Assembly (NCBI GenBank): GCA_015059485.1
Contig: SVAH01000001.1
Span: 62,001 to 126,000, forward strand
Direction: 5' to 3'
DNA length: 64,000 nucleotides
Origin: Bacillota bacterium
Lineage (GTDB): Bacteria > Bacillota_I > Bacilli_A > RF39 > UBA660
Numbering within the stretch: the first letter of the stretch is position 1; each line of letters opens with the position of its first letter. Below the pieces are notes generated by a model. That model saw only the letters and a program-made list of their open reading frames with translations, did not search any database and was not told the DNA's origin. A program made the translations under genes and the position numbers. Positions 1-64,000 of the stretch are shown here, piece by piece.

Positions 1-31
1 CAGTCTAACTTTTGATAAAAGAGGTGAAATA

Positions 32-637
32 ATGAAAGATTATTTTAAAGAAGATGAATATTGGAAAGAACATATTAATAAAGCTTTAGAAGAAGATTTA
101 TGGATTAATAGTTATAAAGATTGTTTAAATGGTGGTCTTTGTCTAGATTTGGGTTGTGGAATAGGTCAATTTTCTAAATGGTTTATGGAAAATGGTTATG
201 AAGTTATTTCATCTGATATTTCTAAAATTGCTTTAGAAAAAGTTAAAGAATTTAATAGTAATGTAGTTAATGTAGATATGAGAGAAAAACTACCATTTGA
301 AGATAATAAGTTTGATGTAGTTTTTGCTAATTTATCTATTCATTATTTTTCTGATTCTGACACTAAAAGTTTAATGAATGAAATTAAAAGAATATTAAAA
401 AAAGATGGTTTATTTATAGGTAGTGTTAATGGTATTCAGGGATTAGAAAAAATAAAAGAAACAGCAAAAAAATTAGATTATCATTACTATTATAATAAAG
501 ATAAATATATAAGATTATTTGATGTAGAAGATGTAAAAAAATATTTAAATATATTTGATATAATAAAAATAGATGAAAGAGAAACTGTAAGATTTGATCA
601 TAAGAAAAATTATATAATTTTTATAGCAAAAAAGTAG
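32..637 (+). CDS. Class I SAM-dependent methyltransferase (cassette cargo)
   Basis: A 201-residue protein with a methyltransferase type 11 fold. Glycine-rich motif I, LDLGCGIGQF, is at residues 38-47, the acidic motif II end is near ISSDIS, and motif IV is DVVFANLSIHYF around residue 95. The substrate cannot be told from sequence; this family includes small-molecule and tRNA enzymes. Start ATG 32 has RBS GAGGTG at 21-26. The stop is 10 bases before the next rbgA-like start at 648, so the gene fills its cassette with no terminator of its own. The left end of this cassette is outside the window. Confidence 0.8.
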   Translation: MKDYFKEDEYWKEHINKALEEDLWINSYKDCLNGGLCLDLGCGIGQFSKWFMENGYEVISSDISKIALEKVKEFNSNVVNVDMREKLPFEDNKFDVVFANLSIHYFSDSDTKSLMNEIKRILKKDGLFIGSVNGIQGLEKIKETAKKLDYHYYYNKDKYIRLFDVEDVKKYLNIFDIIKIDERETVRFDHKKNYIIFIAKK

Positions 638-647
638 GTGAAAAAGT

Positions 648-879
648 ATGAATAATGAAGAAAAAAACTTACAAAAAACAAACATTAACTGGTTGATATT
701 GATTTAGTCTAGCCATTCATTAAACTCCTATAAAATAAGGAAAAACAAGTATATGCTTGTTACATATTTAAATATAAATATATAAAATGATAATAAAAAT
801 AACTAAAAAAGTATCAAAAATATCATAGTATTTTATACTTGGTATTGACGGTTAAACTATTATAAAAAGAGGTGCAAAT
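648..879 (+). repeat. Cassette junction 1: rbgA-like start plus att-like arm
   Basis: A short ORF (648-707) reads MNNEEKNLQKTNINWLILI and stops; its first 15 residues resemble the RbgA N-terminus. Core AACTGGT is at 687-693. Beyond it the arm has TTGATTTAGTCTAGCC, then CCTATAAAATAAGG, an imperfect hairpin (AAGTAT near 813 with ATACTT near 835), then GGTATTGACGGTTAAACT and the RBS of the next gene. It is closely similar to junctions 5, 6 and 7. Confidence 0.8.
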
Positions 880-1422
880 ATGGATAATACAAAAACTTTA
901 GAAACAGAAAGATTAATACTTAGAAAATTTACTATTGAAGATGCAGAAGGAATGTTTAATAATTGGGCAACTGATTCAGAAACAAATAAATTCTTATCAT
1001 GGCCGCTTCATAATAATGTGGATGAAACAAGGACAGTTATTAGCAAATGGATATCAAATTATGAAAATGGTTCATATAACTGGATTGTTGAAACTAAAGA
1101 TACACGTGAAGTAATTGGAAGTATTTGTGAAGAAGGTAAAAGTGTTAAACACAAAACAATTTCATTAGGATATTGTTATGGTTCTAAATATTGGAATAAA
1201 GGATATGCATCAGAAGTGTTAAGAAGAGTAATTGAATATCTACTAACTGAACAAGATTTTTATTTAGTTGAAGCAAATCATAGATCTTCAAATCCAGCAA
1301 GTGGTAGAGTTATGGAAAAAGCTGGTATGAAATATGATGGAACACTAAGAGAAAGAAGAATAAATCCTGATGGAACACGTGCTGATATGATTTATTATTC
1401 TATTACTAAAAATGAATTATAA
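880..1422 (+). CDS. GNAT-family N-acetyltransferase, RimJ/RimL-like (cassette cargo)
   Basis: A 180-residue GNAT protein. It begins LETERLILRKFTIEDAE, the usual start of the RimJ/RimL branch, with the acetyl-CoA loop region YGSKYWNKGYASEVLRRVIEY in the middle and N-P-A-S-GRVMEKAGM near the C-terminus. The family acetylates protein N-termini or small molecules including antibiotics; the acceptor is not predictable here. RBS AGAGGTG precedes ATG 880. The stop is 18 bases before the next rbgA-like ATG (1441), whose RBS AAAGGAGATG lies just after the stop, so that small ORF would be read from this gene's transcript. Confidence 0.85.
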   Translation: MDNTKTLETERLILRKFTIEDAEGMFNNWATDSETNKFLSWPLHNNVDETRTVISKWISNYENGSYNWIVETKDTREVIGSICEEGKSVKHKTISLGYCYGSKYWNKGYASEVLRRVIEYLLTEQDFYLVEANHRSSNPASGRVMEKAGMKYDGTLRERRINPDGTRADMIYYSITKNEL

Positions 1423-1440
1423 TTAAAGGAGATGACTCTC

Positions 1441-1678
1441 ATGAATGAAAATAAAACTAATATAAATTGGTTGATTACGATTTATCCAAGAATAGGAGAA
1501 AACCTAGGTAAAATAAGGAACTGTGAGAGTTAACATCTTGCATGCTTAACTTAAAAATATGATAAAATATAAAAAAATTAACAAAAAATGACTATTTTTA
1601 ATGCAAAATAGTAGAGGAATTAGTAAGGTAATTACGCCACCTAATAATACGAAATAATTTGAACACAGAGGTGATAGT
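1441..1678 (+). repeat. Cassette junction 2: rbgA-like start plus att-like arm
   Basis: A short ORF (1441-1533) starts MNENKTNINWLITIYPRIGE. Core AATTGGT is at 1465-1471, one base off the majority core. The arm differs from junction 1: it shares blocks with junction 4 (a GTGAGA..ATCTTGCA block and a GAGGAATTAG block), so it belongs to a second arm subfamily. It ends in ACAGAGGTG before the next gene. Confidence 0.75.
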
Positions 1679-2443
1679 ATGTATGGAGCTATAGTTGGAG
1701 ATTTAGCGGGTAGTATATATGAATTTGATCAATTAAAAAAAATTCATAGAGTACAAATGAATAATTTAATTGAAGATAATGCTTTCTATAGTGATGATAC
1801 TATTTTAACTATTGCTACACTGGATGCGATACTTAATAATAAAGATTATGATTATTATTTACGAAAATACATACAAGAATATAGTGAGTATAAACCTGAT
1901 TTTAATCCGTATTTTAAATCATCTTTTTCACCTAACTTGATAAAGTGGAGTAAATCAAATGCAATTGGTAATAGTCATGGTAATGGAACTATGATGAGAA
2001 TATCTCCTGTAGGATATATGTTTAATAGTAAAAAAGAAGTGATAGAAAATGCAAGACTTGCAACTATACCTTCTCATAACTCAAAAGAAGCAATTGACTC
2101 TGCTACTATGGTGGCATTAATAATATATTATTCTAGAAATGGTTATACAAAAGATGAAATATTTAAATTGATGAATATTGATATTAAATATATTCCATTT
2201 ACTAAATTTAATACGACATGTGAAGAAACTATAGGAAATTGTTTATATGCATTATATGATTCAAATAGTTTTGAAGATGCTATTCGAAAAACATTACTTA
2301 TGGGTGGAGATACAGATACAAACTGTGCTATAGTTGGAAGTATGGCTGAAGCAATGTATGGAATTAGTAATGAAACCATAGAAAAAGTAAATGAAAAAAT
2401 TCCTAAAAAATTTGTTAAAATATTGAGTAGAACAAGGAGTTGA
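1679..2443 (+). CDS. ADP-ribosylglycohydrolase (DraG/ARH family, cassette cargo)
   Basis: A 254-residue protein of the DraG/ARH macro-fold, which removes ADP-ribose from proteins or other acceptors using paired magnesium ions. Metal-binding motifs are visible: the N-terminal GAIVGDLAGS, YSDDT at about residues 38-42, GNGTMMRISPVG mid-protein, and GGDTDTNCAIVGSMAEAMYG near the C-terminus. The length is a little short but the domain looks complete. RBS GAGGTGATAGT precedes ATG 1679. Its stop overlaps the RBS (AAGGAGTTGA) of the next rbgA-like ORF. The role in the cassette is unknown; reversing a toxin or phage ADP-ribosylation is one possibility (inference). Confidence 0.9.
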   Translation: MYGAIVGDLAGSIYEFDQLKKIHRVQMNNLIEDNAFYSDDTILTIATLDAILNNKDYDYYLRKYIQEYSEYKPDFNPYFKSSFSPNLIKWSKSNAIGNSHGNGTMMRISPVGYMFNSKKEVIENARLATIPSHNSKEAIDSATMVALIIYYSRNGYTKDEIFKLMNIDIKYIPFTKFNTTCEETIGNCLYALYDSNSFEDAIRKTLLMGGDTDTNCAIVGSMAEAMYGISNETIEKVNEKIPKKFVKILSRTRS

Positions 2444-2448
2444 TCCAA

Positions 2449-2700
2449 ATGAATGAAAATAAAACTAATATAAACTGCTTGAGCTTGATTTATCTAACCC
2501 CTAATAGAAATCCTTATAAAATAAGGGAAAATTAAAAACTAGATCTTACATATTTTATATAAAAAGTAAGTAAAAATTGACAAAAAATACCTAAAATCAC
2601 TAAAAATGGTTTTTTTATATATTTTTGATAAGGTGATGTTTCCAGCTAACCCCATTATAAAATAAGTGCTTTTCAACTTTTACTGAGTGTTCGGAAAATA
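2449..2700 (+). repeat. Cassette junction 3: rbgA-like start plus att-like arm
   Basis: A short ORF (2449-2535) starts MNENKTNINCLSLIYLTPNR. Core AACTGCT at 2473-2479 departs from the consensus, turning the usual W codon into C. The arm keeps CCTTATAAAATAAGGGAAAA and ends with a block near 2632 (GGTGATGTTTCC) that recalls junction 8. It is a third arm subfamily. Confidence 0.7.
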
Positions 2701-2850
2701 GTAATATTGCGATGTAAATAAATATTAAAAAGTATGATATAATGTTAATATAAAAATAAATATTAAAAGACTTTGACAAACTTCCAAAGACCTTTGGTAG
2801 ATTTGTTAAGTAGTAGTTTTATATAATTGTAAGTGAAAGAAGGGATGTTT
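2701..2850 (+). promoter_or_regulatory. Leader of the XRE/CPBP pair: promoter and hairpin
   Basis: An extended -10 (TGATATAAT, 2736-2743) lacks a good -35. Downstream at 2776-2806 is an inverted repeat: inner CCAAAGACCTTTGG (2784-2797) is perfect, with outer ACAAA / TTTGT arms. It sits between the promoter and the HTH gene, so it may be an operator for that regulator or an mRNA hairpin. With junction 3 it fills the 407-base gap before ATG 2851. Confidence 0.5.
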
Positions 2851-3252
2851 ATGGCATTAGGCCAAAATATTTTAAACTTGCGAAAGAAAAATGGTCTTTC
2901 ACAAGAACAATTAGGAGAAAAAGTAAATGTTACAAGACAAACTATTTCTAATTGGGAACTTGAGGAAACTGCTCCAAATCCAGAACAATTAAAATTATTA
3001 TCAAAAGTATTAAATGTTAGTGTAGATGATTTAATTGATAATGATTTACAAAATGTTGTTTTATCAAAAATTAAAATGACAGAAAAACAAACAAGGACAA
3101 TAAAGAAAATACTTAAAGGATTTTTAATAGGATTTATTACTTTTTTAGTTATTGATATTATTGCTTTTATAATATGTTTCTTTGGACACTATGGACCTTT
3201 TGAAGAAACAAAATCTGAAAGTGCTTCATATGTTATAAAGGAGAATATTTAG
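2851..3252 (+). CDS. Membrane-anchored XRE-family transcriptional regulator
   Basis: A 133-residue protein. An N-terminal helix-turn-helix (GQNILNLRKKNGLSQEQL through VTRQTISNWE, residues 4-60) is followed by a charged linker and one strongly hydrophobic segment (GFLIGFITFLVIDIIAFIICFF, about residues 85-106). The HTH therefore faces the cytoplasm, tethered to the membrane. ATG 2851 is chosen because GAAGGG lies 6-8 bases upstream; an upstream GTG at 2833 lacks an RBS. The gene sits 3 bases before the CPBP membrane protein, so the two are cotranscribed and probably act together, with signal sensed at the membrane altering DNA binding (inference). Confidence 0.85.
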   Translation: MALGQNILNLRKKNGLSQEQLGEKVNVTRQTISNWELEETAPNPEQLKLLSKVLNVSVDDLIDNDLQNVVLSKIKMTEKQTRTIKKILKGFLIGFITFLVIDIIAFIICFFGHYGPFEETKSESASYVIKENI

Positions 3253-3255
3253 TAT

Positions 3256-4158
3256 ATGAATAAAGTATCGAGTATTATTAAAGACTTAAATTCTTTTAGT
3301 AATAAAAAAGTAGATAATAAAATAATTTATACATTAAAAATATTATTGTCTGCATTTGTAGTGTATTTTGCTAGTTTAATTATTGCAGAAGGGATTATTA
3401 TAGGCGGTTCATATTTATTTGGATATAATGCTACTGACAAACAAATGCCTTATGATATTATGCTATTATGTACATTTTATGGCTATTTAATTACTATATT
3501 ATTATTTATATTATTTACTAAAAAAATAACCAAAATTGAATTAAATAAAATTGGATTAGATAAAAATATTAAAACTTTTTTAAAAGGAATATTAATTGGA
3601 ATAGTATCATTATCATTAATAATAATTCCGTTATTAATGTGTGGTGCAATTAAATTTAATAGAATAAATAATAATATTGATTGGTTATTTTTTGTATTAT
3701 ATTTATTTGGATATTTAATTCAAAGTTTTATGGAAGAGTTAGTATGTAGAGGATATTTATTACATAGATTAAAAGAAAAAATACCTGTCGTATTAGCTAT
3801 TACTATAAGTGTATTATTCTTTTCAGCAGGTCATTTTGATAAGATGTTTGCTGATGGTACATTGATAGGCATTATAGGAATAATTAATCTATTATTAATT
3901 AGTTTAATATTTGTTGTCATTACATTAAAAAACAAAAATATTTATGGGGCAATAGGATTTCATTTTATTTGGAACTTTGCATTATTTAATATTATAGGTT
4001 TAAATTTAAGCGGACTTGAAACAACAAATTCTATTTTTCAAATGAAAGTAGTTAATAAATCCTTAACTGGATATAGTTATGGAATTGAATCAAGTTTTAT
4101 AACAACTATTATACTTATAATTATATTATTATTAACAAAGAGAAACGTAAGAATATAA
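3256..4158 (+). CDS. CPBP-family intramembrane protease-like protein
   Basis: A 300-residue polytopic membrane protein with roughly eight hydrophobic segments. The CPBP (Abi) motif 1 EExxxR is present as MEELVCRGYLLHR at about residue 155. Motif 2 appears as FFSAGHF about 35 residues later, and a later HFIWNFALF fits the conserved H of motif 4. The family includes prenyl-protein Rce1 homologues and bacteriocin self-immunity proteins. It is paired with the membrane HTH gene upstream. RBS AAGGAG is about 11 bases upstream of the ATG. This is the only two-gene small cassette in the array. Confidence 0.85.
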   Translation: MNKVSSIIKDLNSFSNKKVDNKIIYTLKILLSAFVVYFASLIIAEGIIIGGSYLFGYNATDKQMPYDIMLLCTFYGYLITILLFILFTKKITKIELNKIGLDKNIKTFLKGILIGIVSLSLIIIPLLMCGAIKFNRINNNIDWLFFVLYLFGYLIQSFMEELVCRGYLLHRLKEKIPVVLAITISVLFFSAGHFDKMFADGTLIGIIGIINLLLISLIFVVITLKNKNIYGAIGFHFIWNFALFNIIGLNLSGLETTNSIFQMKVVNKSLTGYSYGIESSFITTIILIIILLLTKRNVRI

Positions 4159-4186
4159 TAATCGGAAGATTAAGATATTGCGATTT

Positions 4187-4290
4187 GCCATATGACCAGG
4201 TAACTATCTTAGTTAACTTGGTATTGGATTAGTCTAACTACGATAAAAGACTTAAAAATGGACGAAACTATACTAAATTTCGTCTTTTTT
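4187..4290 (+). terminator. Cassette 3 tail: dyad element and intrinsic terminator
   Basis: GCCATATGACCAGG at 4187-4200 is followed by an imperfect dyad (CCAGGTAACT / AGTTAACTTGG), then GGTATTGGATTAGTCTAACT, then GACGAAA/TTTCGTC with a T run (about 4261-4290). The same tail follows the genes ending at 6335 and 8263. It isolates the cassette gene from the rbgA-like promoter that follows. Confidence 0.75.
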
Positions 4291-4291
4291 A

Positions 4292-4549
4292 TGCTATAAT
4301 TGAATAGAAATGGAGTGATTCCTATGGATAATAAAACTAACATTAACTGGTTGGCTTGTATTTATGGCGACTATTACTTAAACCTTTATAGAATGGTGGT
4401 TTGTGAGAATTGAGATCTTGCAAGTTTTAATAAAAATGGAGGAAAATAATAAAAAGCAAGTTAAATTATACTTATTTTTGAGAGGAATTAGAGTACTAGC
4501 TTGTAATATGCCGACACATTTTATGTTTATAAAAAAAGAGGTGAAATAT
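4292..4549 (+). repeat. Cassette junction 4: rbgA-like promoter, start and att-like arm
   Basis: An extended -10 TGCTATAAT (4292-4300), GGAGTG RBS and ATG 4324 closely match the region upstream of the real rbgA (47052-47100). The short ORF runs 4324-4413 (MDNKTNINWLACIYGDYYLN...). Core AACTGGT is at 4345-4351. The arm resembles junction 2. RBS AAGAGGTG leads into ATG 4550. Confidence 0.8.
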
Positions 4550-5188
4550 ATGAAATTAATATTAAGTTCTTCAGATTTTATTAATGAACACTCTAAACAA
4601 GTAATATTAAATAATATTGATAAAGAATTGTCGAATAATAAAGTATTATTTATACCTAATGAGAAGGCAACTAGAGAAAAGATAAAATCAGATAAATACT
4701 ATGATAGATTATATAGAGACGGTTTTACAAAAAGAAATAATATTTATATATTTGATGAAACAGAACCAGATAGATTTAGAAATCTTAATATTGATTTGAT
4801 ATATGTTAGTGGTGGTAATACTTTTGCAACTTTGGATAAAATGAGAAAATGTGGTTTTGATAAAGATATAATTAGTTATATAAAAAATGGTGTAATATAT
4901 ATTGGAGGTTCTTGTGGTGCTCACATAGCAAGTAAAAATATCAAACACTTGGAAAAGTTAGATGACAATTATTTAAATATTAAAGATTATGATGCTTTAG
5001 GATTATTTGACGGAATAATAATACCTCACTATAATGAAGAAGAATATAATCCAAAGTTGAGAAAGCAAATATATGATAATTTATTAATTGAAAATAAATA
5101 TAAAGTATATGCTCTAACAAATGATGATTCATTAGTTATTATTGATGATACAATTATTGAATATAAAGGAGGTAATACTCATGAATGA
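4550..5188 (+). CDS. Peptidase S51 (peptidase E-like), cassette cargo
   Basis: A 212-residue protein of the S51 family, which in peptidase E cleaves dipeptides with N-terminal Asp. Visible motifs are VSGGNTFATLDKMR (around residues 80-93) and the nucleophile elbow GGSCGAHIAS, with Ser as predicted nucleophile. IIPHYNEEE near residue 155 gives the catalytic His. ATG 4550 has RBS AAGAGGTG; the open frame extends upstream but through the att-like arm. The gene overlaps the next rbgA-like ORF by 8 bases (ATGAATGA at 5181), suggesting translational coupling. It belongs to the same family as, but is not closely similar to, the S51 gene at 59787. Confidence 0.8.
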   Translation: MKLILSSSDFINEHSKQVILNNIDKELSNNKVLFIPNEKATREKIKSDKYYDRLYRDGFTKRNNIYIFDETEPDRFRNLNIDLIYVSGGNTFATLDKMRKCGFDKDIISYIKNGVIYIGGSCGAHIASKNIKHLEKLDDNYLNIKDYDALGLFDGIIIPHYNEEEYNPKLRKQIYDNLLIENKYKVYALTNDDSLVIIDDTIIEYKGGNTHE

Positions 5189-5378
5189 AAATAAAACAAA
5201 TATAAACTGGTTGGTGTTGATTTAGTATAACTATTCATGAAACTCCTATAAAATAAGGGAAAACTAATATTTAATAATTACATATTTTAATAAATAATTA
5301 CTAAAAAATATTAAAAATAACAAAGTATTTAATACTTGGTGTTTACAGTCAAACTTTTAATAAAAAGAGGTGACAACA
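5181..5378 (+). repeat. Cassette junction 5: rbgA-like start plus att-like arm
   Basis: The short ORF 5181-5225 reads MNENKTNINWLVLI. Core AACTGGT is at 5205-5211. The arm is of the junction 1 type: TTGATTTAGTATAACT, CTCCTATAAAATAAGGG, palindrome AAGTATTTAATACTT, then GGTGTTTACAGTCAAACTTT and RBS AAGAGG. There is no promoter of its own; RBS GGAGG lies inside the upstream gene. Confidence 0.8.
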
Positions 5379-6335
5379 ATGAAAGAAATGTTAAAATTAT
5401 TGAATAATTATTTAGTTATAATAAATAGTTCTGTTGAAATATGGCTAGTTTTCAGTTCTTTAGATGAAGATGTATCTATAAAAGATTCTGATTTATTTGA
5501 ATATTATTCTGATTTTAAACATATTGATTTGGAACATATTTCAACACATTTAATAAATGCGTGTTTACCCAGTGACAAAATTGAAAGGTTAATTAATGCT
5601 TTAAAAATTTTAAAAGAGACTTATATTAAATATGGTGTTAATAATCTAGATGAGTTATCTTCAAAAATATTAAATGAGTGGAATAATTCTAAGGATTATA
5701 GTGATGAATTAATTAAAGATATTTTATTAATAGAATGCCGCAGTGGATGGGATAAATTACCTAAATCTAATACGTCCTTATTAAAAATATACAAAGATAT
5801 GGTTGATGGTGATATGATTGTTAACCCTAATATTCCAGTTGGTACTTCATCTGAAAGATTATATACAATGTTACCTGATGATGCATCATGTTATAGATAT
5901 AATTTAAAAGTTATATCTAATCCAATGATAGATTGGAGTATATATAGAAATGGTAGAAATCCTTTAGAACAGTATTGCGCATTATATAATAATAGTAAAA
6001 ATGAAGAAGAAAGAAAATATTATCATGATTTAATAATAACAGCTATTTTTAGTTCATGTAGTTTATTTAATAATAAATTTGCATGGCATACTAAAGCTCA
6101 TAAAACTGAAGAGATGATTAATTATTATTTATTAGTAGAAAAAAATGAAATAAATAGTAGGCATCATTCTTTAAATGATATTAGTTTTATTAGTGAAATA
6201 CATGAATTATTATTAAATGATGAATTGTTTAATCATCAATTAGAATTATATACTGAAAAGAATGATGATGCTGAAGAAGTAATTAAGGAATTAAAATTAT
6301 CAAGAGAAAGTGTACAACATAAAGTGTATTTATAA
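5379..6335 (+). CDS. Unknown protein, 318 aa (cassette cargo)
   Basis: I do not recognise this protein. It looks soluble and mostly helical, without a signal peptide or membrane segment. It has a Trp/Cys-containing patch (LLIECRSGWDKLPKSNTSL, near residue 125) and a His-rich stretch (KFAWHTKAHKTEEM, near 240; NSRHHSLND, near 260). Start ATG 5379 follows RBS AAGAGG with 8-base spacing. It fills one cassette and ends with the dyad-plus-terminator tail shared by cassettes 3 and 7. Codon use and AT content match its neighbours. Its location among cargo genes makes a defence, stress or small-molecule role plausible, but this is unsupported. Confidence 0.75.
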   Translation: MKEMLKLLNNYLVIINSSVEIWLVFSSLDEDVSIKDSDLFEYYSDFKHIDLEHISTHLINACLPSDKIERLINALKILKETYIKYGVNNLDELSSKILNEWNNSKDYSDELIKDILLIECRSGWDKLPKSNTSLLKIYKDMVDGDMIVNPNIPVGTSSERLYTMLPDDASCYRYNLKVISNPMIDWSIYRNGRNPLEQYCALYNNSKNEEERKYYHDLIITAIFSSCSLFNNKFAWHTKAHKTEEMINYYLLVEKNEINSRHHSLNDISFISEIHELLLNDELFNHQLELYTEKNDDAEEVIKELKLSRESVQHKVYL

Positions 6336-6339
6336 GATT

Positions 6340-6443
6340 GCCATATGACCAGGTAACTCTTATGGTTAACTTGGTATTGGATTAGTCTAACTACGATAAA
6401 TGACTTAAAAATGGACGAAATAGTAATAAATTTCGTCTTTTTT
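6340..6443 (+). terminator. Cassette 5 tail: dyad element and intrinsic terminator
   Basis: The tail is the same as at 4187: GCCATATGACCAGGTAACT at 6340-6358, GTTAACTTGGTATTGG, AGTCTAACT, then GACGAAA (6414-6420) pairing with TTTCGTC (6431-6437) and a T run. Confidence 0.8.
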
Positions 6444-6444
6444 A

Positions 6445-6692
6445 TGCTATAATTGAATAGAAATGGAGTGATTCCTATGGATAATAAAACTAATATTAAC
6501 TGGTTGATATTGATTTAGTCTGAGTTTCATTCAAACTCCTATAAAATAAGAAAAAAACAAATATATGCTTGTTACATAATATAATAAGAATATAAAAAAT
6601 AATGATAAAAATAACTGAAAAAGTATCAAAAGTAGCATAGTATTTGATACTTGGTATTGACGGTTAAACTATTAAAAACGAGGTGAATGATT
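6445..6692 (+). repeat. Cassette junction 6: rbgA-like promoter, start and att-like arm
   Basis: An extended -10 with TATAAT at 6448-6453 and RBS GGAGTG precede ATG 6477. The short ORF 6477-6518 reads MDNKTNINWLILI. Core AACTGGT is at 6498-6504. The arm is nearly the same as junction 1 and carries a perfect 10-bp inverted repeat AAGTATCAAA / TTTGATACTT just before GGTATTGACGGTTAAACT. Confidence 0.8.
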
Positions 6693-7124
6693 ATGATTTT
6701 AGATGGAGCAGATATAGGATTAGGTAAAGTAGTTATAACAGACTCACATGCAACAATTAATAATGTTGAAATACCAATAAAATGTGTAGATATATATAGT
6801 GAAGATCATATTTATCGTTTCACATTTTGGACTCAACAAGAATATGAAAAATATAATGATTTAGAATTGAATAAAAAAACTAATATTTTAGATCTTATAG
6901 ATGACTACGATATTGATTTTGGTACTAAAGAATATGGTACTATTAATTCAAGAGAAAATACTGAGATGTATTTTACTAGAATAGATACTGATAAATATAT
7001 TTTAACTGCAGAGATTAAAAATTTTGAAAATTGTGTGCTTGGAAATATGAAAAATCATAAGAATTTAAAATTAGAAGCTATTATAGATTTTAATGATATA
7101 AAAGGAGTTGATCCAAATGAATGA
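6693..7124 (+). CDS. Unknown protein, 143 aa (cassette cargo)
   Basis: A small acidic protein I do not recognise, predicted mainly beta, with no membrane segment or signal. It starts MILDGADIGLGKVVITDSHA. ATG 6693 is preferred to ATG 6687 because GAGGTG (6680-6685) then lies 7 bases upstream. The 3' end overlaps the next rbgA-like ATG (ATGAATGA at 7117), and its last codons contain that ORF's RBS, so the two reading frames look translationally coupled. It could be an immunity-type protein by size and acidity, but nothing else supports that. Confidence 0.7.
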   Translation: MILDGADIGLGKVVITDSHATINNVEIPIKCVDIYSEDHIYRFTFWTQQEYEKYNDLELNKKTNILDLIDDYDIDFGTKEYGTINSRENTEMYFTRIDTDKYILTAEIKNFENCVLGNMKNHKNLKLEAIIDFNDIKGVDPNE

Positions 7125-7333
7125 AAATAAAACTAATATCAATTGGTTGATATTGATTTAGTCTAGCCATTCATTAAACTCCTATAAAATAAGGAAAAAT
7201 TAATATTTAGTAATTACATATTTTAATAAATAATTACTAAAAAGTATAAAGAATAGATAAAAAAACTCCAAAAATACCATAGTATTTGATACTTGGTATT
7301 GACGGTTAATCTAATATAAAAGAGGTGATTGTT
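7117..7333 (+). repeat. Cassette junction 7: rbgA-like start plus att-like arm
   Basis: The short ORF 7117-7161 reads MNENKTNINWLILI. Core AATTGGT is at 7141-7147. The arm has TTGATTTAGTCTAGCC, CTCCTATAAAATAAGG, a weaker hairpin, then GGTATTGACGGTTAATCT and RBS AGAGGTG (7321-7327). From the core through about 7197 it is almost identical to junction 1. Confidence 0.8.
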
Positions 7334-8263
7334 TTGAATTTAATAGATACATTAAATACAAGTTATGAATATGTTTGTGATAACTCCAGAAATGTAAAAA
7401 TAAATTATGATAAAATTGATGATTTAATTGATCAGATTAATAACTCAAAGGTTGATTATTGGTTAGATTCAAATCCATATGGTTTAATGGATATGGATGT
7501 AGAAGAAATAATTAATTTCTTATTCATATATCATGCAATAGGAGATTATTGCTTTTGGGGAGATCCTAAATGGGAAGTAAAAACAGATCTAGGTGTTATG
7601 GATGGGTCTTATGCAATAATGTACTTAATACTAAATAGATTTAAATCAAATAATAATTTTGAAATTAGTTTTGATGAATTTAAAGAATTATTAAAAGGAA
7701 ATGTAACAATTCCATTGTTAAAAGATAGATATCAAAATTTATTAGAAATGAATAGATTTCTTAAATCTAAAAATAAGTCATTCTATGAATTAATTAAAGA
7801 ATTAAACATTGATAGTGAATTATTTGAATTTATAGTTAATAATTTAGATTATTTTAAAGATATATCTAATTATGGAGGGAAAGAAATACTATTTTATAAA
7901 AGAGCTCAATTATTAACTTCTGATATTCTACATGTTAGAGAGAAGAAAGAAAATATTGAAGTAGATTATTCTCATTTAATTGGTTGTGCTGATTATAAAA
8001 TACCTCAAGTTATGAGATGCTATGGTATGTTAGAATTCAGTGATAGTTTAGGAGATAAAGTTGATTCTAAAATAGAATTAAAAGAAGGTACTGAAGAAGA
8101 AATAGAAATAAGAGCAAATACTTTAAAAGTAATAAACTATATATATGAAAGATTAGATAAAAAATATTCTCGCATGGATATAAATGATTTTATATGGTTA
8201 CTAGGTCAAAATAAATCACAAATGACTAAATCATATCATAGAACATTAACAAAACATTATTAA
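7334..8263 (+). CDS. Queuosine 5'-phosphate N-glycosylase-like protein (Qng1/DUF2419)
   Basis: A 309-residue protein matching what I know of the DUF2419/Qng1 family, which releases the queuine base from queuosine 5'-phosphate for salvage into tRNA. Recognisable parts are FLFIYHAIGDYCFWGDPKW (about residues 55-75), GVMDGSYAIMYLI, and the C-terminal IGCADYKIPQVMR...GTEEEIEIRANTLK block typical of the family. Start TTG 7334 is chosen because AGAGGTG lies 6 bases upstream; GTG 7325 overlaps that RBS. The family is known in eukaryotes and in scattered bacteria, and finding it as single-gene cassette cargo suggests lateral movement. Confidence 0.75.
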   Translation: MNLIDTLNTSYEYVCDNSRNVKINYDKIDDLIDQINNSKVDYWLDSNPYGLMDMDVEEIINFLFIYHAIGDYCFWGDPKWEVKTDLGVMDGSYAIMYLILNRFKSNNNFEISFDEFKELLKGNVTIPLLKDRYQNLLEMNRFLKSKNKSFYELIKELNIDSELFEFIVNNLDYFKDISNYGGKEILFYKRAQLLTSDILHVREKKENIEVDYSHLIGCADYKIPQVMRCYGMLEFSDSLGDKVDSKIELKEGTEEEIEIRANTLKVINYIYERLDKKYSRMDINDFIWLLGQNKSQMTKSYHRTLTKHY

Positions 8264-8366
8264 GCCATATGACCAGGTAACTATTATGGTTAACTTGGTA
8301 TTGGTTTAATCAAACACGATAAATGATATAAAAATGGCCGAAATTGTAATAAATTTCGTCTTTTTT
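8264..8366 (+). terminator. Cassette 7 tail: dyad element and intrinsic terminator
   Basis: GCCATATGACCAGGTAACT starts directly after the stop codon. It is followed by GTTAACTTGGTATTGG and a stem made of GGCCGAAA with TTTCGTC (8354-8360), one base poorer than the other two copies, then a T run. Confidence 0.75.
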
Positions 8367-8367
8367 A

Positions 8368-8611
8368 TGCTATAATTGAATAGAAATGGAGTGATTCCTA
8401 TGGATAATAAAACTAATATTAACTGTTCGATAGGAAATTAGGCAACATTTTTTGAAAACTCCCGTAAAATAAGGGTAAAACAGCCATCGAGTAATTACAT
8501 TTTTTTAACAAAAGTTGTAAAAAATAGCAAAAAATACCCAAAAATACCTCAAAAATGGCATAGCATTTAAGGGGTGGTGTTCGGACGCAACACTTTAAAA
8601 AAGCAATTAAT
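8368..8611 (+). repeat. Junction 8: rbgA-like promoter and start; left end of the large element
   Basis: TATAAT is at 8371-8376 in an extended -10, then the RBS and ATG 8400. The short ORF 8400-8441 reads MDNKTNINCSIGN. Core AACTGTT at 8421-8427 is degenerate, and the arm after it is the most divergent of all, keeping only CTCCCGTAAAATAAGGG and a late GGTGGTGTTCGG block. It is the last copy before rbgA itself, so I take it as the left attachment site of the conjugative element. Confidence 0.7.
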
Positions 8612-8639
8612 ATCAGATAGTTTTATCTGATTTTTTTTA
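8612..8639 (+). terminator. Intrinsic terminator at the left end of the conjugative element
   Basis: Perfect 8-bp stem ATCAGATA / TATCTGAT with loop GTTT and eight T. It separates the cassette array from parB; no new promoter is obvious between it and ATG 8663, so it may act as an attenuator for the parB transcript. Confidence 0.8.
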
Positions 8640-8662
8640 TGCAAAAATATAGGAGGGTTTTT

Positions 8663-9541
8663 ATGAAAGAGGAAGTTGTTGAATTAAATGTTAAAGACAT
8701 ATCAGATTTTCCAAAACATCCATTTAAAATAAATAATGATTTAAATTATGAAGAACTTAAAAATAGTATTATTGAAAGTGGTGTTCTCGTTCCTACAATT
8801 GTGAGAAAGAAAGAAGATGGAAAATACGAAATGTTATCTGGACATAGAAGAAAGAAAATATGTGAAGAACAGGGTATAAAAAAAATACCATGCATTGTTA
8901 AAAATGTTTCTGATGAAGAAGCTATCATATTAATGGTAGATTCAAATCTTCAAAGAGATAAAATATTACCTAGTGAAAAAGCACTAGCTTATAAAATGAA
9001 ATATGAAGCAATAAAACATCAAGGTAAAACTTCCGACCCATTGGGTTCGAAGTTATCAATCGAAGATATTGTAAAAGACACAAATGATAGTGCAACTCAA
9101 ATAAGAAGATATATAAGGTTAAATTATTTAATTCCAGAATTATTACAGTTAGTTGATGATACAGTTTTAAAAGATAAACGTGCTACTTTAACAATGGGAT
9201 TAAGACCTGCTGTAGAATTATCTTATTTATCTAAAGATGATCAAGAACTTGTTTATGAAGAAATAACATATGAAGATTTAACTCCAAGTCATGTTCAAGC
9301 AAAAAGAATAAGAGAACTTGGAGAAAAAGGCGAATTAGACTCAGATATACTTGAGTCTATTTTTTTGGAACAAAAACCTAATCAAGCTAAAAGATTATCT
9401 TTTAATGAAGAGAGAATAAGAAAAGTATTACCTAAAGATATTAAGGATTATAAGATTGAAGATTTTATAATAAAAGCAATTGAGAGTTATTCTAAGACAC
9501 TCTCCAATGAAAGGGGTGATTCATATGATTTAGATATTTAG
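8663..9541 (+). CDS. ParB/Spo0J-like partition protein
   Basis: A 292-residue protein with an N-terminal ParB/sulfiredoxin-like domain. LSGHRRKKICEEQGIKKIP is around residue 57, corresponding to the GxxR nucleotide-binding region, and DSNLQRDKILPSEKALAYKMK follows. A helix-turn-helix follows near SIEDIVKDTNDSATQIRRYIRL. No ParA partner is in the window, as in many integrative elements where ParB-like proteins serve maintenance or regulation. ATG 8663 has RBS AGGAGGG 5 bases upstream. It is the first gene of the element's left end. Confidence 0.85.
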   Translation: MKEEVVELNVKDISDFPKHPFKINNDLNYEELKNSIIESGVLVPTIVRKKEDGKYEMLSGHRRKKICEEQGIKKIPCIVKNVSDEEAIILMVDSNLQRDKILPSEKALAYKMKYEAIKHQGKTSDPLGSKLSIEDIVKDTNDSATQIRRYIRLNYLIPELLQLVDDTVLKDKRATLTMGLRPAVELSYLSKDDQELVYEEITYEDLTPSHVQAKRIRELGEKGELDSDILESIFLEQKPNQAKRLSFNEERIRKVLPKDIKDYKIEDFIIKAIESYSKTLSNERGDSYDLDI

Positions 9542-9596
9542 CACCCTACAATATTTATTTATTTTCTATTATTATTTTAGTAAGAGGTGAAGAAGA

Positions 9597-10220
9597 ATGA
9601 AAAAAGTTATAATTAGCTTTATCATTTTGTTTCTTATTGCTTCAGGATTCTTAACTTATAAATATGTATTTATGAGAAATAAAGATGAGAAAAAGCCAGT
9701 AGTTAATACTACAGTTATTGAATCAAAAGTTGATTCAGAAGAAATGGAGGAAGAAGAAAATGAACCTATTACAGAAAATAATAAAACTAATAATGATATT
9801 GTTAAAAACGACAGCATTAATGACAATAATGCTAATTCGAACAATATGGAGAGCAATAATGTTCGTAACTCTAATGTCGTAAAAGAAAATTCAATAACTA
9901 ATAATGTGAAAAAAGAAGAGCCAAAACAGGAATCTGCTCCAGTTCAACAACCAGTAGTACAACCTGAACCAGAACCACCAAAACATGAACCAACAGCATG
10001 GGAAAGCTTAGGAATAAGTGAATATGATTATTATCATTCACCAATGTGGAGTTGGGCTAGAGTTGATTATAAAATTGAAGATTATGGAACATTTGATGCT
10101 ACACATCAAGCTTGTATTGATGCTGGATATCAATTAGAAGATATAATTAGTTTTTCTTGTACAAACATTAATAGTTATTCGGGTGCTTATTTAGGGGATA
10201 TGCTCAGAATAAAAAAATAA
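9597..10220 (+). CDS. Membrane-anchored Asn/Pro-rich linker protein, unknown function
   Basis: A 207-residue protein. An N-terminal uncleaved signal anchor (VIISFIILFLIASGFLTY) is followed by a long low-complexity Asn/Ser/Glu and Pro/Gln linker (about 30-130). A compact C-terminal domain of about 75 residues begins at TAWESLGISEYDYYHSPMWS and contains two Cys (QACIDAG, SFSCTN) that could form a disulfide. It is probably anchored outside the membrane, spanning the wall. It lies directly upstream of the surface adhesin and sortase, so a surface role in mating or attachment is likely but unproven. Confidence 0.7.
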   Translation: MKKVIISFIILFLIASGFLTYKYVFMRNKDEKKPVVNTTVIESKVDSEEMEEEENEPITENNKTNNDIVKNDSINDNNANSNNMESNNVRNSNVVKENSITNNVKKEEPKQESAPVQQPVVQPEPEPPKHEPTAWESLGISEYDYYHSPMWSWARVDYKIEDYGTFDATHQACIDAGYQLEDIISFSCTNINSYSGAYLGDMLRIKK

Positions 10221-10236
10221 TGAAAGGAAAAATGAT

Positions 10237-13020
10237 ATGAAATCAAAATTATTTAAGTATGCTATGATGAGCATGCTTTTTATTTTGTCTATTTTTGGCA
10301 TAACAGAAGTACATGCTGAACAATACACTGGACAAGCAATCTGGCCTAGTGAATATATTAGTAATATCTATATTAAAAAAGATAGAAATGATGGTTATTC
10401 AAAATGGCAACAAGCAAGATTTATTAGAAGAAGTGAAGATAATAAATTCGTTTATTGTTTACAACCATATACTGATATAGATAATAACTTACCTTATTAT
10501 GATGTAATAAGAGAAGACTATGAAAGAGTATTAGGGTTTAGTGAAGCACAATGGGAAAGAATATCTTTACTAGCTTATTATGGATATCAATATGACCAAA
10601 ATGGATATAATCATAATGATCAAAAATGGTATGCTATTACTCAAGTTATGATTTGGAGAACAACAAATCCTGAATCAAATATCTATTTTACTGATACTTT
10701 AAATGGTAATTATACATCTAAATTTGATGGTGAAATAGCTGAACTTGAAAGCTTAGTTGCAAATCATTATAAAAGGCCACAATTACAAAGTGGAGTTGTT
10801 GTACCAATTGGAAGTACAACTGAAATGAATGATACTAACGGTGTATTAAGTAATTTTAAAATTACTTCTACAGATAAAGTATCAGCAACTATTAATGGAA
10901 ATACTTTATCAGTAACTGCAAATAGTATTGGTGAAGGATCTATTACTTTTGAAAAGAAAGCTACTAAGTATGAAATACCACCAATTGTTTATTTTAGTAA
11001 TCATTCACAAAATGTATTTAGAGTTGGTAATTTTGACCCTGTATTAAGTAAATTTACTTTAAAGGTTATAGGTGGAAGAGTAACACCAACTAAAGTTGAT
11101 GTTGAAACAAAAACAAATACTCCTCAAGGTGAAGCTAAATTAGGTGGAGCTGTATATGGTATTTATAAAGTTGATGGAACTAGAGTTGGGTCTGTAACTA
11201 CTAAAGATGATGGAACAAATACATCAGATTATTTACCTGAACTTGGTAGATTCTATTTATTAGAAGAACAACCATCAGAAGGTTATTTATTAGATAGTAA
11301 TAAATACTATTTTGAAATAACAGAGAATAATTTAAATCCTACTGTGCAAGTATTTGAGCAAGTAATCAAATTAGATTTTGAATTTACTAAAGTGTATGCT
11401 AGTGCTGAAACTCAAATAATGGAACCAGAAGTAGGTATTAAATTTGGAATTTATAATAATAAGAATGAACTTGTAAAAGAAATAACTACAGATTCACAAG
11501 GTGTATTTAGATTTACTTTACCATATGGTACTTATACTGTTAAACAATTAACAACAACTAAAGGTCATGAAAAAATTGACGACTTTAATGTTGAAGTAAA
11601 AACTACAGGAGAAGTAGTTAAAAAAGTTATTTCAAATGCTCCAATTACTGCCAAGTTAAGAGTTGTTAAAATTGATTCTGAAACTAAGGAAGTAATAAAG
11701 AGAAGTAATATTAAATTTAAAATATTTGATGTTAAAAACAATGAATATGTATGTCAAACAATTACATATCCAACTAAAGAAACTATCTGTGTTTGGGAAA
11801 CAGACGAAGATGGTGAATTTACAACAGCTTATCCTTTAATGACTGGAACTTATAGACTTGAAGAAGTTGATCAAGTAATTGATGGCTATTTATGGAATAG
11901 TCAATCTCATGAATTTACAATTGATGAAGATTCTAATTTAAGAACTGACTCAGAGTATGGAATAATATTCGATACTGATTTTGAAAACACTAGAGTAAAA
12001 GGTGAAATCAAAATTGAAAAAACTGGAGAGGTTGCTGAACTTACTGAAAATGGATTTGAATTTAAAAATCAACCATTAGAAGGAGTTAAATTTGGTTTAT
12101 ATGCTAAAGAAGATATAGTATGGAATGGTAATACAATTTATACAAAAGATTCTTTAGTAACAGAAAAACTTACTGATAGTGAAGGTAAAATAGTATTTGA
12201 TGAATTATATCTTGGTAAGTATTATGTAAAAGAAATTGAAACATTAGATAATTATGTTTTAGATGAAAATACATATGAAGCTGAACTAGTATATAAAGAT
12301 CAATATACACCAACTATCTTCTATTCAGAAGCTTTATTAAATGTATTAAAAACTGGTAAACTAGAATTTACTAAAACTGATATGTCTGAATCTAAAACTC
12401 TTCCAAATACACTAATCGAAATTTATACAGAAAATGATGAACTAGTATTTAGTGGAAGAACTGATGAAGAAGGTAAAATTGTTATTGAAAGACTTCCTCA
12501 AGGAAAGTATTATATTATTGAAAAGGAAGCACCAGAAGGATACAAACTTAATGAAGAAAAAATGCCATTTGAAATTAAAGAAAATGGTGAAGTAATTAAA
12601 TCAACTATGAAAGATGAAGACATAACTGGAACACTTGAATTTACAAAATTAGATTTTTCAAATGATAATCCACTTTCAAACACTTTAATTGAAATATATA
12701 ATGCTGATACAGATGAATTAGTATTCTCTGGAAGAACTGATGATAATGGAACAATTACTATAGAAAAATTAAAATATGGTAAATATTACATTTTAGAGAA
12801 AGAAGCACCAGAAGGATATGAATTAAATCCTGAAAGAATGTATTTTGAAATCAAAGAAGATGGAGAAATTGTTAAATCTGTAATGAAAGATAAACAAATA
12901 GTTAAAGTACCTAATACTGAAGAAAATGATTATAAAGAATTATTATTTAGTGGAATTACTTTACTAGTTTGTGGAGCAGGTGTAATTATTTATGGAATCA
13001 AAAATAAAAAGAAAAAATAA
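10237..13020 (+). CDS. Cell-wall-anchored thioester adhesin with repeated Cna_B/SpaA domains
   Basis: A 927-residue surface protein with a signal peptide (residues 1-27, ending VHA). An N-terminal thioester domain of the TQXA type follows, with a Cys in FVYCLQPYTD and a Gln in AITQVMIWR that could form the Cys-Gln bond. Then come a Big2-like stretch and a string of SpaA/Cna_B modules with GxY and EAPEGY signatures. The last two modules (about 705-885) are near-duplicates, each with LVFSGRTD and KEAPEGY. The C-terminus has VPNTE, a hydrophobic span and KNKKKK, a variant of the LPxTG sorting signal. The sortase gene overlaps its end. It probably mediates host or cell contact during transfer. 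Confidence 0.85.
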   Translation: MKSKLFKYAMMSMLFILSIFGITEVHAEQYTGQAIWPSEYISNIYIKKDRNDGYSKWQQARFIRRSEDNKFVYCLQPYTDIDNNLPYYDVIREDYERVLGFSEAQWERISLLAYYGYQYDQNGYNHNDQKWYAITQVMIWRTTNPESNIYFTDTLNGNYTSKFDGEIAELESLVANHYKRPQLQSGVVVPIGSTTEMNDTNGVLSNFKITSTDKVSATINGNTLSVTANSIGEGSITFEKKATKYEIPPIVYFSNHSQNVFRVGNFDPVLSKFTLKVIGGRVTPTKVDVETKTNTPQGEAKLGGAVYGIYKVDGTRVGSVTTKDDGTNTSDYLPELGRFYLLEEQPSEGYLLDSNKYYFEITENNLNPTVQVFEQVIKLDFEFTKVYASAETQIMEPEVGIKFGIYNNKNELVKEITTDSQGVFRFTLPYGTYTVKQLTTTKGHEKIDDFNVEVKTTGEVVKKVISNAPITAKLRVVKIDSETKEVIKRSNIKFKIFDVKNNEYVCQTITYPTKETICVWETDEDGEFTTAYPLMTGTYRLEEVDQVIDGYLWNSQSHEFTIDEDSNLRTDSEYGIIFDTDFENTRVKGEIKIEKTGEVAELTENGFEFKNQPLEGVKFGLYAKEDIVWNGNTIYTKDSLVTEKLTDSEGKIVFDELYLGKYYVKEIETLDNYVLDENTYEAELVYKDQYTPTIFYSEALLNVLKTGKLEFTKTDMSESKTLPNTLIEIYTENDELVFSGRTDEEGKIVIERLPQGKYYIIEKEAPEGYKLNEEKMPFEIKENGEVIKSTMKDEDITGTLEFTKLDFSNDNPLSNTLIEIYNADTDELVFSGRTDDNGTITIEKLKYGKYYILEKEAPEGYELNPERMYFEIKEDGEIVKSVMKDKQIVKVPNTEENDYKELLFSGITLLVCGAGVIIYGIKNKKKK

Positions 13021-13603
13021 GAGCTGGTTAATTATAATCGGCTCTTTAATCTTTCTTAGTGGTGTTGGATTAATAACATATGATTATTTATCTAATAGCA
13101 AGGTAGATAAAAAAGAAACTGAATTGTTAGAAGAATTCTATGAAATAGAAGAGGAAATTGAATCTATAGAAGAACCTCAAGTAGTAGAAGAAGTAAAAGA
13201 ACAAATTAAAGTTAATTATATTGCTGTACTTAAAATTCCTAAAATTGGTTTAGAAAGAGGTTTAGTAGATCCAAATAATTATCTTAATAATGTTAATTAT
13301 AATTTAGAATGGTTAGATGGCTCATCTATGCCAGATGAAATAAATGGTAATGTAATAATTGCTGGTCACTCTGGTAGTGCAAGAATATCTTATTTTAGAA
13401 AATTGGATAGATTAGAAATAGGTGATGAAGCTTCTATCATCTATAATGGTAAAACCTATAATTATAAAGTAGTAGATATTTATGATGTTGAAAAAACTGG
13501 TAAAGCAGAAATAGTTAAAGAAAAAAATACTACAACTTTAACATTAATTACATGTAGGCATAATACTAATAGACAGATAGTTGTCATATTTAAACAATTC
13601 TAA
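12992..13603 (+). CDS. Sortase family transpeptidase
   Basis: A 203-residue protein with an N-terminal membrane anchor (SWLIIIGSLIFLSGVGLITY), a Glu-rich stalk and a sortase domain. Catalytic residues are visible: His in VIIAGHSGSA, Cys in TLTLITCRH, Arg in NRQIVVI. The start lies 29 bases inside the adhesin gene in another frame, which implies translational coupling to its substrate. The substrate is presumably the VPNTE signal of that adhesin (inference from adjacency). The short size and TLTLITC motif fit the class A/D/E range; the class is uncertain. Confidence 0.85.
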   Translation: MESKIKRKNKSWLIIIGSLIFLSGVGLITYDYLSNSKVDKKETELLEEFYEIEEEIESIEEPQVVEEVKEQIKVNYIAVLKIPKIGLERGLVDPNNYLNNVNYNLEWLDGSSMPDEINGNVIIAGHSGSARISYFRKLDRLEIGDEASIIYNGKTYNYKVVDIYDVEKTGKAEIVKEKNTTTLTLITCRHNTNRQIVVIFKQF

Positions 13604-13659
13604 TTTTGCACAATATTTATTTATTTTTATAATGTTATAATCTTTAATGAGGTGGTTTT

Positions 13660-14121
13660 ATGCAACGATTCTTTGATTATTCAAAAGGTAAAGTAGATAA
13701 AAAGAATAAAGATAGAATTGTCTTTATAAATAGAATGGCTATGCTTATGCAAGAATTCGAAAGTTCTAGTCCTGAAATAAATGAATTAGTTAATTGGTTA
13801 TTTTGTAAATCTGAAGGAGTTCCTTATCTTGATTCTGATATGCAATGTGTATGTAATATAAAATTAGAACCACTTAAATGGCTAGATAAAAAAAGAGTAA
13901 TTAAAGAGGTATGGGAAAATGATGTTCATTTATATTCTTATGCATTGATGTTGCATGATTTAAACTATTGGACAAATAATGATGTTCTAAACGAAATTAT
14001 TACAGAAATGTATTTTAGATTAGATTATTTAATACATCCTTATGAAGAAGAACAACACGATAGAGATTTAGAAGATATAAGATATTTTATAGAATTTGAT
14101 TATGTAGATGAGGAGCAATAG
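13660..14121 (+). CDS. Unknown protein, 153 aa
   Basis: I do not recognise this soluble, acidic, probably helical protein, MQRFFDYSKGKVDKKNKDRI onward. It has a CNIKLEPLKWLD motif and an acidic C-terminus. RBS GAGGTGG precedes the ATG, and a TATAAT at 13634-13639 may start a new transcript. It sits between the surface module and the replication-initiator-like gene. Confidence 0.65.
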   Translation: MQRFFDYSKGKVDKKNKDRIVFINRMAMLMQEFESSSPEINELVNWLFCKSEGVPYLDSDMQCVCNIKLEPLKWLDKKRVIKEVWENDVHLYSYALMLHDLNYWTNNDVLNEIITEMYFRLDYLIHPYEEEQHDRDLEDIRYFIEFDYVDEEQ

Positions 14122-14149
14122 CTCTTTTTATTTTGAAAGGTGGTTTATT

Positions 14150-14950
14150 GTGAATGAAAACATAAGAGACTTCGAGATACATGGTATCACAGGATATACT
14201 GTAATGAGTAATTATCATTTACGAGATCCTAATTTATCATTTAAAGCAAAGGGACTTCTTTCTATGATGTTATCAATGCCTAAAGATTGGGATTATTCTA
14301 TAAGTGGTTTAGAAAAGATATCTAATGAGGGTAAATATGCAGTTAGATCTACTCTAGAAGAATTAAAAAAGGCAGAATATGTGAATATAAGCCGATTTAG
14401 AGATGAAAAAGGATTATTTAGGTATAAATATACCGTTTACTATTTACCTTATCCTATGTGGTTAAAAATGCATAATTATCCAGATATCAATTTTCCGTAT
14501 ATGGATAATCCGAATACGGATAACTGCACACAAATAAAGAATAATAATAAAAAAGATAAAATAGATAAAACACCAGACGAAATTGGTGAGGAAATTAAAC
14601 ATAATATTTTTACTAAAGAATTAATTAAAAGGAACTATATTTCAGAAGATGATAGTAGTTCTTTTTTATTTGATCAATTATTTGAAGAATTATTAAAGCA
14701 AGGGAATAACTATAAGGATTTATTAATTATGACTAACTATGTTGTATCTAGAATTAAAGAAAGAAATTTTAGAGATGAAAATGGTAATGAAATTAAAAAT
14801 AAATATGGTTATTTTAAAAATGCCATAATTGGAAATATCAGAAGATTTGAAAACCTTGAACATTTATATGAAGATGGAGAATTTAATTGGTTAGATGATG
14901 ATTCAGATTATGATTGGTTAAATGATAATGAGGAGGATTATGAATTATGA
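14150..14950 (+). CDS. Helix-turn-helix replication initiator-like protein
   Basis: A 266-residue protein. The N-terminal winged helix (SNYHLRDPNLSFKAKGLLSM through YAVRSTLEELKKAEYV, about residues 20-80) is the arrangement seen in plasmid and ICE replisome-organiser proteins. A charged linker and a C-terminal helical region ending in an Asp/Glu-rich tail follow. GTG 14150 is chosen as start because AAAGGTGG precedes it; the upstream in-frame ATG 14108 lies in the previous gene. It may initiate autonomous replication of the excised element (family inference). Confidence 0.7.
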   Translation: MNENIRDFEIHGITGYTVMSNYHLRDPNLSFKAKGLLSMMLSMPKDWDYSISGLEKISNEGKYAVRSTLEELKKAEYVNISRFRDEKGLFRYKYTVYYLPYPMWLKMHNYPDINFPYMDNPNTDNCTQIKNNNKKDKIDKTPDEIGEEIKHNIFTKELIKRNYISEDDSSSFLFDQLFEELLKQGNNYKDLLIMTNYVVSRIKERNFRDENGNEIKNKYGYFKNAIIGNIRRFENLEHLYEDGEFNWLDDDSDYDWLNDNEEDYEL

Positions 14951-15168
14951 AAAATATAGAAGAAATTAAACTGATGGAAATTGAAGCTTTAAGTGATTTT
15001 GAAGATCATATAGGAATAGTTTTATCTGATATGGATATTTTTAGAGAATATCTAGATAAAAAAGAATTAAAAAAATTTAATAAATGTTATGACTATTTAG
15101 ATAATCTTTGGGAAAAGGTAGAAAATATCATAGCAAAAATAAGTGATGCTGATGAAAGAGGTAAATAA
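14947..15168 (+). CDS. Small acidic unknown protein, 73 aa
   Basis: Overlaps the end of the preceding gene by 4 bases (ATGA), so it is translationally coupled. It is helical and acidic, with no recognised domain. The RBS GAGGA lies in the previous gene. Confidence 0.65.
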   Translation: MKNIEEIKLMEIEALSDFEDHIGIVLSDMDIFREYLDKKELKKFNKCYDYLDNLWEKVENIIAKISDADERGK

Positions 15169-15169
15169 T

Positions 15170-15454
15170 ATGGAAGACAAATTTACTTATGTAGGTAGAA
15201 TGTATGATTGGTATGAAGTAAAAGAAGATTATTTAAGAGTTTTATTTCAAGTATATGATAAAGAAACTAAATCATTCTACTTTTATGAGTTACAAGTTTA
15301 TGAACCTGAATTAATATCTAAGTTTATAAATTTAAAACCAAAACAAGTAATTGGTGTAGAAGGTCATTTTGAGGAACTTATAAGTCATCCAGATAGAGGA
15401 CTTTCTCATATTGAATTAGAACATGTAGTAGATAAAATCATTACTTCTGAATAG
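15170..15454 (+). CDS. Small unknown protein, 94 aa
   Basis: ATG 15170 follows AGAGGTAAATA and lies one base past the previous stop; an in-frame ATG at 15143 lies inside the previous gene and lacks an RBS. Predicted mostly beta (FTYVGRMYDWYEVKEDYLRV). GVEGHFEEL recalls an OB-fold edge, and its place just before ssb fits a DNA-related role, but I cannot assign a family. Confidence 0.65.
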   Translation: MEDKFTYVGRMYDWYEVKEDYLRVLFQVYDKETKSFYFYELQVYEPELISKFINLKPKQVIGVEGHFEELISHPDRGLSHIELEHVVDKIITSE

Positions 15455-15568
15455 AAGTATTTTTTTTTATTGAAAGGTGGTGGTTCTATAGAGTAAAAAA
15501 ATTCAGGAATAGTCAACTGAATTAAATAAAATGGCTAAATATTTGATTTATAGAGGGAGGAAATTTAA

Positions 15569-15940
15569 ATGTTGAATCAAATTGTTATTGTTGGAAGACT
15601 AACTAGTAATCCAGAAGTTGTAAAATCTGAAAACGGAGGTAGTGATAGATCACAAATAACTCTAGCTGTACCTAGAAGTTATAAAAATGCCGATGGAGCA
15701 TATGATACTGATTTTGTTGATTGTGTTCTTTGGGGTGGTGTTGCTGAAAATACAGCAGAATACTGTAAAAAAGGCGACATAGTAGGAGTTAAAGGTAGAA
15801 TCCAAACTAACACTTACGAAACTGAAGAAGGAGAAAAGAAAAAATCAACTCAAATTGTAGCTGAAAAAGTTACTTTTCTTTCATCAAAAAAAGAAAAAGA
15901 AGACGACATTGAAAAATCAGACGATGAATTAGAGATGTAG
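15569..15940 (+). CDS. ssb: Single-stranded DNA-binding protein
   Basis: A 123-residue SSB. It starts MLNQIVIVGRLTSNPEV and contains FVDCVLWGGVAENTAEYCKKGDIVGVKGRIQT, the standard OB-fold signature. The linker is short and the C-terminal tail is DDELEM rather than the usual DDIPF, so host-partner docking may differ. Element-borne SSBs coat the transferred strand. RBS GAGGGAGGAAA. The 114-base gap before it shows no clear promoter. Confidence 0.92.
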   Translation: MLNQIVIVGRLTSNPEVVKSENGGSDRSQITLAVPRSYKNADGAYDTDFVDCVLWGGVAENTAEYCKKGDIVGVKGRIQTNTYETEEGEKKKSTQIVAEKVTFLSSKKEKEDDIEKSDDELEM

Positions 15941-15954
15941 TCATGTACGAGAAT

Positions 15955-16040
15955 AAAGCAAAGAAAAAGAGTTAAATCGCCAGCCAGCAAAATAACTCTA
16001 GTGATATTATATCACTTCTTTGCTTTTTCTTTTTTATATT
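15955..16040 (+). ncRNA. Three-way-junction RNA structure with U-tract (terminator or attenuator)
   Basis: Three perfect stems nest without gaps. The outer stem is AAAGCAAAGA (15955-15964) with TCTTTGCTTT (16017-16026). Hairpin A is AGAGTTA (15968-15974) with TAACTCT (15993-15999) around an 18-nt loop containing GCCAGCCAGC. Hairpin B is AGTGATA (16000-16006) with TATCACT (16010-16016). A T-rich run follows (16024-16037). The arrangement is far more elaborate than a simple terminator and sits between ssb and the transfer operon. Confidence 0.7.
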
Positions 16041-16063
16041 TTTACAAAAGAAAGGAAAAACAT

Positions 16064-16321
16064 ATGAATTTATTTTATGAATTAATCAGCGATGATGCTG
16101 GAAGAAAATTAAAAAAAGAAAGACAAGCATGGGGAATGTCTAGAAGAAGATTAGCAAAATTAGTAAAGACAGATAAAGAAACAATTGAATATATCGAAAA
16201 AGGATATGTTTGTATGTTGGATTCTGAATTACTTAGAAGAATAAGTGAAACGTTAGATGTAAACATGTTTGATTTCTTTAAAAGAAAATTAACATTTAAA
16301 GAAATGTTAGCAATAGTATAA
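16064..16321 (+). CDS. Small XRE-family helix-turn-helix protein
   Basis: An 85-residue protein, essentially one HTH_3 domain (GRKLKKERQAWGMSRRRLAKLVKTDKETIEYIEKG split over residues 14-50). ATG 16064 has RBS GAAAGGA. It is the first gene after the structured RNA and 12 bases before the VirB2-like gene, so it probably controls the transfer operon. Confidence 0.8.
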   Translation: MNLFYELISDDAGRKLKKERQAWGMSRRRLAKLVKTDKETIEYIEKGYVCMLDSELLRRISETLDVNMFDFFKRKLTFKEMLAIV

Positions 16322-16333
16322 GGAGGAATATTT

Positions 16334-16612
16334 ATGGGTAATTATTTACAAATGTTAAAAATCGAACATCTTGAAGGTGGAGGATACAATGTAGATTCAA
16401 TTATTAAAGCAATTCAAACATTTTCTACTTGGGCTTTAAGAGTTGGTATTGCAGCTGCAGGTGTTTCACTAATTGTTGGATTTATTTTGTATGCTGTTGT
16501 TGATGTAGATAGAAAAGCTCAAGTTAAACAAAGGATAATTCAAACTATGTTTGGTATAGTAGGAATTATTTTAGCAATATCAATTGTAAATCTAATCATT
16601 GATTTATTCTAG
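16334..16612 (+). CDS. VirB2/TrbC-like small membrane protein of the transfer apparatus
   Basis: A 92-residue protein with two hydrophobic segments (VGIAAAGVSLIVGFILYAVV and IIQTMFGIVGIILAISIVNLII) separated by a short charged loop (DVDRKAQVKQR). This is the hairpin topology of VirB2/TrbC pilin-like subunits and their Gram-positive counterparts. Its position right before the VirB6-like, VirB3-like and VirB4 genes supports that role. RBS AAGGAGG. Confidence 0.7.
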   Translation: MGNYLQMLKIEHLEGGGYNVDSIIKAIQTFSTWALRVGIAAAGVSLIVGFILYAVVDVDRKAQVKQRIIQTMFGIVGIILAISIVNLIIDLF

Positions 16613-16624
16613 GAGGTGATTTGA

Positions 16625-18037
16625 ATGTTATTAAAAGCATTAGATTTATTAAGAACTCTTGGATGGGCATTAGTACATTTTATTTATAATCTAATTGATT
16701 CATTATTTGATATTTTAAAAGGATTAAATGCTTTTGATATAATCAATTCTGTTTCTGGAGATAATAACTTTATTACATTCCAAAAAGGTGTAATAGCAAT
16801 TGCAGTTACACTTTTAGGATTATTTGCAATAAGTAGATTTGCTAAAAAGATAATAGATCCTGATGAGGGATTAAGTTCTAGTGGAATAGTAAAGGAAATT
16901 ATTAAATGTGGTGTGCTTATAATTATGAGTACATTTTTATTTGTTCAAGCATCGACTTTTTCAATTAAACTTGCTGGCTTTACTTCTAATATATTCACAA
17001 ATAATAATTTAACTATTTCAGATTCAATGCTTACAATGTTTATTGATTATTCTGAAGGTTATAAAGAATGTGATGACTTTAAAGGTGAAGATATTGCAAA
17101 GAATGTTTCAAATGGAAACTTCAATGCGAAAGAAATGTATAACGATAAATATGTGACTTCTAAGAGATTTATCTTACCAGATAAAAAAGATTATAAGTAT
17201 AAGATTAATTGGATAATGGCTGTAATAGTTGGAGGATTTTTCTTATATTCATTATTCTTCTGTGGAATGATGTTAGCAAGAAGACAAATAGAATTTTTAT
17301 TCTTATTTGTAATTAGTCCAATTATATTTGCTACTTCAATTGGAAATAAAGAAAGAAGAAGTGCTGTAGTACAACAACTTGTTTCATTAATGTTACAAGG
17401 TGCAGTCATAATGTTAATTATTTCTTTAACAGCTATTGTAATGGGTCAAATAAATAGTACAACTTTCTTCAATAATACTTTTAAAGATATTGTAATTAAA
17501 TCAATTATGTATATTGGTTGTGGTTCATTCTTATTAACTGGTTCTCAAGTAGTCAATAAGTTTATTGGTGGAAATGTATCAGCTAATAGTGGTAGAGAAC
17601 AATTAATGGCTATGATGGGATTTGGTCAAGCAATGGGAGGAATAGCTTCAACAGCTGGACTTGGAGTTGCAGGAGCAGGTCTTATGGGAGCTGGAGCTTT
17701 AGCAAAAGGTGGAGATGTAGTTGGATCTAAAGTTGGTAAAGCTGGAAATTCTGCTTTAGGAAAAGTAGGACAAGCAGTATCTAACTTTGGTTCTAAGATG
17801 GGAGGTAAAGATTATACCTCAGGAGGTATTGGAAGTAATCTTAAAATGATGGGGGATTATTTACAAGCATCTTCAATGTCTAAGAGTGGAAATGCAGGAA
17901 ATCAAAGATCTAGTAGATTATCTAGATTTGGATCTGGAATGATGAATGCTGGAAAAGAATCAATGGCTCAAGCTATGTCTAATGTAATGCCATCAAGAAG
18001 TATGTATAGAAGAAGATACAGAGGGAGAGATGATTAA
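16625..18037 (+). CDS. VirB6/TrbL-like polytopic transfer protein
   Basis: A 470-residue membrane protein with about six hydrophobic segments between residues 5 and 315. A Gly/Ala/Ser/Met-rich C-terminal tail ends in RSMYRRRYRGRDD. This is the usual layout of TrbL/VirB6-type channel proteins (PrgH-like in enterococcal plasmids). RBS GGAGGTG. It overlaps the next gene by one base. Confidence 0.8.
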   Translation: MLLKALDLLRTLGWALVHFIYNLIDSLFDILKGLNAFDIINSVSGDNNFITFQKGVIAIAVTLLGLFAISRFAKKIIDPDEGLSSSGIVKEIIKCGVLIIMSTFLFVQASTFSIKLAGFTSNIFTNNNLTISDSMLTMFIDYSEGYKECDDFKGEDIAKNVSNGNFNAKEMYNDKYVTSKRFILPDKKDYKYKINWIMAVIVGGFFLYSLFFCGMMLARRQIEFLFLFVISPIIFATSIGNKERRSAVVQQLVSLMLQGAVIMLIISLTAIVMGQINSTTFFNNTFKDIVIKSIMYIGCGSFLLTGSQVVNKFIGGNVSANSGREQLMAMMGFGQAMGGIASTAGLGVAGAGLMGAGALAKGGDVVGSKVGKAGNSALGKVGQAVSNFGSKMGGKDYTSGGIGSNLKMMGDYLQASSMSKSGNAGNQRSSRLSRFGSGMMNAGKESMAQAMSNVMPSRSMYRRRYRGRDD

Positions 18038-18348
18038 TGTATATAACAGTACCAAGTATTAAAAAGACTCTAGGAAAATATATAGAGATGAAAGATTTAT
18101 ACATAGGTCTTCCTATGCTATTTTCATTTTTACTATTATTTTCATTCTCGAGTCATAAATTATTTTCATTATTGTATTTAACAATTTGTGTTTTTCTTAT
18201 GTTACCAGTTAAGGTGTCAAAGAAGAATAGAATGTATAAAGTTGTAGCTCTTTTCTTTAGATATATAACTAGATGTAAAGAGTTTGCTTATAAAAGAAAT
18301 GGAGATGAGGTAGATTGGAAAGAAAAACTAAAGATGAAAAAAATCTAA
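18037..18348 (+). CDS. VirB3/PrgI-like transfer protein
   Basis: A 103-residue protein. The N-terminal YITVPSIKKTLGKYIEMKDLY is typical of PrgI-family proteins, followed by two hydrophobic helices and a basic C-terminus. The start overlaps the previous stop and the end overlaps the VirB4 gene by 34 bases, a tightly coupled cluster. Confidence 0.75.
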   Translation: MYITVPSIKKTLGKYIEMKDLYIGLPMLFSFLLLFSFSSHKLFSLLYLTICVFLMLPVKVSKKNRMYKVVALFFRYITRCKEFAYKRNGDEVDWKEKLKMKKI

Positions 18349-20777
18349 AAAAAGCAAAAAAGATTGATTCCAAGACAAATAGAAAATATTCATCTAAAGG
18401 TCAAATGAAAAGAAGAATTAAAAATTCTAAAACAGTTACCAATGTTAAAGAAATTGGTGATGATGGATTAATCTATTTAAAGTCTGGAGAAGTTGCTACA
18501 TTAATTGAAGTCAAAGCTATCGATTTGTCTCTAACAAGTAATCATGAAAAGAATCTTTTCTTTTCTATGCTAAAAGCATTATATCAGGTACCTAATTTGA
18601 ATTTAAAATGTTATAAGTTGAATGAAAAATTAAACTTAAATGCTAATAAAGTTAGTTTAGATAATAAGATAGAAAAATTTCAAGATGATGAAGGTAAGAA
18701 ATTATTATTAGAGGAATCAAGAAATTTAATTGATGATCTAGAAGAGAAAAACTTTACTGTATCAAGTAAATACTTTTGGGTATTAATAGCTAAAGATACA
18801 GCAGTATTAAATAAACAGTTAGATGAAATAGAAGATATAACTTTAAATATAGTTCCAAGAATTTATATTGAAAGTGTAACTAATAAACTAGAAATATATA
18901 AATTTTTATCTAATTTATATTTAACATCTAATTCACTAGATGAATTAGTATGGAGTGATTTACCAAGTTTGGTGAGTCCAATGAATATGTCTGAAAGAAC
19001 AGATAGAATGAAATTTGATGATAAGGAATTTCAAATTTTAACTGTAAAAAATGTTCCACCATTTGTTAGCGAATTATTTTTTGAAGATATATTCAATTAT
19101 CCAGATGTTAGAGCTTCAATAGGAATACAAGAATGTATCACTCAAGAAGAATTAATAAGATGGGTAAATTCACAATATCAGTTCTTATTAACTGATAGAA
19201 ATACTACTAAAAAATTAAGCGATGCTACAGAGTTAGATACTCAAAAAGAAAACTTTCAAGCTTTAATGCAAGATATTAAAAATGGTGATGAAAAGATAAA
19301 AGAAGTGTCACTTATTTTAATAGTAGAGGGAGATAAAAAACATAGAGAAGAAGTAATAAGAGATTTAAAAAGAATAGCTGATTCATATCAAATTAAATTA
19401 GATGTTCCTAGATTAAGACAAATGGAAGCATGGCAAAGTTATGATTTATCAACTAAGACTTTTGAAGATTATTGCTTTTATCTACCAACACTAACATTAA
19501 GTGCTGGATTCCCATTTACTAAAACTTATTTTAATGATTCAAATGGTTATATGTTTGGTGTAGATATTCATACATCTTTACCAATATTCTTTGATCCATT
19601 TGTTTTAAATAATTCTAGAACTTCTCATAACATGGCAATTATATCTTCAACAGGTGGAGGTAAATCTTATACTATGAAAAAGATGATTGTTAATGAATAT
19701 GGTAGAGGAACTAAAATATTTATATTTGATGCTGAAAATGAATACAAAAGAATCGTTGAAGCTAATAAAGGAGAATATATAGATCTTTATTCAAAAACTG
19801 GTGGAATTATAAATCCATTACAAATAAGATTTATTCCATCAGATGATGAAAATCATGATACTAAAGAAACAGATTGTCCACTAGCTAAACACTTAGGATT
19901 CTTAGAAGCATTCTTTAAAACAGCATTTGAAAGTATAACAGAAAAGGAACTTGTAATGTTACTTGCTATAGTTGAAAAACTATATAACAAAAAAGGTATA
20001 TTTAAGAATACATCTATAAATACACTTCAAAATATGCAACCTGAAGAATTTCCTATATTCTCTGAATTATATGAATTCTTACCAGAATATAAGAAAGATG
20101 TAGATAGTAAAGAAAAAGAAAAGATAATTGAACAATTAGATATTCTTTTATCCAGATTCTTAACTGGAACAGATTCATATTTATTTGATGGACATACTAA
20201 TATAGATTTATCCAATGATTTAATTGCATTTAACTTACAAGAACTTTTATATAGTGGTAATCAAAGATTAATTAATACTCAAACATTAAATCTATTAACT
20301 TATTTAAATAATAGTATTGTTGCTAATAAAATTAATAACGATAAAGTTAAATTAGACGATAGGAAGCATGTAATGATTATAGCTGATGAATTTCACTTAT
20401 TCATTGATGAAAACAATTTTGAAGTATTAAGAAACTTTGGACAACTAGCTAGAAGAATTAGAAAGTATTCTGGTTCACTTGTAGTTGCGACTCAATCAGT
20501 TAAGGACTTTGTAGGTAGTCAATCAATATTAAGACATTCAACAGCTATATTTAATAACTGTCAATATCAGATGATAGGAATGCTTAAGGAAGATGATTTA
20601 CTTGCATATCTAGAATTATTTAAACAAAATCCTTTAACAGATACTCAAAAGAATTTCTTAATGAGTGCAAGAAGAGGAGAATTCTTACTTAATATAGATT
20701 CTAAAAATAGATTAAGAATTTGGATTAGAGCAACTGAACTTGAAAGAGAAATGATGGGAGAGGGTGATTCAAAATGA
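18315..20777 (+). CDS. virB4: VirB4/TraE-family conjugation ATPase
   Basis: An 820-residue ATPase that energises the mating channel. Walker A is at about residues 446-455 (STGGGKSYTM). The Walker B region is VMIIADEFHLFIDE near residue 692, followed by VVATQSVKDF and the conserved arginine-finger area. The N-terminal domain (KEIGDDGLIYLKSGEVATLIEV) is as in Gram-positive TrsE/TraE. The start used is TTG 18315 with GATGAGG upstream; a start at ATG 18405 cannot be excluded. Confidence 0.92.
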   Translation: MERKTKDEKNLKKAKKIDSKTNRKYSSKGQMKRRIKNSKTVTNVKEIGDDGLIYLKSGEVATLIEVKAIDLSLTSNHEKNLFFSMLKALYQVPNLNLKCYKLNEKLNLNANKVSLDNKIEKFQDDEGKKLLLEESRNLIDDLEEKNFTVSSKYFWVLIAKDTAVLNKQLDEIEDITLNIVPRIYIESVTNKLEIYKFLSNLYLTSNSLDELVWSDLPSLVSPMNMSERTDRMKFDDKEFQILTVKNVPPFVSELFFEDIFNYPDVRASIGIQECITQEELIRWVNSQYQFLLTDRNTTKKLSDATELDTQKENFQALMQDIKNGDEKIKEVSLILIVEGDKKHREEVIRDLKRIADSYQIKLDVPRLRQMEAWQSYDLSTKTFEDYCFYLPTLTLSAGFPFTKTYFNDSNGYMFGVDIHTSLPIFFDPFVLNNSRTSHNMAIISSTGGGKSYTMKKMIVNEYGRGTKIFIFDAENEYKRIVEANKGEYIDLYSKTGGIINPLQIRFIPSDDENHDTKETDCPLAKHLGFLEAFFKTAFESITEKELVMLLAIVEKLYNKKGIFKNTSINTLQNMQPEEFPIFSELYEFLPEYKKDVDSKEKEKIIEQLDILLSRFLTGTDSYLFDGHTNIDLSNDLIAFNLQELLYSGNQRLINTQTLNLLTYLNNSIVANKINNDKVKLDDRKHVMIIADEFHLFIDENNFEVLRNFGQLARRIRKYSGSLVVATQSVKDFVGSQSILRHSTAIFNNCQYQMIGMLKEDDLLAYLELFKQNPLTDTQKNFLMSARRGEFLLNIDSKNRLRIWIRATELEREMMGEGDSK

Positions 20778-21058
20778 TAGAAGAATTATCCACTAAAGTA
20801 ACCGATTTTTACTATGACTATGATCCATATGAATTTAAGGATAATTATGAAAACTATAATGAAGGTTTAGAGGCAACACAAGAAGTGTTGTCTTCTAAAT
20901 CTGAAACAAAAAAACTTATATCTGATTTAGAACAAATTAATGATGATTTGTATGGAGATAACGATCCAATAATAAAAGAGTTTTATGATAGAAGTTATAG
21001 TTTGATAAATGATTTAAATGAATATCAAAAAACATTAAAAGAAGATTATGAATTATGA
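20774..21058 (+). CDS. Small acidic unknown protein in the transfer operon, 94 aa
   Basis: Overlaps both neighbours by 4 bases (ATGA). It is acidic, Tyr-rich and helical (MIEELSTKVTDFYYDYDPYE). No family recognised. Its position between VirB4 and the M23 hydrolase suggests a mating-channel accessory role. Confidence 0.7.
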   Translation: MIEELSTKVTDFYYDYDPYEFKDNYENYNEGLEATQEVLSSKSETKKLISDLEQINDDLYGDNDPIIKEFYDRSYSLINDLNEYQKTLKEDYEL

Positions 21059-21981
21059 AGAAAAAAATATTAAAAATAGTATTGGGCAGTAGTACAGGAA
21101 TAATTGTACTTGCTTTAGTAATATTAATTCCAGTATTAATGGTATTAGACTTTTTTGGAGCTAATATAACTGACAACTATGTAGAGAATAACATGGATTA
21201 TGCTGATAGATATAAAGAGGCAGTTAATATAGCAATGAAAAATAAGAAAGGTTATGTACCTTTAACAAGAATTCTTTACTTCTTTTTGGAAGATGAGAAT
21301 CAATCATTTTATCAAATTTATGTAGATAATTTAGATAAAGAAACAAATAGATTATTGCCAATTAGTGAAGTATGTGAACTTCAAAAATATAAGAATTTTG
21401 ATGGGTGTAAAGATTATGAATCTGGAGACCAAATTGATGAGGAACAAAATAAACCGTTCTCACCACCAATTGATTTTTCAAAAGTAACTGTTACATCTTT
21501 TTTTATGGAAGAAAGAATAGTTTTTGGAAAATCTGATGTACATGGTGGATGGGATTTAGCATGTGGTAATAAAACTCCAGTTAAAGCTGTATGTGATGGT
21601 AAAGTAACAAAAGTTAGTTTTCCTTATAAAGAAAATGTAACTAATACAAGTGGAGGTGGAGGTAATCAAATTTACCTTGAATGTGAAGTAGATGAAGATG
21701 TAACTTACACAGTTATATATGCTCACCTTTATCCAGATACAGCAAAAGTTAAAACTGGAGATACTGTTAAAGCAGGAGATGAACTTGCTGGAGTTGGAAC
21801 TACAGGGTATTCAACTGGACCACATTTACATTATCAAGTTGAACTAAATGGAAATAAAGTTGATGGTATGAGTTTAATAGATTTTGCTGATAATACACCA
21901 AACTTTAATCAATATCCAGATTTAACACCTGACCATAATTATAATTTTAATAATAATTATGATAATCAATTCAGACCATAG
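21055..21981 (+). CDS. M23/LytM-type peptidoglycan endopeptidase of the conjugation machinery
   Basis: A 308-residue protein with an N-terminal membrane anchor (about 7-32). A middle region with two Cys (EVCELQKYKNFDGCKDYE) follows, then a C-terminal M23 domain. Zinc ligands are visible as HGGWDLA (HxxxD near residue 163) and GPHLHYQVE (HxH near residue 260). It likely opens the wall for the mating channel, like the lytic enzymes of other Gram-positive T4SSs; the usual second lytic (NlpC/P60 or Slt) domain is absent. Confidence 0.88.
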   Translation: MKKKILKIVLGSSTGIIVLALVILIPVLMVLDFFGANITDNYVENNMDYADRYKEAVNIAMKNKKGYVPLTRILYFFLEDENQSFYQIYVDNLDKETNRLLPISEVCELQKYKNFDGCKDYESGDQIDEEQNKPFSPPIDFSKVTVTSFFMEERIVFGKSDVHGGWDLACGNKTPVKAVCDGKVTKVSFPYKENVTNTSGGGGNQIYLECEVDEDVTYTVIYAHLYPDTAKVKTGDTVKAGDELAGVGTTGYSTGPHLHYQVELNGNKVDGMSLIDFADNTPNFNQYPDLTPDHNYNFNNNYDNQFRP

Positions 21982-22217
21982 TTAAGACCATAAAATATAG
22001 TTATAAAATAAGGAATTATTTAATCCTTAAGACCATAAATATGGTTGAATTTTGCAAGTGCAAAATAAGTTTGATATCACACAATTTCTAGATTTTATCT
22101 AGGAATAAATAGTGTTGTGATATCAATCTCTTATGCTCTTAAATTATTTGCCAAAATAATTATATATTTTATGGTCTGAATTGAACCATAGTATGTACAT
22201 ATAAGGAGGGATAAGTT
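21982..22217. other. Candidate oriT region: nested inverted repeats before mobilisation genes
   Basis: Three inverted repeats lie in 236 bases. A 15-bp pair AGACCATAAAATATA (21985-21999) and its reverse complement (22163-22177) enclose the rest. A perfect palindrome TTTTGCA-AG-TGCAAAA is at 22050-22065. A 56-bp dyad runs from TTGATATCACAC (22071) to GTGATATCAA (22126) with an inner CTAGA/TCTAG hairpin. The region sits directly upstream of two RHH proteins and the relaxase, the usual place for oriT. The nick site cannot be assigned. Confidence 0.6.
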
Positions 22218-22400
22218 ATGCATGAATATCCGTTAAGAATTTCAGAAGTATTATGGAAAAGGATAGAAATAGAAGCAGAAGCTAGAGGTCTTTTAATTAG
22301 TGATATGTTAAGAGAGATAATTGAAAAAGGTTTATTAAAAATTTATGAAGAGGAGGCAAAGTATGGAAAAATTAAATTTGAACAAACTGATAGCGAATGA
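22218..22400 (+). CDS. Small ribbon-helix-helix DNA-binding protein
   Basis: A 60-residue protein with an Arc/MetJ-like pattern: a short strand (YPLRISEVLWKRIEIEA) then helix-turn-helix (ARGLLISDMLREIIEKGL). RBS AAGGAGGG. It is next to the oriT-like region, so a relaxosome accessory or autoregulator is likely. It overlaps the next gene. Confidence 0.7.
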   Translation: MHEYPLRISEVLWKRIEIEAEARGLLISDMLREIIEKGLLKIYEEEAKYGKIKFEQTDSE

Positions 22401-22785
22401 CATAGTTAACTATGGAATGGATAAGACTACCAGTTTTAATTACATTGTTAGTTTAAATGATTTTTTAGATGATTATGATGAAGAATCTATAATATATATT
22501 AAATCTCATATTAATGACATAATTGATGCTGTACATCAAAATGAGAATGTTGCTCAGTTAGATTATGATGAAGCTAGACAAGAATTCAATATGGTTTTTT
22601 ATTTTGATGGATTATTTAGTAAGTTAGATAAAAAAATCTACAATTTATCTCAAGAGATGGGAATAGATTTTGAACCTGAAGAAGTATGGGAGATATCTTA
22701 TGATATAGAAAATTCTGAAGAATATAATGATTTAATCACAAGTGCAATTAAAGAAAATTCTAAAACTAAAGGAAGGGAGATTTAA
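22363..22785 (+). CDS. Unknown protein of the mobilisation operon, 140 aa
   Basis: Starts inside the preceding gene; ATG 22363 is preferred because AGAGGAGG lies 8 bases upstream. It is acidic and helical (MEKLNLNKLIANDIVNYGMD), with no recognised domain. It ends 2 bases before the next gene. Confidence 0.65.
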   Translation: MEKLNLNKLIANDIVNYGMDKTTSFNYIVSLNDFLDDYDEESIIYIKSHINDIIDAVHQNENVAQLDYDEARQEFNMVFYFDGLFSKLDKKIYNLSQEMGIDFEPEEVWEISYDIENSEEYNDLITSAIKENSKTKGREI

Positions 22786-22787
22786 TT

Positions 22788-23102
22788 ATGGCTGATCCAC
22801 ATATATATTTAACTCAAGATATTAAAGATAGAGTTAAAGAATATGCAAATAATAATGGATTAAATTTTTCTCAATCAATTAGAACATTAATAGAAATTGG
22901 ATTGAATTCAAGTGAAGAAAATATACTATTAAAACAGAATAGTGTTTTATTAGAAAAGATATTTTCTAGACAGTTATATTTAAGAGATTTAATAGAACAG
23001 TTCTATTCTGATATGGAAATAGAAAAATTAAGTAATCCTAGAAATAATAAAGCATTACAGAAGTTTAAAACTAATAAGGATAAATTAAAATACGATGAGT
23101 AG
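22788..23102 (+). CDS. Ribbon-helix-helix mobilisation accessory protein
   Basis: A 104-residue protein. The N-terminal HIYLTQDIKDRVKEYANNNG then NFSQSIRTLIEIGL forms an RHH fold, followed by a helical tail. Such MobC-like proteins bind oriT beside the relaxase. It overlaps the relaxase start by 8 bases. Confidence 0.75.
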   Translation: MADPHIYLTQDIKDRVKEYANNNGLNFSQSIRTLIEIGLNSSEENILLKQNSVLLEKIFSRQLYLRDLIEQFYSDMEIEKLSNPRNNKALQKFKTNKDKLKYDE

Positions 23103-24372
23103 TCCTAATGTAGTAGTAAAAAATATGTTTACTCCTAGTTTTAAGAATCTTAATCATATTTATAAAACTCAAAATCAAGTACATAATTCAACTATGAATA
23201 TGTTTGATTATTATGCTAATGAAAAAAAGAAAGCTTTTTTTATGTTAGATTACTTTAGTGGAAAAATTGGTAAGGATAAAGAAATGAATATCATGTTTGA
23301 AAATGGAGAATATGCTACTAAAGATGAAATAGAAAAAAGAAAAAAACAATATGCTAAGTATATAGAAAATTCTAATATTTATAAACTTGTTATTTCTTTT
23401 CCAGAAAACTATTTAGAAGAAAATGTAGATATAAAGAAATTTGAGAAAGATTTAGCAAAACATATTATTCCAATGTTTTTAAAAAAATGTGGATTTGATG
23501 ATATTAATAATATGAGTTATCAATTTTCGCTTCATACTAATACAGATAATCTCCACTTTCATTTATCATTTGCTGAAAAGAAACCTAATTATAAAAGAAC
23601 TATGAGTAAAGAACTGGTATATAGACATGCTGGTAAGTTAGAACAAAAAGAACTTGGATTTTTAAAAAATGAAATAGAACATTATATTCATAAAGAACAA
23701 GTTTTTACACCTTTGTTAAAAGAAACTAATAAAGAGATAGAAGAATTAAAAAAATATTTTAATCCTAAAGAAAAAAACTTTTTACTTAATGATAAATCAG
23801 ATATTTTAATTGAAGAAAAAATAAATATATTAGGAAAACTTTTAGAAGAAAAAAGAGATTCTAAAAATCAAAAAACAAAATTTAATTCAATTAAAAATAA
23901 AGAAATAAGAGATTTAACTAAAGAAATAAAAAGTAACATTTTTTCTAAAAAAGATACAGAGCTATATAATGATTATCAAAAATTTAAAACTAGTTTAAAA
24001 GAAATTAACAAATATTTTAATGAAGTGGCTAAAAAGAATCATTCCAAAGAAGTGGATGATTCTTTTATTGAGTCTAAACAAAAATACTTAGATAATTATG
24101 TTTTAAATGCAATTGTTAATTATGCTCAATATAAAAAAATAACGGATTCTAAAATAATACAAGAAGCTGTTTATAAAGAATATAAGAAGAACAAAAAAAG
24201 AAATAAGTTTGATATTTTAACAAGTTATTTATCTTCAAATAATAGAAAATCTCAATTTGTAAGTAAATACAAAATTAAAGAAGCTGTTAGAAATATAAAT
24301 GATGAGTTAGAGCAAGCTGAAAAAGAATTTGAGAATTTATTTAAGGAGGACAAAGAACATGTATATGAGTGA
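23095..24372 (+). CDS. MobL/MOBP-type relaxase
   Basis: A 425-residue protein. The HUH-type metal motif is seen as SLHTNTDNLHFHLSFAEKKP around residues 144-163, preceded by SPNVVVKNMFTPSF at the N-terminus. The C-terminal half is a Lys/Glu-rich helical region with likely coiled coil. The catalytic Tyr cannot be fixed; Tyr residues at 25 and 40-41 lie in the expected N-terminal area. It would nick the adjacent oriT-like region and pilot the strand to the coupling protein at 25455. Confidence 0.7.
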   Translation: MSSPNVVVKNMFTPSFKNLNHIYKTQNQVHNSTMNMFDYYANEKKKAFFMLDYFSGKIGKDKEMNIMFENGEYATKDEIEKRKKQYAKYIENSNIYKLVISFPENYLEENVDIKKFEKDLAKHIIPMFLKKCGFDDINNMSYQFSLHTNTDNLHFHLSFAEKKPNYKRTMSKELVYRHAGKLEQKELGFLKNEIEHYIHKEQVFTPLLKETNKEIEELKKYFNPKEKNFLLNDKSDILIEEKINILGKLLEEKRDSKNQKTKFNSIKNKEIRDLTKEIKSNIFSKKDTELYNDYQKFKTSLKEINKYFNEVAKKNHSKEVDDSFIESKQKYLDNYVLNAIVNYAQYKKITDSKIIQEAVYKEYKKNKKRNKFDILTSYLSSNNRKSQFVSKYKIKEAVRNINDELEQAEKEFENLFKEDKEHVYE

Positions 24373-24595
24373 AGAAGATGAGAAAAAAATCTATCATATT
24401 TTTTGTGATATTTCAAAAGTATGTAGAGATTATTTTTGGTTTAGGTTACATATGCCAAATGATGGGTGGAGTATAGATGGAGAAGTGAATGAAATGATTG
24501 ATTCACTTGAATATCTTAGACAAACTCATAAAGAACTTAGAGCAAAATATCCAGAGGAGGAAGAAGTATGGGATACAGATCAGATGTCAGAATAA
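24359..24595 (+). CDS. Small unknown protein, 78 aa
   Basis: ATG 24359 with AAGGAGG 9 bases upstream; an upstream in-frame ATG at 24329 lies within the relaxase gene. It is helical, with several Trp (YFWFRLHMPNDGWSIDG). No family recognised. It overlaps the neighbours on both sides. Confidence 0.6.
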   Translation: MYMSEEDEKKIYHIFCDISKVCRDYFWFRLHMPNDGWSIDGEVNEMIDSLEYLRQTHKELRAKYPEEEEVWDTDQMSE

Positions 24596-24999
24596 TGACT
24601 TCAAAAAAAGGATTTGATGAATTAAAAAAATTTACAGATCAATATTTAAAAGAAAAGAATTATACATATGGTAATTTACTTGATCAATTAGATATAAATC
24701 ATGAAACAAAATATGCTAAATATATCGGCTGGAATTCTATTAAATGGTATGAATATTCGAGTTCGGATTATGATGATGTTAATGCAATTATGGATGGATT
24801 AAGTCATTTAAAAGATAAAGATTTATCTTATAGATATGCAAGGATCGGAGAATCATATGATGATTATGATGAACATTATTATGAAAGTGAAAAAGAAGAA
24901 GAACAGGATTTAGAATATCCATCAATGGAAAGATATTTTGATGATGATTATGTAATTGATAATATGAAACTTGATGCTAAAGAACCAGAGTTAACATAG
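24568..24999 (+). CDS. Unknown mobile-element protein, 143 aa (MGYRSDV-type)
   Basis: Starts MGYRSDVRIMTSKKGFDEL, an opening I associate with a family of small phage and plasmid proteins of unknown function. It has a Tyr/Asp/Glu-rich C-terminal half (DDYDEHYYESEKEEEQDLEY). RBS AGAGGAGG. It overlaps the preceding gene by 28 bases. Confidence 0.65.
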   Translation: MGYRSDVRIMTSKKGFDELKKFTDQYLKEKNYTYGNLLDQLDINHETKYAKYIGWNSIKWYEYSSSDYDDVNAIMDGLSHLKDKDLSYRYARIGESYDDYDEHYYESEKEEEQDLEYPSMERYFDDDYVIDNMKLDAKEPELT

Positions 25000-25008
25000 A
25001 GGTATATT

Positions 25009-25458
25009 ATGTATGATGATATTTTAAAAGACTTAGAAACTAATTTAAGTTTTACATATGGAAATAATATAACTCAATATGATAGTGGATATATATGCGA
25101 TGTATTTTCTGAAATAGCTGATAGTAATGTAGATATTTATACTTCTGATTTATTTGAATGGGGGAAAAGTAATATGTACTATATTGATGAAGCTACTAAA
25201 GAATTTGGTAATCCTAATGATATATTAAGGCAAATTCAACAAGGACAATACTATGCATATGAACAAGAATTATATGAGAATCAAGATGATATTATTAAGT
25301 ATTTTGCATATTCATATTTAAAAGATAATAATATTAAATTAAATATTGATCAAGAAGAAGATTTAGATGATTATTTATCAAGTGTAGATTCAAATGATAA
25401 ATTAGAAGATATAATTGATTATTGTAGAAATATTAATAAGGATTATGAATTAGCATGA
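25009..25458 (+). CDS. Unknown acidic protein upstream of the coupling protein, 149 aa
   Basis: No recognised domain; acidic and helical (MYDDILKDLETNLSFTYGNN). It overlaps the coupling-protein start by 4 bases (ATGA), so it is coupled to it. Confidence 0.65.
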   Translation: MYDDILKDLETNLSFTYGNNITQYDSGYICDVFSEIADSNVDIYTSDLFEWGKSNMYYIDEATKEFGNPNDILRQIQQGQYYAYEQELYENQDDIIKYFAYSYLKDNNIKLNIDQEEDLDDYLSSVDSNDKLEDIIDYCRNINKDYELA

Positions 25459-27452
25459 ATATAGGATTAATTGTTTTACTTGTAGTAATGATTATTTTTA
25501 TTATTGGATTTATGTATATTGAACCTATTTTAATGAAACATAAAGTAAAGAATGATAATGAGTATGGCTCTGCTAGATTTAGTACAAATAAAGAGATTAA
25601 AAAGAACTTTAAAAAAGAAAGTATTTATCATATAAAGGAAGCTGGGTTTCCAGTTTCTTTTAGTAAGAATTTAAAAAGTATTTATTTTGATAGAGAAACA
25701 CCTCATTATGTTTATTTAGGATCAACTGGATCTGGTAAATCAGTAACAGCAGTAATACCAACTTGTACTTTTATTTCAAAAGCAAAGAAAAAAAGAAGTG
25801 TTTTTATTACCGACCCAAAAGGGGAGATTTATCAATCAACATCGAAGATGTTTCAACATCAAGGGTATAGAATATTAACTATAGATTTTAGGAATCCAGA
25901 AAAATCAAATAAAATAAATATACTAGAACCAGTAATAAAAGAATATGAAGAATACATAAACTATGAAAAATTATCACTTGAATCAGATAATGAAAATGAT
26001 AAATTAAATTACAATAATAAATCTATGAGTTGTTTAGCTGAAACAAATAGATTAATATCTTCACTTGCAACAATGGTTATGCAAGATAAAGTAGAACAGA
26101 AAGATCCATTTTGGAATGAATCTGCTAAGAACTTATTAGAAGGTCTAATTGGATTCTTCTTAGAAGAATATAAAATTGGTAATATTACTAGAGAAAAAAT
26201 AACTATGACTTCTATTAGAAAGTTTCAAAATAGTTCTATGGAAGAAAATAACTTTAAAAAATTTAAAGATTATATTAATACTAAATCATATGGAAGTAAG
26301 TCTAAAGATGCTTTAGTAAGTATATTAAGTGCTAGTGAAAATACATATAAATCAATTACAGCAGTATTTGGTCAAAAAATGAATATATTTGACGATATTA
26401 ATGTAGCAAATGTTACTAGTACAAGTGATTTTGATTTTAATATATTAGGAAGTGAACCAGTAGCTTTGTATGTAATTGTTCCAGATGAAGATAAAACATA
26501 CTTTACTTTAGTAACAATTATAGTAGGATTACTATATAGAGATTTAGTAAAACTTGCTAATAGTAATGATAAAAAGAAATTACCTTATGAAATTGATTTT
26601 ATACTAGATGAGTTTGCTAACTGTCCACCACTTGCTGATATAGAAGCAATAGTTTCAGTAGCAAGATCTAGAGGTATGCATTTTCATTTCTTTATACAAT
26701 CATTTTCTCAATTAGATAATGTATATGGAAAAGAAGTAGCACAAATTATTTTGGATAACTGTGGTCTTGTTTATTTAAAGACAAATACACAAGAAACAGC
26801 AGAAGCCATTTCCAAAAGATTAGGTAAGAAAACTATTGAATCTAATAGTATGAGGCAATCTGTTTCTCTTATGAATTATAACGGAGATAAAACAACTAAT
26901 TTAATTGGTAGAGATTTAATGACTCCAGAAGAAGTAAAACAACTTCATTATAAAACTATAATATTTCCTATAATTGGTTTTCCAATTTTTAGGGATACTG
27001 TTTTGTATAATAAATTTAGTTGTTATGAATCTGGTAGAGTAGAAAGGGAATCTAATCCATTAAAAGATTTATCTTATACATACTTTACTGTAGAACAAAT
27101 AAAACATGAGATTAAAGAAAAAAGAAAACCTAATCCAAGAGAAATTAAAGAAATGAATCAATCTTTAGAACAAGCTGATAAAGATAATTTAAAACCTGTA
27201 GAAGAGATAATTGATAAAATTTTCAAAAAAGGATATCAATTAAAATATCTATCTAGCCCTAATCATAGAATATATATGAAAGTAACTATAAATAAATTAT
27301 TAGTTCAAAAAGAAAAATCACTATTGAGTAAAAAAATCAAAGAAGAATATTATCATTTTCAAATTATTGAAAAAGATAATAAAACTGTAATAGAAGTTCA
27401 TAATGAAAATCCTGATATGAGTTTATTAAATAATATAAATAATGCGAGGTAG
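25455..27452 (+). CDS. virD4: VirD4/TraG-type conjugal coupling protein
   Basis: A 665-residue protein with an N-terminal hydrophobic anchor (residues 2-25) and a TraG/VirD4 ATPase domain. Walker A is GSTGSGKSVTAVIPT at about residue 92; VFITDPKGEIYQ follows; Walker B is FILDEFANCPPLADIEAIVS near residue 385, then FFIQSFSQLDNVYG. A Lys-rich C-terminal extension may contact relaxosome proteins. It receives the relaxase-DNA complex and feeds the VirB4-driven channel. The stop codon lies in the terminator stem. Confidence 0.93.
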   Translation: MNIGLIVLLVVMIIFIIGFMYIEPILMKHKVKNDNEYGSARFSTNKEIKKNFKKESIYHIKEAGFPVSFSKNLKSIYFDRETPHYVYLGSTGSGKSVTAVIPTCTFISKAKKKRSVFITDPKGEIYQSTSKMFQHQGYRILTIDFRNPEKSNKINILEPVIKEYEEYINYEKLSLESDNENDKLNYNNKSMSCLAETNRLISSLATMVMQDKVEQKDPFWNESAKNLLEGLIGFFLEEYKIGNITREKITMTSIRKFQNSSMEENNFKKFKDYINTKSYGSKSKDALVSILSASENTYKSITAVFGQKMNIFDDINVANVTSTSDFDFNILGSEPVALYVIVPDEDKTYFTLVTIIVGLLYRDLVKLANSNDKKKLPYEIDFILDEFANCPPLADIEAIVSVARSRGMHFHFFIQSFSQLDNVYGKEVAQIILDNCGLVYLKTNTQETAEAISKRLGKKTIESNSMRQSVSLMNYNGDKTTNLIGRDLMTPEEVKQLHYKTIIFPIIGFPIFRDTVLYNKFSCYESGRVERESNPLKDLSYTYFTVEQIKHEIKEKRKPNPREIKEMNQSLEQADKDNLKPVEEIIDKIFKKGYQLKYLSSPNHRIYMKVTINKLLVQKEKSLLSKKIKEEYYHFQIIEKDNKTVIEVHNENPDMSLLNNINNAR

Positions 27453-27476
27453 CCCCATTCGGACTACCTCTTTTTT
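27446..27476 (+). terminator. Intrinsic terminator of the transfer operon
   Basis: A 7-bp stem GAGGTAG (27446-27452, containing the virD4 stop) with CTACCTC (27464-27470), followed by six T. Confidence 0.88.
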
Positions 27477-27552
27477 CTTGCAAAAAATTCTTGTATATTT
27501 TAAACTAATTATAGTAACAATCCTATTTTATCGTTAACAGCTTTACGTATAT

Positions 27553-27581
27553 TTGACAAAATAACGTTTTTGTGCTATTAT
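27553..27581 (+). promoter_or_regulatory. Sigma-A-type promoter
   Basis: TTGACA (27553-27558), 17-base spacer, TATTAT (27576-27581). A small stem CAAAC/GTTTG lies downstream in the leader of the AMP-ligase gene. It is one of the best promoters in the window. Confidence 0.85.
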
Positions 27582-27624
27582 ATACAGCCAAACAAAGGGA
27601 TTGGTTTGATTGTGAGGGGTTTAT

Positions 27625-29346
27625 ATGAAAAATATTAATGAAACCAAATATAATTATATGCTTGAACAAAACAAAGATTATATGGATTTAACAGCTTTGT
27701 CTTTTGGTGATAGAAAAATAACTTATGAAGAAATGCATGATAGAATAGAAAAATATGTTAGATTATTATATTCAAAAGGAGTAAGACAAGGAGATGTTAT
27801 AGGTATTTGTGCATATAATACTCCAGAGTCTGTATATTTACTTTACGCTTTAGATATCATTGGAGCTATAGTTGTAGGATATAGCCCATTTGATAATAAA
27901 GAAAAAACTAAATTAGACATAGAAATGACTAAGCCTAAAATGGTTATTAGTGTTGATATGTGCTACAGTAATTTTAAAGATTGGGAAAAAGCTTTAAACT
28001 TTTCTACAATATTATATTCACCAGTTGATTCGTTAGATGATATGAAAATCAAAGTTGGATACAAATTATTACAATTAAAAAATGGTAATTTTAAGTTATC
28101 AAAAAATAGTAATTTAAAATCATTATTAAAGAAAAATTATAGTGATGTTGATTATGTAAAAGCTCCATTTGAACAAGATGGATTAAGAGACATTTTATTT
28201 ACAGGTGGATCAACAGGAGTTCATAAGGGTGTTGAATTATCAGATAATGGATTAAATTCAGTAGTTGAGGGTATGAATTCTATATTTTCAGCTGAACCAG
28301 GTATGATTCATTTAGGTAATATTCCATTTGGTCATATGGCTTATGGTCGTTCAATATTACATTATGCCTTATGTAATAATATGGAATATGCTTTAACACT
28401 TAAAGCTATGCCAAGTGATCTATATGATGAAATTGTTAGAACTCATGCGAATGCTGCTGTTGGTGGTCCTCCACATTGGGTTTCTTTAATTGAACAACAA
28501 GGAGATAAATTTGTTCCTAGTAGCAGATTAAAACCTGGTTCGCTTAGTGAATTACATTATGCTACTTCTGGTGGTGAAGCTAAAAAAGAATCAACAGAAA
28601 ATGCTATAAATGAAGCTTTAAAATATTGTGGTAGCGATGCTAAATTAGGTGATGGATTAGGAGCAACTGAAACTTGGGCTTCTATGATGATTAATAATGG
28701 TAAAATTCATCATAGTGGAACAGTGGGTGAACCTATATCTACATTAGAAGTTAAATTAGTAGATCCTGATACTGGAAAAGAAGTAAAAGACGGAGAAAAA
28801 GGATTGCTTTATGTTTCTGGACCTTCTGTTATGATTGGATATCATAATAATCCAGAAGAAACTGAAAAAGTAATATCTTATGATGAAAACGGTAAAAGAT
28901 GGATTAATATAGGAGATTTCTTAATGAAGACACCTGATGGTGAGTTTAAATATGTTGGAAGACAAAAAAGAAACTTCGTATCAGGTTGTGATAATATCTA
29001 TCCAGAAGAATTAGAAAATTTATTATTAACCATTCCAGAAATAAGAGAAGTTGTTGTTACACCTATATCTGATGAAATGGTTCAATATATTCCTAGATAT
29101 CATATATCATTATATGATACAGATATTGATTATAAAGATTTAGAAGAAAGAATAAATGCATTAGTTATGTCAAAATTAAATGAAAACTGGTTACCTGGTT
29201 CAATTGCATACTATGATAAACCACTTGAAAGAATGCAAAATTCTAAAGTTAATATTTCATATTATAAGGAATTAGATCAAAAAGCATTAGAAAATAATGA
29301 AATTGATAACACTAGTGCTAAACAATTAAGATTAAGAAAAATATAA
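27625..29346 (+). CDS. AMP-dependent acyl-CoA synthetase/ligase-like protein
   Basis: A 573-residue ANL-superfamily adenylating enzyme. The A3-type phosphate loop is FTGGSTGVHKGVELS (near residue 193), A5 is GDGLGATETW (near 346), and A7 is WINIGDFLMKTPDGEFKYVGRQKRNFVSG (near 433), giving the hinge Asp and Arg. In the C-terminal subdomain a Lys is expected near LERMQNSKVNIS. The substrate is unclear; the fold fits fatty or aromatic acid CoA ligases and stand-alone adenylation domains. No carrier-protein or thioesterase gene is nearby. It has its own promoter and terminator, and conjugation genes lie upstream. Confidence 0.85.
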   Translation: MKNINETKYNYMLEQNKDYMDLTALSFGDRKITYEEMHDRIEKYVRLLYSKGVRQGDVIGICAYNTPESVYLLYALDIIGAIVVGYSPFDNKEKTKLDIEMTKPKMVISVDMCYSNFKDWEKALNFSTILYSPVDSLDDMKIKVGYKLLQLKNGNFKLSKNSNLKSLLKKNYSDVDYVKAPFEQDGLRDILFTGGSTGVHKGVELSDNGLNSVVEGMNSIFSAEPGMIHLGNIPFGHMAYGRSILHYALCNNMEYALTLKAMPSDLYDEIVRTHANAAVGGPPHWVSLIEQQGDKFVPSSRLKPGSLSELHYATSGGEAKKESTENAINEALKYCGSDAKLGDGLGATETWASMMINNGKIHHSGTVGEPISTLEVKLVDPDTGKEVKDGEKGLLYVSGPSVMIGYHNNPEETEKVISYDENGKRWINIGDFLMKTPDGEFKYVGRQKRNFVSGCDNIYPEELENLLLTIPEIREVVVTPISDEMVQYIPRYHISLYDTDIDYKDLEERINALVMSKLNENWLPGSIAYYDKPLERMQNSKVNISYYKELDQKALENNEIDNTSAKQLRLRKI

Positions 29347-29372
29347 GAAATTGCTTCTTATATTTTTTTTGT
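29339..29372 (+). terminator. Intrinsic terminator
   Basis: A perfect 11-bp stem AAATATAAGAA (29339-29349) with TTCTTATATTT (29355-29365), then T run; it overlaps the stop codon of the ligase gene. An extended -10 (TATAAT 29393-29398) for the next gene follows. Confidence 0.9.
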
Positions 29373-29420
29373 AAAAAAATGTAAAAATGTGGTATAATTA
29401 TTATAGTATGGGGTGAAATC

Positions 29421-31571
29421 ATGGGAATAGGTGTTTATTTTTCAACAAGTTCATTTATAATAATAACCATTTTAACATATATATTTTATTCTAAAAAAAG
29501 GGTAGAAAATGTTGAAACAAAAACATATGGTAAAATATTATTCTTGACTTTATTTGGATTATTTATGGAAGTTGCTACATGTATTTGGTTTGTAACTGGT
29601 GTTAGTTTGGATAATGTTCTTTATCAATTTGCTTCTAAATTAACTTCTTCATATTATATGATGTGGAGTGGATTATTTGTAAATTATTTAATTGATATAT
29701 GTAATATTAATAAAACTTTTAAAAAAGGATTTAATATATTTAATATAATTGGATTTGTAGCAATATTAATCCTTCCAATATCTTATAATACAGCTAAAAT
29801 GGGTGTCCTTCCTATAGGACCTGCAATATATTTAACATATCTAATATGCTTAATTTATGCTATTCTTGATTTAGTTATTTGCTTAAAATACAGAAAGAAA
29901 ATAGCAAGTTCTAAATTTACCCCAGTATATACTTTATTGCTTTTAGGTGGTATTGATATTGTGTTAGGTGTATTCTTCCCATCACTTTTCTTAATCGGTT
30001 ATGTATATTCATTAATTGTAATTATAATGTATTTTACAATTGAAAATCCTGATATTAAATTAGTAAAACAAATGCAACTTGCTAAAGATCAAGCTGAGAG
30101 AGCTAACAATGCAAAAAGTGATTTCTTATCAAGTATGAGTCACGAAATAAGAACACCTTTAAATGCAATTGTTGGATTTAGCGAAGATATACAAAGTCAT
30201 AAAGACACAGCTGATCCTGAAATTGTTGAAGACGCTGATTATATTTTAGAAGCATCTAAAACATTACTTGAAATAGTTGGAAATATACTTGATATTAATA
30301 AAATTGAAAGCAATAAGATGGAAATTACAGAAGTTGAATATAATTATAGAGAAGAAATTGAACAACTTGCTAAAATAGATGCTACAAGAATTGGTGAGAA
30401 AAATATTAATTTTAAAGTTACTTTTGCACCAGATATTCCTTATAAATTAATAGGTGATAAAACACATATTAAAGAAATAATAAATAATTTACTTACTAAT
30501 GCAATTAAATATACAGATCAAGGTGAAATTGAGTTAAATACAAAATGTATTAATAAAGATAATAATTGTAATTTAATTATAAGTGTAAGAGATACTGGTA
30601 AAGGTATCAAAGCTGAAAATATAAATAAATTATTTACGAAATTTGAAAGATTAGATGCAGAAAAAAATTCCACTACAGAAGGAACAGGGTTAGGTTTAGC
30701 TATAACAAAAGCACTTGTTGAAATGATGGGTGGAAAAATTAATGTTCAATCACAATTTGGAAAAGGTTCAATATTTATGGTACAAATTCCTCAAAAAATT
30801 AGTCAAATGGTTAATCCAGATCAAACAGTTCAAATTGATATTACATCTATTAAACAAAATATGGATCAACAGCCAGTAGTATCATCAACACCTGAAGTTG
30901 CTCAGCCAACAAGTCCTGTTATTCAACAAGTTCAATCAGTACAACCTGAAGAACCTGTTGCAACAGTTACACCTATTGAAGAATCTACAACAACTTCACA
31001 AACAGGAAAGAAGATATTAATTGTTGATGATAATAAATTAAATATTAAGGTTGCTCGTAGAGCTTTAGATGGATTTGGTTTTGAAATAGATGAATGTTAT
31101 GACGGACAAGAATGTTTGGATAAAGTAGTAAATGGAAATGAATATGATTTAATTCTAATGGATATAATGATGCCAAATATGAGTGGTGAAACAGCAATAG
31201 CAAAATTAAAAGAAAAACCTAACTTTAATATTCCTACTATAGCTTTAACAGCTGATGCTGTAGCAGGAGCTAGAGAGAAATATCTAGGTGAAGGATTTGT
31301 AGATTATATTGCTAAACCATTTAGCAAAGATCAAATAAAAGAAAAATTAGATGTAGTTTTTGGTGAAAGTTCAGAACCTAAAATCGAACAACAAGATAAT
31401 AATACAGATGAAGTTGTAAAAGCTCTTTCAGATATGTCTAAACCAGTTAATGAAATAGATGTTCCAAATCAAATTGAATCAGAACCTAAATATGATCCAA
31501 ATGTAGATAGATTCAAAGATGTTGAACCTCATGTGTTTGGTGGAAAAGAAGATAATAAAGGTAATGAGTAA
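29421..31571 (+). CDS. Hybrid sensor histidine kinase with C-terminal receiver
   Basis: A 716-residue protein. About seven hydrophobic segments lie in residues 1-210, then a HisKA domain with [16 protein letters not shown] (phospho-His near residue 239). A HATPase_c domain follows with N box [10 protein letters not shown]1 DTGKGI, and G2 GTGLGLAI. A Pro/Gln-rich linker (about 475-530) leads to a receiver domain with [16 protein letters not shown] (phospho-Asp near 582) and the Lys in YIAKPFSK. No output domain or separate regulator is adjacent, so the phosphoryl group probably goes on to a distant partner. Confidence 0.93.
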
Positions 31572-31617
31572 TCATTCCTTTTTTTGTGCTATAATATAAA
31601 TATAAGAGGGTGAGAGT

Positions 31618-31851
31618 ATGAACATAGAAAAGTTAAAAGATAAACTAGCTAAAAATAATAAAGTTATGTTTAAATTATATAGCTTAGAATATGTAATTGA
31701 ATTAGTAGATAATAACTATGTTCAAATTTATTCTCCTACTTACTCAAACGATATTAGAAAATATAATAATATTAATGAACTTTTAAATAACTTTAGAGTA
31801 TATAATGAAACATTGTTAGAATCAGAAAATAGAATAGTTGTATATGAATAA
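31618..31851 (+). CDS. Small unknown protein, 77 aa
   Basis: Preceded by an extended -10 (TATAAT 31590-31595) and RBS AGAGGGTGAG. It starts MNIEKLKDKLAKNNKVMFKL; short alternating helix and strand, no known family. It may form a two-gene unit with the next ORF. Confidence 0.65.
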   Translation: MNIEKLKDKLAKNNKVMFKLYSLEYVIELVDNNYVQIYSPTYSNDIRKYNNINELLNNFRVYNETLLESENRIVVYE

Positions 31852-31871
31852 ATAAAAGAAAGGAATGATTG

Positions 31872-32114
31872 TTGGTGGGATTATTTGATGATTTATTTGG
31901 TAATGATAAAAAGAAGAGTCAGCAAGCTTTTGGATTGTTTTCTTTTATGAATGAACAGCAAGATGAAAATAATAGTGAATATACAGATGAAGAACTAGAT
32001 GCTTATGGATTAGAAGAATGGCAAAAAGAAGAAGTGAAAAAAGGTAATTATGATCCATGGAATTTCGAAGAGGAAGATTTAGAAGAAGATGATTATTATA
32101 GTGAGGATGATTAA
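31872..32114 (+). CDS. Small highly acidic protein, 80 aa
   Basis: Starts at TTG 31872 (GAAAGGA 7 bases upstream; TTG 31869 is an alternative). The sequence begins LVGLFDDLFGNDKKKSQQ and ends in a run of Glu, Asp and Tyr. A DNA mimic or anti-restriction role is possible given the neighbouring hsd genes, but this is speculation based on acidity and location. Confidence 0.6.
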   Translation: MVGLFDDLFGNDKKKSQQAFGLFSFMNEQQDENNSEYTDEELDAYGLEEWQKEEVKKGNYDPWNFEEEDLEEDDYYSEDD

Positions 32115-32127
32115 TAATCATCTTTTT
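32106..32127 (+). terminator. Intrinsic terminator
   Basis: GATGATTA/TAATCATC-type palindrome followed by five T, overlapping the stop codon of the acidic protein. Confidence 0.75.
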
Positions 32128-32159
32128 AAATGGAAATCGTGTGTAAATTGACAATTTTA

Positions 32160-32168
32160 TGGTATAAT
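32160..32168 (+). promoter_or_regulatory. Extended -10 promoter of hsdR
   Basis: TGGTATAAT at 32160-32168; the nearby TTGACA (32148) is only 9 bases upstream and cannot act as its -35. Confidence 0.7.
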
Positions 32169-32197
32169 TGTATTTGAGATATTTAGGTGGTGAAAAG

Positions 32198-34948
32198 ATG
32201 GGTACATATGAGAGTGAATCTAAATTAGAAGATAGAATGATAGACCAATTAAGAAAACAAGGATATCAATATATTGAAATAAATGATGTAACCGAATTAG
32301 AAAGAAATTTTAGGGAACAAGTAAACCTACATAATAGAGCAGAATTAAAGTTTAAAGACTTATCTGATAAAGAATTTGAAAGACTAATGGTAAAAATATC
32401 TGGTAAAGGTGTTTTTCAGTCTGCAAAAGAATTAAGACAAAAGCAAGATATACAAAGAGATGATGGTTCAATTGTTTATATTGAATTGTTTAATACAAAA
32501 GATTGGTGTAGAAATAACTTTCAAGTAACTCATCAAACTACTGTTGAAGGTAAATATACTAATAGATACGATGTAACTATTTTAATTAATGGACTTCCTC
32601 TTGTTCAAATTGAATTAAAACGAAGAGGAATAGATATGAAAGAAGCTTTTAATCAAATTAAAAGATATAAAAGACATTCATATTTTGGATTATATAAATT
32701 TATTCAATTATTCGTTATAAGTAATGGTGTAGATACAAAGTATTTTGCTAATGGAGATCAAGAACTTAATTATGGATTTACATTCTATTGGACTGATGTA
32801 GATAACAATAGAATAACTAATCTAGAACAATTCTGTGTATTCTTCTTAGATAGATGTCATATTGGTAAAATGATAGCTAGATACATGATTATAAATGAAA
32901 CTGAAAAAATGTTAATGGTTATGAGACCATATCAAGTATATGCTGTAGAAAATATTGTATCTCGTGCTTTAGATACAAATAATAATGGTTATGTATGGCA
33001 TACAACAGGTTCAGGTAAAACTATAACTTCATTTAAAACAAGCCAAATTTTATCTTTAGAGCCATCTATTAATCAGGTATTTTTCTTAGTTGATAGAAAA
33101 GACTTAGACAAACAAACCTTAGATGAATTTAATAAATTCGATCCAGGTTGTGTTGATATGACAAATCAAACTGATAAATTAATACAACAAATTAAAGATA
33201 GTACAAAACCATTAATAATTACTACAATTCAAAAAATGGCTAATGCATGTTCAAATCCTAAATATGCGAGTGTTATGGAAAAATATAAAGATTTAAAAAC
33301 TATCTTTATAATTGATGAATGTCATAGATCTCAATTTGGGGATATGCATAGACAAATATCTAAAACATTTAGTAAAGCTCAATATTTTGGATTTACTGGT
33401 ACTCCAAGATTTAAAGAAAATCCATCACAAGATGGTAGAAGTACAGCAGATATTTTTGAAAAATGTTTACATACATATTTAATTAAAGATGCTATTAAAG
33501 ATGAGAATGTTTTAGGATTCTCAGTTGATTATATGAAGTTTGTTGAATTCAACGGACAAACAGAAGAAGATTTAATGGTAGAAGGAATAGATACTGATGA
33601 AGTATTTATGGCTGATGATAGAGTAAGACTTATTGCACAAGATATTATTGATCATCATAATGTTAAAACTAGAGATAGAAAATATAATGCTTTATTTACT
33701 GTTTCATCAATACCTTTATTAATTAAGTATTATGATATGTTTAAATCATTAAATCATGATTTAAAGATTGGTGCTATATTTACTTATGGTGCTAATGAAG
33801 ATTTAGATAAGAATCCAGAACATTCAAGAGAAGCACTTGATAGATGTATGAAAGATTATAACAAGATGTTCAAAACTAATTTTAGTACTCATACATTTGA
33901 TTCTTATTTTAGAGATATATGTAAGAGAATTAAAAATACTGAAATTGATATTGTTATAGTAGTTAATATGTTATTGACAGGATTTGATGCTAAGAGATTA
34001 AATACTTTATATGTAGATAAACCATTAAAGTATCATGATCTTATTCAAGCATTCTCAAGAACTAATAGAGTAGAATCTGATACTAAACCATTTGGTAATA
34101 TAGTATGTTATAGAACTACTAAAGCTAGAGTAGATGAAGCTGTTAAATTATTCTCACAAACAAATAGTGTAGATACAGTTATTATGGCTCCATATGAAAC
34201 ATACTTAGAAAAATTCAATAATGCAGTAAATAAATTATTAGAAATTACTCCAGTAGTTGAAAGTGTAGATTCACTTGAAAGTGAAGATGATATAAAAGAA
34301 TTTATAGTCGCATTTAGAGAAGTAGCTAAAATATTAGTTAGTTTAAAAACATTTAATCAATTTGATTTAGATAATACTGATTCAATGATTAATACTCAAA
34401 TGTTTGAAGATTATAAATCTAAGTATTATGAATTATATAGAAAACTATCAAATGATAAAGAAAAGAGTTCTATTTTGAATGATGTAACATTCTCGCTAGA
34501 ACTAATACAAACTGATAAAATTAATGTTTCTTATATTTTAAATTTAATTAGAAATGTTGATTTATCTAATGAAGAACAAAAACAAAAAGATATAGCTGAT
34601 ATTCAAAGTAAATTAGTTAATATTACAGATGATGAATTATTCTTAAAAGCTGAATTAATTAAGAGTTTCTTATCTTCAATTTTACCAGCATTAAAAGAAG
34701 AAGATTCAATAGATGAAGCTTTCGATAAGCATATGAATAAAGAAAGACAAAAAGAAATTGAAAAATTTGCTACTGAAAATAATATTAACTTAGAAACACT
34801 TGAAACAATAATAAACGAATTTGAATATAGTGGTATTTTCCCAGATGGATTAATAGGACAATCTATTGAAGCTCCATTCTTGAAGAAAATATCAATTATT
34901 GAGAATATTAAAGGATTCGTTAAGAATCTATTAAAGAAATATATGTAG
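32198..34948 (+). CDS. hsdR: Type I restriction endonuclease subunit R
   Basis: A 916-residue HsdR. The nuclease core is near residues 125-150 (PLVQIELKRRG supplies E-x-K). The translocase has Walker A VWHTTGSGKTITSF near 267, DEAD-box variant IIDECHRSQFG near 370, GFTGTPRF, and the later TGFDAKRLNTLYVDKPL and QAFSRTNR motifs. The helical C-terminal region would bind the methylase. ATG 32198 with AGGTGG 7 bases upstream is preferred; a frame open to 32168 starts inside the promoter. It acts in a complex with HsdM and HsdS. Confidence 0.95.
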   Translation: MGTYESESKLEDRMIDQLRKQGYQYIEINDVTELERNFREQVNLHNRAELKFKDLSDKEFERLMVKISGKGVFQSAKELRQKQDIQRDDGSIVYIELFNTKDWCRNNFQVTHQTTVEGKYTNRYDVTILINGLPLVQIELKRRGIDMKEAFNQIKRYKRHSYFGLYKFIQLFVISNGVDTKYFANGDQELNYGFTFYWTDVDNNRITNLEQFCVFFLDRCHIGKMIARYMIINETEKMLMVMRPYQVYAVENIVSRALDTNNNGYVWHTTGSGKTITSFKTSQILSLEPSINQVFFLVDRKDLDKQTLDEFNKFDPGCVDMTNQTDKLIQQIKDSTKPLIITTIQKMANACSNPKYASVMEKYKDLKTIFIIDECHRSQFGDMHRQISKTFSKAQYFGFTGTPRFKENPSQDGRSTADIFEKCLHTYLIKDAIKDENVLGFSVDYMKFVEFNGQTEEDLMVEGIDTDEVFMADDRVRLIAQDIIDHHNVKTRDRKYNALFTVSSIPLLIKYYDMFKSLNHDLKIGAIFTYGANEDLDKNPEHSREALDRCMKDYNKMFKTNFSTHTFDSYFRDICKRIKNTEIDIVIVVNMLLTGFDAKRLNTLYVDKPLKYHDLIQAFSRTNRVESDTKPFGNIVCYRTTKARVDEAVKLFSQTNSVDTVIMAPYETYLEKFNNAVNKLLEITPVVESVDSLESEDDIKEFIVAFREVAKILVSLKTFNQFDLDNTDSMINTQMFEDYKSKYYELYRKLSNDKEKSSILNDVTFSLELIQTDKINVSYILNLIRNVDLSNEEQKQKDIADIQSKLVNITDDELFLKAELIKSFLSSILPALKEEDSIDEAFDKHMNKERQKEIEKFATENNINLETLETIINEFEYSGIFPDGLIGQSIEAPFLKKISIIENIKGFVKNLLKKYM

Positions 34949-34959
34949 GAGGTTAAAAT

Positions 34960-36522
34960 ATGTCTAGAGAAGAAAAACAACAATCACAACAAGCAGAACT
35001 TCAAAAACAATTATGGAGTATTGCTAATACCCTAAGGGGTAATATGGATGCGAATGATTTTAAAAACTATATTCTTGGATTAATCTTCTACAGATATTTA
35101 TCTGAAAATCTAGTTAATTATGTTAATTCAACATATTTAAAAGATGATGAAATAGATTATGAAGAAGCTTGGAATAAAGAAGAATATAGAGAAGCATTAA
35201 AATCACAATTAATTAATGATTCAAATATGGGATATTTCTTAGAAGCTGATTATTTATGGAGTACATTAATTAAGAAAATTAAGACTGGTAAATTTGATAT
35301 TTCAATGTTAGCTAAAGCAGTTAATACAATATCTGAATCAACTTTAGGAAATGAATCTGAAGATGATTTTGAAAATCTATTTGAAGATATGGATTTAAAT
35401 AACTCTAAATTAGGTAGAGGAGAAGCTGAAAGAACTAAATTAATATCTACTATTATGCTTAAGATAGATGATATTGATTTCCATCATGAAGATGCTGAAA
35501 TTGATGTATTAGGTGATGCATATGAATATTTGATTTCAAATTTCGCTGCATCAGCTGGTAAAAAAGCAGGAGAGTTCTATACTCCACAACAAGTATCAAG
35601 AATACTTGCTAAATTAGTAACTTTAAATAAATCAAAATTACAAAGTGTTTATGATCCAACTTGTGGATCTGGTTCATTACTATTAAGAGTAGGTAAAGAA
35701 ACTAAAGTTACATCATATTATGGTCAAGAGTTCAATTCAACTACTTACAACTTAGCTCGAATGAATATGTTATTACATGGTATTTCATTTAAACATTTTG
35801 ATATTAAAAATGATGATACACTTGAAAGACCAAGACATATTGATATGAAGTTTGATGCCATCGTTGCAAATCCTCCATATTCAGCTCAATGGAGTGCAGA
35901 TCCTAAATTTATTGAAGATGAGAGATTTAGTGCCTATGGTAAGTTGGCTCCTAAATCAAAAGCTGATTTTGCATTTATTCAACATATGATTTATCAATTA
36001 TCTGATAATGGAACTATGGCTGTAGTTTTACCACATGGAGTTCTATTTAGAGGTGCTTCTGAAGGAACTATAAGAGAATACTTAATTAAAGAAAAGAATT
36101 ATTTAGATGCTGTAATTGGATTACCAGCAAATATATTCTATGGAACAAGTATTCCAACTTGTATTCTTGTATTTAAAAAATGTAGAGAAAATGAAGAAAA
36201 TATTTTATTTATAGATGCATCTAAAGATTTTGAAGCTGGAAAGAATCAAAACAGATTAAGAGATGAAGATGTAGATAAGATTATAGAAACATACAAAAAT
36301 AGAGTAGAAGTAGAAAAATATTGTCATGTTGCTCCTATGTCAGAAGTAGCAGAAAATGATTATAATCTTAATATTCCTAGATATGTAGATACATTTGAAG
36401 AGGAAGAAGAAATTGATATTAAAGCTGTACAACAAGATTTAAAACAAATTGATAAAGAAATAGCAGAAGTAGATAAAGAATTAAATGTATATCTAAAAGA
36501 ATTAGGATTAGATGAAATATAA
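34960..36522 (+). CDS. hsdM: Type I restriction-modification methyltransferase subunit M
   Basis: A 520-residue N6-adenine methylase. SAM motif DPTCGSGSLLLRVGK is near residue 228 and catalytic NPPY is within DAIVANPPYSAQW near 300. The N-terminal helical domain is intact (QLWSIANTLRGNMDANDFKNYILGLIFYRYL). RBS AGGAGG; 11 bases from hsdR. Unusually, the neighbouring hsdS genes are on the opposite strand or far downstream, so S is not cotranscribed with M in the present arrangement. Confidence 0.95.
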   Translation: MSREEKQQSQQAELQKQLWSIANTLRGNMDANDFKNYILGLIFYRYLSENLVNYVNSTYLKDDEIDYEEAWNKEEYREALKSQLINDSNMGYFLEADYLWSTLIKKIKTGKFDISMLAKAVNTISESTLGNESEDDFENLFEDMDLNNSKLGRGEAERTKLISTIMLKIDDIDFHHEDAEIDVLGDAYEYLISNFAASAGKKAGEFYTPQQVSRILAKLVTLNKSKLQSVYDPTCGSGSLLLRVGKETKVTSYYGQEFNSTTYNLARMNMLLHGISFKHFDIKNDDTLERPRHIDMKFDAIVANPPYSAQWSADPKFIEDERFSAYGKLAPKSKADFAFIQHMIYQLSDNGTMAVVLPHGVLFRGASEGTIREYLIKEKNYLDAVIGLPANIFYGTSIPTCILVFKKCRENEENILFIDASKDFEAGKNQNRLRDEDVDKIIETYKNRVEVEKYCHVAPMSEVAENDYNLNIPRYVDTFEEEEEIDIKAVQQDLKQIDKEIAEVDKELNVYLKELGLDEI

Positions 36523-36524
36523 TA

Positions 36525-36568
36525 TAAAAAGGACTATACAAACATATCTTGCATAAGTCCTTTTTTTA
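36525..36568. repeat. 44-bp hsdS 3'-end repeat, copy A
   Basis: Identical to 37137-37180 (same orientation) and, with one mismatch, inverted relative to about 40568-40611. It encodes the conserved C-terminus KKGLMQDMFV and includes a terminator-like dyad. Confidence 0.9.
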
Positions 36569-37130
36569 GTTCTGATAATTTATCTAATTTTTGTGTTTCG
36601 CATAATATTTTTTTATCAATTAATTCAATATTATTTACAATTTTATTTTGAATATCTAAAGATGGAAGTTTTATGTTAAATTTTAAGAAATCTTCAGGTG
36701 AAACAGCCATTCTTTCATATACTGTTCCTTGTTCATATTTTCTAACTGCATTAATGAAATTATTTCTTGTTGTATAGTATTTTATGTATTTTGGATTAAC
36801 TGTTGTATTTATTTCAAATGTTACATATATTGGTGAGAATATTGCAGATCCATACTCATTTAGACAAATAACTCCAAATTTTAAATTTGCTGGATTATAA
36901 CATAAATCATTTAACTTTGTGATTTTGTATTGTTTGTCTTCAGATTTTACTAAAAAATCTCTATTATATCTTTCACCTTTATCATATATACCATCTTTAG
37001 ATAAAGTTACATGAGGGTATTCTAATCCTTTTTCTGAATATAACTTTCTTTCCTTTAATATTTTTTTAAGACTAATTTCTGGATAATCTTCTCTAAATAC
37101 ATCTTCCAAAAGTCCTTTTTTAAATAAAGA
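36534..37130 (-). pseudogene. hsdS: Silent partial hsdS cassette (second target-recognition domain)
   Basis: An open frame of 191 codons from ATG 37109, and homology back to about 37130 (LFKKGLLEDVFREDYPE in frame). It encodes one target-recognition domain and the C-terminal conserved helix (IELIDKKILCETQKLDKL) ending KKGLMQDMFV. It lacks the first domain, a promoter and an RBS. Its upstream edge retains only about 15 bases of the central repeat. It is best read as a stored half-gene that can be shuffled into an expressed hsdS by recombination at the 44-bp repeat or central repeat. Confidence 0.8.
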
Positions 37131-37136
37131 AGATAC

Positions 37137-37180
37137 TAAAAAGGACTATACAAACATATCTTGCATAAGTCCTTTTTTTA
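37137..37180. repeat. 44-bp hsdS 3'-end repeat, copy B
   Basis: A perfect direct copy of 36525-36568. It forms the 3' end of the full-length minus-strand hsdS and the boundary with the silent cassette. Confidence 0.9.
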
Positions 37181-38312
37181 ACTCACTTAATTTACTATAT
37201 TTACTTTCTTCTAATGAAATCTTGCTATCAATAAGTGATAAAATTCTACCTATTTTATTTTGTTCATTCATATTTGGTACACTTATTGTTATTTCACCAA
37301 ATAAATCCATATTAAGATTTCTTCTTACTATACTTGCACCTTGCTCTGAGGAAATCATATATTCATATAATGCTCTTGGTGATTTAATCCAATTTTTAAA
37401 ATAATCGATGTTAACGATATCTGTTTTAATATCAAATATTTTATAAGATGGAGAAACAATACCAATTTCGTATTTGTTATTAATATTTATATTCCCCATC
37501 CATAGATTTTGTGGACTTAATACTAATTGATTTCTCTTTAATATTTTGTATCCTATATTATTTTCACTGGCAGCTTGTTTATTAAAATATTCGCTTTGCA
37601 AAAATATACCTTTGGCAGTAGATGATAATATTTCATATTGATTATTAACTGTTGTTTTTTCATTACATTCCATTAAAATGTCTTTAAGGGGTATTTTTTT
37701 ATACGAATCATCATTTTTAATTTGATTTATTTGACTTAACTTAAATAACTTAAGGTCTTCAATTTTCTTAGATTGTAATTCTATTTTTTTATCTATAAGT
37801 GATAGAAAATTGGAGATCTTATTTTCCTCATCTATGTTAGTTATTGAAAACTTATAACTTCCATATTCTTGAGAATTTATACCAGGTTGTCCAGATCTCA
37901 TGGACATAATCCTTATCCAATTATTATATTTATTTAATTTAGTTTGTTGAAAAATAAAATTTGAATTATGATTTATAATACTTGCTTTAATTAAGAATCC
38001 AGCATAATAAAGCTTTCCATCATTTGAATTATATAAATAAGTTTTTCCTGTACTTGCACCTGTTCTCGCAAATAATATATCATTTTCTTTAACTAAAAAT
38101 TTATCTTCTAAGATTCCATCTGGTGATACCACATCTTTATTTGAATACCTATTTGAATTTTCATCTATATCAGTTATTCTAATATATTTATTTTCTCCAT
38201 CATATTCTTTGGAAGCAGAATTCATTCCATATGCTATTTCAGATGTAATATTTTTCAACTCAGTTTCTTCCCATTCGTTGTTAAAATTTTTGAATCTCAA
38301 TTTAGGTTTCAT
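37146..38312 (-). CDS. hsdS: Type I specificity subunit S, probably the expressed copy
   Basis: A 388-residue HsdS with two target-recognition domains (about 1-150 and 205-350), each followed by a conserved helix. The first helix region is SNFLSLIDKKIELQSKKIEDLKLFK and the second is GRILSLIDSKISLEESKYSKLSELKKG. A promoter (-35 at 38390-38395, -10 at 38368-38373, minus strand) points at it. RBS GGTGGTGAG precedes ATG. It determines the sequence recognised by HsdM/HsdR. Its 5' end, centre and 3' end are all repeated in inverted orientation in the plus-strand hsdS. Confidence 0.93.
   Translation of the reverse strand: MKPKLRFKNFNNEWEETELKNITSEIAYGMNSASKEYDGENKYIRITDIDENSNRYSNKDVVSPDGILEDKFLVKENDILFARTGASTGKTYLYNSNDGKLYYAGFLIKASIINHNSNFIFQQTKLNKYNNWIRIMSMRSGQPGINSQEYGSYKFSITNIDEENKISNFLSLIDKKIELQSKKIEDLKLFKLSQINQIKNDDSYKKIPLKDILMECNEKTTVNNQYEILSSTAKGIFLQSEYFNKQAASENNIGYKILKRNQLVLSPQNLWMGNININNKYEIGIVSPSYKIFDIKTDIVNIDYFKNWIKSPRALYEYMISSEQGASIVRRNLNMDLFGEITISVPNMNEQNKIGRILSLIDSKISLEESKYSKLSELKKGLMQDMFV
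37741..37814. repeat. 74-bp central hsdS inverted repeat, left copy
   Basis: Perfect inverted copy of 39963-40036. It encodes the conserved spacer helix between the two recognition domains, so inversion here swaps first domains between the two hsdS genes. Confidence 0.95.
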
Positions 38313-38342
38313 TATCTCACCACCAGTCCTTAAGTTTAATAA
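38308..38342. repeat. 35-bp hsdS 5'-end inverted repeat, left copy
   Basis: Perfect inverted copy of 39426-39460; covers the RBS and start codon of the minus-strand hsdS. Confidence 0.95.
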
Positions 38343-38367
38343 AAAGTTACTAACTTAACTAATAATA

Positions 38368-38395
38368 ATTATATCACACTTTTATCGATTTTGAA
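38368..38395 (-). promoter_or_regulatory. Promoter of the minus-strand hsdS, inside the invertible segment
   Basis: On the minus strand TTCAAA (38390-38395), 16-base spacer, TATAAT (38368-38373). It lies between the two 35-bp repeats, so inversion at those repeats would turn it toward the plus-strand hsdS. Confidence 0.65.
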
Positions 38396-38411
38396 CATTA
38401 TAAAAAGTATT

Positions 38412-39377
38412 TCAAATACTTTCTTGAAATACTTTGCATATCATATCAATACATTTTTTCTTTTGAGATAATCTAGGATGTACATATAGGTTTAATGTTA
38501 TATTAACATTAGCATGACCTAATAACTCACTTACAGTCTTATAATCCACACCTAAAGAGATACAATTTGTGGCAAATGTGTGTCTTAATGAATGAAAATT
38601 AAATTGTTTTATTTTGACTTGTTTTAATACTTTGTTAAAGTATTTTCTATATGTTCTTGGTTCAAGATATTTACTTGAACCAGTAATTATATAATCGTCA
38701 CCTTTAGTTTTAAGTTTTTTTAATAATTCTAAAAATTCTTTGTTAATAGGTATTTCTCTATTAGCATTTTTTGTTTTTGGAGTTGTTATTATCACTTTAG
38801 AAACATTATTATCTTTATCTTTAATATAAACTCTTTGGATTGTTTTATTTACAGATAATATATTCTTTTTGAAGTCTATATCATTCCATTGTAATGCACA
38901 TAATTCACCAATTCTAAGACCTGAATATAAGGATATTAATAATCCTATATTTCTATTAGTTAAGTTTTCTAAAACATAATTTGTAAGTTTGTTTTGTTCA
39001 TGTTTTGATAGGATATATATTTTTGAATCTTTATTATCTTTTGGATAATTAAAAGTCAATTCAAAATGTCTTATTTTTTCTTCATTTATTGCTTTTCTCA
39101 AACTTCCTTTAATAATGATTGTTATATCCTTAATTGTTTTTTCAGATAATCCACCAGATCCATCTTTTCTTCCATTTTTAAATAGATTTAAAAGAAAATC
39201 TTGAATAGTTTTATGATTTAAATCTTGAATATAGATATTTCCTAGATTAGGAATTATATGATTGAAAATATTATTTGAATAATTAGCATATGTTGATTCT
39301 TTTATATATTCTTTCTTATCAATCAACCATTCATAAATCCAATCACTATATAAAATCTTATTTTTTTTAGCAAACAT
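38412..39377 (-). CDS. Tyrosine recombinase within the hsdS locus (putative inverter)
   Basis: A 321-residue phage-integrase-family recombinase. An N-terminal SAM-like core-binding domain is followed by a catalytic domain with SGLRIGEL (Arg I), HSLRHTFA (His-x-x-Arg), LGHANVNITLNLYVHP (His/Tyr nucleophile). It lies between two oppositely oriented hsdS genes inside perfect inverted repeats, the arrangement of hsdS inversion systems in streptococci and other Bacillota. RBS GGAGGAATATT. It probably catalyses the inversions, although RecA could also act on the 74-bp repeats. Confidence 0.9.
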   Translation of the reverse strand: MFAKKNKILYSDWIYEWLIDKKEYIKESTYANYSNNIFNHIIPNLGNIYIQDLNHKTIQDFLLNLFKNGRKDGSGGLSEKTIKDITIIIKGSLRKAINEEKIRHFELTFNYPKDNKDSKIYILSKHEQNKLTNYVLENLTNRNIGLLISLYSGLRIGELCALQWNDIDFKKNILSVNKTIQRVYIKDKDNNVSKVIITTPKTKNANREIPINKEFLELLKKLKTKGDDYIITGSSKYLEPRTYRKYFNKVLKQVKIKQFNFHSLRHTFATNCISLGVDYKTVSELLGHANVNITLNLYVHPRLSQKKKCIDMICKVFQESI

Positions 39378-39425
39378 ATAATATTCCTCCTTTCCAAAGA
39401 AATATTATAGTTGTTCATTATCTCA

Positions 39426-39460
39426 TTATTAAACTTAAGGACTGGTGGTGAGATAATGAA
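39426..39460. repeat. 35-bp hsdS 5'-end inverted repeat, right copy
   Basis: Perfect inverted copy of 38308-38342; contains RBS and start ATG (39456) of the plus-strand hsdS. Confidence 0.95.
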
Positions 39461-40601
39461 TGTTCCCAAAATAAGATTTAGCGAATTTACTTCTGAATAT
39501 AAAAAATATAAATTTAAAGATGTAGCTACATTGTATAGAGGAAGTTCACCAAGACCAATTATTAATTTTATAACTAAGTCTGATGATGGAGTTAATTGGA
39601 TAAAGATTGGTGATGTTAATGAAAATGATACATATATAAATAAAACAAGTGAAAAAATCACAGTTGAAGGTTCAAAAAAATCTAGAAAAGTTTATAAGAA
39701 CGATATTATTTTATCTAACTCAATGAGTTTTGGAAGACCGTATATTTTAAATATTGATGGATGTATTCATGATGGTTGGTTCGTAGTTAGAGATTATAAT
39801 GAAAAATTAGTTCAAAAATATTTATATCATTTTATGTCTTCTCCAGTTATTCAAAAACAATATAAAAAATTATCTGCTGGTGGAGTTGTAAGTAATATAA
39901 GTAGTGATTTAGTTTATAGCGTTGATATAAATATTCCTTCAAAAGAAGAACAAATTAAGGTTTCCAATTTTCTATCACTTATAGATAAAAAAATAGAATT
40001 ACAATCTAAGAAAATTGAAGACCTTAAGTTATTTAAAAAAGGATTAATTCATCAAATGAAGAAGAATAGTAATAACTGGTCTGAATATAAAATATCTGAA
40101 ATATTTAAAATTACTAGAGGAGTAGTAATTCCTAAAACTGACTTATTAGATAATAAAACTACAAAATATCAATATCCAGTTTATTCATCTCAAACATCTA
40201 ATAATGGAATTCTAGGTTATGATACAAAGTATGATTTTGATGGAAAATATTTAACGTGGACTACAGATGGAGCTAATGCTGGGAAAGTGTTTTATCGTAA
40301 TGGAAAATTTAGATGTACTAATGTTTGTGGTGTTTTGTACAATGATAATAACAAATATGTTGATGAGTTAACAGCTGAACTCTTAAACTATGAAACACCA
40401 AAACATGTGTCTTATGTAGGTAACCCTAAATTAATGAATAATGTTATGGGAGATATTAAAATTTTTCTACCTGATAGTAATGAATCTCATAGGGTAAGTA
40501 ATATATTATTAGTAATAAATAATAAAGTTTTATTAGAAACTGATAAGTTAAATAAATTAAATAAACTAAAAAAAGGACTTATGCAAAATATGTTTGTATA
40601 G
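39456..40601 (+). CDS. hsdS: Type I specificity subunit S, second copy (probably silent now)
   Basis: A 381-residue complete HsdS. Both recognition domains differ from the minus-strand copy, but it shares the central helix (NFLSLIDKKIELQSKKIEDL) and the C-terminal KKGLMQNMFV. ATG 39456 lies in the 35-bp repeat with the same RBS; a frame open from 39411 has no RBS. I see no good promoter between the recombinase gene and this start, so in the present orientation it probably serves as a reservoir. It ends 6 bases from the convergent XRE gene. Confidence 0.9.
   Translation: MNVPKIRFSEFTSEYKKYKFKDVATLYRGSSPRPIINFITKSDDGVNWIKIGDVNENDTYINKTSEKITVEGSKKSRKVYKNDIILSNSMSFGRPYILNIDGCIHDGWFVVRDYNEKLVQKYLYHFMSSPVIQKQYKKLSAGGVVSNISSDLVYSVDINIPSKEEQIKVSNFLSLIDKKIELQSKKIEDLKLFKKGLIHQMKKNSNNWSEYKISEIFKITRGVVIPKTDLLDNKTTKYQYPVYSSQTSNNGILGYDTKYDFDGKYLTWTTDGANAGKVFYRNGKFRCTNVCGVLYNDNNKYVDELTAELLNYETPKHVSYVGNPKLMNNVMGDIKIFLPDSNESHRVSNILLVINNKVLLETDKLNKLNKLKKGLMQNMFV
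39963..40036. repeat. 74-bp central hsdS inverted repeat, right copy
   Basis: Perfect inverted copy of 37741-37814, encoding SNFLSLIDKKIELQ and the following helix. Confidence 0.95.
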
Positions 40602-40607
40602 TCCTTT

Positions 40608-41033
40608 TTATTTTAATATATCGTATATTGATAGTTTGTGATTATAACAAATGGTGTATAATGTAAGTGAGGTTACTAAAAATTTACCAGACTCATATCC
40701 ACTATAAGTAGGTTGAGTAATCATACATTCATCAGCAATTTGTTGTTGAGTTAAACCAAGTTTGTTTCTAATTTTCTTTAAATTAGAGCCGACTTGTTTT
40801 TTATTAAGTTTGTTTATTTCTGTGTAATTGTCATTTTTTCTTCTTAATCCCATTACATAGTCTATAGAATATTTATACAGATTAGAGAACTTTATCATTT
40901 TAGGTAGTGGCATTGGATCTTGATTTGTTTCCCAACCAGTAACAGTTTTTCTTGATACCCCAAAAACAAATCCAAGTTCTTCTTGAGTCATCTCTAATTC
41001 TTCTCTACAATATTTTAAATTGTTATTTAGCAT
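40608..41033 (-). CDS. XRE-family regulator with two helix-turn-helix domains
   Basis: A 141-residue protein with two HTH_3 units: NNLKYCREELEMTQEELGFV (residues 3-60) and VGSNLKKIRNKLGLTQQQIA (77-135). Tandem HTH in one short chain is less usual and could bridge two operators. It converges on the hsdS at 40601 and diverges from the gene at 41136, so both could be targets. Confidence 0.85.
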   Translation of the reverse strand: MLNNNLKYCREELEMTQEELGFVFGVSRKTVTGWETNQDPMPLPKMIKFSNLYKYSIDYVMGLRRKNDNYTEINKLNKKQVGSNLKKIRNKLGLTQQQIADECMITQPTYSGYESGKFLVTSLTLYTICYNHKLSIYDILK

Positions 41034-41135
41034 TTATCTCACCCATATTAATTTTCCCATTAAATATTAGAATATTAATAAATTGCTGGGTCATTTTATA
41101 AAAGTATGATATAATTAGAAAGACAGGTGATACTA

Positions 41136-41843
41136 TTGAAAAATAAAAAAAGAAAAGAAGATTTAAAACAATTAGCACTTAAAAAAATGGATAATGGTGG
41201 AAGAATATATCAATTAATAAATAGTAACAAATTAGATAAAATAATAGATTTAATAACAGATGAGAAAACTCCTGCTATTAAAACTACTTTAGTAGAAAAA
41301 GGTTACTTAACTGCAAATGAGCAGTTTATAGATATGTTGAGTAACTTTTTATATTATTTTGATATGAATTTCCCATCTGTAGGTCATAAAGATTTAATGA
41401 TTCAATTTATTCTTGAATCTCAAATTCCTGAATTTCTTCTATGTAAGAAGTACTGGGGAGATAATAACAATATACCATATTTTACAAAAGAGATGGATAA
41501 AGCAATAGTTAATAATTTTTATAATAATGTTATATTTACTGATGATTATAAAACTTTTCAAAAATATAAAATATTTCCTCATAAGATGAATCTAGAAGAT
41601 AGAAAAGATCTTGATACTTTAATTAAATTTATGAAAGATATAGCATGGACTAATTATAATGATTATTCTTTAGTATATCTATTTGATGAATTTGGTGAGA
41701 AAGAAAGAGCTTTTAGCAAAACATATAAGAATAAAGGTAAACTTGAAATATATAGATTATTAATGGACGATTATAGAATGCATTTTGATATTTTAATAAG
41801 CCATTATGAAGATAAAAAAGAATTATTGAAAATTATCGATTAA
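41136..41843 (+). CDS. Unknown protein, 235 aa
   Basis: I do not recognise this helical, basic N-terminal protein (MKNKKRKEDLKQLALKKMDN). There is no membrane segment. Start TTG 41136 is chosen with AGGTG 6 bases upstream; GTG 41127 overlaps that site. A -10 (TATAAT, near 41110) precedes it in the divergent region shared with the XRE gene. Confidence 0.65.
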   Translation: MKNKKRKEDLKQLALKKMDNGGRIYQLINSNKLDKIIDLITDEKTPAIKTTLVEKGYLTANEQFIDMLSNFLYYFDMNFPSVGHKDLMIQFILESQIPEFLLCKKYWGDNNNIPYFTKEMDKAIVNNFYNNVIFTDDYKTFQKYKIFPHKMNLEDRKDLDTLIKFMKDIAWTNYNDYSLVYLFDEFGEKERAFSKTYKNKGKLEIYRLLMDDYRMHFDILISHYEDKKELLKIID

Positions 41844-41952
41844 GTTATACAATTTTAAAAAAATAAGTATAATATTAGTAAGTAGTTAATTTTAATTACA
41901 CATTATTAAAAATCTGTTATAATACTAAATACGTTGCGAATGAGGTGGAAGC

Positions 41953-42276
41953 ATGAAATTAGATGCGATTATTGATGAACTACAGGAATATTGCTTCGAA
42001 GATAAAGAATCAATTAACGATAGAAAAGATTTATTTGATAATTATCAAATAGAGTTTTTAGATGGATGGATAGGATTATTACTTAATCAATATCTTCATA
42101 AAGAAAAATATGAAGTATATATAAGTATTAAGACTAAAGATAAAATTGCTTGTCCTTTATTATATAAATCATTCGGCAATGTAATGGATGCTAAAATGTA
42201 CTATAATGAGTTAAAAAATTTAATTGATAATAATGATGAAAAATTTATCATGAACCGTTGTAAAACAAGGGACTAA
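41953..42276 (+). CDS. Unknown protein, 107 aa
   Basis: RBS GAGGTGG precedes ATG 41953. Starts MKLDAIIDELQEYCFEDKES. No domain recognised; a mixed helix and strand soluble protein. Preceded by a TATAAT-like -10 near 41920. Confidence 0.6.
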   Translation: MKLDAIIDELQEYCFEDKESINDRKDLFDNYQIEFLDGWIGLLLNQYLHKEKYEVYISIKTKDKIACPLLYKSFGNVMDAKMYYNELKNLIDNNDEKFIMNRCKTRD

Positions 42277-42401
42277 AGCGAAAATTGTACCCCCTAACGT
42301 ACCTATCGAAAGCGTCTTGTAAATATATTTGAGTATGATAAAATATAGTAAAATGAAATAATTATGTAGAGATACAAGTATTTCATTTTTTTTAATTGTT
42401 A

Positions 42402-42429
42402 TTGACTTTTTCCAAAAAAACTATATAAT
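42402..42429 (+). promoter_or_regulatory. Sigma-A-type promoter of the 42.4-kb leader
   Basis: TTGACT (42402-42407), 16-base spacer, TATAAT (42424-42429), about 215 bases before the next annotated gene. Confidence 0.75.
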
Positions 42430-42625
42430 AAATAACAATTTATATGTAGTGGTTTGCAGAGATTGGAAGTGGTCTTTATGGAACTAATTGTATATATGAA
42501 GATGATGTATTTATCATCGATACAAAAATCTATAGAGTCCTTCGACCCTCTAAAACCGAGTTTAAGAATTAAAATAGAAGAGAAGTAGTAGCTTTTATTA
42601 ATTGGCCATTATTTCTCTTCTTTTT
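42430..42625 (+). ncRNA. Candidate small transcript or leader with hairpins, tiny ORF and terminator
   Basis: Between a good promoter and a 9-bp-stem terminator (AGAAGAGAA 42576-42584 with TTCTCTTCT 42613-42621, T run) lies an independent unit. It holds a hairpin GATGAT/ATCATC near 42500 and a possible 36-codon ORF (ATG 42478, TAG 42588) with only a weak RBS. It could be a small RNA, attenuator leader or small-peptide gene; the sequence does not decide. The preceding 42277-42401 shows nothing else I can name. Confidence 0.45.
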
Positions 42626-42644
42626 AATTTAATGGGGGATGCAT

Positions 42645-43076
42645 ATGAAATTATTGAGTTTAAAAGAACTAGATATGTTCGACTATGTGAAGACTAAAGA
42701 AAAGGTAGAAGCATACATCGGTGATTTAAACATGATAAAGTACAAATATAGGAATGTTCTGCCCCCTCCAATCGCTTCACGACTATTTGATATTAAAGTT
42801 CAATCTTCGCCAACAAATAGATCTGGTATTGAATCTTATGTTGAGAAAAGGGATGAATACAATAGAGAATATAAGCAAAAACTCAACGAGATATATGAAA
42901 TAATTGAAGATTTTTCATATTACGAAAAAAGATTCTTTAAAGACTATTTTATTAATGGGGTCAAATTGCGTAATTTTGAGAAAGAATTTGCTTGTGGTGA
43001 AAGAATGGTCGATCATATAAAAGAAAGCTCAATAATCAAATTTGCACTTGCTACAGATTTAGCAGTATATAAATAA
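42645..43076 (+). CDS. Sigma-70-like/ArpU-type small regulator
   Basis: A 143-residue protein resembling the small region-4-like regulators (DUF1492/ArpU group) of phages and ICEs. Helices begin KVEAYIGDLNMIKYKYRNVLPPP, and the C-terminal FFKDYFINGVKLRNFEKEFACGERMVDHI fits an HTH. RBS GGGGG. It comes before the recombinase genes, so it may activate them; the assignment is from general similarity. Confidence 0.55.
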   Translation: MKLLSLKELDMFDYVKTKEKVEAYIGDLNMIKYKYRNVLPPPIASRLFDIKVQSSPTNRSGIESYVEKRDEYNREYKQKLNEIYEIIEDFSYYEKRFFKDYFINGVKLRNFEKEFACGERMVDHIKESSIIKFALATDLAVYK

Positions 43077-43098
43077 AATCACTTCGGTGATTTTTTTT
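43076..43098 (+). terminator. Intrinsic terminator with TTCG loop
   Basis: AAATCAC-TTCG-GTGATTT then T run; an ultra-stable tetraloop terminator directly after the stop of the regulator gene. Confidence 0.88.
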
Positions 43099-43138
43099 AT
43101 TAGGAAAAAGTTAATTGTTGTAAGAAAGGAATATATTT

Positions 43139-43282
43139 ATGATAGGTAAAATTTTAGGAATCATATTTTTAATATTAATAGGATTATTTACTATATGTTC
43201 TTGTAAAGTAGCTGATTGGGCTGACCAAGAAATGGAAGAAGAATTAAAAAGGAGAGAGCAAGATGAAAAAGAAAACATATAG
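43139..43282 (+). CDS. Small putative lipoprotein or membrane peptide, 47 aa
   Basis: ATG 43139 has RBS AAGAAAGGA. It encodes a hydrophobic N-terminus (MIGKILGIIFLILIGLFTIC) followed by SCKVADWADQEMEE and a charged tail. TICSC resembles a lipobox, so it may be a lipoprotein. It overlaps the next start by 20 bases. Similar tiny membrane peptides accompany entry-exclusion functions in some elements, but no specific link is shown here. Confidence 0.6.
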   Translation: MIGKILGIIFLILIGLFTICSCKVADWADQEMEEELKRREQDEKENI

Positions 43283-43466
43283 AGCGATAATAGATAATGA
43301 TGGACATATTACAACAATGATTGTTGGTGGTGAGAGTAAGAAATCAGTTACAAAAGAGTTAACTGATTTTTTTATTAAAACGAAACAAATAAAAGATTAT
43401 AGAAGATTTGATATTCATCTAAAAGAAGTAATGTATATAAATGGTGAATACAAAACTATTGAATAG
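43263..43466 (+). CDS. Small unknown protein, 67 aa
   Basis: Starts MKKKTYRAIIDNDGHITTMI with RBS GGAGAG. Mostly beta with a helix; no family recognised. Part of the small-gene run leading to the recombinases. Confidence 0.6.
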   Translation: MKKKTYRAIIDNDGHITTMIVGGESKKSVTKELTDFFIKTKQIKDYRRFDIHLKEVMYINGEYKTIE

Positions 43467-43474
43467 GTGATTTT

Positions 43475-43741
43475 ATGAAGATAGCAAAATTAAAAGAAAA
43501 ACTTAAGAAGTATGAAAATATACCATTATCAGAAATTAATATTAATGATGTTGATGAAATAACGGATATAAAGATCAATAAAAGAAAATCAAGTAATGAT
43601 AGAATACTTGATTTTTTAAATACAGTAAAAAATCCATATGTTTTTAAACATAATGGGAGATTAGTTCGAATTGGTTTTGCTGATACAAATATAACAGCAG
43701 ATGAATGTATAACTAATGTACTTAAAAATCTATATAGATAA
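43475..43741 (+). CDS. Small unknown protein, 88 aa, next to the recombinases
   Basis: Starts MKIAKLKEKLKKYENIPLSE and contains DRILDFLNTVKNPYVFKHNG then VRIGFADTNITADECI. Proteins of this shape often precede serine recombinases in Bacillota elements. It could be a directionality factor or a structural accessory protein; neither is shown. Confidence 0.6.
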   Translation: MKIAKLKEKLKKYENIPLSEININDVDEITDIKINKRKSSNDRILDFLNTVKNPYVFKHNGRLVRIGFADTNITADECITNVLKNLYR

Positions 43742-43806
43742 TTTTGCACCTTAGTACTTTTTTATATTTTTATTTATCATTTTCATAAAGTGAAAGGAGA
43801 ATATCT

Positions 43807-45507
43807 ATGGCTGGTAGAGGTAAGAAAAAACTTAGTACAAATTCTACTGTTGCTAATTGGCTAGTAGGTATTTATACAAGAAGATCTTTTGATGATAATG
43901 AAGATAAAGAATCTAATACTATTACAAATCAAAAAGAAATGATTAATAGTTTTATATCAAAAGAAAAGAATATGACAATAGTCGATTATTATGTTGACGA
44001 TGGATATACTGGTACTACATTTGATAGACCAGGATTTCAAGAGATGATGAAAGATATATCTGATGGAAGAATTAATACTATTATAGTAAAAGATTTATCT
44101 AGATTAGGAAGAAATAGTCTAGAAGTAGGTAAATATATTGAAGAGATATTTCCTATATATAATATAAGGATAATAGCTATTAATGATAATGTGGATTCGT
44201 TTAAAAGGCCAGAATCTATAAATGATTTAATGGTTCCAATTAAAAATTTAATAAATGAAAGTTATGCCAGAGACATATCTAAAAAAGTTTCTTCTGCTTA
44301 TTATACGATGGCTAGCAATGGTAAGTATGTAGCTGGTACTTCTCCTTATGGTTATACATTTGATGAGAATGATAAACATCATCTTGTAGTTGATCCAGAT
44401 GAAGTTGAAATTGTTAGATTAATATTTAATATGGCATTAAAAGGTGATGGCAGAGTTAAGATAACAAAATATCTAAATGATCATAATATTTTATGTAGAA
44501 AAGAAATACAGCGAAGAAAAAAGTATAAATTATCATTAGAACCATTAGAAGAAACAATTAAGTATAAATGGTCAACTTCTACAATAGGAAGAATGTTAAC
44601 AAGTGAAATATATATAGGTAATTTAACTCAATTGAAAACGAAAAGAGAAAGTTTTAAAAATCATAAAGTAATAAATGTAGCAAAAGAGGATTGGGTAAGA
44701 TTTGAAAAAACACATGAACCTATTATAACAAAAGCTGATTTTGATAAAATACAAGGCTTAATTAAAGTAAATGCTAAAAGATTATCAAATACTGGAGAAA
44801 GAACATATTCAATATATAATGGTGTTTTAAAATGTGCTGATTGTGGTAGAGCAATGTATAAACAAGAAGACAAAAGAGGAAATCGCCAGCTATCAAATTA
44901 TTTCTGTAATACATATTTATATATAAGCAAAACTTCTTGTAGCTCACACAAGATAAAAACGGATGATTTAAATGATATTGTTTTAGAATCCGTGCAATTA
45001 CAAGTAAAGTTAGTAATTGAATTAGATAGAAGTTTAAAAAGACTGTTTTTTAAAAATAATAGAGAAACAGTTGAAAGCGAATATAAAAACAATACTAGAA
45101 TAGCAGAAATAAAGATAAATAATTTAAAGAATAAAAAAATTCAATTATATGAAGATTGGAAATTCAATAATATAGATAAAGATGAATTTATAAATCAATC
45201 TAAACTTATTGAAGAAGACATTAAATTAGTTGAAGAAAAGCTAGAATTAATAACTAAAACATATAGGGATAATATAAAAATGATTAAAAGAAATGATTAT
45301 TGGATAAATCATTATAGAAGAAATAAAAAAATAAAAAAACTAACTAGAGAAGTTATAAAAGAATTAATTGATGTTATTTATATAACTGCTGATGGTAATG
45401 TAGATATTCGTTTCAAGTATAGCAATGAATATAAAGAGTTAGTAACATACTTAGAGAATGAAGGAGCTGTTAAGAAATGTCAAAATGGAGAGTTGGTATT
45501 TACTTAA
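43807..45507 (+). CDS. Large serine recombinase 1
   Basis: A 566-residue large serine recombinase. The resolvase domain has GIYTRRSFDD (nucleophile Ser27), ITNQKEMI, DDGYTGTTFDRPGFQEMM and VKDLSRLGRN. A recombinase domain follows (SPYGYTFDEND onward), then a zinc ribbon LKCADCGRAMYK with a later CNTYLY and C-x-x-H pair, and a C-terminal coiled coil. Such enzymes integrate and excise elements at short core sites. RBS AAAGGAG. It overlaps the second recombinase by 31 bases. Confidence 0.94.
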   Translation: MAGRGKKKLSTNSTVANWLVGIYTRRSFDDNEDKESNTITNQKEMINSFISKEKNMTIVDYYVDDGYTGTTFDRPGFQEMMKDISDGRINTIIVKDLSRLGRNSLEVGKYIEEIFPIYNIRIIAINDNVDSFKRPESINDLMVPIKNLINESYARDISKKVSSAYYTMASNGKYVAGTSPYGYTFDENDKHHLVVDPDEVEIVRLIFNMALKGDGRVKITKYLNDHNILCRKEIQRRKKYKLSLEPLEETIKYKWSTSTIGRMLTSEIYIGNLTQLKTKRESFKNHKVINVAKEDWVRFEKTHEPIITKADFDKIQGLIKVNAKRLSNTGERTYSIYNGVLKCADCGRAMYKQEDKRGNRQLSNYFCNTYLYISKTSCSSHKIKTDDLNDIVLESVQLQVKLVIELDRSLKRLFFKNNRETVESEYKNNTRIAEIKINNLKNKKIQLYEDWKFNNIDKDEFINQSKLIEEDIKLVEEKLELITKTYRDNIKMIKRNDYWINHYRRNKKIKKLTREVIKELIDVIYITADGNVDIRFKYSNEYKELVTYLENEGAVKKCQNGELVFT

Positions 45508-47045
45508 GACTATCATCTGATGACGATGATGATAAATTAGAATCAAATAGTATTACAAACCAAAGAAGTTTAATTAACTATTATTTAGTTGATAAAAAAG
45601 ATATAACTGTATATAAATGTTATGCAGATGATGGATATACAGGAACTGATTTTGATAGACCAGGATTTCAAGAGATGATGGACGATATTAGAAATAGAAA
45701 AATAAATTGTGTAATTGTAAAAGATTTATCTAGACTAGGAAGGAATTATATTAGTGTAGGTCATTTTATAGATGATACACTACCAAGATATAAAATTAGA
45801 TTTATTGCAATAAACGATAATGTGGATTCGTTTAAAAGGCCAGAGTCTATGAATTCATTGGAAGTATATTTTAAAAATCTAATGAATGAAAGTTTTGCTA
45901 AAGATATATCAAAAAAAGTTAGAACATCATTTGAAATAAGTAAGAAGAATGGAAACTTTATAGGAGTAGTAGCTCCATTTGGGTATTTAAAAGATCCTTA
46001 TGATTGTCATAAATTTATTATAGATAAAGAAGCCGAAAAAATTGTAAAGAAAATATTTAAACTTGCTTTAAACGGAATTAGTAGGCAGGATATAGCTAAT
46101 GAATTAAATAATAGTCATATTCCAACTCCAAGTAAATATATGAAAAGTTTTTGTAAAAAAAAGTCATCAATAATTTTAGAAGAATGGAATGTTGATTCAA
46201 TTGATAATATACTAAAAAATAGAACTTATATTGGAAATTTAATTCAAGGTAAAACAACTAGAATAAGTCATAAAAAACATAACATTGTAACTGTTCCAGA
46301 AGATGAATGGATAGTTGTTCCAGATCATCATAAAGCTATTATAGAAGAAGAAATATTTGAGCAAGTTCAAAATATCATATATAATCGTAATTCAAGAGTT
46401 AGTTCAAATGGTAAGTTCTATAAATATACAGGTTATTTAAAATGTGCTGATTGTAATTCTACTATGAAAAAATTCAGTCGACCAAATAGCAATAGTATAT
46501 TCTTTTATTGTAGTACATATATAAAAAATAAAGAATGTCATAAACATTACATTACTGAAAATGATTTGGATAATACATTGTTAGAAATTATTAATAAGTA
46601 TATCGAAGTAATAACAAATCTATCTGAAAAGATAAATAATAATATATCTATGTCATATATGGAATACGAAAAAGAGAATAAAGAATTTAAATTAATTGAA
46701 TTAGATAAAGAAGAACAAAAATATAGAAAGCTAATTAATGAGGTAAAAGATGATTATAAGAATGATTATATATCTAAGGGTGATTATGAATTATTTAAAG
46801 ATAAATATATGTTTCAATTAAATAAAATTTTGTTAGAAATAGAAGAATTAAATAATAGTAAATCAAATCAAGAAAATATTGATCGAATCAATAAAATCAA
46901 AAAGATAGGAAAGATAGATTATATAGATAGAAATATAATTATAGAATTAATTGATAGAATTCTAATACATGAATGTGGAGACATAGAAGTTATTTTTAAA
47001 TATAAAAATTTATACGAAGATGCTCTTAGGTATCTCAAATCATAG
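45477..47045 (+). CDS. Large serine recombinase 2
   Basis: A 522-residue paralogue of the preceding protein. Nucleophile Ser13 is in GIYLRLSSDD, with DDGYTGTDFDRPGFQEMM and VKDLSRLGRN. The zinc ribbon LKCADCNSTMKK pairs with YCSTYIKNKECHKH, and a coiled-coil region follows. Parts of its DNA are identical to recombinase 1 (for example around GTGGATTCGTTTAAAAGGCC at about 44192 and 45830). It ends only 55 bases before rbgA. A tandem overlapping pair recalls CcrA/CcrB of SCC elements, where two serine recombinases act on one chromosomal target. Confidence 0.94.
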   Translation: MSKWRVGIYLRLSSDDDDDKLESNSITNQRSLINYYLVDKKDITVYKCYADDGYTGTDFDRPGFQEMMDDIRNRKINCVIVKDLSRLGRNYISVGHFIDDTLPRYKIRFIAINDNVDSFKRPESMNSLEVYFKNLMNESFAKDISKKVRTSFEISKKNGNFIGVVAPFGYLKDPYDCHKFIIDKEAEKIVKKIFKLALNGISRQDIANELNNSHIPTPSKYMKSFCKKKSSIILEEWNVDSIDNILKNRTYIGNLIQGKTTRISHKKHNIVTVPEDEWIVVPDHHKAIIEEEIFEQVQNIIYNRNSRVSSNGKFYKYTGYLKCADCNSTMKKFSRPNSNSIFFYCSTYIKNKECHKHYITENDLDNTLLEIINKYIEVITNLSEKINNNISMSYMEYEKENKEFKLIELDKEEQKYRKLINEVKDDYKNDYISKGDYELFKDKYMFQLNKILLEIEELNNSKSNQENIDRINKIKKIGKIDYIDRNIIIELIDRILIHECGDIEVIFKYKNLYEDALRYLKS

Positions 47046-47051
47046 AAATTA

Positions 47052-47099
47052 TGGTATAATTGATTAGTAAAGTTACTTACAAAAAAGGGAGTGATTTCT
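47052..47099 (+). promoter_or_regulatory. rbgA promoter and RBS
   Basis: TGGTATAAT (47052-47060) and GGGAGTG (47087-47093) before ATG 47100. This stretch is matched by the promoter copies at 4292, 6445 and 8368 (TATAATTGA, AGTGATT.CTATG). Confidence 0.8.
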
Positions 47100-47975
47100 A
47101 TGAGTAATACAAACGAAAATCAAAGTGTTGCTAAAACCAATATCAACTGGTATCCAGGCCATATGGCTAAGACAAGAAGACTAATAGCTGAAAAATTTAA
47201 ATTAATAGATATAGTATATGAATTAGTAGATGCTAGAATACCTTATTCTTCTAAAATAAAAGATATTTATAAAATAATAATGGATAAGCCTAGAATAGTT
47301 ATTATGACAAAAAAAGATTTATGTGATATGAAGATAACTAATTATTGGGTATCTTATTATGAAAATTTAGGTGCTAAGGTTATTTTAGTTGATCTTAATA
47401 ATAATGAAGATTATAAAAAAATAATTGAAGTAACTCATGAGCTTATGGATAATTTAAATATTAAAAGAGCAGAAAAAGGAATGCAAAAAAGAAATATTAG
47501 GGCGTTAGTAGTTGGTATACCAAATGTAGGTAAATCTACATTAATTAATAAAATGGTTGGAAGAAAAGTAGTTGATACAGGAAATAGACCTGGAATTACT
47601 AAAAGTTTAACATGGTTAAAAACTAATAGTGATATTGAATTACTTGATACACCAGGTATTTTATGGCCTAAATTAGATGATGGTAATGTTGCACTTAATC
47701 TAGCTGCAATGACTGCAATTAAAGAAGAAATACTTCCAATAGATGAAGTGGCTATTCATATACTTAAAATGTTACATGATTTTTATCCAAATATATTATT
47801 TGAAAGATATGGTATAAAAAAACTTGACGATTTAGAGGAAGTTTATGATATAATTGGAAAGAAAATTGGTGCTTATAGGAATAATGAAACAGATTATGAA
47901 AGGGTTTCTACCTATATTGTAAACGATATGAAGCAAGAATATATTAAAGGAGTAACATTTGATAGAAAGATATGA
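47100..47975 (+). CDS. rbgA: Ribosome biogenesis GTPase RbgA (YlqF)
   Basis: A 291-residue circularly permuted GTPase needed for late 50S assembly in Bacillota. G4 TKKD (MTKKDLCD), G5-like region, then G1 GIPNVGKSTLIN and G3 LLDTPG appear in permuted order, after the conserved INWYPGHMAKTRR N-terminus. ATG 47100 is chosen because GGGAGTG lies upstream. Its first 15 codons (to NTNENQSVAKTNINW) are the part echoed in the cassette junctions, and the core AACTGGT lies at 47145-47151. It is therefore the likely integration site, with the N-terminus supplied by the element. Confidence 0.95.
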   Translation: MSNTNENQSVAKTNINWYPGHMAKTRRLIAEKFKLIDIVYELVDARIPYSSKIKDIYKIIMDKPRIVIMTKKDLCDMKITNYWVSYYENLGAKVILVDLNNNEDYKKIIEVTHELMDNLNIKRAEKGMQKRNIRALVVGIPNVGKSTLINKMVGRKVVDTGNRPGITKSLTWLKTNSDIELLDTPGILWPKLDDGNVALNLAAMTAIKEEILPIDEVAIHILKMLHDFYPNILFERYGIKKLDDLEEVYDIIGKKIGAYRNNETDYERVSTYIVNDMKQEYIKGVTFDRKI

Positions 47976-48616
47976 AAAAAGATAGTAAAGATGTTGTAGA
48001 TTTATTAAAATATGAGAAAAAATTATATAAAGATGGCATAGAATTAATAGCAGGAGTAGACGAAGTAGGAAGAGGGCCACTTGTTGGACCAGTAGTTGCT
48101 GCTGCTGTTATTTTGCCTAAAAAATATAAATTAGAAGGTTTAACTGATTCTAAAAAATTATCTGAAAAGAAAAGAGATTTATTTTATGAGATAATCATGA
48201 AAGACGCAGTTAGTGTAGGTATAGGGGTTATATCTGCTAAAAAGATAGATGAAGTAAATATTTATCAAGCTAGTAAACTTGCAATGTATGAAGCATTAAA
48301 TAATTTAGATGTTAAACCAGAGCATGTTTTAATAGATGCTATGCCTCTTGATTTAGAAATGTCTTCAACTAGTATAATTCATGGTGATGCATTATCTTTA
48401 TCTATAGCTGCAGCTTCAGTTATAGCAAAAGTTACAAGAGATAAAATGATGTATGAATTAGATGAAAAATATCCAATGTATGGATTTGCAAAACATAAAG
48501 GATATCCAACTAAGCTTCATATAGAAAATTTGAAAAAATATGGTGTTTTAGAAAATTATAGGTTTACATATAAGCCAGTTAGTGATTTAATTAAAGAGGT
48601 GGCTGATTTAAAATGA
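47972..48616 (+). CDS. rnhB: Ribonuclease HII
   Basis: A 214-residue RNase HII, which cuts RNA in RNA-DNA hybrids and single ribonucleotides in DNA. Catalytic acidic residues are in GVDEVGRGPLVGP (DE), then HVLIDAMPLDLE (D), and SIAAASVIAKVTRDKMM (D). It overlaps rbgA by 4 bases, the usual rbgA-rnhB pairing in Bacillota. Confidence 0.96.
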   Translation: MKKDSKDVVDLLKYEKKLYKDGIELIAGVDEVGRGPLVGPVVAAAVILPKKYKLEGLTDSKKLSEKKRDLFYEIIMKDAVSVGIGVISAKKIDEVNIYQASKLAMYEALNNLDVKPEHVLIDAMPLDLEMSSTSIIHGDALSLSIAAASVIAKVTRDKMMYELDEKYPMYGFAKHKGYPTKLHIENLKKYGVLENYRFTYKPVSDLIKEVADLK

Positions 48617-50652
48617 GAAGATTTTTTACAAATAAAGTATTAAAAAATTATTTAATATTAATTGTTTCATTATTTGGAATAGAAATGATATTTAAAGCTG
48701 TAGAGGGTATGCCAATACTTAATTGGTCAACTCTTAGAATTTTTACAGGACTTTCAATAATATCATTATTTTTAAGTGTTATTATGTCATATTGTAAGAA
48801 GTGGATATCTAACATAATATTATTTATTGTAATTATAGTATCCACTATTTATTCTATAGCTCAAGCAGGATTTGAAAATTTTTTAGGAGTATACATATCA
48901 ATAAATACATCTAGTCAACTTGGTGCTGTTAAAGAATATATAGGAGATTATTTATCATCTTTTAATAAAACTTTTTATATAATTTCAATTCCACTTATAA
49001 TACTAATAATTTATACTATATTAGATGGTATTCTATTAAAAAATAAAAAAATAACAATGCACACTAAGCACGAAAATACAGTTGCAAGAGTTGTTGCAAT
49101 AGTTACAGCTATAATATTGAGTATATTTTATTATCAAACATTGTCATTAAAATTTATGCAGAACGAAATTCAATTAATAGATAATAAAACATTATTTAAA
49201 AATCCTAGTAATCCAAATATTGCTGTAAATCAATTTGGATCATTAATGTTTGGAATATTAGATGTTAAAACTGCAATTGCGCCAGTTGAAGAAGTTAATG
49301 CTGAGGTTATATTTGAAAAGCCAAATAAGCCTAGTGAACCAACAAAAGCAGATTATACTCGTGTAATTGATGATTATACTTGGAGTAAGGTTGCAGAAAA
49401 TGAAAAAGATATTAATTATAAAAATTTGAATAACTATTTTATGTCTAGACCTATTACTAATAAAAATGATTATACAGGTATGTTTGAAGGTAAAAATTTA
49501 ATTGTTGTAATGATGGAATCTGTTAATAATATTATTTTAGATGAAGAGTATTATCCAAACTTTGCTAAGATATATAAAAATGGATGGTATTGGGAAAACT
49601 CTTATTCGCCAAGAAATTCATGTTCAACAGGTAATAACGAAATGACAGGTATGATAAGCCTTTATAGCATTTATCGTTCATGTACAGCAAATGTTTATAT
49701 GAAAAATAAATATGAAGAGAGTATATTCGGACTATTTAATAAAGCAAATTATTCTACTACATCATATCATAATTATACTGAAAAATATTATTATAGATCT
49801 ACAATTCATAAAAATATGGGTAGTGGTAAATACTATGGTGTTGATGATCTTGAGATACCATGGAATGCAGAATATAAAGAATGGCCAAGTGATGTAACAT
49901 TGATGGATAAATCAAGTGAAATATTTACTCAAGATAGTCCATTTATGGCATGGGTAACAACAGTTTCTCCTCATCAACCATATTATTCTGATAGTGAACT
50001 TTCAAAGATGTATTATGATTATTTTAGTGATACTAATTATCCATCTAATGTAAAAAGATATATGTCAAAATTAAAAGTATTAGATGATTCTTTAGGTGAA
50101 TTATTAGATATATTAGAGAAAAAAGGTATATTAGATGATACAGTGATTGTATTATATGCCGACCATTATCCTTATGGACTTTCAAATGCAGAATTATCTA
50201 AAGTACTAGGTAATGAAATAAATACAAATAACGAAGTAGATAGAACACCATTTGTTATTTATAATCCTAGTTTAGAACCAAGAGTATTTAGTGAATATAC
50301 ATCATATGCAAATATAGTTCCAACAATTGCAAACTTATTTAATTTAGATTATGATCCAAGACTTTATATTGGCACAGATCTTTTATCAGAAGATTATGAA
50401 AATAAAGTAGTTTTTGCTGATGGCTCATGGCAAACTCCAACTGGATTCTATCACGCTTCTAATGGTAAAATGAATTATTTTGGTAATGAAACATATACAA
50501 ATGAAGAAATCGTTAATATAAATACTAATGTAAGTAATATGATTAAATATAGTAATTTAGCAATTAAAACAGATTATTTTAATCATCTATTTACAGAAAT
50601 GAATAAATATTCTAAAATAGATGACAAAGGAGAATTAGAAAAAGAAAATTAA
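48613..50652 (+). CDS. LTA synthase family sulfatase-fold membrane protein
   Basis: A 679-residue protein with about five N-terminal membrane segments and an extracellular sulfatase-type domain from about residue 285. NLIVVMMESVNN gives the first metal Glu, and the nucleophile region is PRNSCSTGNNEMTGM (Thr). SPHQPYYS and TVIVLYADHYPYG give the metal-binding Asp and His. The family transfers glycerol phosphate onto lipoteichoic acid or related polymers. It overlaps rnhB by 4 bases. Confidence 0.85.
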   Translation: MRRFFTNKVLKNYLILIVSLFGIEMIFKAVEGMPILNWSTLRIFTGLSIISLFLSVIMSYCKKWISNIILFIVIIVSTIYSIAQAGFENFLGVYISINTSSQLGAVKEYIGDYLSSFNKTFYIISIPLIILIIYTILDGILLKNKKITMHTKHENTVARVVAIVTAIILSIFYYQTLSLKFMQNEIQLIDNKTLFKNPSNPNIAVNQFGSLMFGILDVKTAIAPVEEVNAEVIFEKPNKPSEPTKADYTRVIDDYTWSKVAENEKDINYKNLNNYFMSRPITNKNDYTGMFEGKNLIVVMMESVNNIILDEEYYPNFAKIYKNGWYWENSYSPRNSCSTGNNEMTGMISLYSIYRSCTANVYMKNKYEESIFGLFNKANYSTTSYHNYTEKYYYRSTIHKNMGSGKYYGVDDLEIPWNAEYKEWPSDVTLMDKSSEIFTQDSPFMAWVTTVSPHQPYYSDSELSKMYYDYFSDTNYPSNVKRYMSKLKVLDDSLGELLDILEKKGILDDTVIVLYADHYPYGLSNAELSKVLGNEINTNNEVDRTPFVIYNPSLEPRVFSEYTSYANIVPTIANLFNLDYDPRLYIGTDLLSEDYENKVVFADGSWQTPTGFYHASNGKMNYFGNETYTNEEIVNINTNVSNMIKYSNLAIKTDYFNHLFTEMNKYSKIDDKGELEKEN

Positions 50653-50685
50653 AAATAGCTAATGCATGAATAGAAAAGGTGAAAA

Positions 50686-52704
50686 ATGAAAAACTTAGTT
50701 ATAGTGGAATCTCCACATAAAAGTCATACAATTGGTGCTTATTTAGGAAGTGATTATAAAGTAGTAGCTTCAGTAGGACATATAAGAGATTTAGCAACTT
50801 CTGGAAAGTTTGGGCTAGGAGTAGATGTAGAAAATAATTTTACTCCTAGTTATATTCCTATTAAGGGTAAGAAAAAACTGATAAACGATTTAGTAAAAGA
50901 TGTTAAAAATAGTGATAAAATTTATCTTGCAACAGACCCAGACCGTGAAGGGGAAGCTATATCTTGGCATTTAAAAGAAGCTTTAGATATAAATGATAAG
51001 GACTATGAGAGAATAGTATTTAACGAAATTACCAAAAATGTAGTATTAGATTCATTCAATAATGCTAGAAAAATTGATATGGACTTGGTTAAAAGTCAAG
51101 AAACAAGAAGAATACTTGATAGAATTATTGGATTTAGATTATCCAAGTTAATGCAATCTAAAACAGGTGGAAAGAGCGCTGGACGTGTTCAAAGTGCAGT
51201 GTTAAAACTTATTGTTGATCGTGAACGCGAAATAGAGGCATTTAAAGAAGAAGAATACTATACAATAGAAGCTGATTTTAATGAATTTAGTGCTGATCTT
51301 GAAAAATATAATGGTAAAAAAGTAGAAATTAAATCGAAAGAAGAAGCTGATAATATTTTAAATGCATTATCAGATACTTTTAAAATTGAATCTTGTGAAA
51401 CTAAAGAAAAATTAAAAGCTTCTAAACCAGTGTTTAAAACATCAACTATGCAGCAAGCTGCGGTTAATAAACTTGGTTTTGCTTCATCCAAAACTATGAG
51501 TGTTGCGCAAAAGCTATATGAAGGAATTGATTTAAAAAGTGAGACAGTTGGTCTTATTACATACATGAGAACTGATTCTGAAAGAATGTCTCCAGTATTT
51601 ATTGATGAAACATTCAAATTTATTGAAGAAAACTATGGTAAAGAATATGTTGGTGTTGTCAAAAAAACAAAGAAAAAAGAAACGGATCAAGATGCTCATG
51701 AAGGTATAAGACCAACAAGCATCAAAAGAACTCCAGAAAGTATTAAGAGTTTTTTAACTCAAGATGAGTACAAATTATATAGTTTGATATATTATAGAGC
51801 GCTTGCTGCATTAATGGCAAATGCTAAAACTAATGCAACTACATTAATTTTAGAAAATAATGGATATACATTTAAATCGACTGGTAGTGTTATAACATTT
51901 GATGGATACTTGAAAGTATTTAAGGATTATGAAGATACTAAAGATACTGTTTTACCAGATCTTACTGATAAAAATGAACTTAAATCTGATAAAATTGAAG
52001 AAACACAACACTTTACAAAACCTCTTCCAAGATATACTGAAAGTTCTTTGATTAAGGAAATGGAATCATTAGGTATAGGTAGACCATCTACATATGCAAA
52101 TACACTTAAAACACTAAAAGATAGAGCTTATGTAACATTAATTGAAAAGAAATTCCATCCAACTGAGATGGGTATTCAAACAAATGATAAATTACAAGAA
52201 GGCTTCTCATCAATAATAAATGTAGAATATACTGCTAAAATGGAAGAAGATTTAGATGAAATAGCTGAAAATAATAAAGATAATATTAAAGTTTTAAGAG
52301 AATTCTATGATGAATTTGAACCAATGGTTGAAGATGCTTTTAAAACAATGGAAAAAGTTGAAGCCGAAAAAACTGGAGAATTATGTCCAGAGTGTGGTAA
52401 TGAATTAGTTATTAGAAATGGACGTTATGGTAAATTTACAGCTTGTAGTAATTATCCAGAGTGTAAATATATAAAAAAAGAAGAAAAAGAAGTTGTGAAT
52501 CTAGCTACTTGTCCAAAATGTGGTGGAAATATTATAGAAAGAAAAACTAGAAGAGGTAAAGTATTCTATGGATGTAGTAATTTTCCTAAATGTGATTATG
52601 CATCTTGGTATAAACCTACTGGCGAGGCTTGTCCTGAATGTGGCGATTTACTAGTTGAAAAGAAAGACGAGATAACTTGCAATAAATGTGAATTTAAGAA
52701 ATAG
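50686..52704 (+). CDS. topA: DNA topoisomerase I
   Basis: A 672-residue type IA topoisomerase. It has the N-terminal Toprim domain (LVIVESPHKSHTIGAYLG; DPDREGEAISWH) and active-site Tyr in LITYMRTDSERMS. Three C-terminal zinc ribbons follow: CPECGNELVIRNGRYGKF, CPKCGGNIIERKTRRGKV, CPECGDLLVEKKDEITCNKC. It relaxes negative supercoils. It ends in a terminator that uses the stop codon. Confidence 0.97.
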   Translation: MKNLVIVESPHKSHTIGAYLGSDYKVVASVGHIRDLATSGKFGLGVDVENNFTPSYIPIKGKKKLINDLVKDVKNSDKIYLATDPDREGEAISWHLKEALDINDKDYERIVFNEITKNVVLDSFNNARKIDMDLVKSQETRRILDRIIGFRLSKLMQSKTGGKSAGRVQSAVLKLIVDREREIEAFKEEEYYTIEADFNEFSADLEKYNGKKVEIKSKEEADNILNALSDTFKIESCETKEKLKASKPVFKTSTMQQAAVNKLGFASSKTMSVAQKLYEGIDLKSETVGLITYMRTDSERMSPVFIDETFKFIEENYGKEYVGVVKKTKKKETDQDAHEGIRPTSIKRTPESIKSFLTQDEYKLYSLIYYRALAALMANAKTNATTLILENNGYTFKSTGSVITFDGYLKVFKDYEDTKDTVLPDLTDKNELKSDKIEETQHFTKPLPRYTESSLIKEMESLGIGRPSTYANTLKTLKDRAYVTLIEKKFHPTEMGIQTNDKLQEGFSSIINVEYTAKMEEDLDEIAENNKDNIKVLREFYDEFEPMVEDAFKTMEKVEAEKTGELCPECGNELVIRNGRYGKFTACSNYPECKYIKKEEKEVVNLATCPKCGGNIIERKTRRGKVFYGCSNFPKCDYASWYKPTGEACPECGDLLVEKKDEITCNKCEFKK

Positions 52705-52726
52705 AAAATAATCTATTTCTTTTTCT
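52696..52726 (+). terminator. Intrinsic terminator of topA
   Basis: AAGAAATAG (52696-52704, including the stop) pairs with CTATTTCTT (52713-52721), T-rich run after. Confidence 0.85.
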
Positions 52727-52754
52727 TTACAAATGTATGTTCGTGCTATATAAT
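52726..52754 (+). promoter_or_regulatory. Promoter of the thymidine kinase gene
   Basis: TTTACA (52726-52731), 17-base spacer, TATAAT (52749-52754); then RBS GGAGGT before ATG 52774. Confidence 0.8.
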
Positions 52755-52773
52755 TAATATGGAGGTAATGATA

Positions 52774-53374
52774 ATGGCTAAATTATATTTTAGATATGGT
52801 GCAATGAACTGCGGTAAAACAACAAATTTGCTTCAAGTTGCACATAACTATGAAGAAAAAAGGGATGAGTATTTTACTAGTAAAGCCTGCAATAGATACA
52901 AAAGGAGACAGTAAAGTAGTAAGTAGGCTTGGAGTTGAAAGAAAGGTTAATATATTATTAAATTCAGATGAAATTTTAACTAATTATTTAGATTTTGAAA
53001 ATCTTCCAAATGCTATTATAGTAGACGAAGCACAGTTTTTAACTGAAGAACAGGTAGATGATTTATGGAAGATATCAAAAATTTTAGAAATACCAGTTTT
53101 AACTTATGGACTTAGAACAGATTTTTTGACAAATACATTTGTAGGATCTGCAAGATTACTCGCACTTGCTGATACTATTGAAGAGTTAAAAACCATATGC
53201 AAATGCGGAAAGAAGGCTACTCAAAATATGAGACTACTAAACGGAGAACCAATATTTAAAGGAGAATCGGTTTTAATAGATGAAAATAGCGGACTTGATA
53301 GTGAAAAGAAAATAGATTATGATTATGAATCTGTATGTGGATCATGTTATCTTAAAATTAGGAAAAAATATTGA
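52774..53374 (+). pseudogene. tdk: Thymidine kinase, frameshifted
   Basis: The first frame reads [20 protein letters not shown] to residue 29 (NYEEK), then runs into a stop at 52912. From about 52862 the kinase continues in another frame ([37 protein letters not shown]). The zinc ribbon (CKCGKKATQNMR...CGSCY) is intact. The break coincides with an A6 run (52856-52861); five A would restore one frame. Promoter and RBS are good. It may be a real loss, phase-variable slippage or a sequencing error. The P-loop has Cys where Ser is usual (GAMNCGKT). Confidence 0.85.
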
Positions 53375-53422
53375 TTTTTAATAGCTTTTGTGATAACATA
53401 TTTCTCTTAGGGAGGAATTATT

Positions 53423-53977
53423 ATGAATTTATCACTAAAAATTAACAACAATAATTATTATTATTTAGCAAAAGAATATTTAGATATAGCTAGCGGGTAC
53501 GATTTTCAAACATTAGAGGGAATTGATGAATTTTTATTTGCTTACCCTAAAAAAGATATCATTGAAGCAATTAGAAGAAGCAATATAATTGCAAATGAAA
53601 AAATATTAGAGAATAGTGAACTAGTAATTACTTATTTTGAAAATAAAAAAATAAGAGAGTTACCAGTATATACTTTTGATGATATTGAATATATATCATT
53701 TGATGTGATGGATTTCATAATGAGAAATATAGCAAAAAAGAACATAATAAATCAAATAAATAATTATTTTATTAGTAAAAGCTATTTGCCAAAAGATTTG
53801 ATCGAATTTGCGAAGACATTAAAAATAGAAAGCATAAACGTAATAATTAATCAATATATAACACTTGGTTATGGTTCTAGAAGAATTTTAAAGGATTATA
53901 TTTTTGGAGAAATTATTCCAAAATTAGACGAAAAAATGTTAACTAGAGATAATAAAGTAGTTAAAAATGAAGCATAA
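53423..53977 (+). CDS. Unknown protein, 184 aa
   Basis: RBS GGGAGGAAT before ATG 53423. A soluble, Ile/Asn-rich protein (MNLSLKINNNNYYYLAKEYL) with helical C-terminal half; no known domain. It stands alone between tdk and the T-box operon. Confidence 0.7.
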   Translation: MNLSLKINNNNYYYLAKEYLDIASGYDFQTLEGIDEFLFAYPKKDIIEAIRRSNIIANEKILENSELVITYFENKKIRELPVYTFDDIEYISFDVMDFIMRNIAKKNIINQINNYFISKSYLPKDLIEFAKTLKIESINVIINQYITLGYGSRRILKDYIFGEIIPKLDEKMLTRDNKVVKNEA

Positions 53978-53989
53978 TAGTTTTAAAGA

Positions 53990-54018
53990 TTGACAATATT
54001 AATAAAAAATAATAAAAT
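53990..54018 (+). promoter_or_regulatory. Promoter of the T-box operon
   Basis: TTGACA (53990-53995), 17-base spacer, TAAAAT (54013-54018), just upstream of the T-box leader. Confidence 0.8.
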
Positions 54019-54029
54019 ATATATATGAT

Positions 54030-54240
54030 TTTTATAGAAAAGAACGAGTAGTTTATATAATATGTTTAAAAGAGAGGGCTAGATGGTGAAAATGCCTATT
54101 CTAAAAATAAATGAATAACAACTTTTCATATATAAAACGTAATTAATGCGATAAATTAAAATTAAGAGTACCTAAGGTAAAGTAAGGTGGCACCGCGGAA
54201 ATTTATTTCGTCCTTACAAAACTTTTGGTACTTTTTTATA
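54030..54240 (+). promoter_or_regulatory. T-box riboswitch controlling the aspS-asnS-aspS operon
   Basis: The T-box sequence AAGGTGGCACCGCGG is at 54184-54198, with the antiterminator partner downstream. A terminator is made from GTACC (54168-54172) and GGTAC before a T run (54227-54237). Stem I is visible as AGAACGAGTAG near 54040 and the distal AGAGAGGGCTAGATGGTG. The candidate specifier near 54112-54122 (GAATAACAACTT) contains AAC, an Asn codon. Uncharged tRNA binding would allow read-through into the synthetase genes. Specifier choice is inference from position. Confidence 0.88.
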
Positions 54241-54259
54241 TTTATAAGGAGGAAATAAT

Positions 54260-56008
54260 ATGGAAAAGATAAAAAATAATTCAATAACAATAAAAAATGT
54301 TGGTGAAGAGATAACTGTATATGGTTGGGCTTCAAAAGTACGTAACTTAGGAGGATTAATATTTATTGATTTAAGAGATAAATATGGAATAGTTCAATTA
54401 GTGATAAGACCAGAAAATGAATTTTATGAAGTTGCTAATACTATTAAGAATGAATACGTACTTAAGGCTAGTGGAAAAGTAGTAGAAAGAGAAAGTAAAA
54501 ATACTAATATTGAAACCGGTGAAATAGAGATTGAAGTAAGTAATTTGGAGGTTTTAAATACTTGTGAAGAACTTCCATTCATGGTAGTAGATGACCCTAA
54601 AACATCTGATGACAATAGATTAAAATATAGATACATTGATATTAGAAGAGATAAATTAAAGAAAAATTTAATGCTTAGATCAGATGTATTACATTTCTTA
54701 AGGAATAAAATGTATGATAACGGATTTACTGAAGTACAAACTCCAATACTTACAGCATCATCTCCTGAAGGAGCAAGAGACTTTGTAGTGCCATCAAGAT
54801 TATTTAAAGGTAAATTCTATGCACTTCCTCAAGCTCCTCAAATATATAAAGAACTTTTAATGGTTGGAGGATTTGAAAAATATTTTCAAATAGCACCATG
54901 CTTTAGAGATGAAGATGCTCGTGCAGACAGAACATTAGAATTCTATCAATTAGACCTTGAAATGTCTTTCATAGAAGAAGATGATATCTTAAATGTCGGA
55001 GAAGAAATTTTCTATGATACATTTACTAAGTTTTCAAATAAAAAAGTATCTCCAAGACCTTTTAGAAGAATAGCATATAAAGACGCTATTGATATATATG
55101 GTTCAGATAAACCAGATTTAAGATTTGAAATGGAAATAAATGATATAACAAATATATTTGAAAATACAGATTTCACAGTATTTAAAAATGTTATTGAAAA
55201 TAAAGGTATTATAAATGCGATAGTTGCTAAAAATGCATCTGATAAATATTCACGTAAACAATTAGATGAATTAACTGAATTTGTTAAAAGTAAAAAAGCA
55301 TCAGGACTTGCTTATTTAAAAATAAATGAAGAAGTTACTGGTTCAATTGCTAAAGTAGTTTCTAGTGATGAAATAACTAAATTAAAAGAGCAATTAAAAT
55401 TAGAAAATAATGATTTAGTATTTATTGTTTCTGGTGCAAGAAAGATTGTCAAAAATGCTTTAGGACAATTAAGGCTTAAAGTGGCAAATGATTTAGATTT
55501 AATTGATAAAGATAGATTAGAATTATGTATTATCAATGATTTCCCAATGTTTGAATACGATGAACAAAAAGAAAAATGGGATTTTTGTCATAATCCATTT
55601 AGTTTACCTCATGATGGAATACATGCATATGAAAATACAGACGATTTAGAAAGTATTTTAGCTTATCAATTTGACTTTGTATGTAATGGTAATGAAATGG
55701 CATCTGGAGCAATTCGTAATCATGATTTAGATAGTCTAGCTAAAGGATTTGAAATAGTTGGATATACAAGAGAAGAAGTAGAAAATAGATTTAAATCAAT
55801 ATTTACAGCATTTAAATATGGATGCCCACCACATGGAGGAATGGCTCCTGGGATTGATAGAATACTAATGCTAATTCAAGATGAACCAAACTTAAGAGAA
55901 GTTCAAGCATTCCCACCAAGTGCATCAGGTGCTGATTTAATGATGGGTTCACCATCAACGTTAACAGAAGAGCAACTAGAAGAATTAGGAATTGAAATAA
56001 AAGAGTAA
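54260..56008 (+). CDS. aspS: Aspartyl-tRNA synthetase, copy 1 (discriminating type)
   Basis: A 582-residue bacterial-type class IIb synthetase. It has an OB-fold anticodon domain (1-100), motif 2 FRDEDARADRTLEFYQLDLEMSF, a GAD insert (about 290-410), and motif 3 GMAPGIDRILM. At residue 30 it has Leu (RNLGG), as in E. coli AspRS, which charges only tRNA-Asp (known family correlation). Bases 54725-55071 are identical to copy 2, a recent gene-conversion tract. It is the first gene behind the T-box. RBS AAGGAGG. Confidence 0.93.
   Translation: MEKIKNNSITIKNVGEEITVYGWASKVRNLGGLIFIDLRDKYGIVQLVIRPENEFYEVANTIKNEYVLKASGKVVERESKNTNIETGEIEIEVSNLEVLNTCEELPFMVVDDPKTSDDNRLKYRYIDIRRDKLKKNLMLRSDVLHFLRNKMYDNGFTEVQTPILTASSPEGARDFVVPSRLFKGKFYALPQAPQIYKELLMVGGFEKYFQIAPCFRDEDARADRTLEFYQLDLEMSFIEEDDILNVGEEIFYDTFTKFSNKKVSPRPFRRIAYKDAIDIYGSDKPDLRFEMEINDITNIFENTDFTVFKNVIENKGIINAIVAKNASDKYSRKQLDELTEFVKSKKASGLAYLKINEEVTGSIAKVVSSDEITKLKEQLKLENNDLVFIVSGARKIVKNALGQLRLKVANDLDLIDKDRLELCIINDFPMFEYDEQKEKWDFCHNPFSLPHDGIHAYENTDDLESILAYQFDFVCNGNEMASGAIRNHDLDSLAKGFEIVGYTREEVENRFKSIFTAFKYGCPPHGGMAPGIDRILMLIQDEPNLREVQAFPPSASGADLMMGSPSTLTEEQLEELGIEIKE
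54725..55071 (+). repeat. 347-bp tract identical to 57934-58280 (within aspS copy 1)
   Basis: Direct comparison shows no mismatch over 347 bases, whereas flanks differ strongly. It covers motif 1 to motif 2 of the catalytic domain. Confidence 0.95.
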
Positions 56009-56058
56009 ATCATTAAATTTAGAAATCCAAGTAAATTGGAAACATAAGGAGAATAATT

Positions 56059-57429
56059 ATGGATATTAAAGATTTAATAAAAGATATAGAAAAATATTTA
56101 AATAAAGAAGTTACACTTTTTGGCTGGATGAAAAATCATAGACCACAAAAAGATTTTGGCTTTATTGGCTTTAATGATGGAACATGTCAAAATGGTATTC
56201 AAGTTGTTTATGATTCAATTCTTTCTAACTTTGATGAAATATCTAAATTACTTATTGGAAGTGCCATCAAAGTAGAAGGTATCGTAGTTAAATCAGAAGG
56301 ATCTGGACAAGACTATGAAATTAAAGCAGAATCTATTTCACTTGAAGGCGATTGTCCTTCAGATTATCCTTTACAAGCTAAAGGAAGACCAACTAGAGAA
56401 TTTCTTCGTGAAATAGCTTACCTTAGACCTAGAACTAACCTTTTTAACGCAGTATTTAGAGTTAGAAGTGTTGCAGCTTATGCAATACATAAATATTTTC
56501 AAGAGAGAAACTATGTATATTTCCATGCACCACTTATAACAGCTAGTGATTGCGAAGGTGCTGGTGAAATGTTTAAAGTAACTACACTTGACTTAGATAA
56601 TATTAAAGGAAAAGTTGATTATTCTAAAGATTTCTTTGGTAAACAAGCAAATCTTACAGTTAGTGGTCAACTTGAAGCTGAAACATTTGCAATGGCTTAT
56701 AAAAAAACATATACATTTGGGCCAACATTCAGAGCAGAAAATTCTAATACTAAAACACATGCTAATGAATTCTGGATGATTGAACCTGAAATGGCTTTCT
56801 GCGATTTAGAAGAAGACATGAATGTAATGGAAGATATGTTAAAATATGTAGTAAAATATGTAATAGATAATTGTCCAAATGAATTAGATTTATTTGATAA
56901 ATTTGTGGAAAAAGGATTAAAAGATAAATTGAATAAATTAGTTACTAGCAAGTTTACTAGAATAGATCATGAAGAAGTAATTAAAATTCTTAAAGAAGCA
57001 GATGTTAAATGGGAATTTGAACCTGAATATGGTGAAGATATTGCTAAAGAACACGAAAAATATATTACTGAATACTTTAATGGACCAGTATTTATTAAAA
57101 ATTGGCCTAAAGATATTAAAGCATTCTATATGAAACAAAATGAAGACGGTAAAACAGTTGCTGCTGTTGACCTTGAAGTACCAGGAGCTGGTGAATTAAT
57201 GGGTGGATCTCAAAGAGAAGAAAACCTTGATAAACTAGTCACTAGAATGAAAGAATTAGATATGGATCAAGAATCATTGGATTGGTATTTAAATCTTCGT
57301 AAATTTGGAGGATGTTTCCATTCTGGATTTGGAATGGGATTTGAAAGATTGCTTATTTATCTAACAGGAGTAGATAATATAAGAGATGTAATTCCTTATC
57401 CAAGAACTCCTGGAAACTGTGAATACTAA
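56059..57429 (+). CDS. asnS: Asparaginyl-tRNA synthetase
   Basis: A 456-residue class IIb AsnRS. An OB-fold N-terminus (GWMKNHRPQKDFGFIGFNDGT) is followed by LTVSGQLEAETFAMAYKKTYTFGPTFRAENSNTKTHANEFWMIEPEM (motif 2 region) and GFGMGFERLLIYLTG (motif 3). It charges tRNA-Asn directly, which makes the indirect GatCAB route look redundant for Asn unless GatCAB serves mainly Gln. RBS AAGGAG. Confidence 0.96.
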   Translation: MDIKDLIKDIEKYLNKEVTLFGWMKNHRPQKDFGFIGFNDGTCQNGIQVVYDSILSNFDEISKLLIGSAIKVEGIVVKSEGSGQDYEIKAESISLEGDCPSDYPLQAKGRPTREFLREIAYLRPRTNLFNAVFRVRSVAAYAIHKYFQERNYVYFHAPLITASDCEGAGEMFKVTTLDLDNIKGKVDYSKDFFGKQANLTVSGQLEAETFAMAYKKTYTFGPTFRAENSNTKTHANEFWMIEPEMAFCDLEEDMNVMEDMLKYVVKYVIDNCPNELDLFDKFVEKGLKDKLNKLVTSKFTRIDHEEVIKILKEADVKWEFEPEYGEDIAKEHEKYITEYFNGPVFIKNWPKDIKAFYMKQNEDGKTVAAVDLEVPGAGELMGGSQREENLDKLVTRMKELDMDQESLDWYLNLRKFGGCFHSGFGMGFERLLIYLTGVDNIRDVIPYPRTPGNCEY

Positions 57430-57456
57430 TATTAAAACAAGAAAAGAGTTGATAAA

Positions 57457-59214
57457 ATGAAAGTAAATAAATATCATACACATCAAATCAAAGATATAGA
57501 TGAAAAACTAGTTGGTGAAATCATAACTGTATCTGGGTGGGTTGAAAATATAAGAGACCATGGAGGAGTATTATTTTTAGACTTAAGAGATAATACAGAT
57601 ATTTTACAAACTGTTTCTAATGATGATGATATGTTTAAAGGAATAGCTAAAGAATCAGTTGTTAAATTATCTGGCAAAGTGCGAAAAAGAGATGAAGAAA
57701 CTTACAATAATAAATTAAAGACTGGTAAATTAGAATTATTAGTTGATGAGTTAGAAATACTTGGTAAATCAAAAAGTGAATTACCATTTGAAATAATTAC
57801 TAGTAAAAATACTAAAGAAGATGTAAGACTTAAATATCGTTATTTAGATATGAGAAATAAAAAAGTTAAAGATAATTTATTACTTAGATCTGAAGTATTA
57901 CATTTTTTAAGAAATAAAATGTATGATAATGAGTTTACTGAAGTACAAACTCCAATACTTACAGCATCATCTCCTGAAGGAGCAAGAGACTTTGTAGTGC
58001 CATCAAGATTATTTAAAGGTAAATTCTATGCACTTCCTCAAGCTCCTCAAATATATAAAGAACTTTTAATGGTTGGAGGATTTGAAAAATATTTTCAAAT
58101 AGCACCATGCTTTAGAGATGAAGATGCTCGTGCAGACAGAACATTAGAATTCTATCAATTAGACCTTGAAATGTCTTTCATAGAAGAAGATGATATCTTA
58201 AATGTCGGAGAAGAAATTTTCTATGATACATTTACTAAGTTTTCAAATAAAAAAGTATCTCCAAGACCTTTTAGAAGAATTAAATATACTGATGCAATGG
58301 AAGATTATGGTACAGATAAACCAGATCTTAGAAACCCATTAATTATTAAAGATGCGTCAATTGTATTAAAAAATACTACTTTTGGACCATTTAAAGGTTC
58401 TAATATAAAAGTTATCGTAGTAGACAACATTGGGCAAAATTCAAACTCTTGGTTTAATGAAATAGTTGATTATGCATCAAGTATTGGCATGCCTGGTATT
58501 GGATATATTACATTAATGGAAGATGGCTCCTTAAAGGGACCTATAGACAAGTTTTTATCTGAAACTGAAAGAGAATCATTAATAAAAGATTTTGATATGA
58601 AAACTAATTCAGTTATGTTCTTTATAGCTAATAAAAATAAGAAACTAGCTCAAAAGTTTGCAGGACTTATAAGAAATGAATTAGGACGTAAATGTGAACT
58701 TATAGATAATGATAGATTAGAATTATGTATTATTAATGATTTCCCTATGTTTGAAAGAGATGAAAATACTAAAAAGTTAGAGTTCTGTCATAATCCATTC
58801 AGTTTACCTCATGGTGGTATTAAAGATTATGAAGAAAAAGATCCAGAAGATATTTTAGCTTACCAATTTGACTTTGTATGTAATGGTAATGAAATGGCAT
58901 CTGGGGCAATTAGAAACCATGATTTAGATAGTTTAGCTAAAGGCTTTGAAATAGTTGGCTATACAAGAGAAGAAGTAGAAAAAAGATTTAAGTCAATATT
59001 TACAGCATTTAAATATGGTTGTCCACCACATGGAGGAATGGCACCAGGTATTGATAGAATCTTAATGCTTATTCAAGATGAACCAAACTTAAGAGAAGTT
59101 CAAGCATTCCCAACTGCAGCATCAGGACAAGATTTAATGATGGGTTCTCCATCAACATTAACTGATGAACAACTTGAAGAGTTAGGAATTGAAATAAAAA
59201 AAGATGAAGAATAA
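57457..59214 (+). CDS. aspS: Aspartyl-tRNA synthetase, copy 2 (probably non-discriminating)
   Basis: A 585-residue AspRS paralogue, complete with motif 2, GAD domain and motif 3. Its anticodon-domain loop reads RDHGG, with His where copy 1 has Leu. In Pseudomonas-type enzymes this His (His31) goes with mischarging of tRNA-Asn, which GatCAB then amidates. The downstream gatCAB genes in the same direction fit that use. The GAD region is quite different from copy 1, while 57934-58280 is identical. The RBS is weak (AAGAG). Confidence 0.9.
   Translation: MKVNKYHTHQIKDIDEKLVGEIITVSGWVENIRDHGGVLFLDLRDNTDILQTVSNDDDMFKGIAKESVVKLSGKVRKRDEETYNNKLKTGKLELLVDELEILGKSKSELPFEIITSKNTKEDVRLKYRYLDMRNKKVKDNLLLRSEVLHFLRNKMYDNEFTEVQTPILTASSPEGARDFVVPSRLFKGKFYALPQAPQIYKELLMVGGFEKYFQIAPCFRDEDARADRTLEFYQLDLEMSFIEEDDILNVGEEIFYDTFTKFSNKKVSPRPFRRIKYTDAMEDYGTDKPDLRNPLIIKDASIVLKNTTFGPFKGSNIKVIVVDNIGQNSNSWFNEIVDYASSIGMPGIGYITLMEDGSLKGPIDKFLSETERESLIKDFDMKTNSVMFFIANKNKKLAQKFAGLIRNELGRKCELIDNDRLELCIINDFPMFERDENTKKLEFCHNPFSLPHGGIKDYEEKDPEDILAYQFDFVCNGNEMASGAIRNHDLDSLAKGFEIVGYTREEVEKRFKSIFTAFKYGCPPHGGMAPGIDRILMLIQDEPNLREVQAFPTAASGQDLMMGSPSTLTDEQLEELGIEIKKDEE
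57934..58280 (+). repeat. 347-bp tract identical to 54725-55071 (within aspS copy 2)
   Basis: Second copy of the gene-conversion tract; boundaries fall at TTTACTGAAG and TTTTAGAAGAAT. Confidence 0.95.
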
Positions 59215-59237
59215 ATAAAAGAAAAGAGGCTGGTATT

Positions 59238-59774
59238 ATGGAATTATTCTTAAGAGAACCTTCGTTAGAAGATAAAGATGAAATTATTAAAATGTGTGAA
59301 GAATTAGAATCATGTGATGATGAAATAAAATTTGAAGGATTATCTGATTTAAAAACTGTTTTAGATTCTAGTTTTGAAGATTTTATAAATCGAATTGAAG
59401 GTAATAAACATATTGAGGATTCTAAACCTCAATATGTTAACCAAACTACATATGTGTTAGCAGACGAAACTGGACATATATATGGTGGAGTAAATATCAG
59501 ACATAAACTAAATGATGCATTAATGAATCATGGAGGTCATATTGGATATTTAATTAGACCTAGTGAAAGAAGAAAAGGGTATTCCTTGATTCAATTAAAA
59601 GAAGCACTTGATATTGCTAAGAAAGTTTTTAATATAGATAAAGTATTTATATCATGTAGAGAAAAAAATATTGGTTCAAAGAAAACTATTGAAAAAACAG
59701 GCGGTTATTCAGCTGGAGATAATTATATTGATACTGATGGAACTGTATTTTTAAGATATTGGATAAATAATTAA
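59238..59774 (+). CDS. GNAT-family acetyltransferase
   Basis: A 178-residue GNAT protein. It starts FLREPSLEDKDEIIKMCEEL; the acetyl-CoA site is GHIGYLIRPSERRKGYSLIQLKEAL (near residue 115) and the C-terminus has KVFISCREKNIGSKKTIEKTGG. The substrate is unknown. It lies in the synthetase operon 23 bases after aspS; similar GNATs often travel with translation genes. Confidence 0.85.
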   Translation: MELFLREPSLEDKDEIIKMCEELESCDDEIKFEGLSDLKTVLDSSFEDFINRIEGNKHIEDSKPQYVNQTTYVLADETGHIYGGVNIRHKLNDALMNHGGHIGYLIRPSERRKGYSLIQLKEALDIAKKVFNIDKVFISCREKNIGSKKTIEKTGGYSAGDNYIDTDGTVFLRYWINN

Positions 59775-59786
59775 GAAGGTGATAAA

Positions 59787-60590
59787 ATGACTAAAAAGAT
59801 AGTAGCTATAGGTGGAGGAGAAAACGGAAGAATCAATAGTAAGGGTGAACAAAAACCATATGAAACTAGAGAAATAGATCAAGAAATAGTCAAATTAGCT
59901 AATAAAGAACATCCTAACTTTCTTTTCCTAGCTCATTCACAAATTGCTTTCGGAGAAAGTGCTGAAGAAAACTATTATAATGTTATAAAAAAAATATATG
60001 AGAATCTTGGATGCGAAGTTAGATGGTTAAAAATATCAGAACTAAAAGATGATTTAAATAAAACAAAACAAGATGTTGAATGGGCTGATATTATTTATGA
60101 AGGCGGCGGAGCTACGGAACTTATGATTAAACTTTGGAAAGAAACAGGGTTTGATAGTTTTTTAAAAAAAGCTTATGAATCTGGTAAAGTAATGTGTGGT
60201 ATTTCTGCTGGAGCTATTTGTTGGTTTAATAGTGGATTTACTGATGATCCAAAATTAAAAGATGTTGAAGGAAATAGAATATATGCTTTAGATTTAGTTG
60301 ATGCATACTTTTCACCGCATTGTCAAATAGAAGGTAAATTAGATAGAGTTAGAACTAGCTTAAAACATATAGATAAAGTCGGTATATTATTATCTAATTG
60401 TGCTGCGATAGAAATAATTGATGATGAATATAGAATAATTAAAACTAAACCAATTGAAGAAATTTTTGAACCATTTGCTTATAAAACATATTGGGAAAAT
60501 GAAGAATTGTTTGAAGAAGAATTAAATAATACTGAATTTAAACCATTAGATGAATTATTGAGTAAAAATATAAATACTAAGAAATTATAA
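59787..60590 (+). CDS. Peptidase S51 family protein (peptidase E-like)
   Basis: A 267-residue S51 peptidase. IIYEGGGATELMIKLW is near residue 105, the nucleophile Ser is in CGISAGAICWF (near 136), and His is in DAYFSPHCQIEGK. Peptidase E releases Asp from Asp-X dipeptides and cyanophycinase acts on Asp-Arg polymers, so in this Asp/Asn operon it could supply aspartate (inference). RBS AAGGTGAT. Confidence 0.85.
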   Translation: MTKKIVAIGGGENGRINSKGEQKPYETREIDQEIVKLANKEHPNFLFLAHSQIAFGESAEENYYNVIKKIYENLGCEVRWLKISELKDDLNKTKQDVEWADIIYEGGGATELMIKLWKETGFDSFLKKAYESGKVMCGISAGAICWFNSGFTDDPKLKDVEGNRIYALDLVDAYFSPHCQIEGKLDRVRTSLKHIDKVGILLSNCAAIEIIDDEYRIIKTKPIEEIFEPFAYKTYWENEELFEEELNNTEFKPLDELLSKNINTKKL

Positions 60591-60603
60591 AGGAGGAAAT
60601 AAT

Positions 60604-60900
60604 ATGGCAAAATTTACAAAAGAAATGATCAATGACTATGCTAATAAATTATATATTGGCTTAACTGAAGAAGAAAATAAAATGGTATTAGATGAATTTG
60701 AGATTATAGATAAAACTTGTGATGCTGTTACTGAAATACCTGGTATTGAAAAAGTAACACCAATGACGCATGCACTTTTAGATTTTAATGCAGAATTAAG
60801 AGAAGATGTTGCAGAAGAATCTATTGATATAAATGATGCTCTTTCTAACTGTGATAATGTAGATGATAGAGAAGTAGAACTTCCTAAGGTGGTGGGATAA
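60604..60900 (+). CDS. gatC: Glutamyl/aspartyl-tRNA amidotransferase subunit C
   Basis: A 98-residue GatC: the N-terminal ANKLYIGLTEEENKMVLDEFE and the middle IPGIEKVTPMTHALLDFNAELREDV (the usual PLxHP-like strap region). It stabilises GatA and threads between A and B. Its stop overlaps gatA (TAATG). RBS AAAGGAGGAA. Confidence 0.88.
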   Translation: MAKFTKEMINDYANKLYIGLTEEENKMVLDEFEIIDKTCDAVTEIPGIEKVTPMTHALLDFNAELREDVAEESIDINDALSNCDNVDDREVELPKVVG

Positions 60901-62363
60901 TGAAATATATGAATTTAGGTATTGAAGAACTTCATGAAAAATTAAAAAACAAAGAAGTAACTTCTAAAGAATTAATTGAAGAATCTTTAAAGCTTTCGCA
61001 TGAAGTAGAGGATAAATGCAATGCTTTTGTAACTATTTTAGATGATGCAAAAGAAGTAGAAGTTTCAGATAATTTACTATCTGGTATACCTTTTGGTGTT
61101 AAAGATAATTATTCTACTAAAGGAGTATTATCTACTGGATCATCTAATACTTTAAAAGATTATGTACCTTTTTTTGATGCTACTGCATATAGTCATTTAA
61201 AAGATGCAGGTGCTATTATGGTAAACAAAACTGCTATGGATGAATTTGGTATGGGCGGTACTGGTACAACATGCCATACAGGTACAGTTAAAAATCCATG
61301 GGATAATACACGTTTATGCGCCGGTTCATCTGCAGGTAGTGCGGCTGCTGTTGCAGCAGGAGTTTATCCATATGCATTAGGTTCAGATACAGGTGATTCT
61401 ATAAGAAAACCTGCTGCTTATTGTGGTATTGTTGGTTATAAACCAACTTATGGTCTTATTTCAAGATATGGTTTATTCGCTTTTGCATCAAGCTTAGATC
61501 ACTGTGGAGTTTTAACTCGTAGTGTTAAAGATGCAGCAATTGTTGTAGACACTATGAAAGGCAAAGATGAAAATGATATGACTACTTGGGATAGTTCCAA
61601 AATGCATTTAAAAGAAGCATTAACAGGTGATATTAAAGATAAAAAACTATGTTATATAAAAGAATTATGTGATATAGAAAATTACGAAAATCCAAGTGAT
61701 GAATTAAAAAAACATTTAGAAAATTTTAAAGAAAAGATTGAACTTATTAGAAAAAATGGAGTAACAGTAGAAGAAGTATCAGTAGATAGGAAACTACTTA
61801 ATACTATTGCATCAGTTTATGTAATTATTTCTTGTGCTGAGGCAACTTCAAACATGAGTAACTTAACAGGTATTATTTTTGGACCTCGTGGTGAAGGCAA
61901 TACTTGGGAAGAACAAATTAAAGATCATAGAACTAAAGGATTCTCTACATTAATTAAAAGACGTTTTGTAATTGGTTCATATGTTCTTCAAAAAGAAAAT
62001 CAAGAAAGATACTTTAAAAATGCAGGGCGTGTAAGAAGACTTTTAGTTGATACATGGAAAGAATTATATAAAACTTATGATGCTGTTATTCTTCCAGTTG
62101 GAACTGGTACTGCTAAACATATTGATGGTACTCTTGATGTACTTTCTGATTCACAAAATCTAGGCGCTTTAGAAGAACACTTACAAGTAGGTAACTTTGG
62201 TGGATTCCCATCAATAACTATTCCAGATGGATTTATAGATGGATTACCAGTAGCATTAAATATAACTGGAAATAATTATGATGATGAAAATGTATTAAAT
62301 ATTGCTTATGCAATTGAATCAATGATGGATTATAAGAATCAAATAGCAAAGGAGGTTAAGTAA
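60900..62363 (+). CDS. gatA: Glutamyl/aspartyl-tRNA amidotransferase subunit A
   Basis: A 487-residue amidase-signature protein releasing ammonia from Gln. Lys is in GIPFGVKDNYS (near 75), cis-Ser in LCAGSSAGSAAAVAAG, nucleophile Ser in LGSDTGDSIRKPAAYCG. The Asp before the nucleophile replaces the Gly of many homologues, a variant I believe also occurs in other low-GC lineages. It overlaps gatC and gatB by one base each. Confidence 0.95.
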   Translation: MKYMNLGIEELHEKLKNKEVTSKELIEESLKLSHEVEDKCNAFVTILDDAKEVEVSDNLLSGIPFGVKDNYSTKGVLSTGSSNTLKDYVPFFDATAYSHLKDAGAIMVNKTAMDEFGMGGTGTTCHTGTVKNPWDNTRLCAGSSAGSAAAVAAGVYPYALGSDTGDSIRKPAAYCGIVGYKPTYGLISRYGLFAFASSLDHCGVLTRSVKDAAIVVDTMKGKDENDMTTWDSSKMHLKEALTGDIKDKKLCYIKELCDIENYENPSDELKKHLENFKEKIELIRKNGVTVEEVSVDRKLLNTIASVYVIISCAEATSNMSNLTGIIFGPRGEGNTWEEQIKDHRTKGFSTLIKRRFVIGSYVLQKENQERYFKNAGRVRRLLVDTWKELYKTYDAVILPVGTGTAKHIDGTLDVLSDSQNLGALEEHLQVGNFGGFPSITIPDGFIDGLPVALNITGNNYDDENVLNIAYAIESMMDYKNQIAKEVK

Positions 62364-63799
62364 TGAGTAAATATTATGTAACAATCGGACTTGAAATGCA
62401 CTGCGAAGGTTCAACAACTAACTCAAAAGTTTTTTCAAAGTCTCGTGTAAAATATTCTGAGGTTGCAAACGAAAACATTTCAGCAGTAGATATGGGATTT
62501 CCTGGAATTTTACCAGTAGTTAATAAAGAAGCTGTTAAACAAGCTGTTAAAATGGCAACAGTTCTTCATACAAGAATACCTGAATATATGTATTTTGAAA
62601 GAAAGAACTACTACTACCCAGATTTACCTAAAGGATACCAAATTACTCAAAATCCTCCAGAAGAATGTGTAGGTAATGGTGGATATATTGATATAGAAAG
62701 AGAAGATGGGACAACATTTAGAGTTGAAATTGATAACTTTCACTTAGAAGAAGATGCAGCTCAATTAACACACTTATATGACACATCAATAATTAACTAT
62801 AATAGAGCTGGAGTTCCACTATTTGAACTTGTTACAAAACCATGTTTACATTCAGCAGAAGATGCAGTTTCATTCCTTGAATATGTAAGATCTATTTATA
62901 AATATTTAGATATATCTGAAGCTGATAGTAAAAAAGGTCAAATAAGATGTGATGTAAACGTATCTATTAGTGATTCAGAAAATAGTCTTGGTACAAAAGT
63001 AGAAACTAAGAATGTTAACTCATTTTCAGCAGTTAGAGATTGTATAAACTACGAAATAAAAAGACAATCTAAATTAAAAGATGAGGGCAGATATGATGAA
63101 GTAGTCCAACAAACAAGAAGATGGGATGAAGAAAGTGGTACTACTATGCCAATGCGTGGTAAAGTAGATGCTGAAGACTATAAATACTTTGTTGATCCAA
63201 ATATTCCTAGATTCAAACTTGATAGTGAATGGGTTAAAGAAATACAAAGTACAATACCAGAACTCCCATATGAAAGAAAAGCTAAATATATTAATGAATT
63301 TGGACTTTCTGAATATGATGCAACAGTATTAATTAAAGAAAAAGGTATATCTGATTATTTTGAAGAATGCCTTAAACTTGATATAGATGCAAAACAAGCT
63401 GCAAACTGGGTATCTGTAAATATAGTAGGGTATTTAAATAAGTATGAAGAAACAATAGATGACTTCTACTTGACACCTGTTATGTTAAGTGATATAATAA
63501 ATAATGTGTCAAATGGGACAATATCTTCTAAACAAGCAAAAGAAATATTCTTTAAAGCATTAGAAGAAAAGAAAGAACCTAAAAATTATATTAGCAAAGA
63601 TAATGCTCAACTTTCTGATAGAGGAGAACTTGAAAAAATAATTGATGAAATACTTGCTAATAATGAGACACAAATACAAGAATATAAAAATGGTAAAACA
63701 AATTTATTTGATTATTTCGTTGGACAAGTTATGAAAAATACACGTGGAAAAGCAAATCCAGTAATAACAAAAGAAATATTACGTGAAAAGCTTGACTAA
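62363..63799 (+). CDS. gatB: Glutamyl/aspartyl-tRNA amidotransferase subunit B
   Basis: A 478-residue GatB: VTIGLEMHCEGSTTNSKVFS at the N-terminus, RKNYYYPDLPKGYQITQ (near 75), and the kinase/cradle domain with RCDVNVSIS. The C-terminal helical and YqeY-like tail ends GKANPVITKEILREKL. It activates mischarged Glu-tRNA-Gln or Asp-tRNA-Asn. RBS AAGGAGG inside gatA. Confidence 0.97.
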   Translation: MSKYYVTIGLEMHCEGSTTNSKVFSKSRVKYSEVANENISAVDMGFPGILPVVNKEAVKQAVKMATVLHTRIPEYMYFERKNYYYPDLPKGYQITQNPPEECVGNGGYIDIEREDGTTFRVEIDNFHLEEDAAQLTHLYDTSIINYNRAGVPLFELVTKPCLHSAEDAVSFLEYVRSIYKYLDISEADSKKGQIRCDVNVSISDSENSLGTKVETKNVNSFSAVRDCINYEIKRQSKLKDEGRYDEVVQQTRRWDEESGTTMPMRGKVDAEDYKYFVDPNIPRFKLDSEWVKEIQSTIPELPYERKAKYINEFGLSEYDATVLIKEKGISDYFEECLKLDIDAKQAANWVSVNIVGYLNKYEETIDDFYLTPVMLSDIINNVSNGTISSKQAKEIFFKALEEKKEPKNYISKDNAQLSDRGELEKIIDEILANNETQIQEYKNGKTNLFDYFVGQVMKNTRGKANPVITKEILREKLD

Positions 63800-63819
63800 T
63801 AAAAAAGGGGGATGGTTAT

Positions 63820-64000
63820 ATGCCATATAATATAAACACATATGATATTGAGGATACTATTGAATATATAAATGATAATTATGAAAAAGTATTAAACGGA
63901 ATCAAAAAAAATGACCCTGAATACTCAGAGGAAGCATTATCATGTTATAAAAAATTACAAGAAAAATTAGAAATGCAGACAGGAAACCGTACTGAAAATC
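63820..64000 (+). CDS. Unknown protein, 5' part only (cut by window end)
   Basis: ATG 63820 with RBS AAGGGGG; 60 codons stay open to the window edge. Starts MPYNINTYDIEDTIEYINDN; helical, no family recognised. It is probably the next gene of the same operon, 20 bases after gatB. Confidence 0.6.
   Translation, partial: MPYNINTYDIEDTIEYINDNYEKVLNGIKKNDPEYSEEALSCYKKLQEKLEMQTGNRTEN

What the first reader, a model, noticed from the sequence alone, without database searches (positions are those of the whole stretch)
36525..40611. Phase-variable type I restriction locus with three sets of repeats and a resident recombinase
Seen: perfect inverted repeats of 35 bp (38308/39426) and 74 bp (37741/39963), plus 44-bp 3' repeats in three copies (36525, 37137 and, inverted with one mismatch, 40568). 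These flank two full hsdS genes, one silent half-gene and a tyrosine recombinase. Inversions would give several S proteins, hence different methylation patterns. hsdS inversion is known in Bacillota; the three-repeat layout with a silent cassette inside a conjugative element is notable.
Basis: partly seen in the sequence, partly recalled or inferred. Interest (0 to 1): 0.65.

Follow-up and report, generated by a model that had tools for sequence, protein, structure and literature searches.

The report
Inside-out switching restriction-modification locus
A mobile element in an uncultured Bacilli genome carries a DNA-marking (restriction-modification) system whose target-recognition genes can be cut and flipped by their own recombinase, and the flippable piece appears to carry the on-switch, so each flip would decide which recognition gene is used; such systems are known, but this back-to-back layout is a new variant.

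Summary
In detail: exact 35-bp and 74-bp inverted repeats and three 44-bp 3' repeats surround two hsdS genes, a half hsdS and a tyrosine recombinase. It is an inverting type I R-M locus of the pneumococcal cod/SpnIII kind (2 x 3 TRD combinations). New here: (1) a 14-bp core, CCTTAAGTTWWWWA, occurs exactly four times in the 1.4-Mb genome, once in each IR1 and IR2 copy; arms are shared, spacers differ between repeat classes but match within each pair, also in a relative whose spacers have changed. (2) Nine related loci keep HsdM/HsdR/recombinase but carry different TRDs, with the recombinase in either orientation and the half gene at either end. (3) The layout is inside-out: hsdS 5' ends face the recombinase and no hsdS lies in the hsdRM operon. 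A promoter-like sequence sits at the recombinase's tail in 9/9 loci and its head in 0/7; the head side can form a hairpin over the hsdS start. Best reading: the recombinase segment is a Hin-like promoter switch selecting one hsdS, combined with TRD shuffling. Live inversion, expression and methylation are untested. New variant of a known kind.

The parts
32198..34948 (+). hsdR, restriction subunit (916 aa)
   Evidence: TIGR00348 461.6 bits, cut-off 284.55; Pfam HSDR_N, EcoR124_C
34960..36522 (+). hsdM, methyltransferase subunit (520 aa)
   Evidence: TIGR00497 491.5 bits, cut-off 242.75
36525..36568 (.). 44-bp 3' repeat, copy 1: C-terminal coding end of the half hsdS and terminator-like hairpin on both strands, between hsdM and the hsdS block
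   Evidence: identity; folds z -5.4 on minus strand, -3.8 on plus strand
36534..37127 (-). half hsdS: second-domain (TRD2) cassette without a first domain
   Evidence: frame LFKKGL...KKGLMQDMFV; related half genes match TRD2 of full hsdS genes in other loci
37119..37135 (-). half-gene junction TATCTTCTTTATTTAAA: same spacer TTATTTA as IR2, left arm CCTTAAG replaced by TATCTTC(T)
   Evidence: found in all seven loci that have a half gene
37137..37180 (.). 44-bp 3' repeat, copy 2: end of hsdS S1
   Evidence: fold z -4.9
37146..38312 (-). hsdS S1 (388 aa), on the tail side of the recombinase; predicted ON in this configuration
   Evidence: PF01420; promoter upstream
37741..37814 (-). IR2 copy a, with core CCTTAAGTTATTTA at 37742-37755
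   Evidence: exact 74-bp match to 39963-40036; core
38308..38342 (+). IR1 copy a, with core CCTTAAGTTTAATA at 38328-38341, hsdS ribosome site and start codon
   Evidence: exact 35-bp match; core
38368..38395 (-). predicted promoter of the tail-side hsdS: TTCAAA, 16 nt, TATAAT with TG before it (TGATATAAT)
   Evidence: extended -10 in 9/9 related tail leaders, 0/7 head leaders
38404..38435 (-). terminator-like hairpin at the recombinase gene end
   Evidence: z -3.6; also in L036, L037, L104
38412..39377 (-). tyrosine recombinase (321 aa), resident invertase
   Evidence: PF00589 and PF14659; catalytic motifs SGLRIGE, TPKTK, HSLRHTF, LGHANV, LNLYVHP
39404..39432 (-). promoter-like sequence of the recombinase, first hexamer overlapping IR1
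   Evidence: TTAATA, 17 nt, TATAAT
39413..39461 (+). head-side hairpin covering ribosome site and start codon of the head-side hsdS (TTCATTATCTCA / TGAGATAATGAA)
   Evidence: fold z -3.0; 12-nt complement in 0/2000 random flanks
39426..39460 (-). IR1 copy b, core at 39427-39440
39459..40601 (+). hsdS S2 (380 aa), on the head side of the recombinase; predicted OFF in this configuration
   Evidence: PF01420 115.7 bits
39963..40036 (+). IR2 copy b, core CCTTAAGTTATTTA at 40022-40035
40567..40610 (.). 44-bp 3' repeat, inverted copy with one mismatch: end of hsdS S2
   Evidence: fold z -6.6

Best explanation
[quoted passage not shown] The locus's own tyrosine recombinase acts at CCTTAAG cores. Recombination between the two IR2 sites (spacer TTATTTA) swaps first domains between the two hsdS genes; recombination between an IR2 site and the half-gene junction (same spacer) swaps second domains and moves the half gene to the other end; recombination between the two IR1 sites (spacer TTTAATA) flips only the recombinase gene. 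Unequal spacers keep IR1 from recombining with IR2. Both hsdS genes point away from the recombinase and towards terminator-like 3' repeats, so none joins the hsdRM operon in any configuration. The recombinase segment carries one outward promoter at its tail and a start-covering hairpin at its head, so one hsdS is on and the other off, and inversion changes which. Two first domains and three second domains give six possible S proteins, probably one made at a time. Shown: anatomy, core sites and their uniqueness, variation between loci, conservation. Inferred: that the recombinase acts at these cores, promoter activity, translational block, live inversion, methylation change.
For: Exact repeats beyond chance. 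CCTTAAGTTWWWWA occurs four times in the genome, all in IR1/IR2 (0.11 expected in the window), and is nearly confined to the locus in relatives. Spacers match within each pair even in L104, where both have changed. Recombinases 52-60% identical and not beside hsdS lack the core within 2.5 kb. Related loci: conserved HsdM/HsdR/recombinase, exchanged TRDs; recombinase in both orientations and half gene at both ends; half-gene cassettes found as TRD2 of full hsdS elsewhere at 94, 81 and 64%. Tail promoter 9/9, head 0/7; head hairpin; recombinase terminator.
Against: No reads: only one configuration is seen in this genome and no alternative junction elsewhere in it. Natural variants are between genomes, not within a strain. 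Promoter scan of the AT-rich region finds no more promoter-like sites than shuffles (39 against 43), so the promoter claim rests on conserved position alone. The head hairpin is weak in L036/L037, and duplex energies were only moderately unusual. The related loci are not fully independent.
Confidence: 0.7

Rival explanations
1. Inverting type I locus as above, but both full hsdS genes are expressed together, so the cell carries two specificities at once and IR1 inversion has no regulatory role.
For: Both hsdS genes are complete with ribosome site and start codon. In S. suis SsuCC20p an hsdS downstream of the recombinase is transcribed besides the one downstream of hsdM (PMC10790761). AT-rich DNA offers many weak promoters.
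Against: The extended -10 is on the tail side only, 9/9 against 0/7; the head leader can close over the start codon in the window clade and, with different letters, in L104.
Confidence: 0.22
2. The locus is frozen: the recombinase or its sites no longer work, and the repeats persist because they encode conserved hsdS segments; differences between loci come from ordinary homologous exchange.
For: IR2 and the 3' repeats lie in coding sequence that is conserved in hsdS genes anyway; no within-strain variant was found.
Against: IR1 lies largely in non-coding DNA and is exact; IR2 is exact over 74 bp although the flanking domains differ; recombinase is intact with its catalytic motifs; cores are unique in the genome; orientation and half-gene position differ between loci with 96-100% identical recombinases.
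Confidence: 0.06
3. The recombinase is only the integrase of a small passenger element that happened to land between two hsdS genes; hsdS rearrangement is RecA-dependent.
For: Most 36-60% identical relatives are not next to hsdS.
Against: The recombinase sits between the two hsdS genes in every locus of the clade with that stretch assembled; these recombinases form one clade (92/82); two more distant relatives, L098 and L114, also lie beside hsdS; the core pattern is tied to the locus.
Confidence: 0.02

Closest known systems
Pneumococcal cod / SpnD39III (Spn556II) locus with PsrA/CreX
   Same: hsdR, hsdM, two full-length or partial hsdS genes plus a half-size donor, resident tyrosine recombinase, three repeat classes of different length, six hsdS alleles; a shared short core within the different repeats (IR1-like sequences in IR2 and IR3) (PMC7096588, PMC4948785).
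   Different: There the active hsdSA is fixed behind hsdM and co-transcribed with hsdRM, and the other copies are silent donors. Here no hsdS is in the hsdRM operon; both full hsdS genes have their 5' ends at the recombinase. Sequence identity to PsrA was not measured.
Listeria monocytogenes ST8 / CC4 inverting hsd locus
   Same: [quoted passage not shown] PMC7662400).
   Different: There the 5' repeats span 3.3 kb and the central ones 2.3 kb (5' ends outermost), with the active hsdS in the hsdRM operon and the other copy lacking a start codon and promoter. Here the 5' repeats span 1.15 kb and the central ones 2.3 kb (5' ends innermost).
S. suis SsuCC20p
   Same: XerD-dependent TRD shuffling; an hsdS lying downstream of the recombinase gene rather than of hsdM is transcribed and methylates (PMC10790761).
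   Different: There another hsdS lies directly behind hsdM and 14-bp IR sets flank TRDs; no promoter inversion described.
Mycoplasma pulmonis hsd loci with HvsR
   Same: Tyrosine recombinase-driven inversions between oppositely oriented hsdS genes (as cited in PMC4948785 and PMC11062135).
   Different: The primary papers were not held, so their promoter arrangement could not be compared; this is the main gap in the novelty check.
Hin-type promoter inversion (Salmonella flagellar switch)
   Same: Works alike: the recombinase gene lies inside the invertible segment and a promoter near one end fires outward (own knowledge; inversion switch mentioned in PMC7096588).
   Different: Not a member: Hin is a serine recombinase; here a tyrosine recombinase, two target genes, and TRD exchange at further sites.

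Membership tests
[quoted passage not shown]
[quoted passage not shown]
[quoted passage not shown]
   between related genomes only: recombinase orientation, half-gene end, TRD combinations differ
[quoted passage not shown]
   no reads or methylomes; single configuration in the assembly
Pneumococcal cod/SpnIII-type locus | Resident tyrosine recombinase and a common core within repeats of different length | tested here: met
   CCTTAAG core in IR1 and IR2; for the 3' repeats no such core was found
Pneumococcal cod/SpnIII-type locus | Active hsdS directly behind hsdM, co-directional with it | tested here: not met
   hsdM is followed by a convergent half gene or hsdS in every locus of the clade with hsdM assembled; met in L098 and L114
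Tyrosine recombinase | Catalytic domain with R, K, HxxR, H and Y | tested here: met
   PF00589, motifs
Hin-like promoter-inversion switch (mechanism) | Recombinase gene inside the invertible segment and outward promoter at one end only | tested here: inconclusive
   gene position met; promoter asymmetry by sequence only, 9/9 against 0/7
Integrative and conjugative element (context) | Relaxase, T4SS ATPase, coupling protein and integrase in one segment | tested here: met
   attachment sites not found

The most novel reading that the evidence does not exclude
A type I specificity switch uncoupled from the hsdRM operon, in which one invertible cassette does two jobs: it shuffles S domains, and it selects which S gene is made through a promoter at its tail and an RNA hairpin that covers the start codon at its head. 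In all seven loci with a half gene the hsdS beside it lacks the right-hand AAAAAGG arm at its central site, and the half-gene site lacks the left-hand CCTTAAG arm, which may prevent loss of a cassette by recombination between these directly repeated sites.
Probability: 0.45. Interest if true: 0.6.

Novelty: new variant of a known kind. Interest (0 to 1): 0.45.

Why it matters
If right, choice of specificity and shuffling of specificity are controlled by one recombinase and one segment of about 1.1 kb, with a compact site code (same arms, class-specific spacers) that can be tested directly. It suggests how a mobile element can change its DNA mark while always keeping one S protein in production, and it gives a sequence signature for finding such loci in uncultured Bacilli.

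Tried and rejected
Recombinases 36-60% identical in the same family: most are not near hsdS, so they served as controls, not members. IMG/VR scans gave only L098 as a useful hit; plasmid and phage searches gave no recombinase above 60% identity. The own genome was searched for alternative junctions: none. A first TRD table used a wrong frame for the half genes and was redone. A duplex-energy shuffle test was not very discriminating; a longest-complement test was used besides. A 21-bp IR in L108 flanks a 545-aa ORF that looks like a transposase, not an inverton. ICE attachment sites as direct repeats: nothing above 12 bp. The idea that the 44-bp repeat is purely a recombination site was set aside, since it is also C-terminal coding sequence and a strong hairpin. 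No structure prediction was run: the protein families are clear from sequence.
Full report
What is there. The repeats are real: the 35-bp IR1 and 74-bp IR2 are exact inverted matches, and the 44-bp 3' repeat occurs three times, one copy inverted with one mismatch (extended forms). None of 200 Markov shuffles of the region gave any exact inverted pair of 24 bp or more. They surround a half hsdS, two full hsdS genes and a tyrosine recombinase with all catalytic motifs, just downstream of hsdR and hsdM. The surrounding element has a MobL relaxase, a TraG/VirB4-type ATPase, a coupling protein and two large serine recombinases.

The recombination code. Both IR1 copies and both IR2 copies contain CCTTAAG followed by a 7-nt spacer: TTTAATA in IR1, TTATTTA in IR2. 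The pattern CCTTAAGTTWWWWA occurs four times in the whole 1.4-Mb genome, all in these four repeats, against 0.11 expected in the window. In relatives it is again almost confined to the locus (one extra site in G438). In L104 both spacers have changed, to TTTGTTA and TTATATA, yet each pair still matches internally. Nine recombinases 52-60% identical and not beside hsdS have no CCTTAAG within 2.5 kb. This is what a recombinase that binds CCTTAAG and demands equal spacers would need; that it does so is inferred. For PsrA, inversion at IR2 and IR3 depends on IR1-like sequences in them (PMC7096588).

Natural variants. Nine loci were compared: window, L033, L034, L035, L036, L037, L043, L104, L113 (L044, L102 and L103 are repeat fetches of L034, L035 and L036). 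HsdM, HsdR and the recombinase are conserved (HsdM 88-100%), while S proteins mostly fall to 25-45%. The recombinase is opposite to hsdM in six and parallel to it in two (L036, L104). The half gene lies next to hsdM in four (window, L035, L036, L043) and at the far end in three (L033, L034, L037); L104 has none. Inversion between the half-gene junction and the central site of the distal hsdS converts one half-gene position into the other. Half-gene cassettes of one locus appear as the second domain of a full hsdS in another (94%, 81%, 64%), and the L037 half begins like the L036 tail-side hsdS. First domains also travel alone: window S1 and L043 share 95% of the first domain but not the second. 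These are differences between genomes; switching within a strain is not shown.

The inside-out layout. In the pneumococcal and Listeria loci the expressed hsdS is fixed behind hsdM (PMC7096588, PMC7662400). Here the hsdS 5' ends face the recombinase and the 3' ends face outwards, so repeat spans run 1.15 kb (5'), 2.3 kb (central) and 3.5-4.1 kb (3'), whereas in Listeria ST8 the 5' span is the larger, 3.3 against 2.3 kb (PMC4783014). No inversion between the mapped sites can bring an hsdS into the hsdRM operon. The recombinases with this layout form one clade (92/82), with the conventional loci L098 and L114 outside it.

Expression. A terminator-like hairpin ends the recombinase gene (z -2.4 to -3.6 in four loci). 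After it, on the tail side, an extended -10 (TGRTATAMT) is present in 9 of 9 loci, 29-42 nt from the core, and in 0 of 7 head sides (0.7% by chance per leader). On the head side the flank can pair with the hsdS ribosome site and start codon: 12 nt in the window (0/2000 random), 10 nt of different sequence in L104 (12/2000), weak in L036/L037. In the window's configuration S1 is therefore predicted on and S2 off, and an IR1 inversion would swap them. The 44-bp 3' repeat folds as a strong hairpin on both strands and probably ends both hsdM and hsdS transcripts. All of this is inferred from sequence; a generic promoter scan finds no excess in this AT-rich DNA, so the weight lies on conserved position.

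An asymmetry at the half gene. In all seven loci with a half gene, the hsdS directly upstream of it lacks the AAAAAGG arm to the right of its central site, while the half-gene junction lacks the CCTTAAG arm; where the other full hsdS is assembled (six loci) it has both. The two one-armed sites are in direct orientation, so recombination between them would delete a cassette; the missing arms may prevent that. This is a suggestion from few, partly related loci.

Verdict. The class is known and common: about 6% of type I systems in REBASE have duplicated hsdS with inverted repeats (PMC7394358). The inside-out arrangement with an apparent promoter cassette was not found in the papers held, but the primary Mycoplasma pulmonis papers could not be read, so novelty is graded as a new variant of a known kind.

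Noticed in passing
window 54260-59214: Two aspartyl-tRNA synthetase-like genes (54260-56008 and 57457-59214) with long identical stretches flank an asparaginyl-tRNA synthetase-like gene (56059-57429), which suggests a duplication.
   Followed up: no
window 10237-13603: The ICE carries a large surface protein with thioester and SpaA-like domains, followed by a sortase.
   Followed up: no
window 27625-31571: Between the transfer genes and the R-M locus lie an acyl-CoA ligase-like gene and a hybrid histidine kinase, apparent ICE cargo.
   Followed up: no
window 43807-47045: Two overlapping large serine recombinases directly before an rbgA-like GTPase gene (47091), probably the ICE integration enzymes; no att repeat above 12 bp was found.
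   Followed up: partly
L105 8407-14692 and L107 8110-14392: A 58-59% identical recombinase stands divergently next to a 1726-aa surface-like protein gene in two genomes, without CCTTAAG sites or clear inverted repeats; purpose unknown.
   Followed up: partly
L106, L108, L109, L110: Recombinases 57-58% identical sit at a conserved place next to a gene of about 312-342 aa and a DnaB/DnaD-like gene in related genomes, so they look chromosomal rather than mobile.
   Followed up: no
L114 8806-10062: In the conventional-layout relative the second hsdS reads as two ORFs, perhaps a broken silent copy; its IR2 has the same core CCTTAAGTTATTTA.
   Followed up: partly
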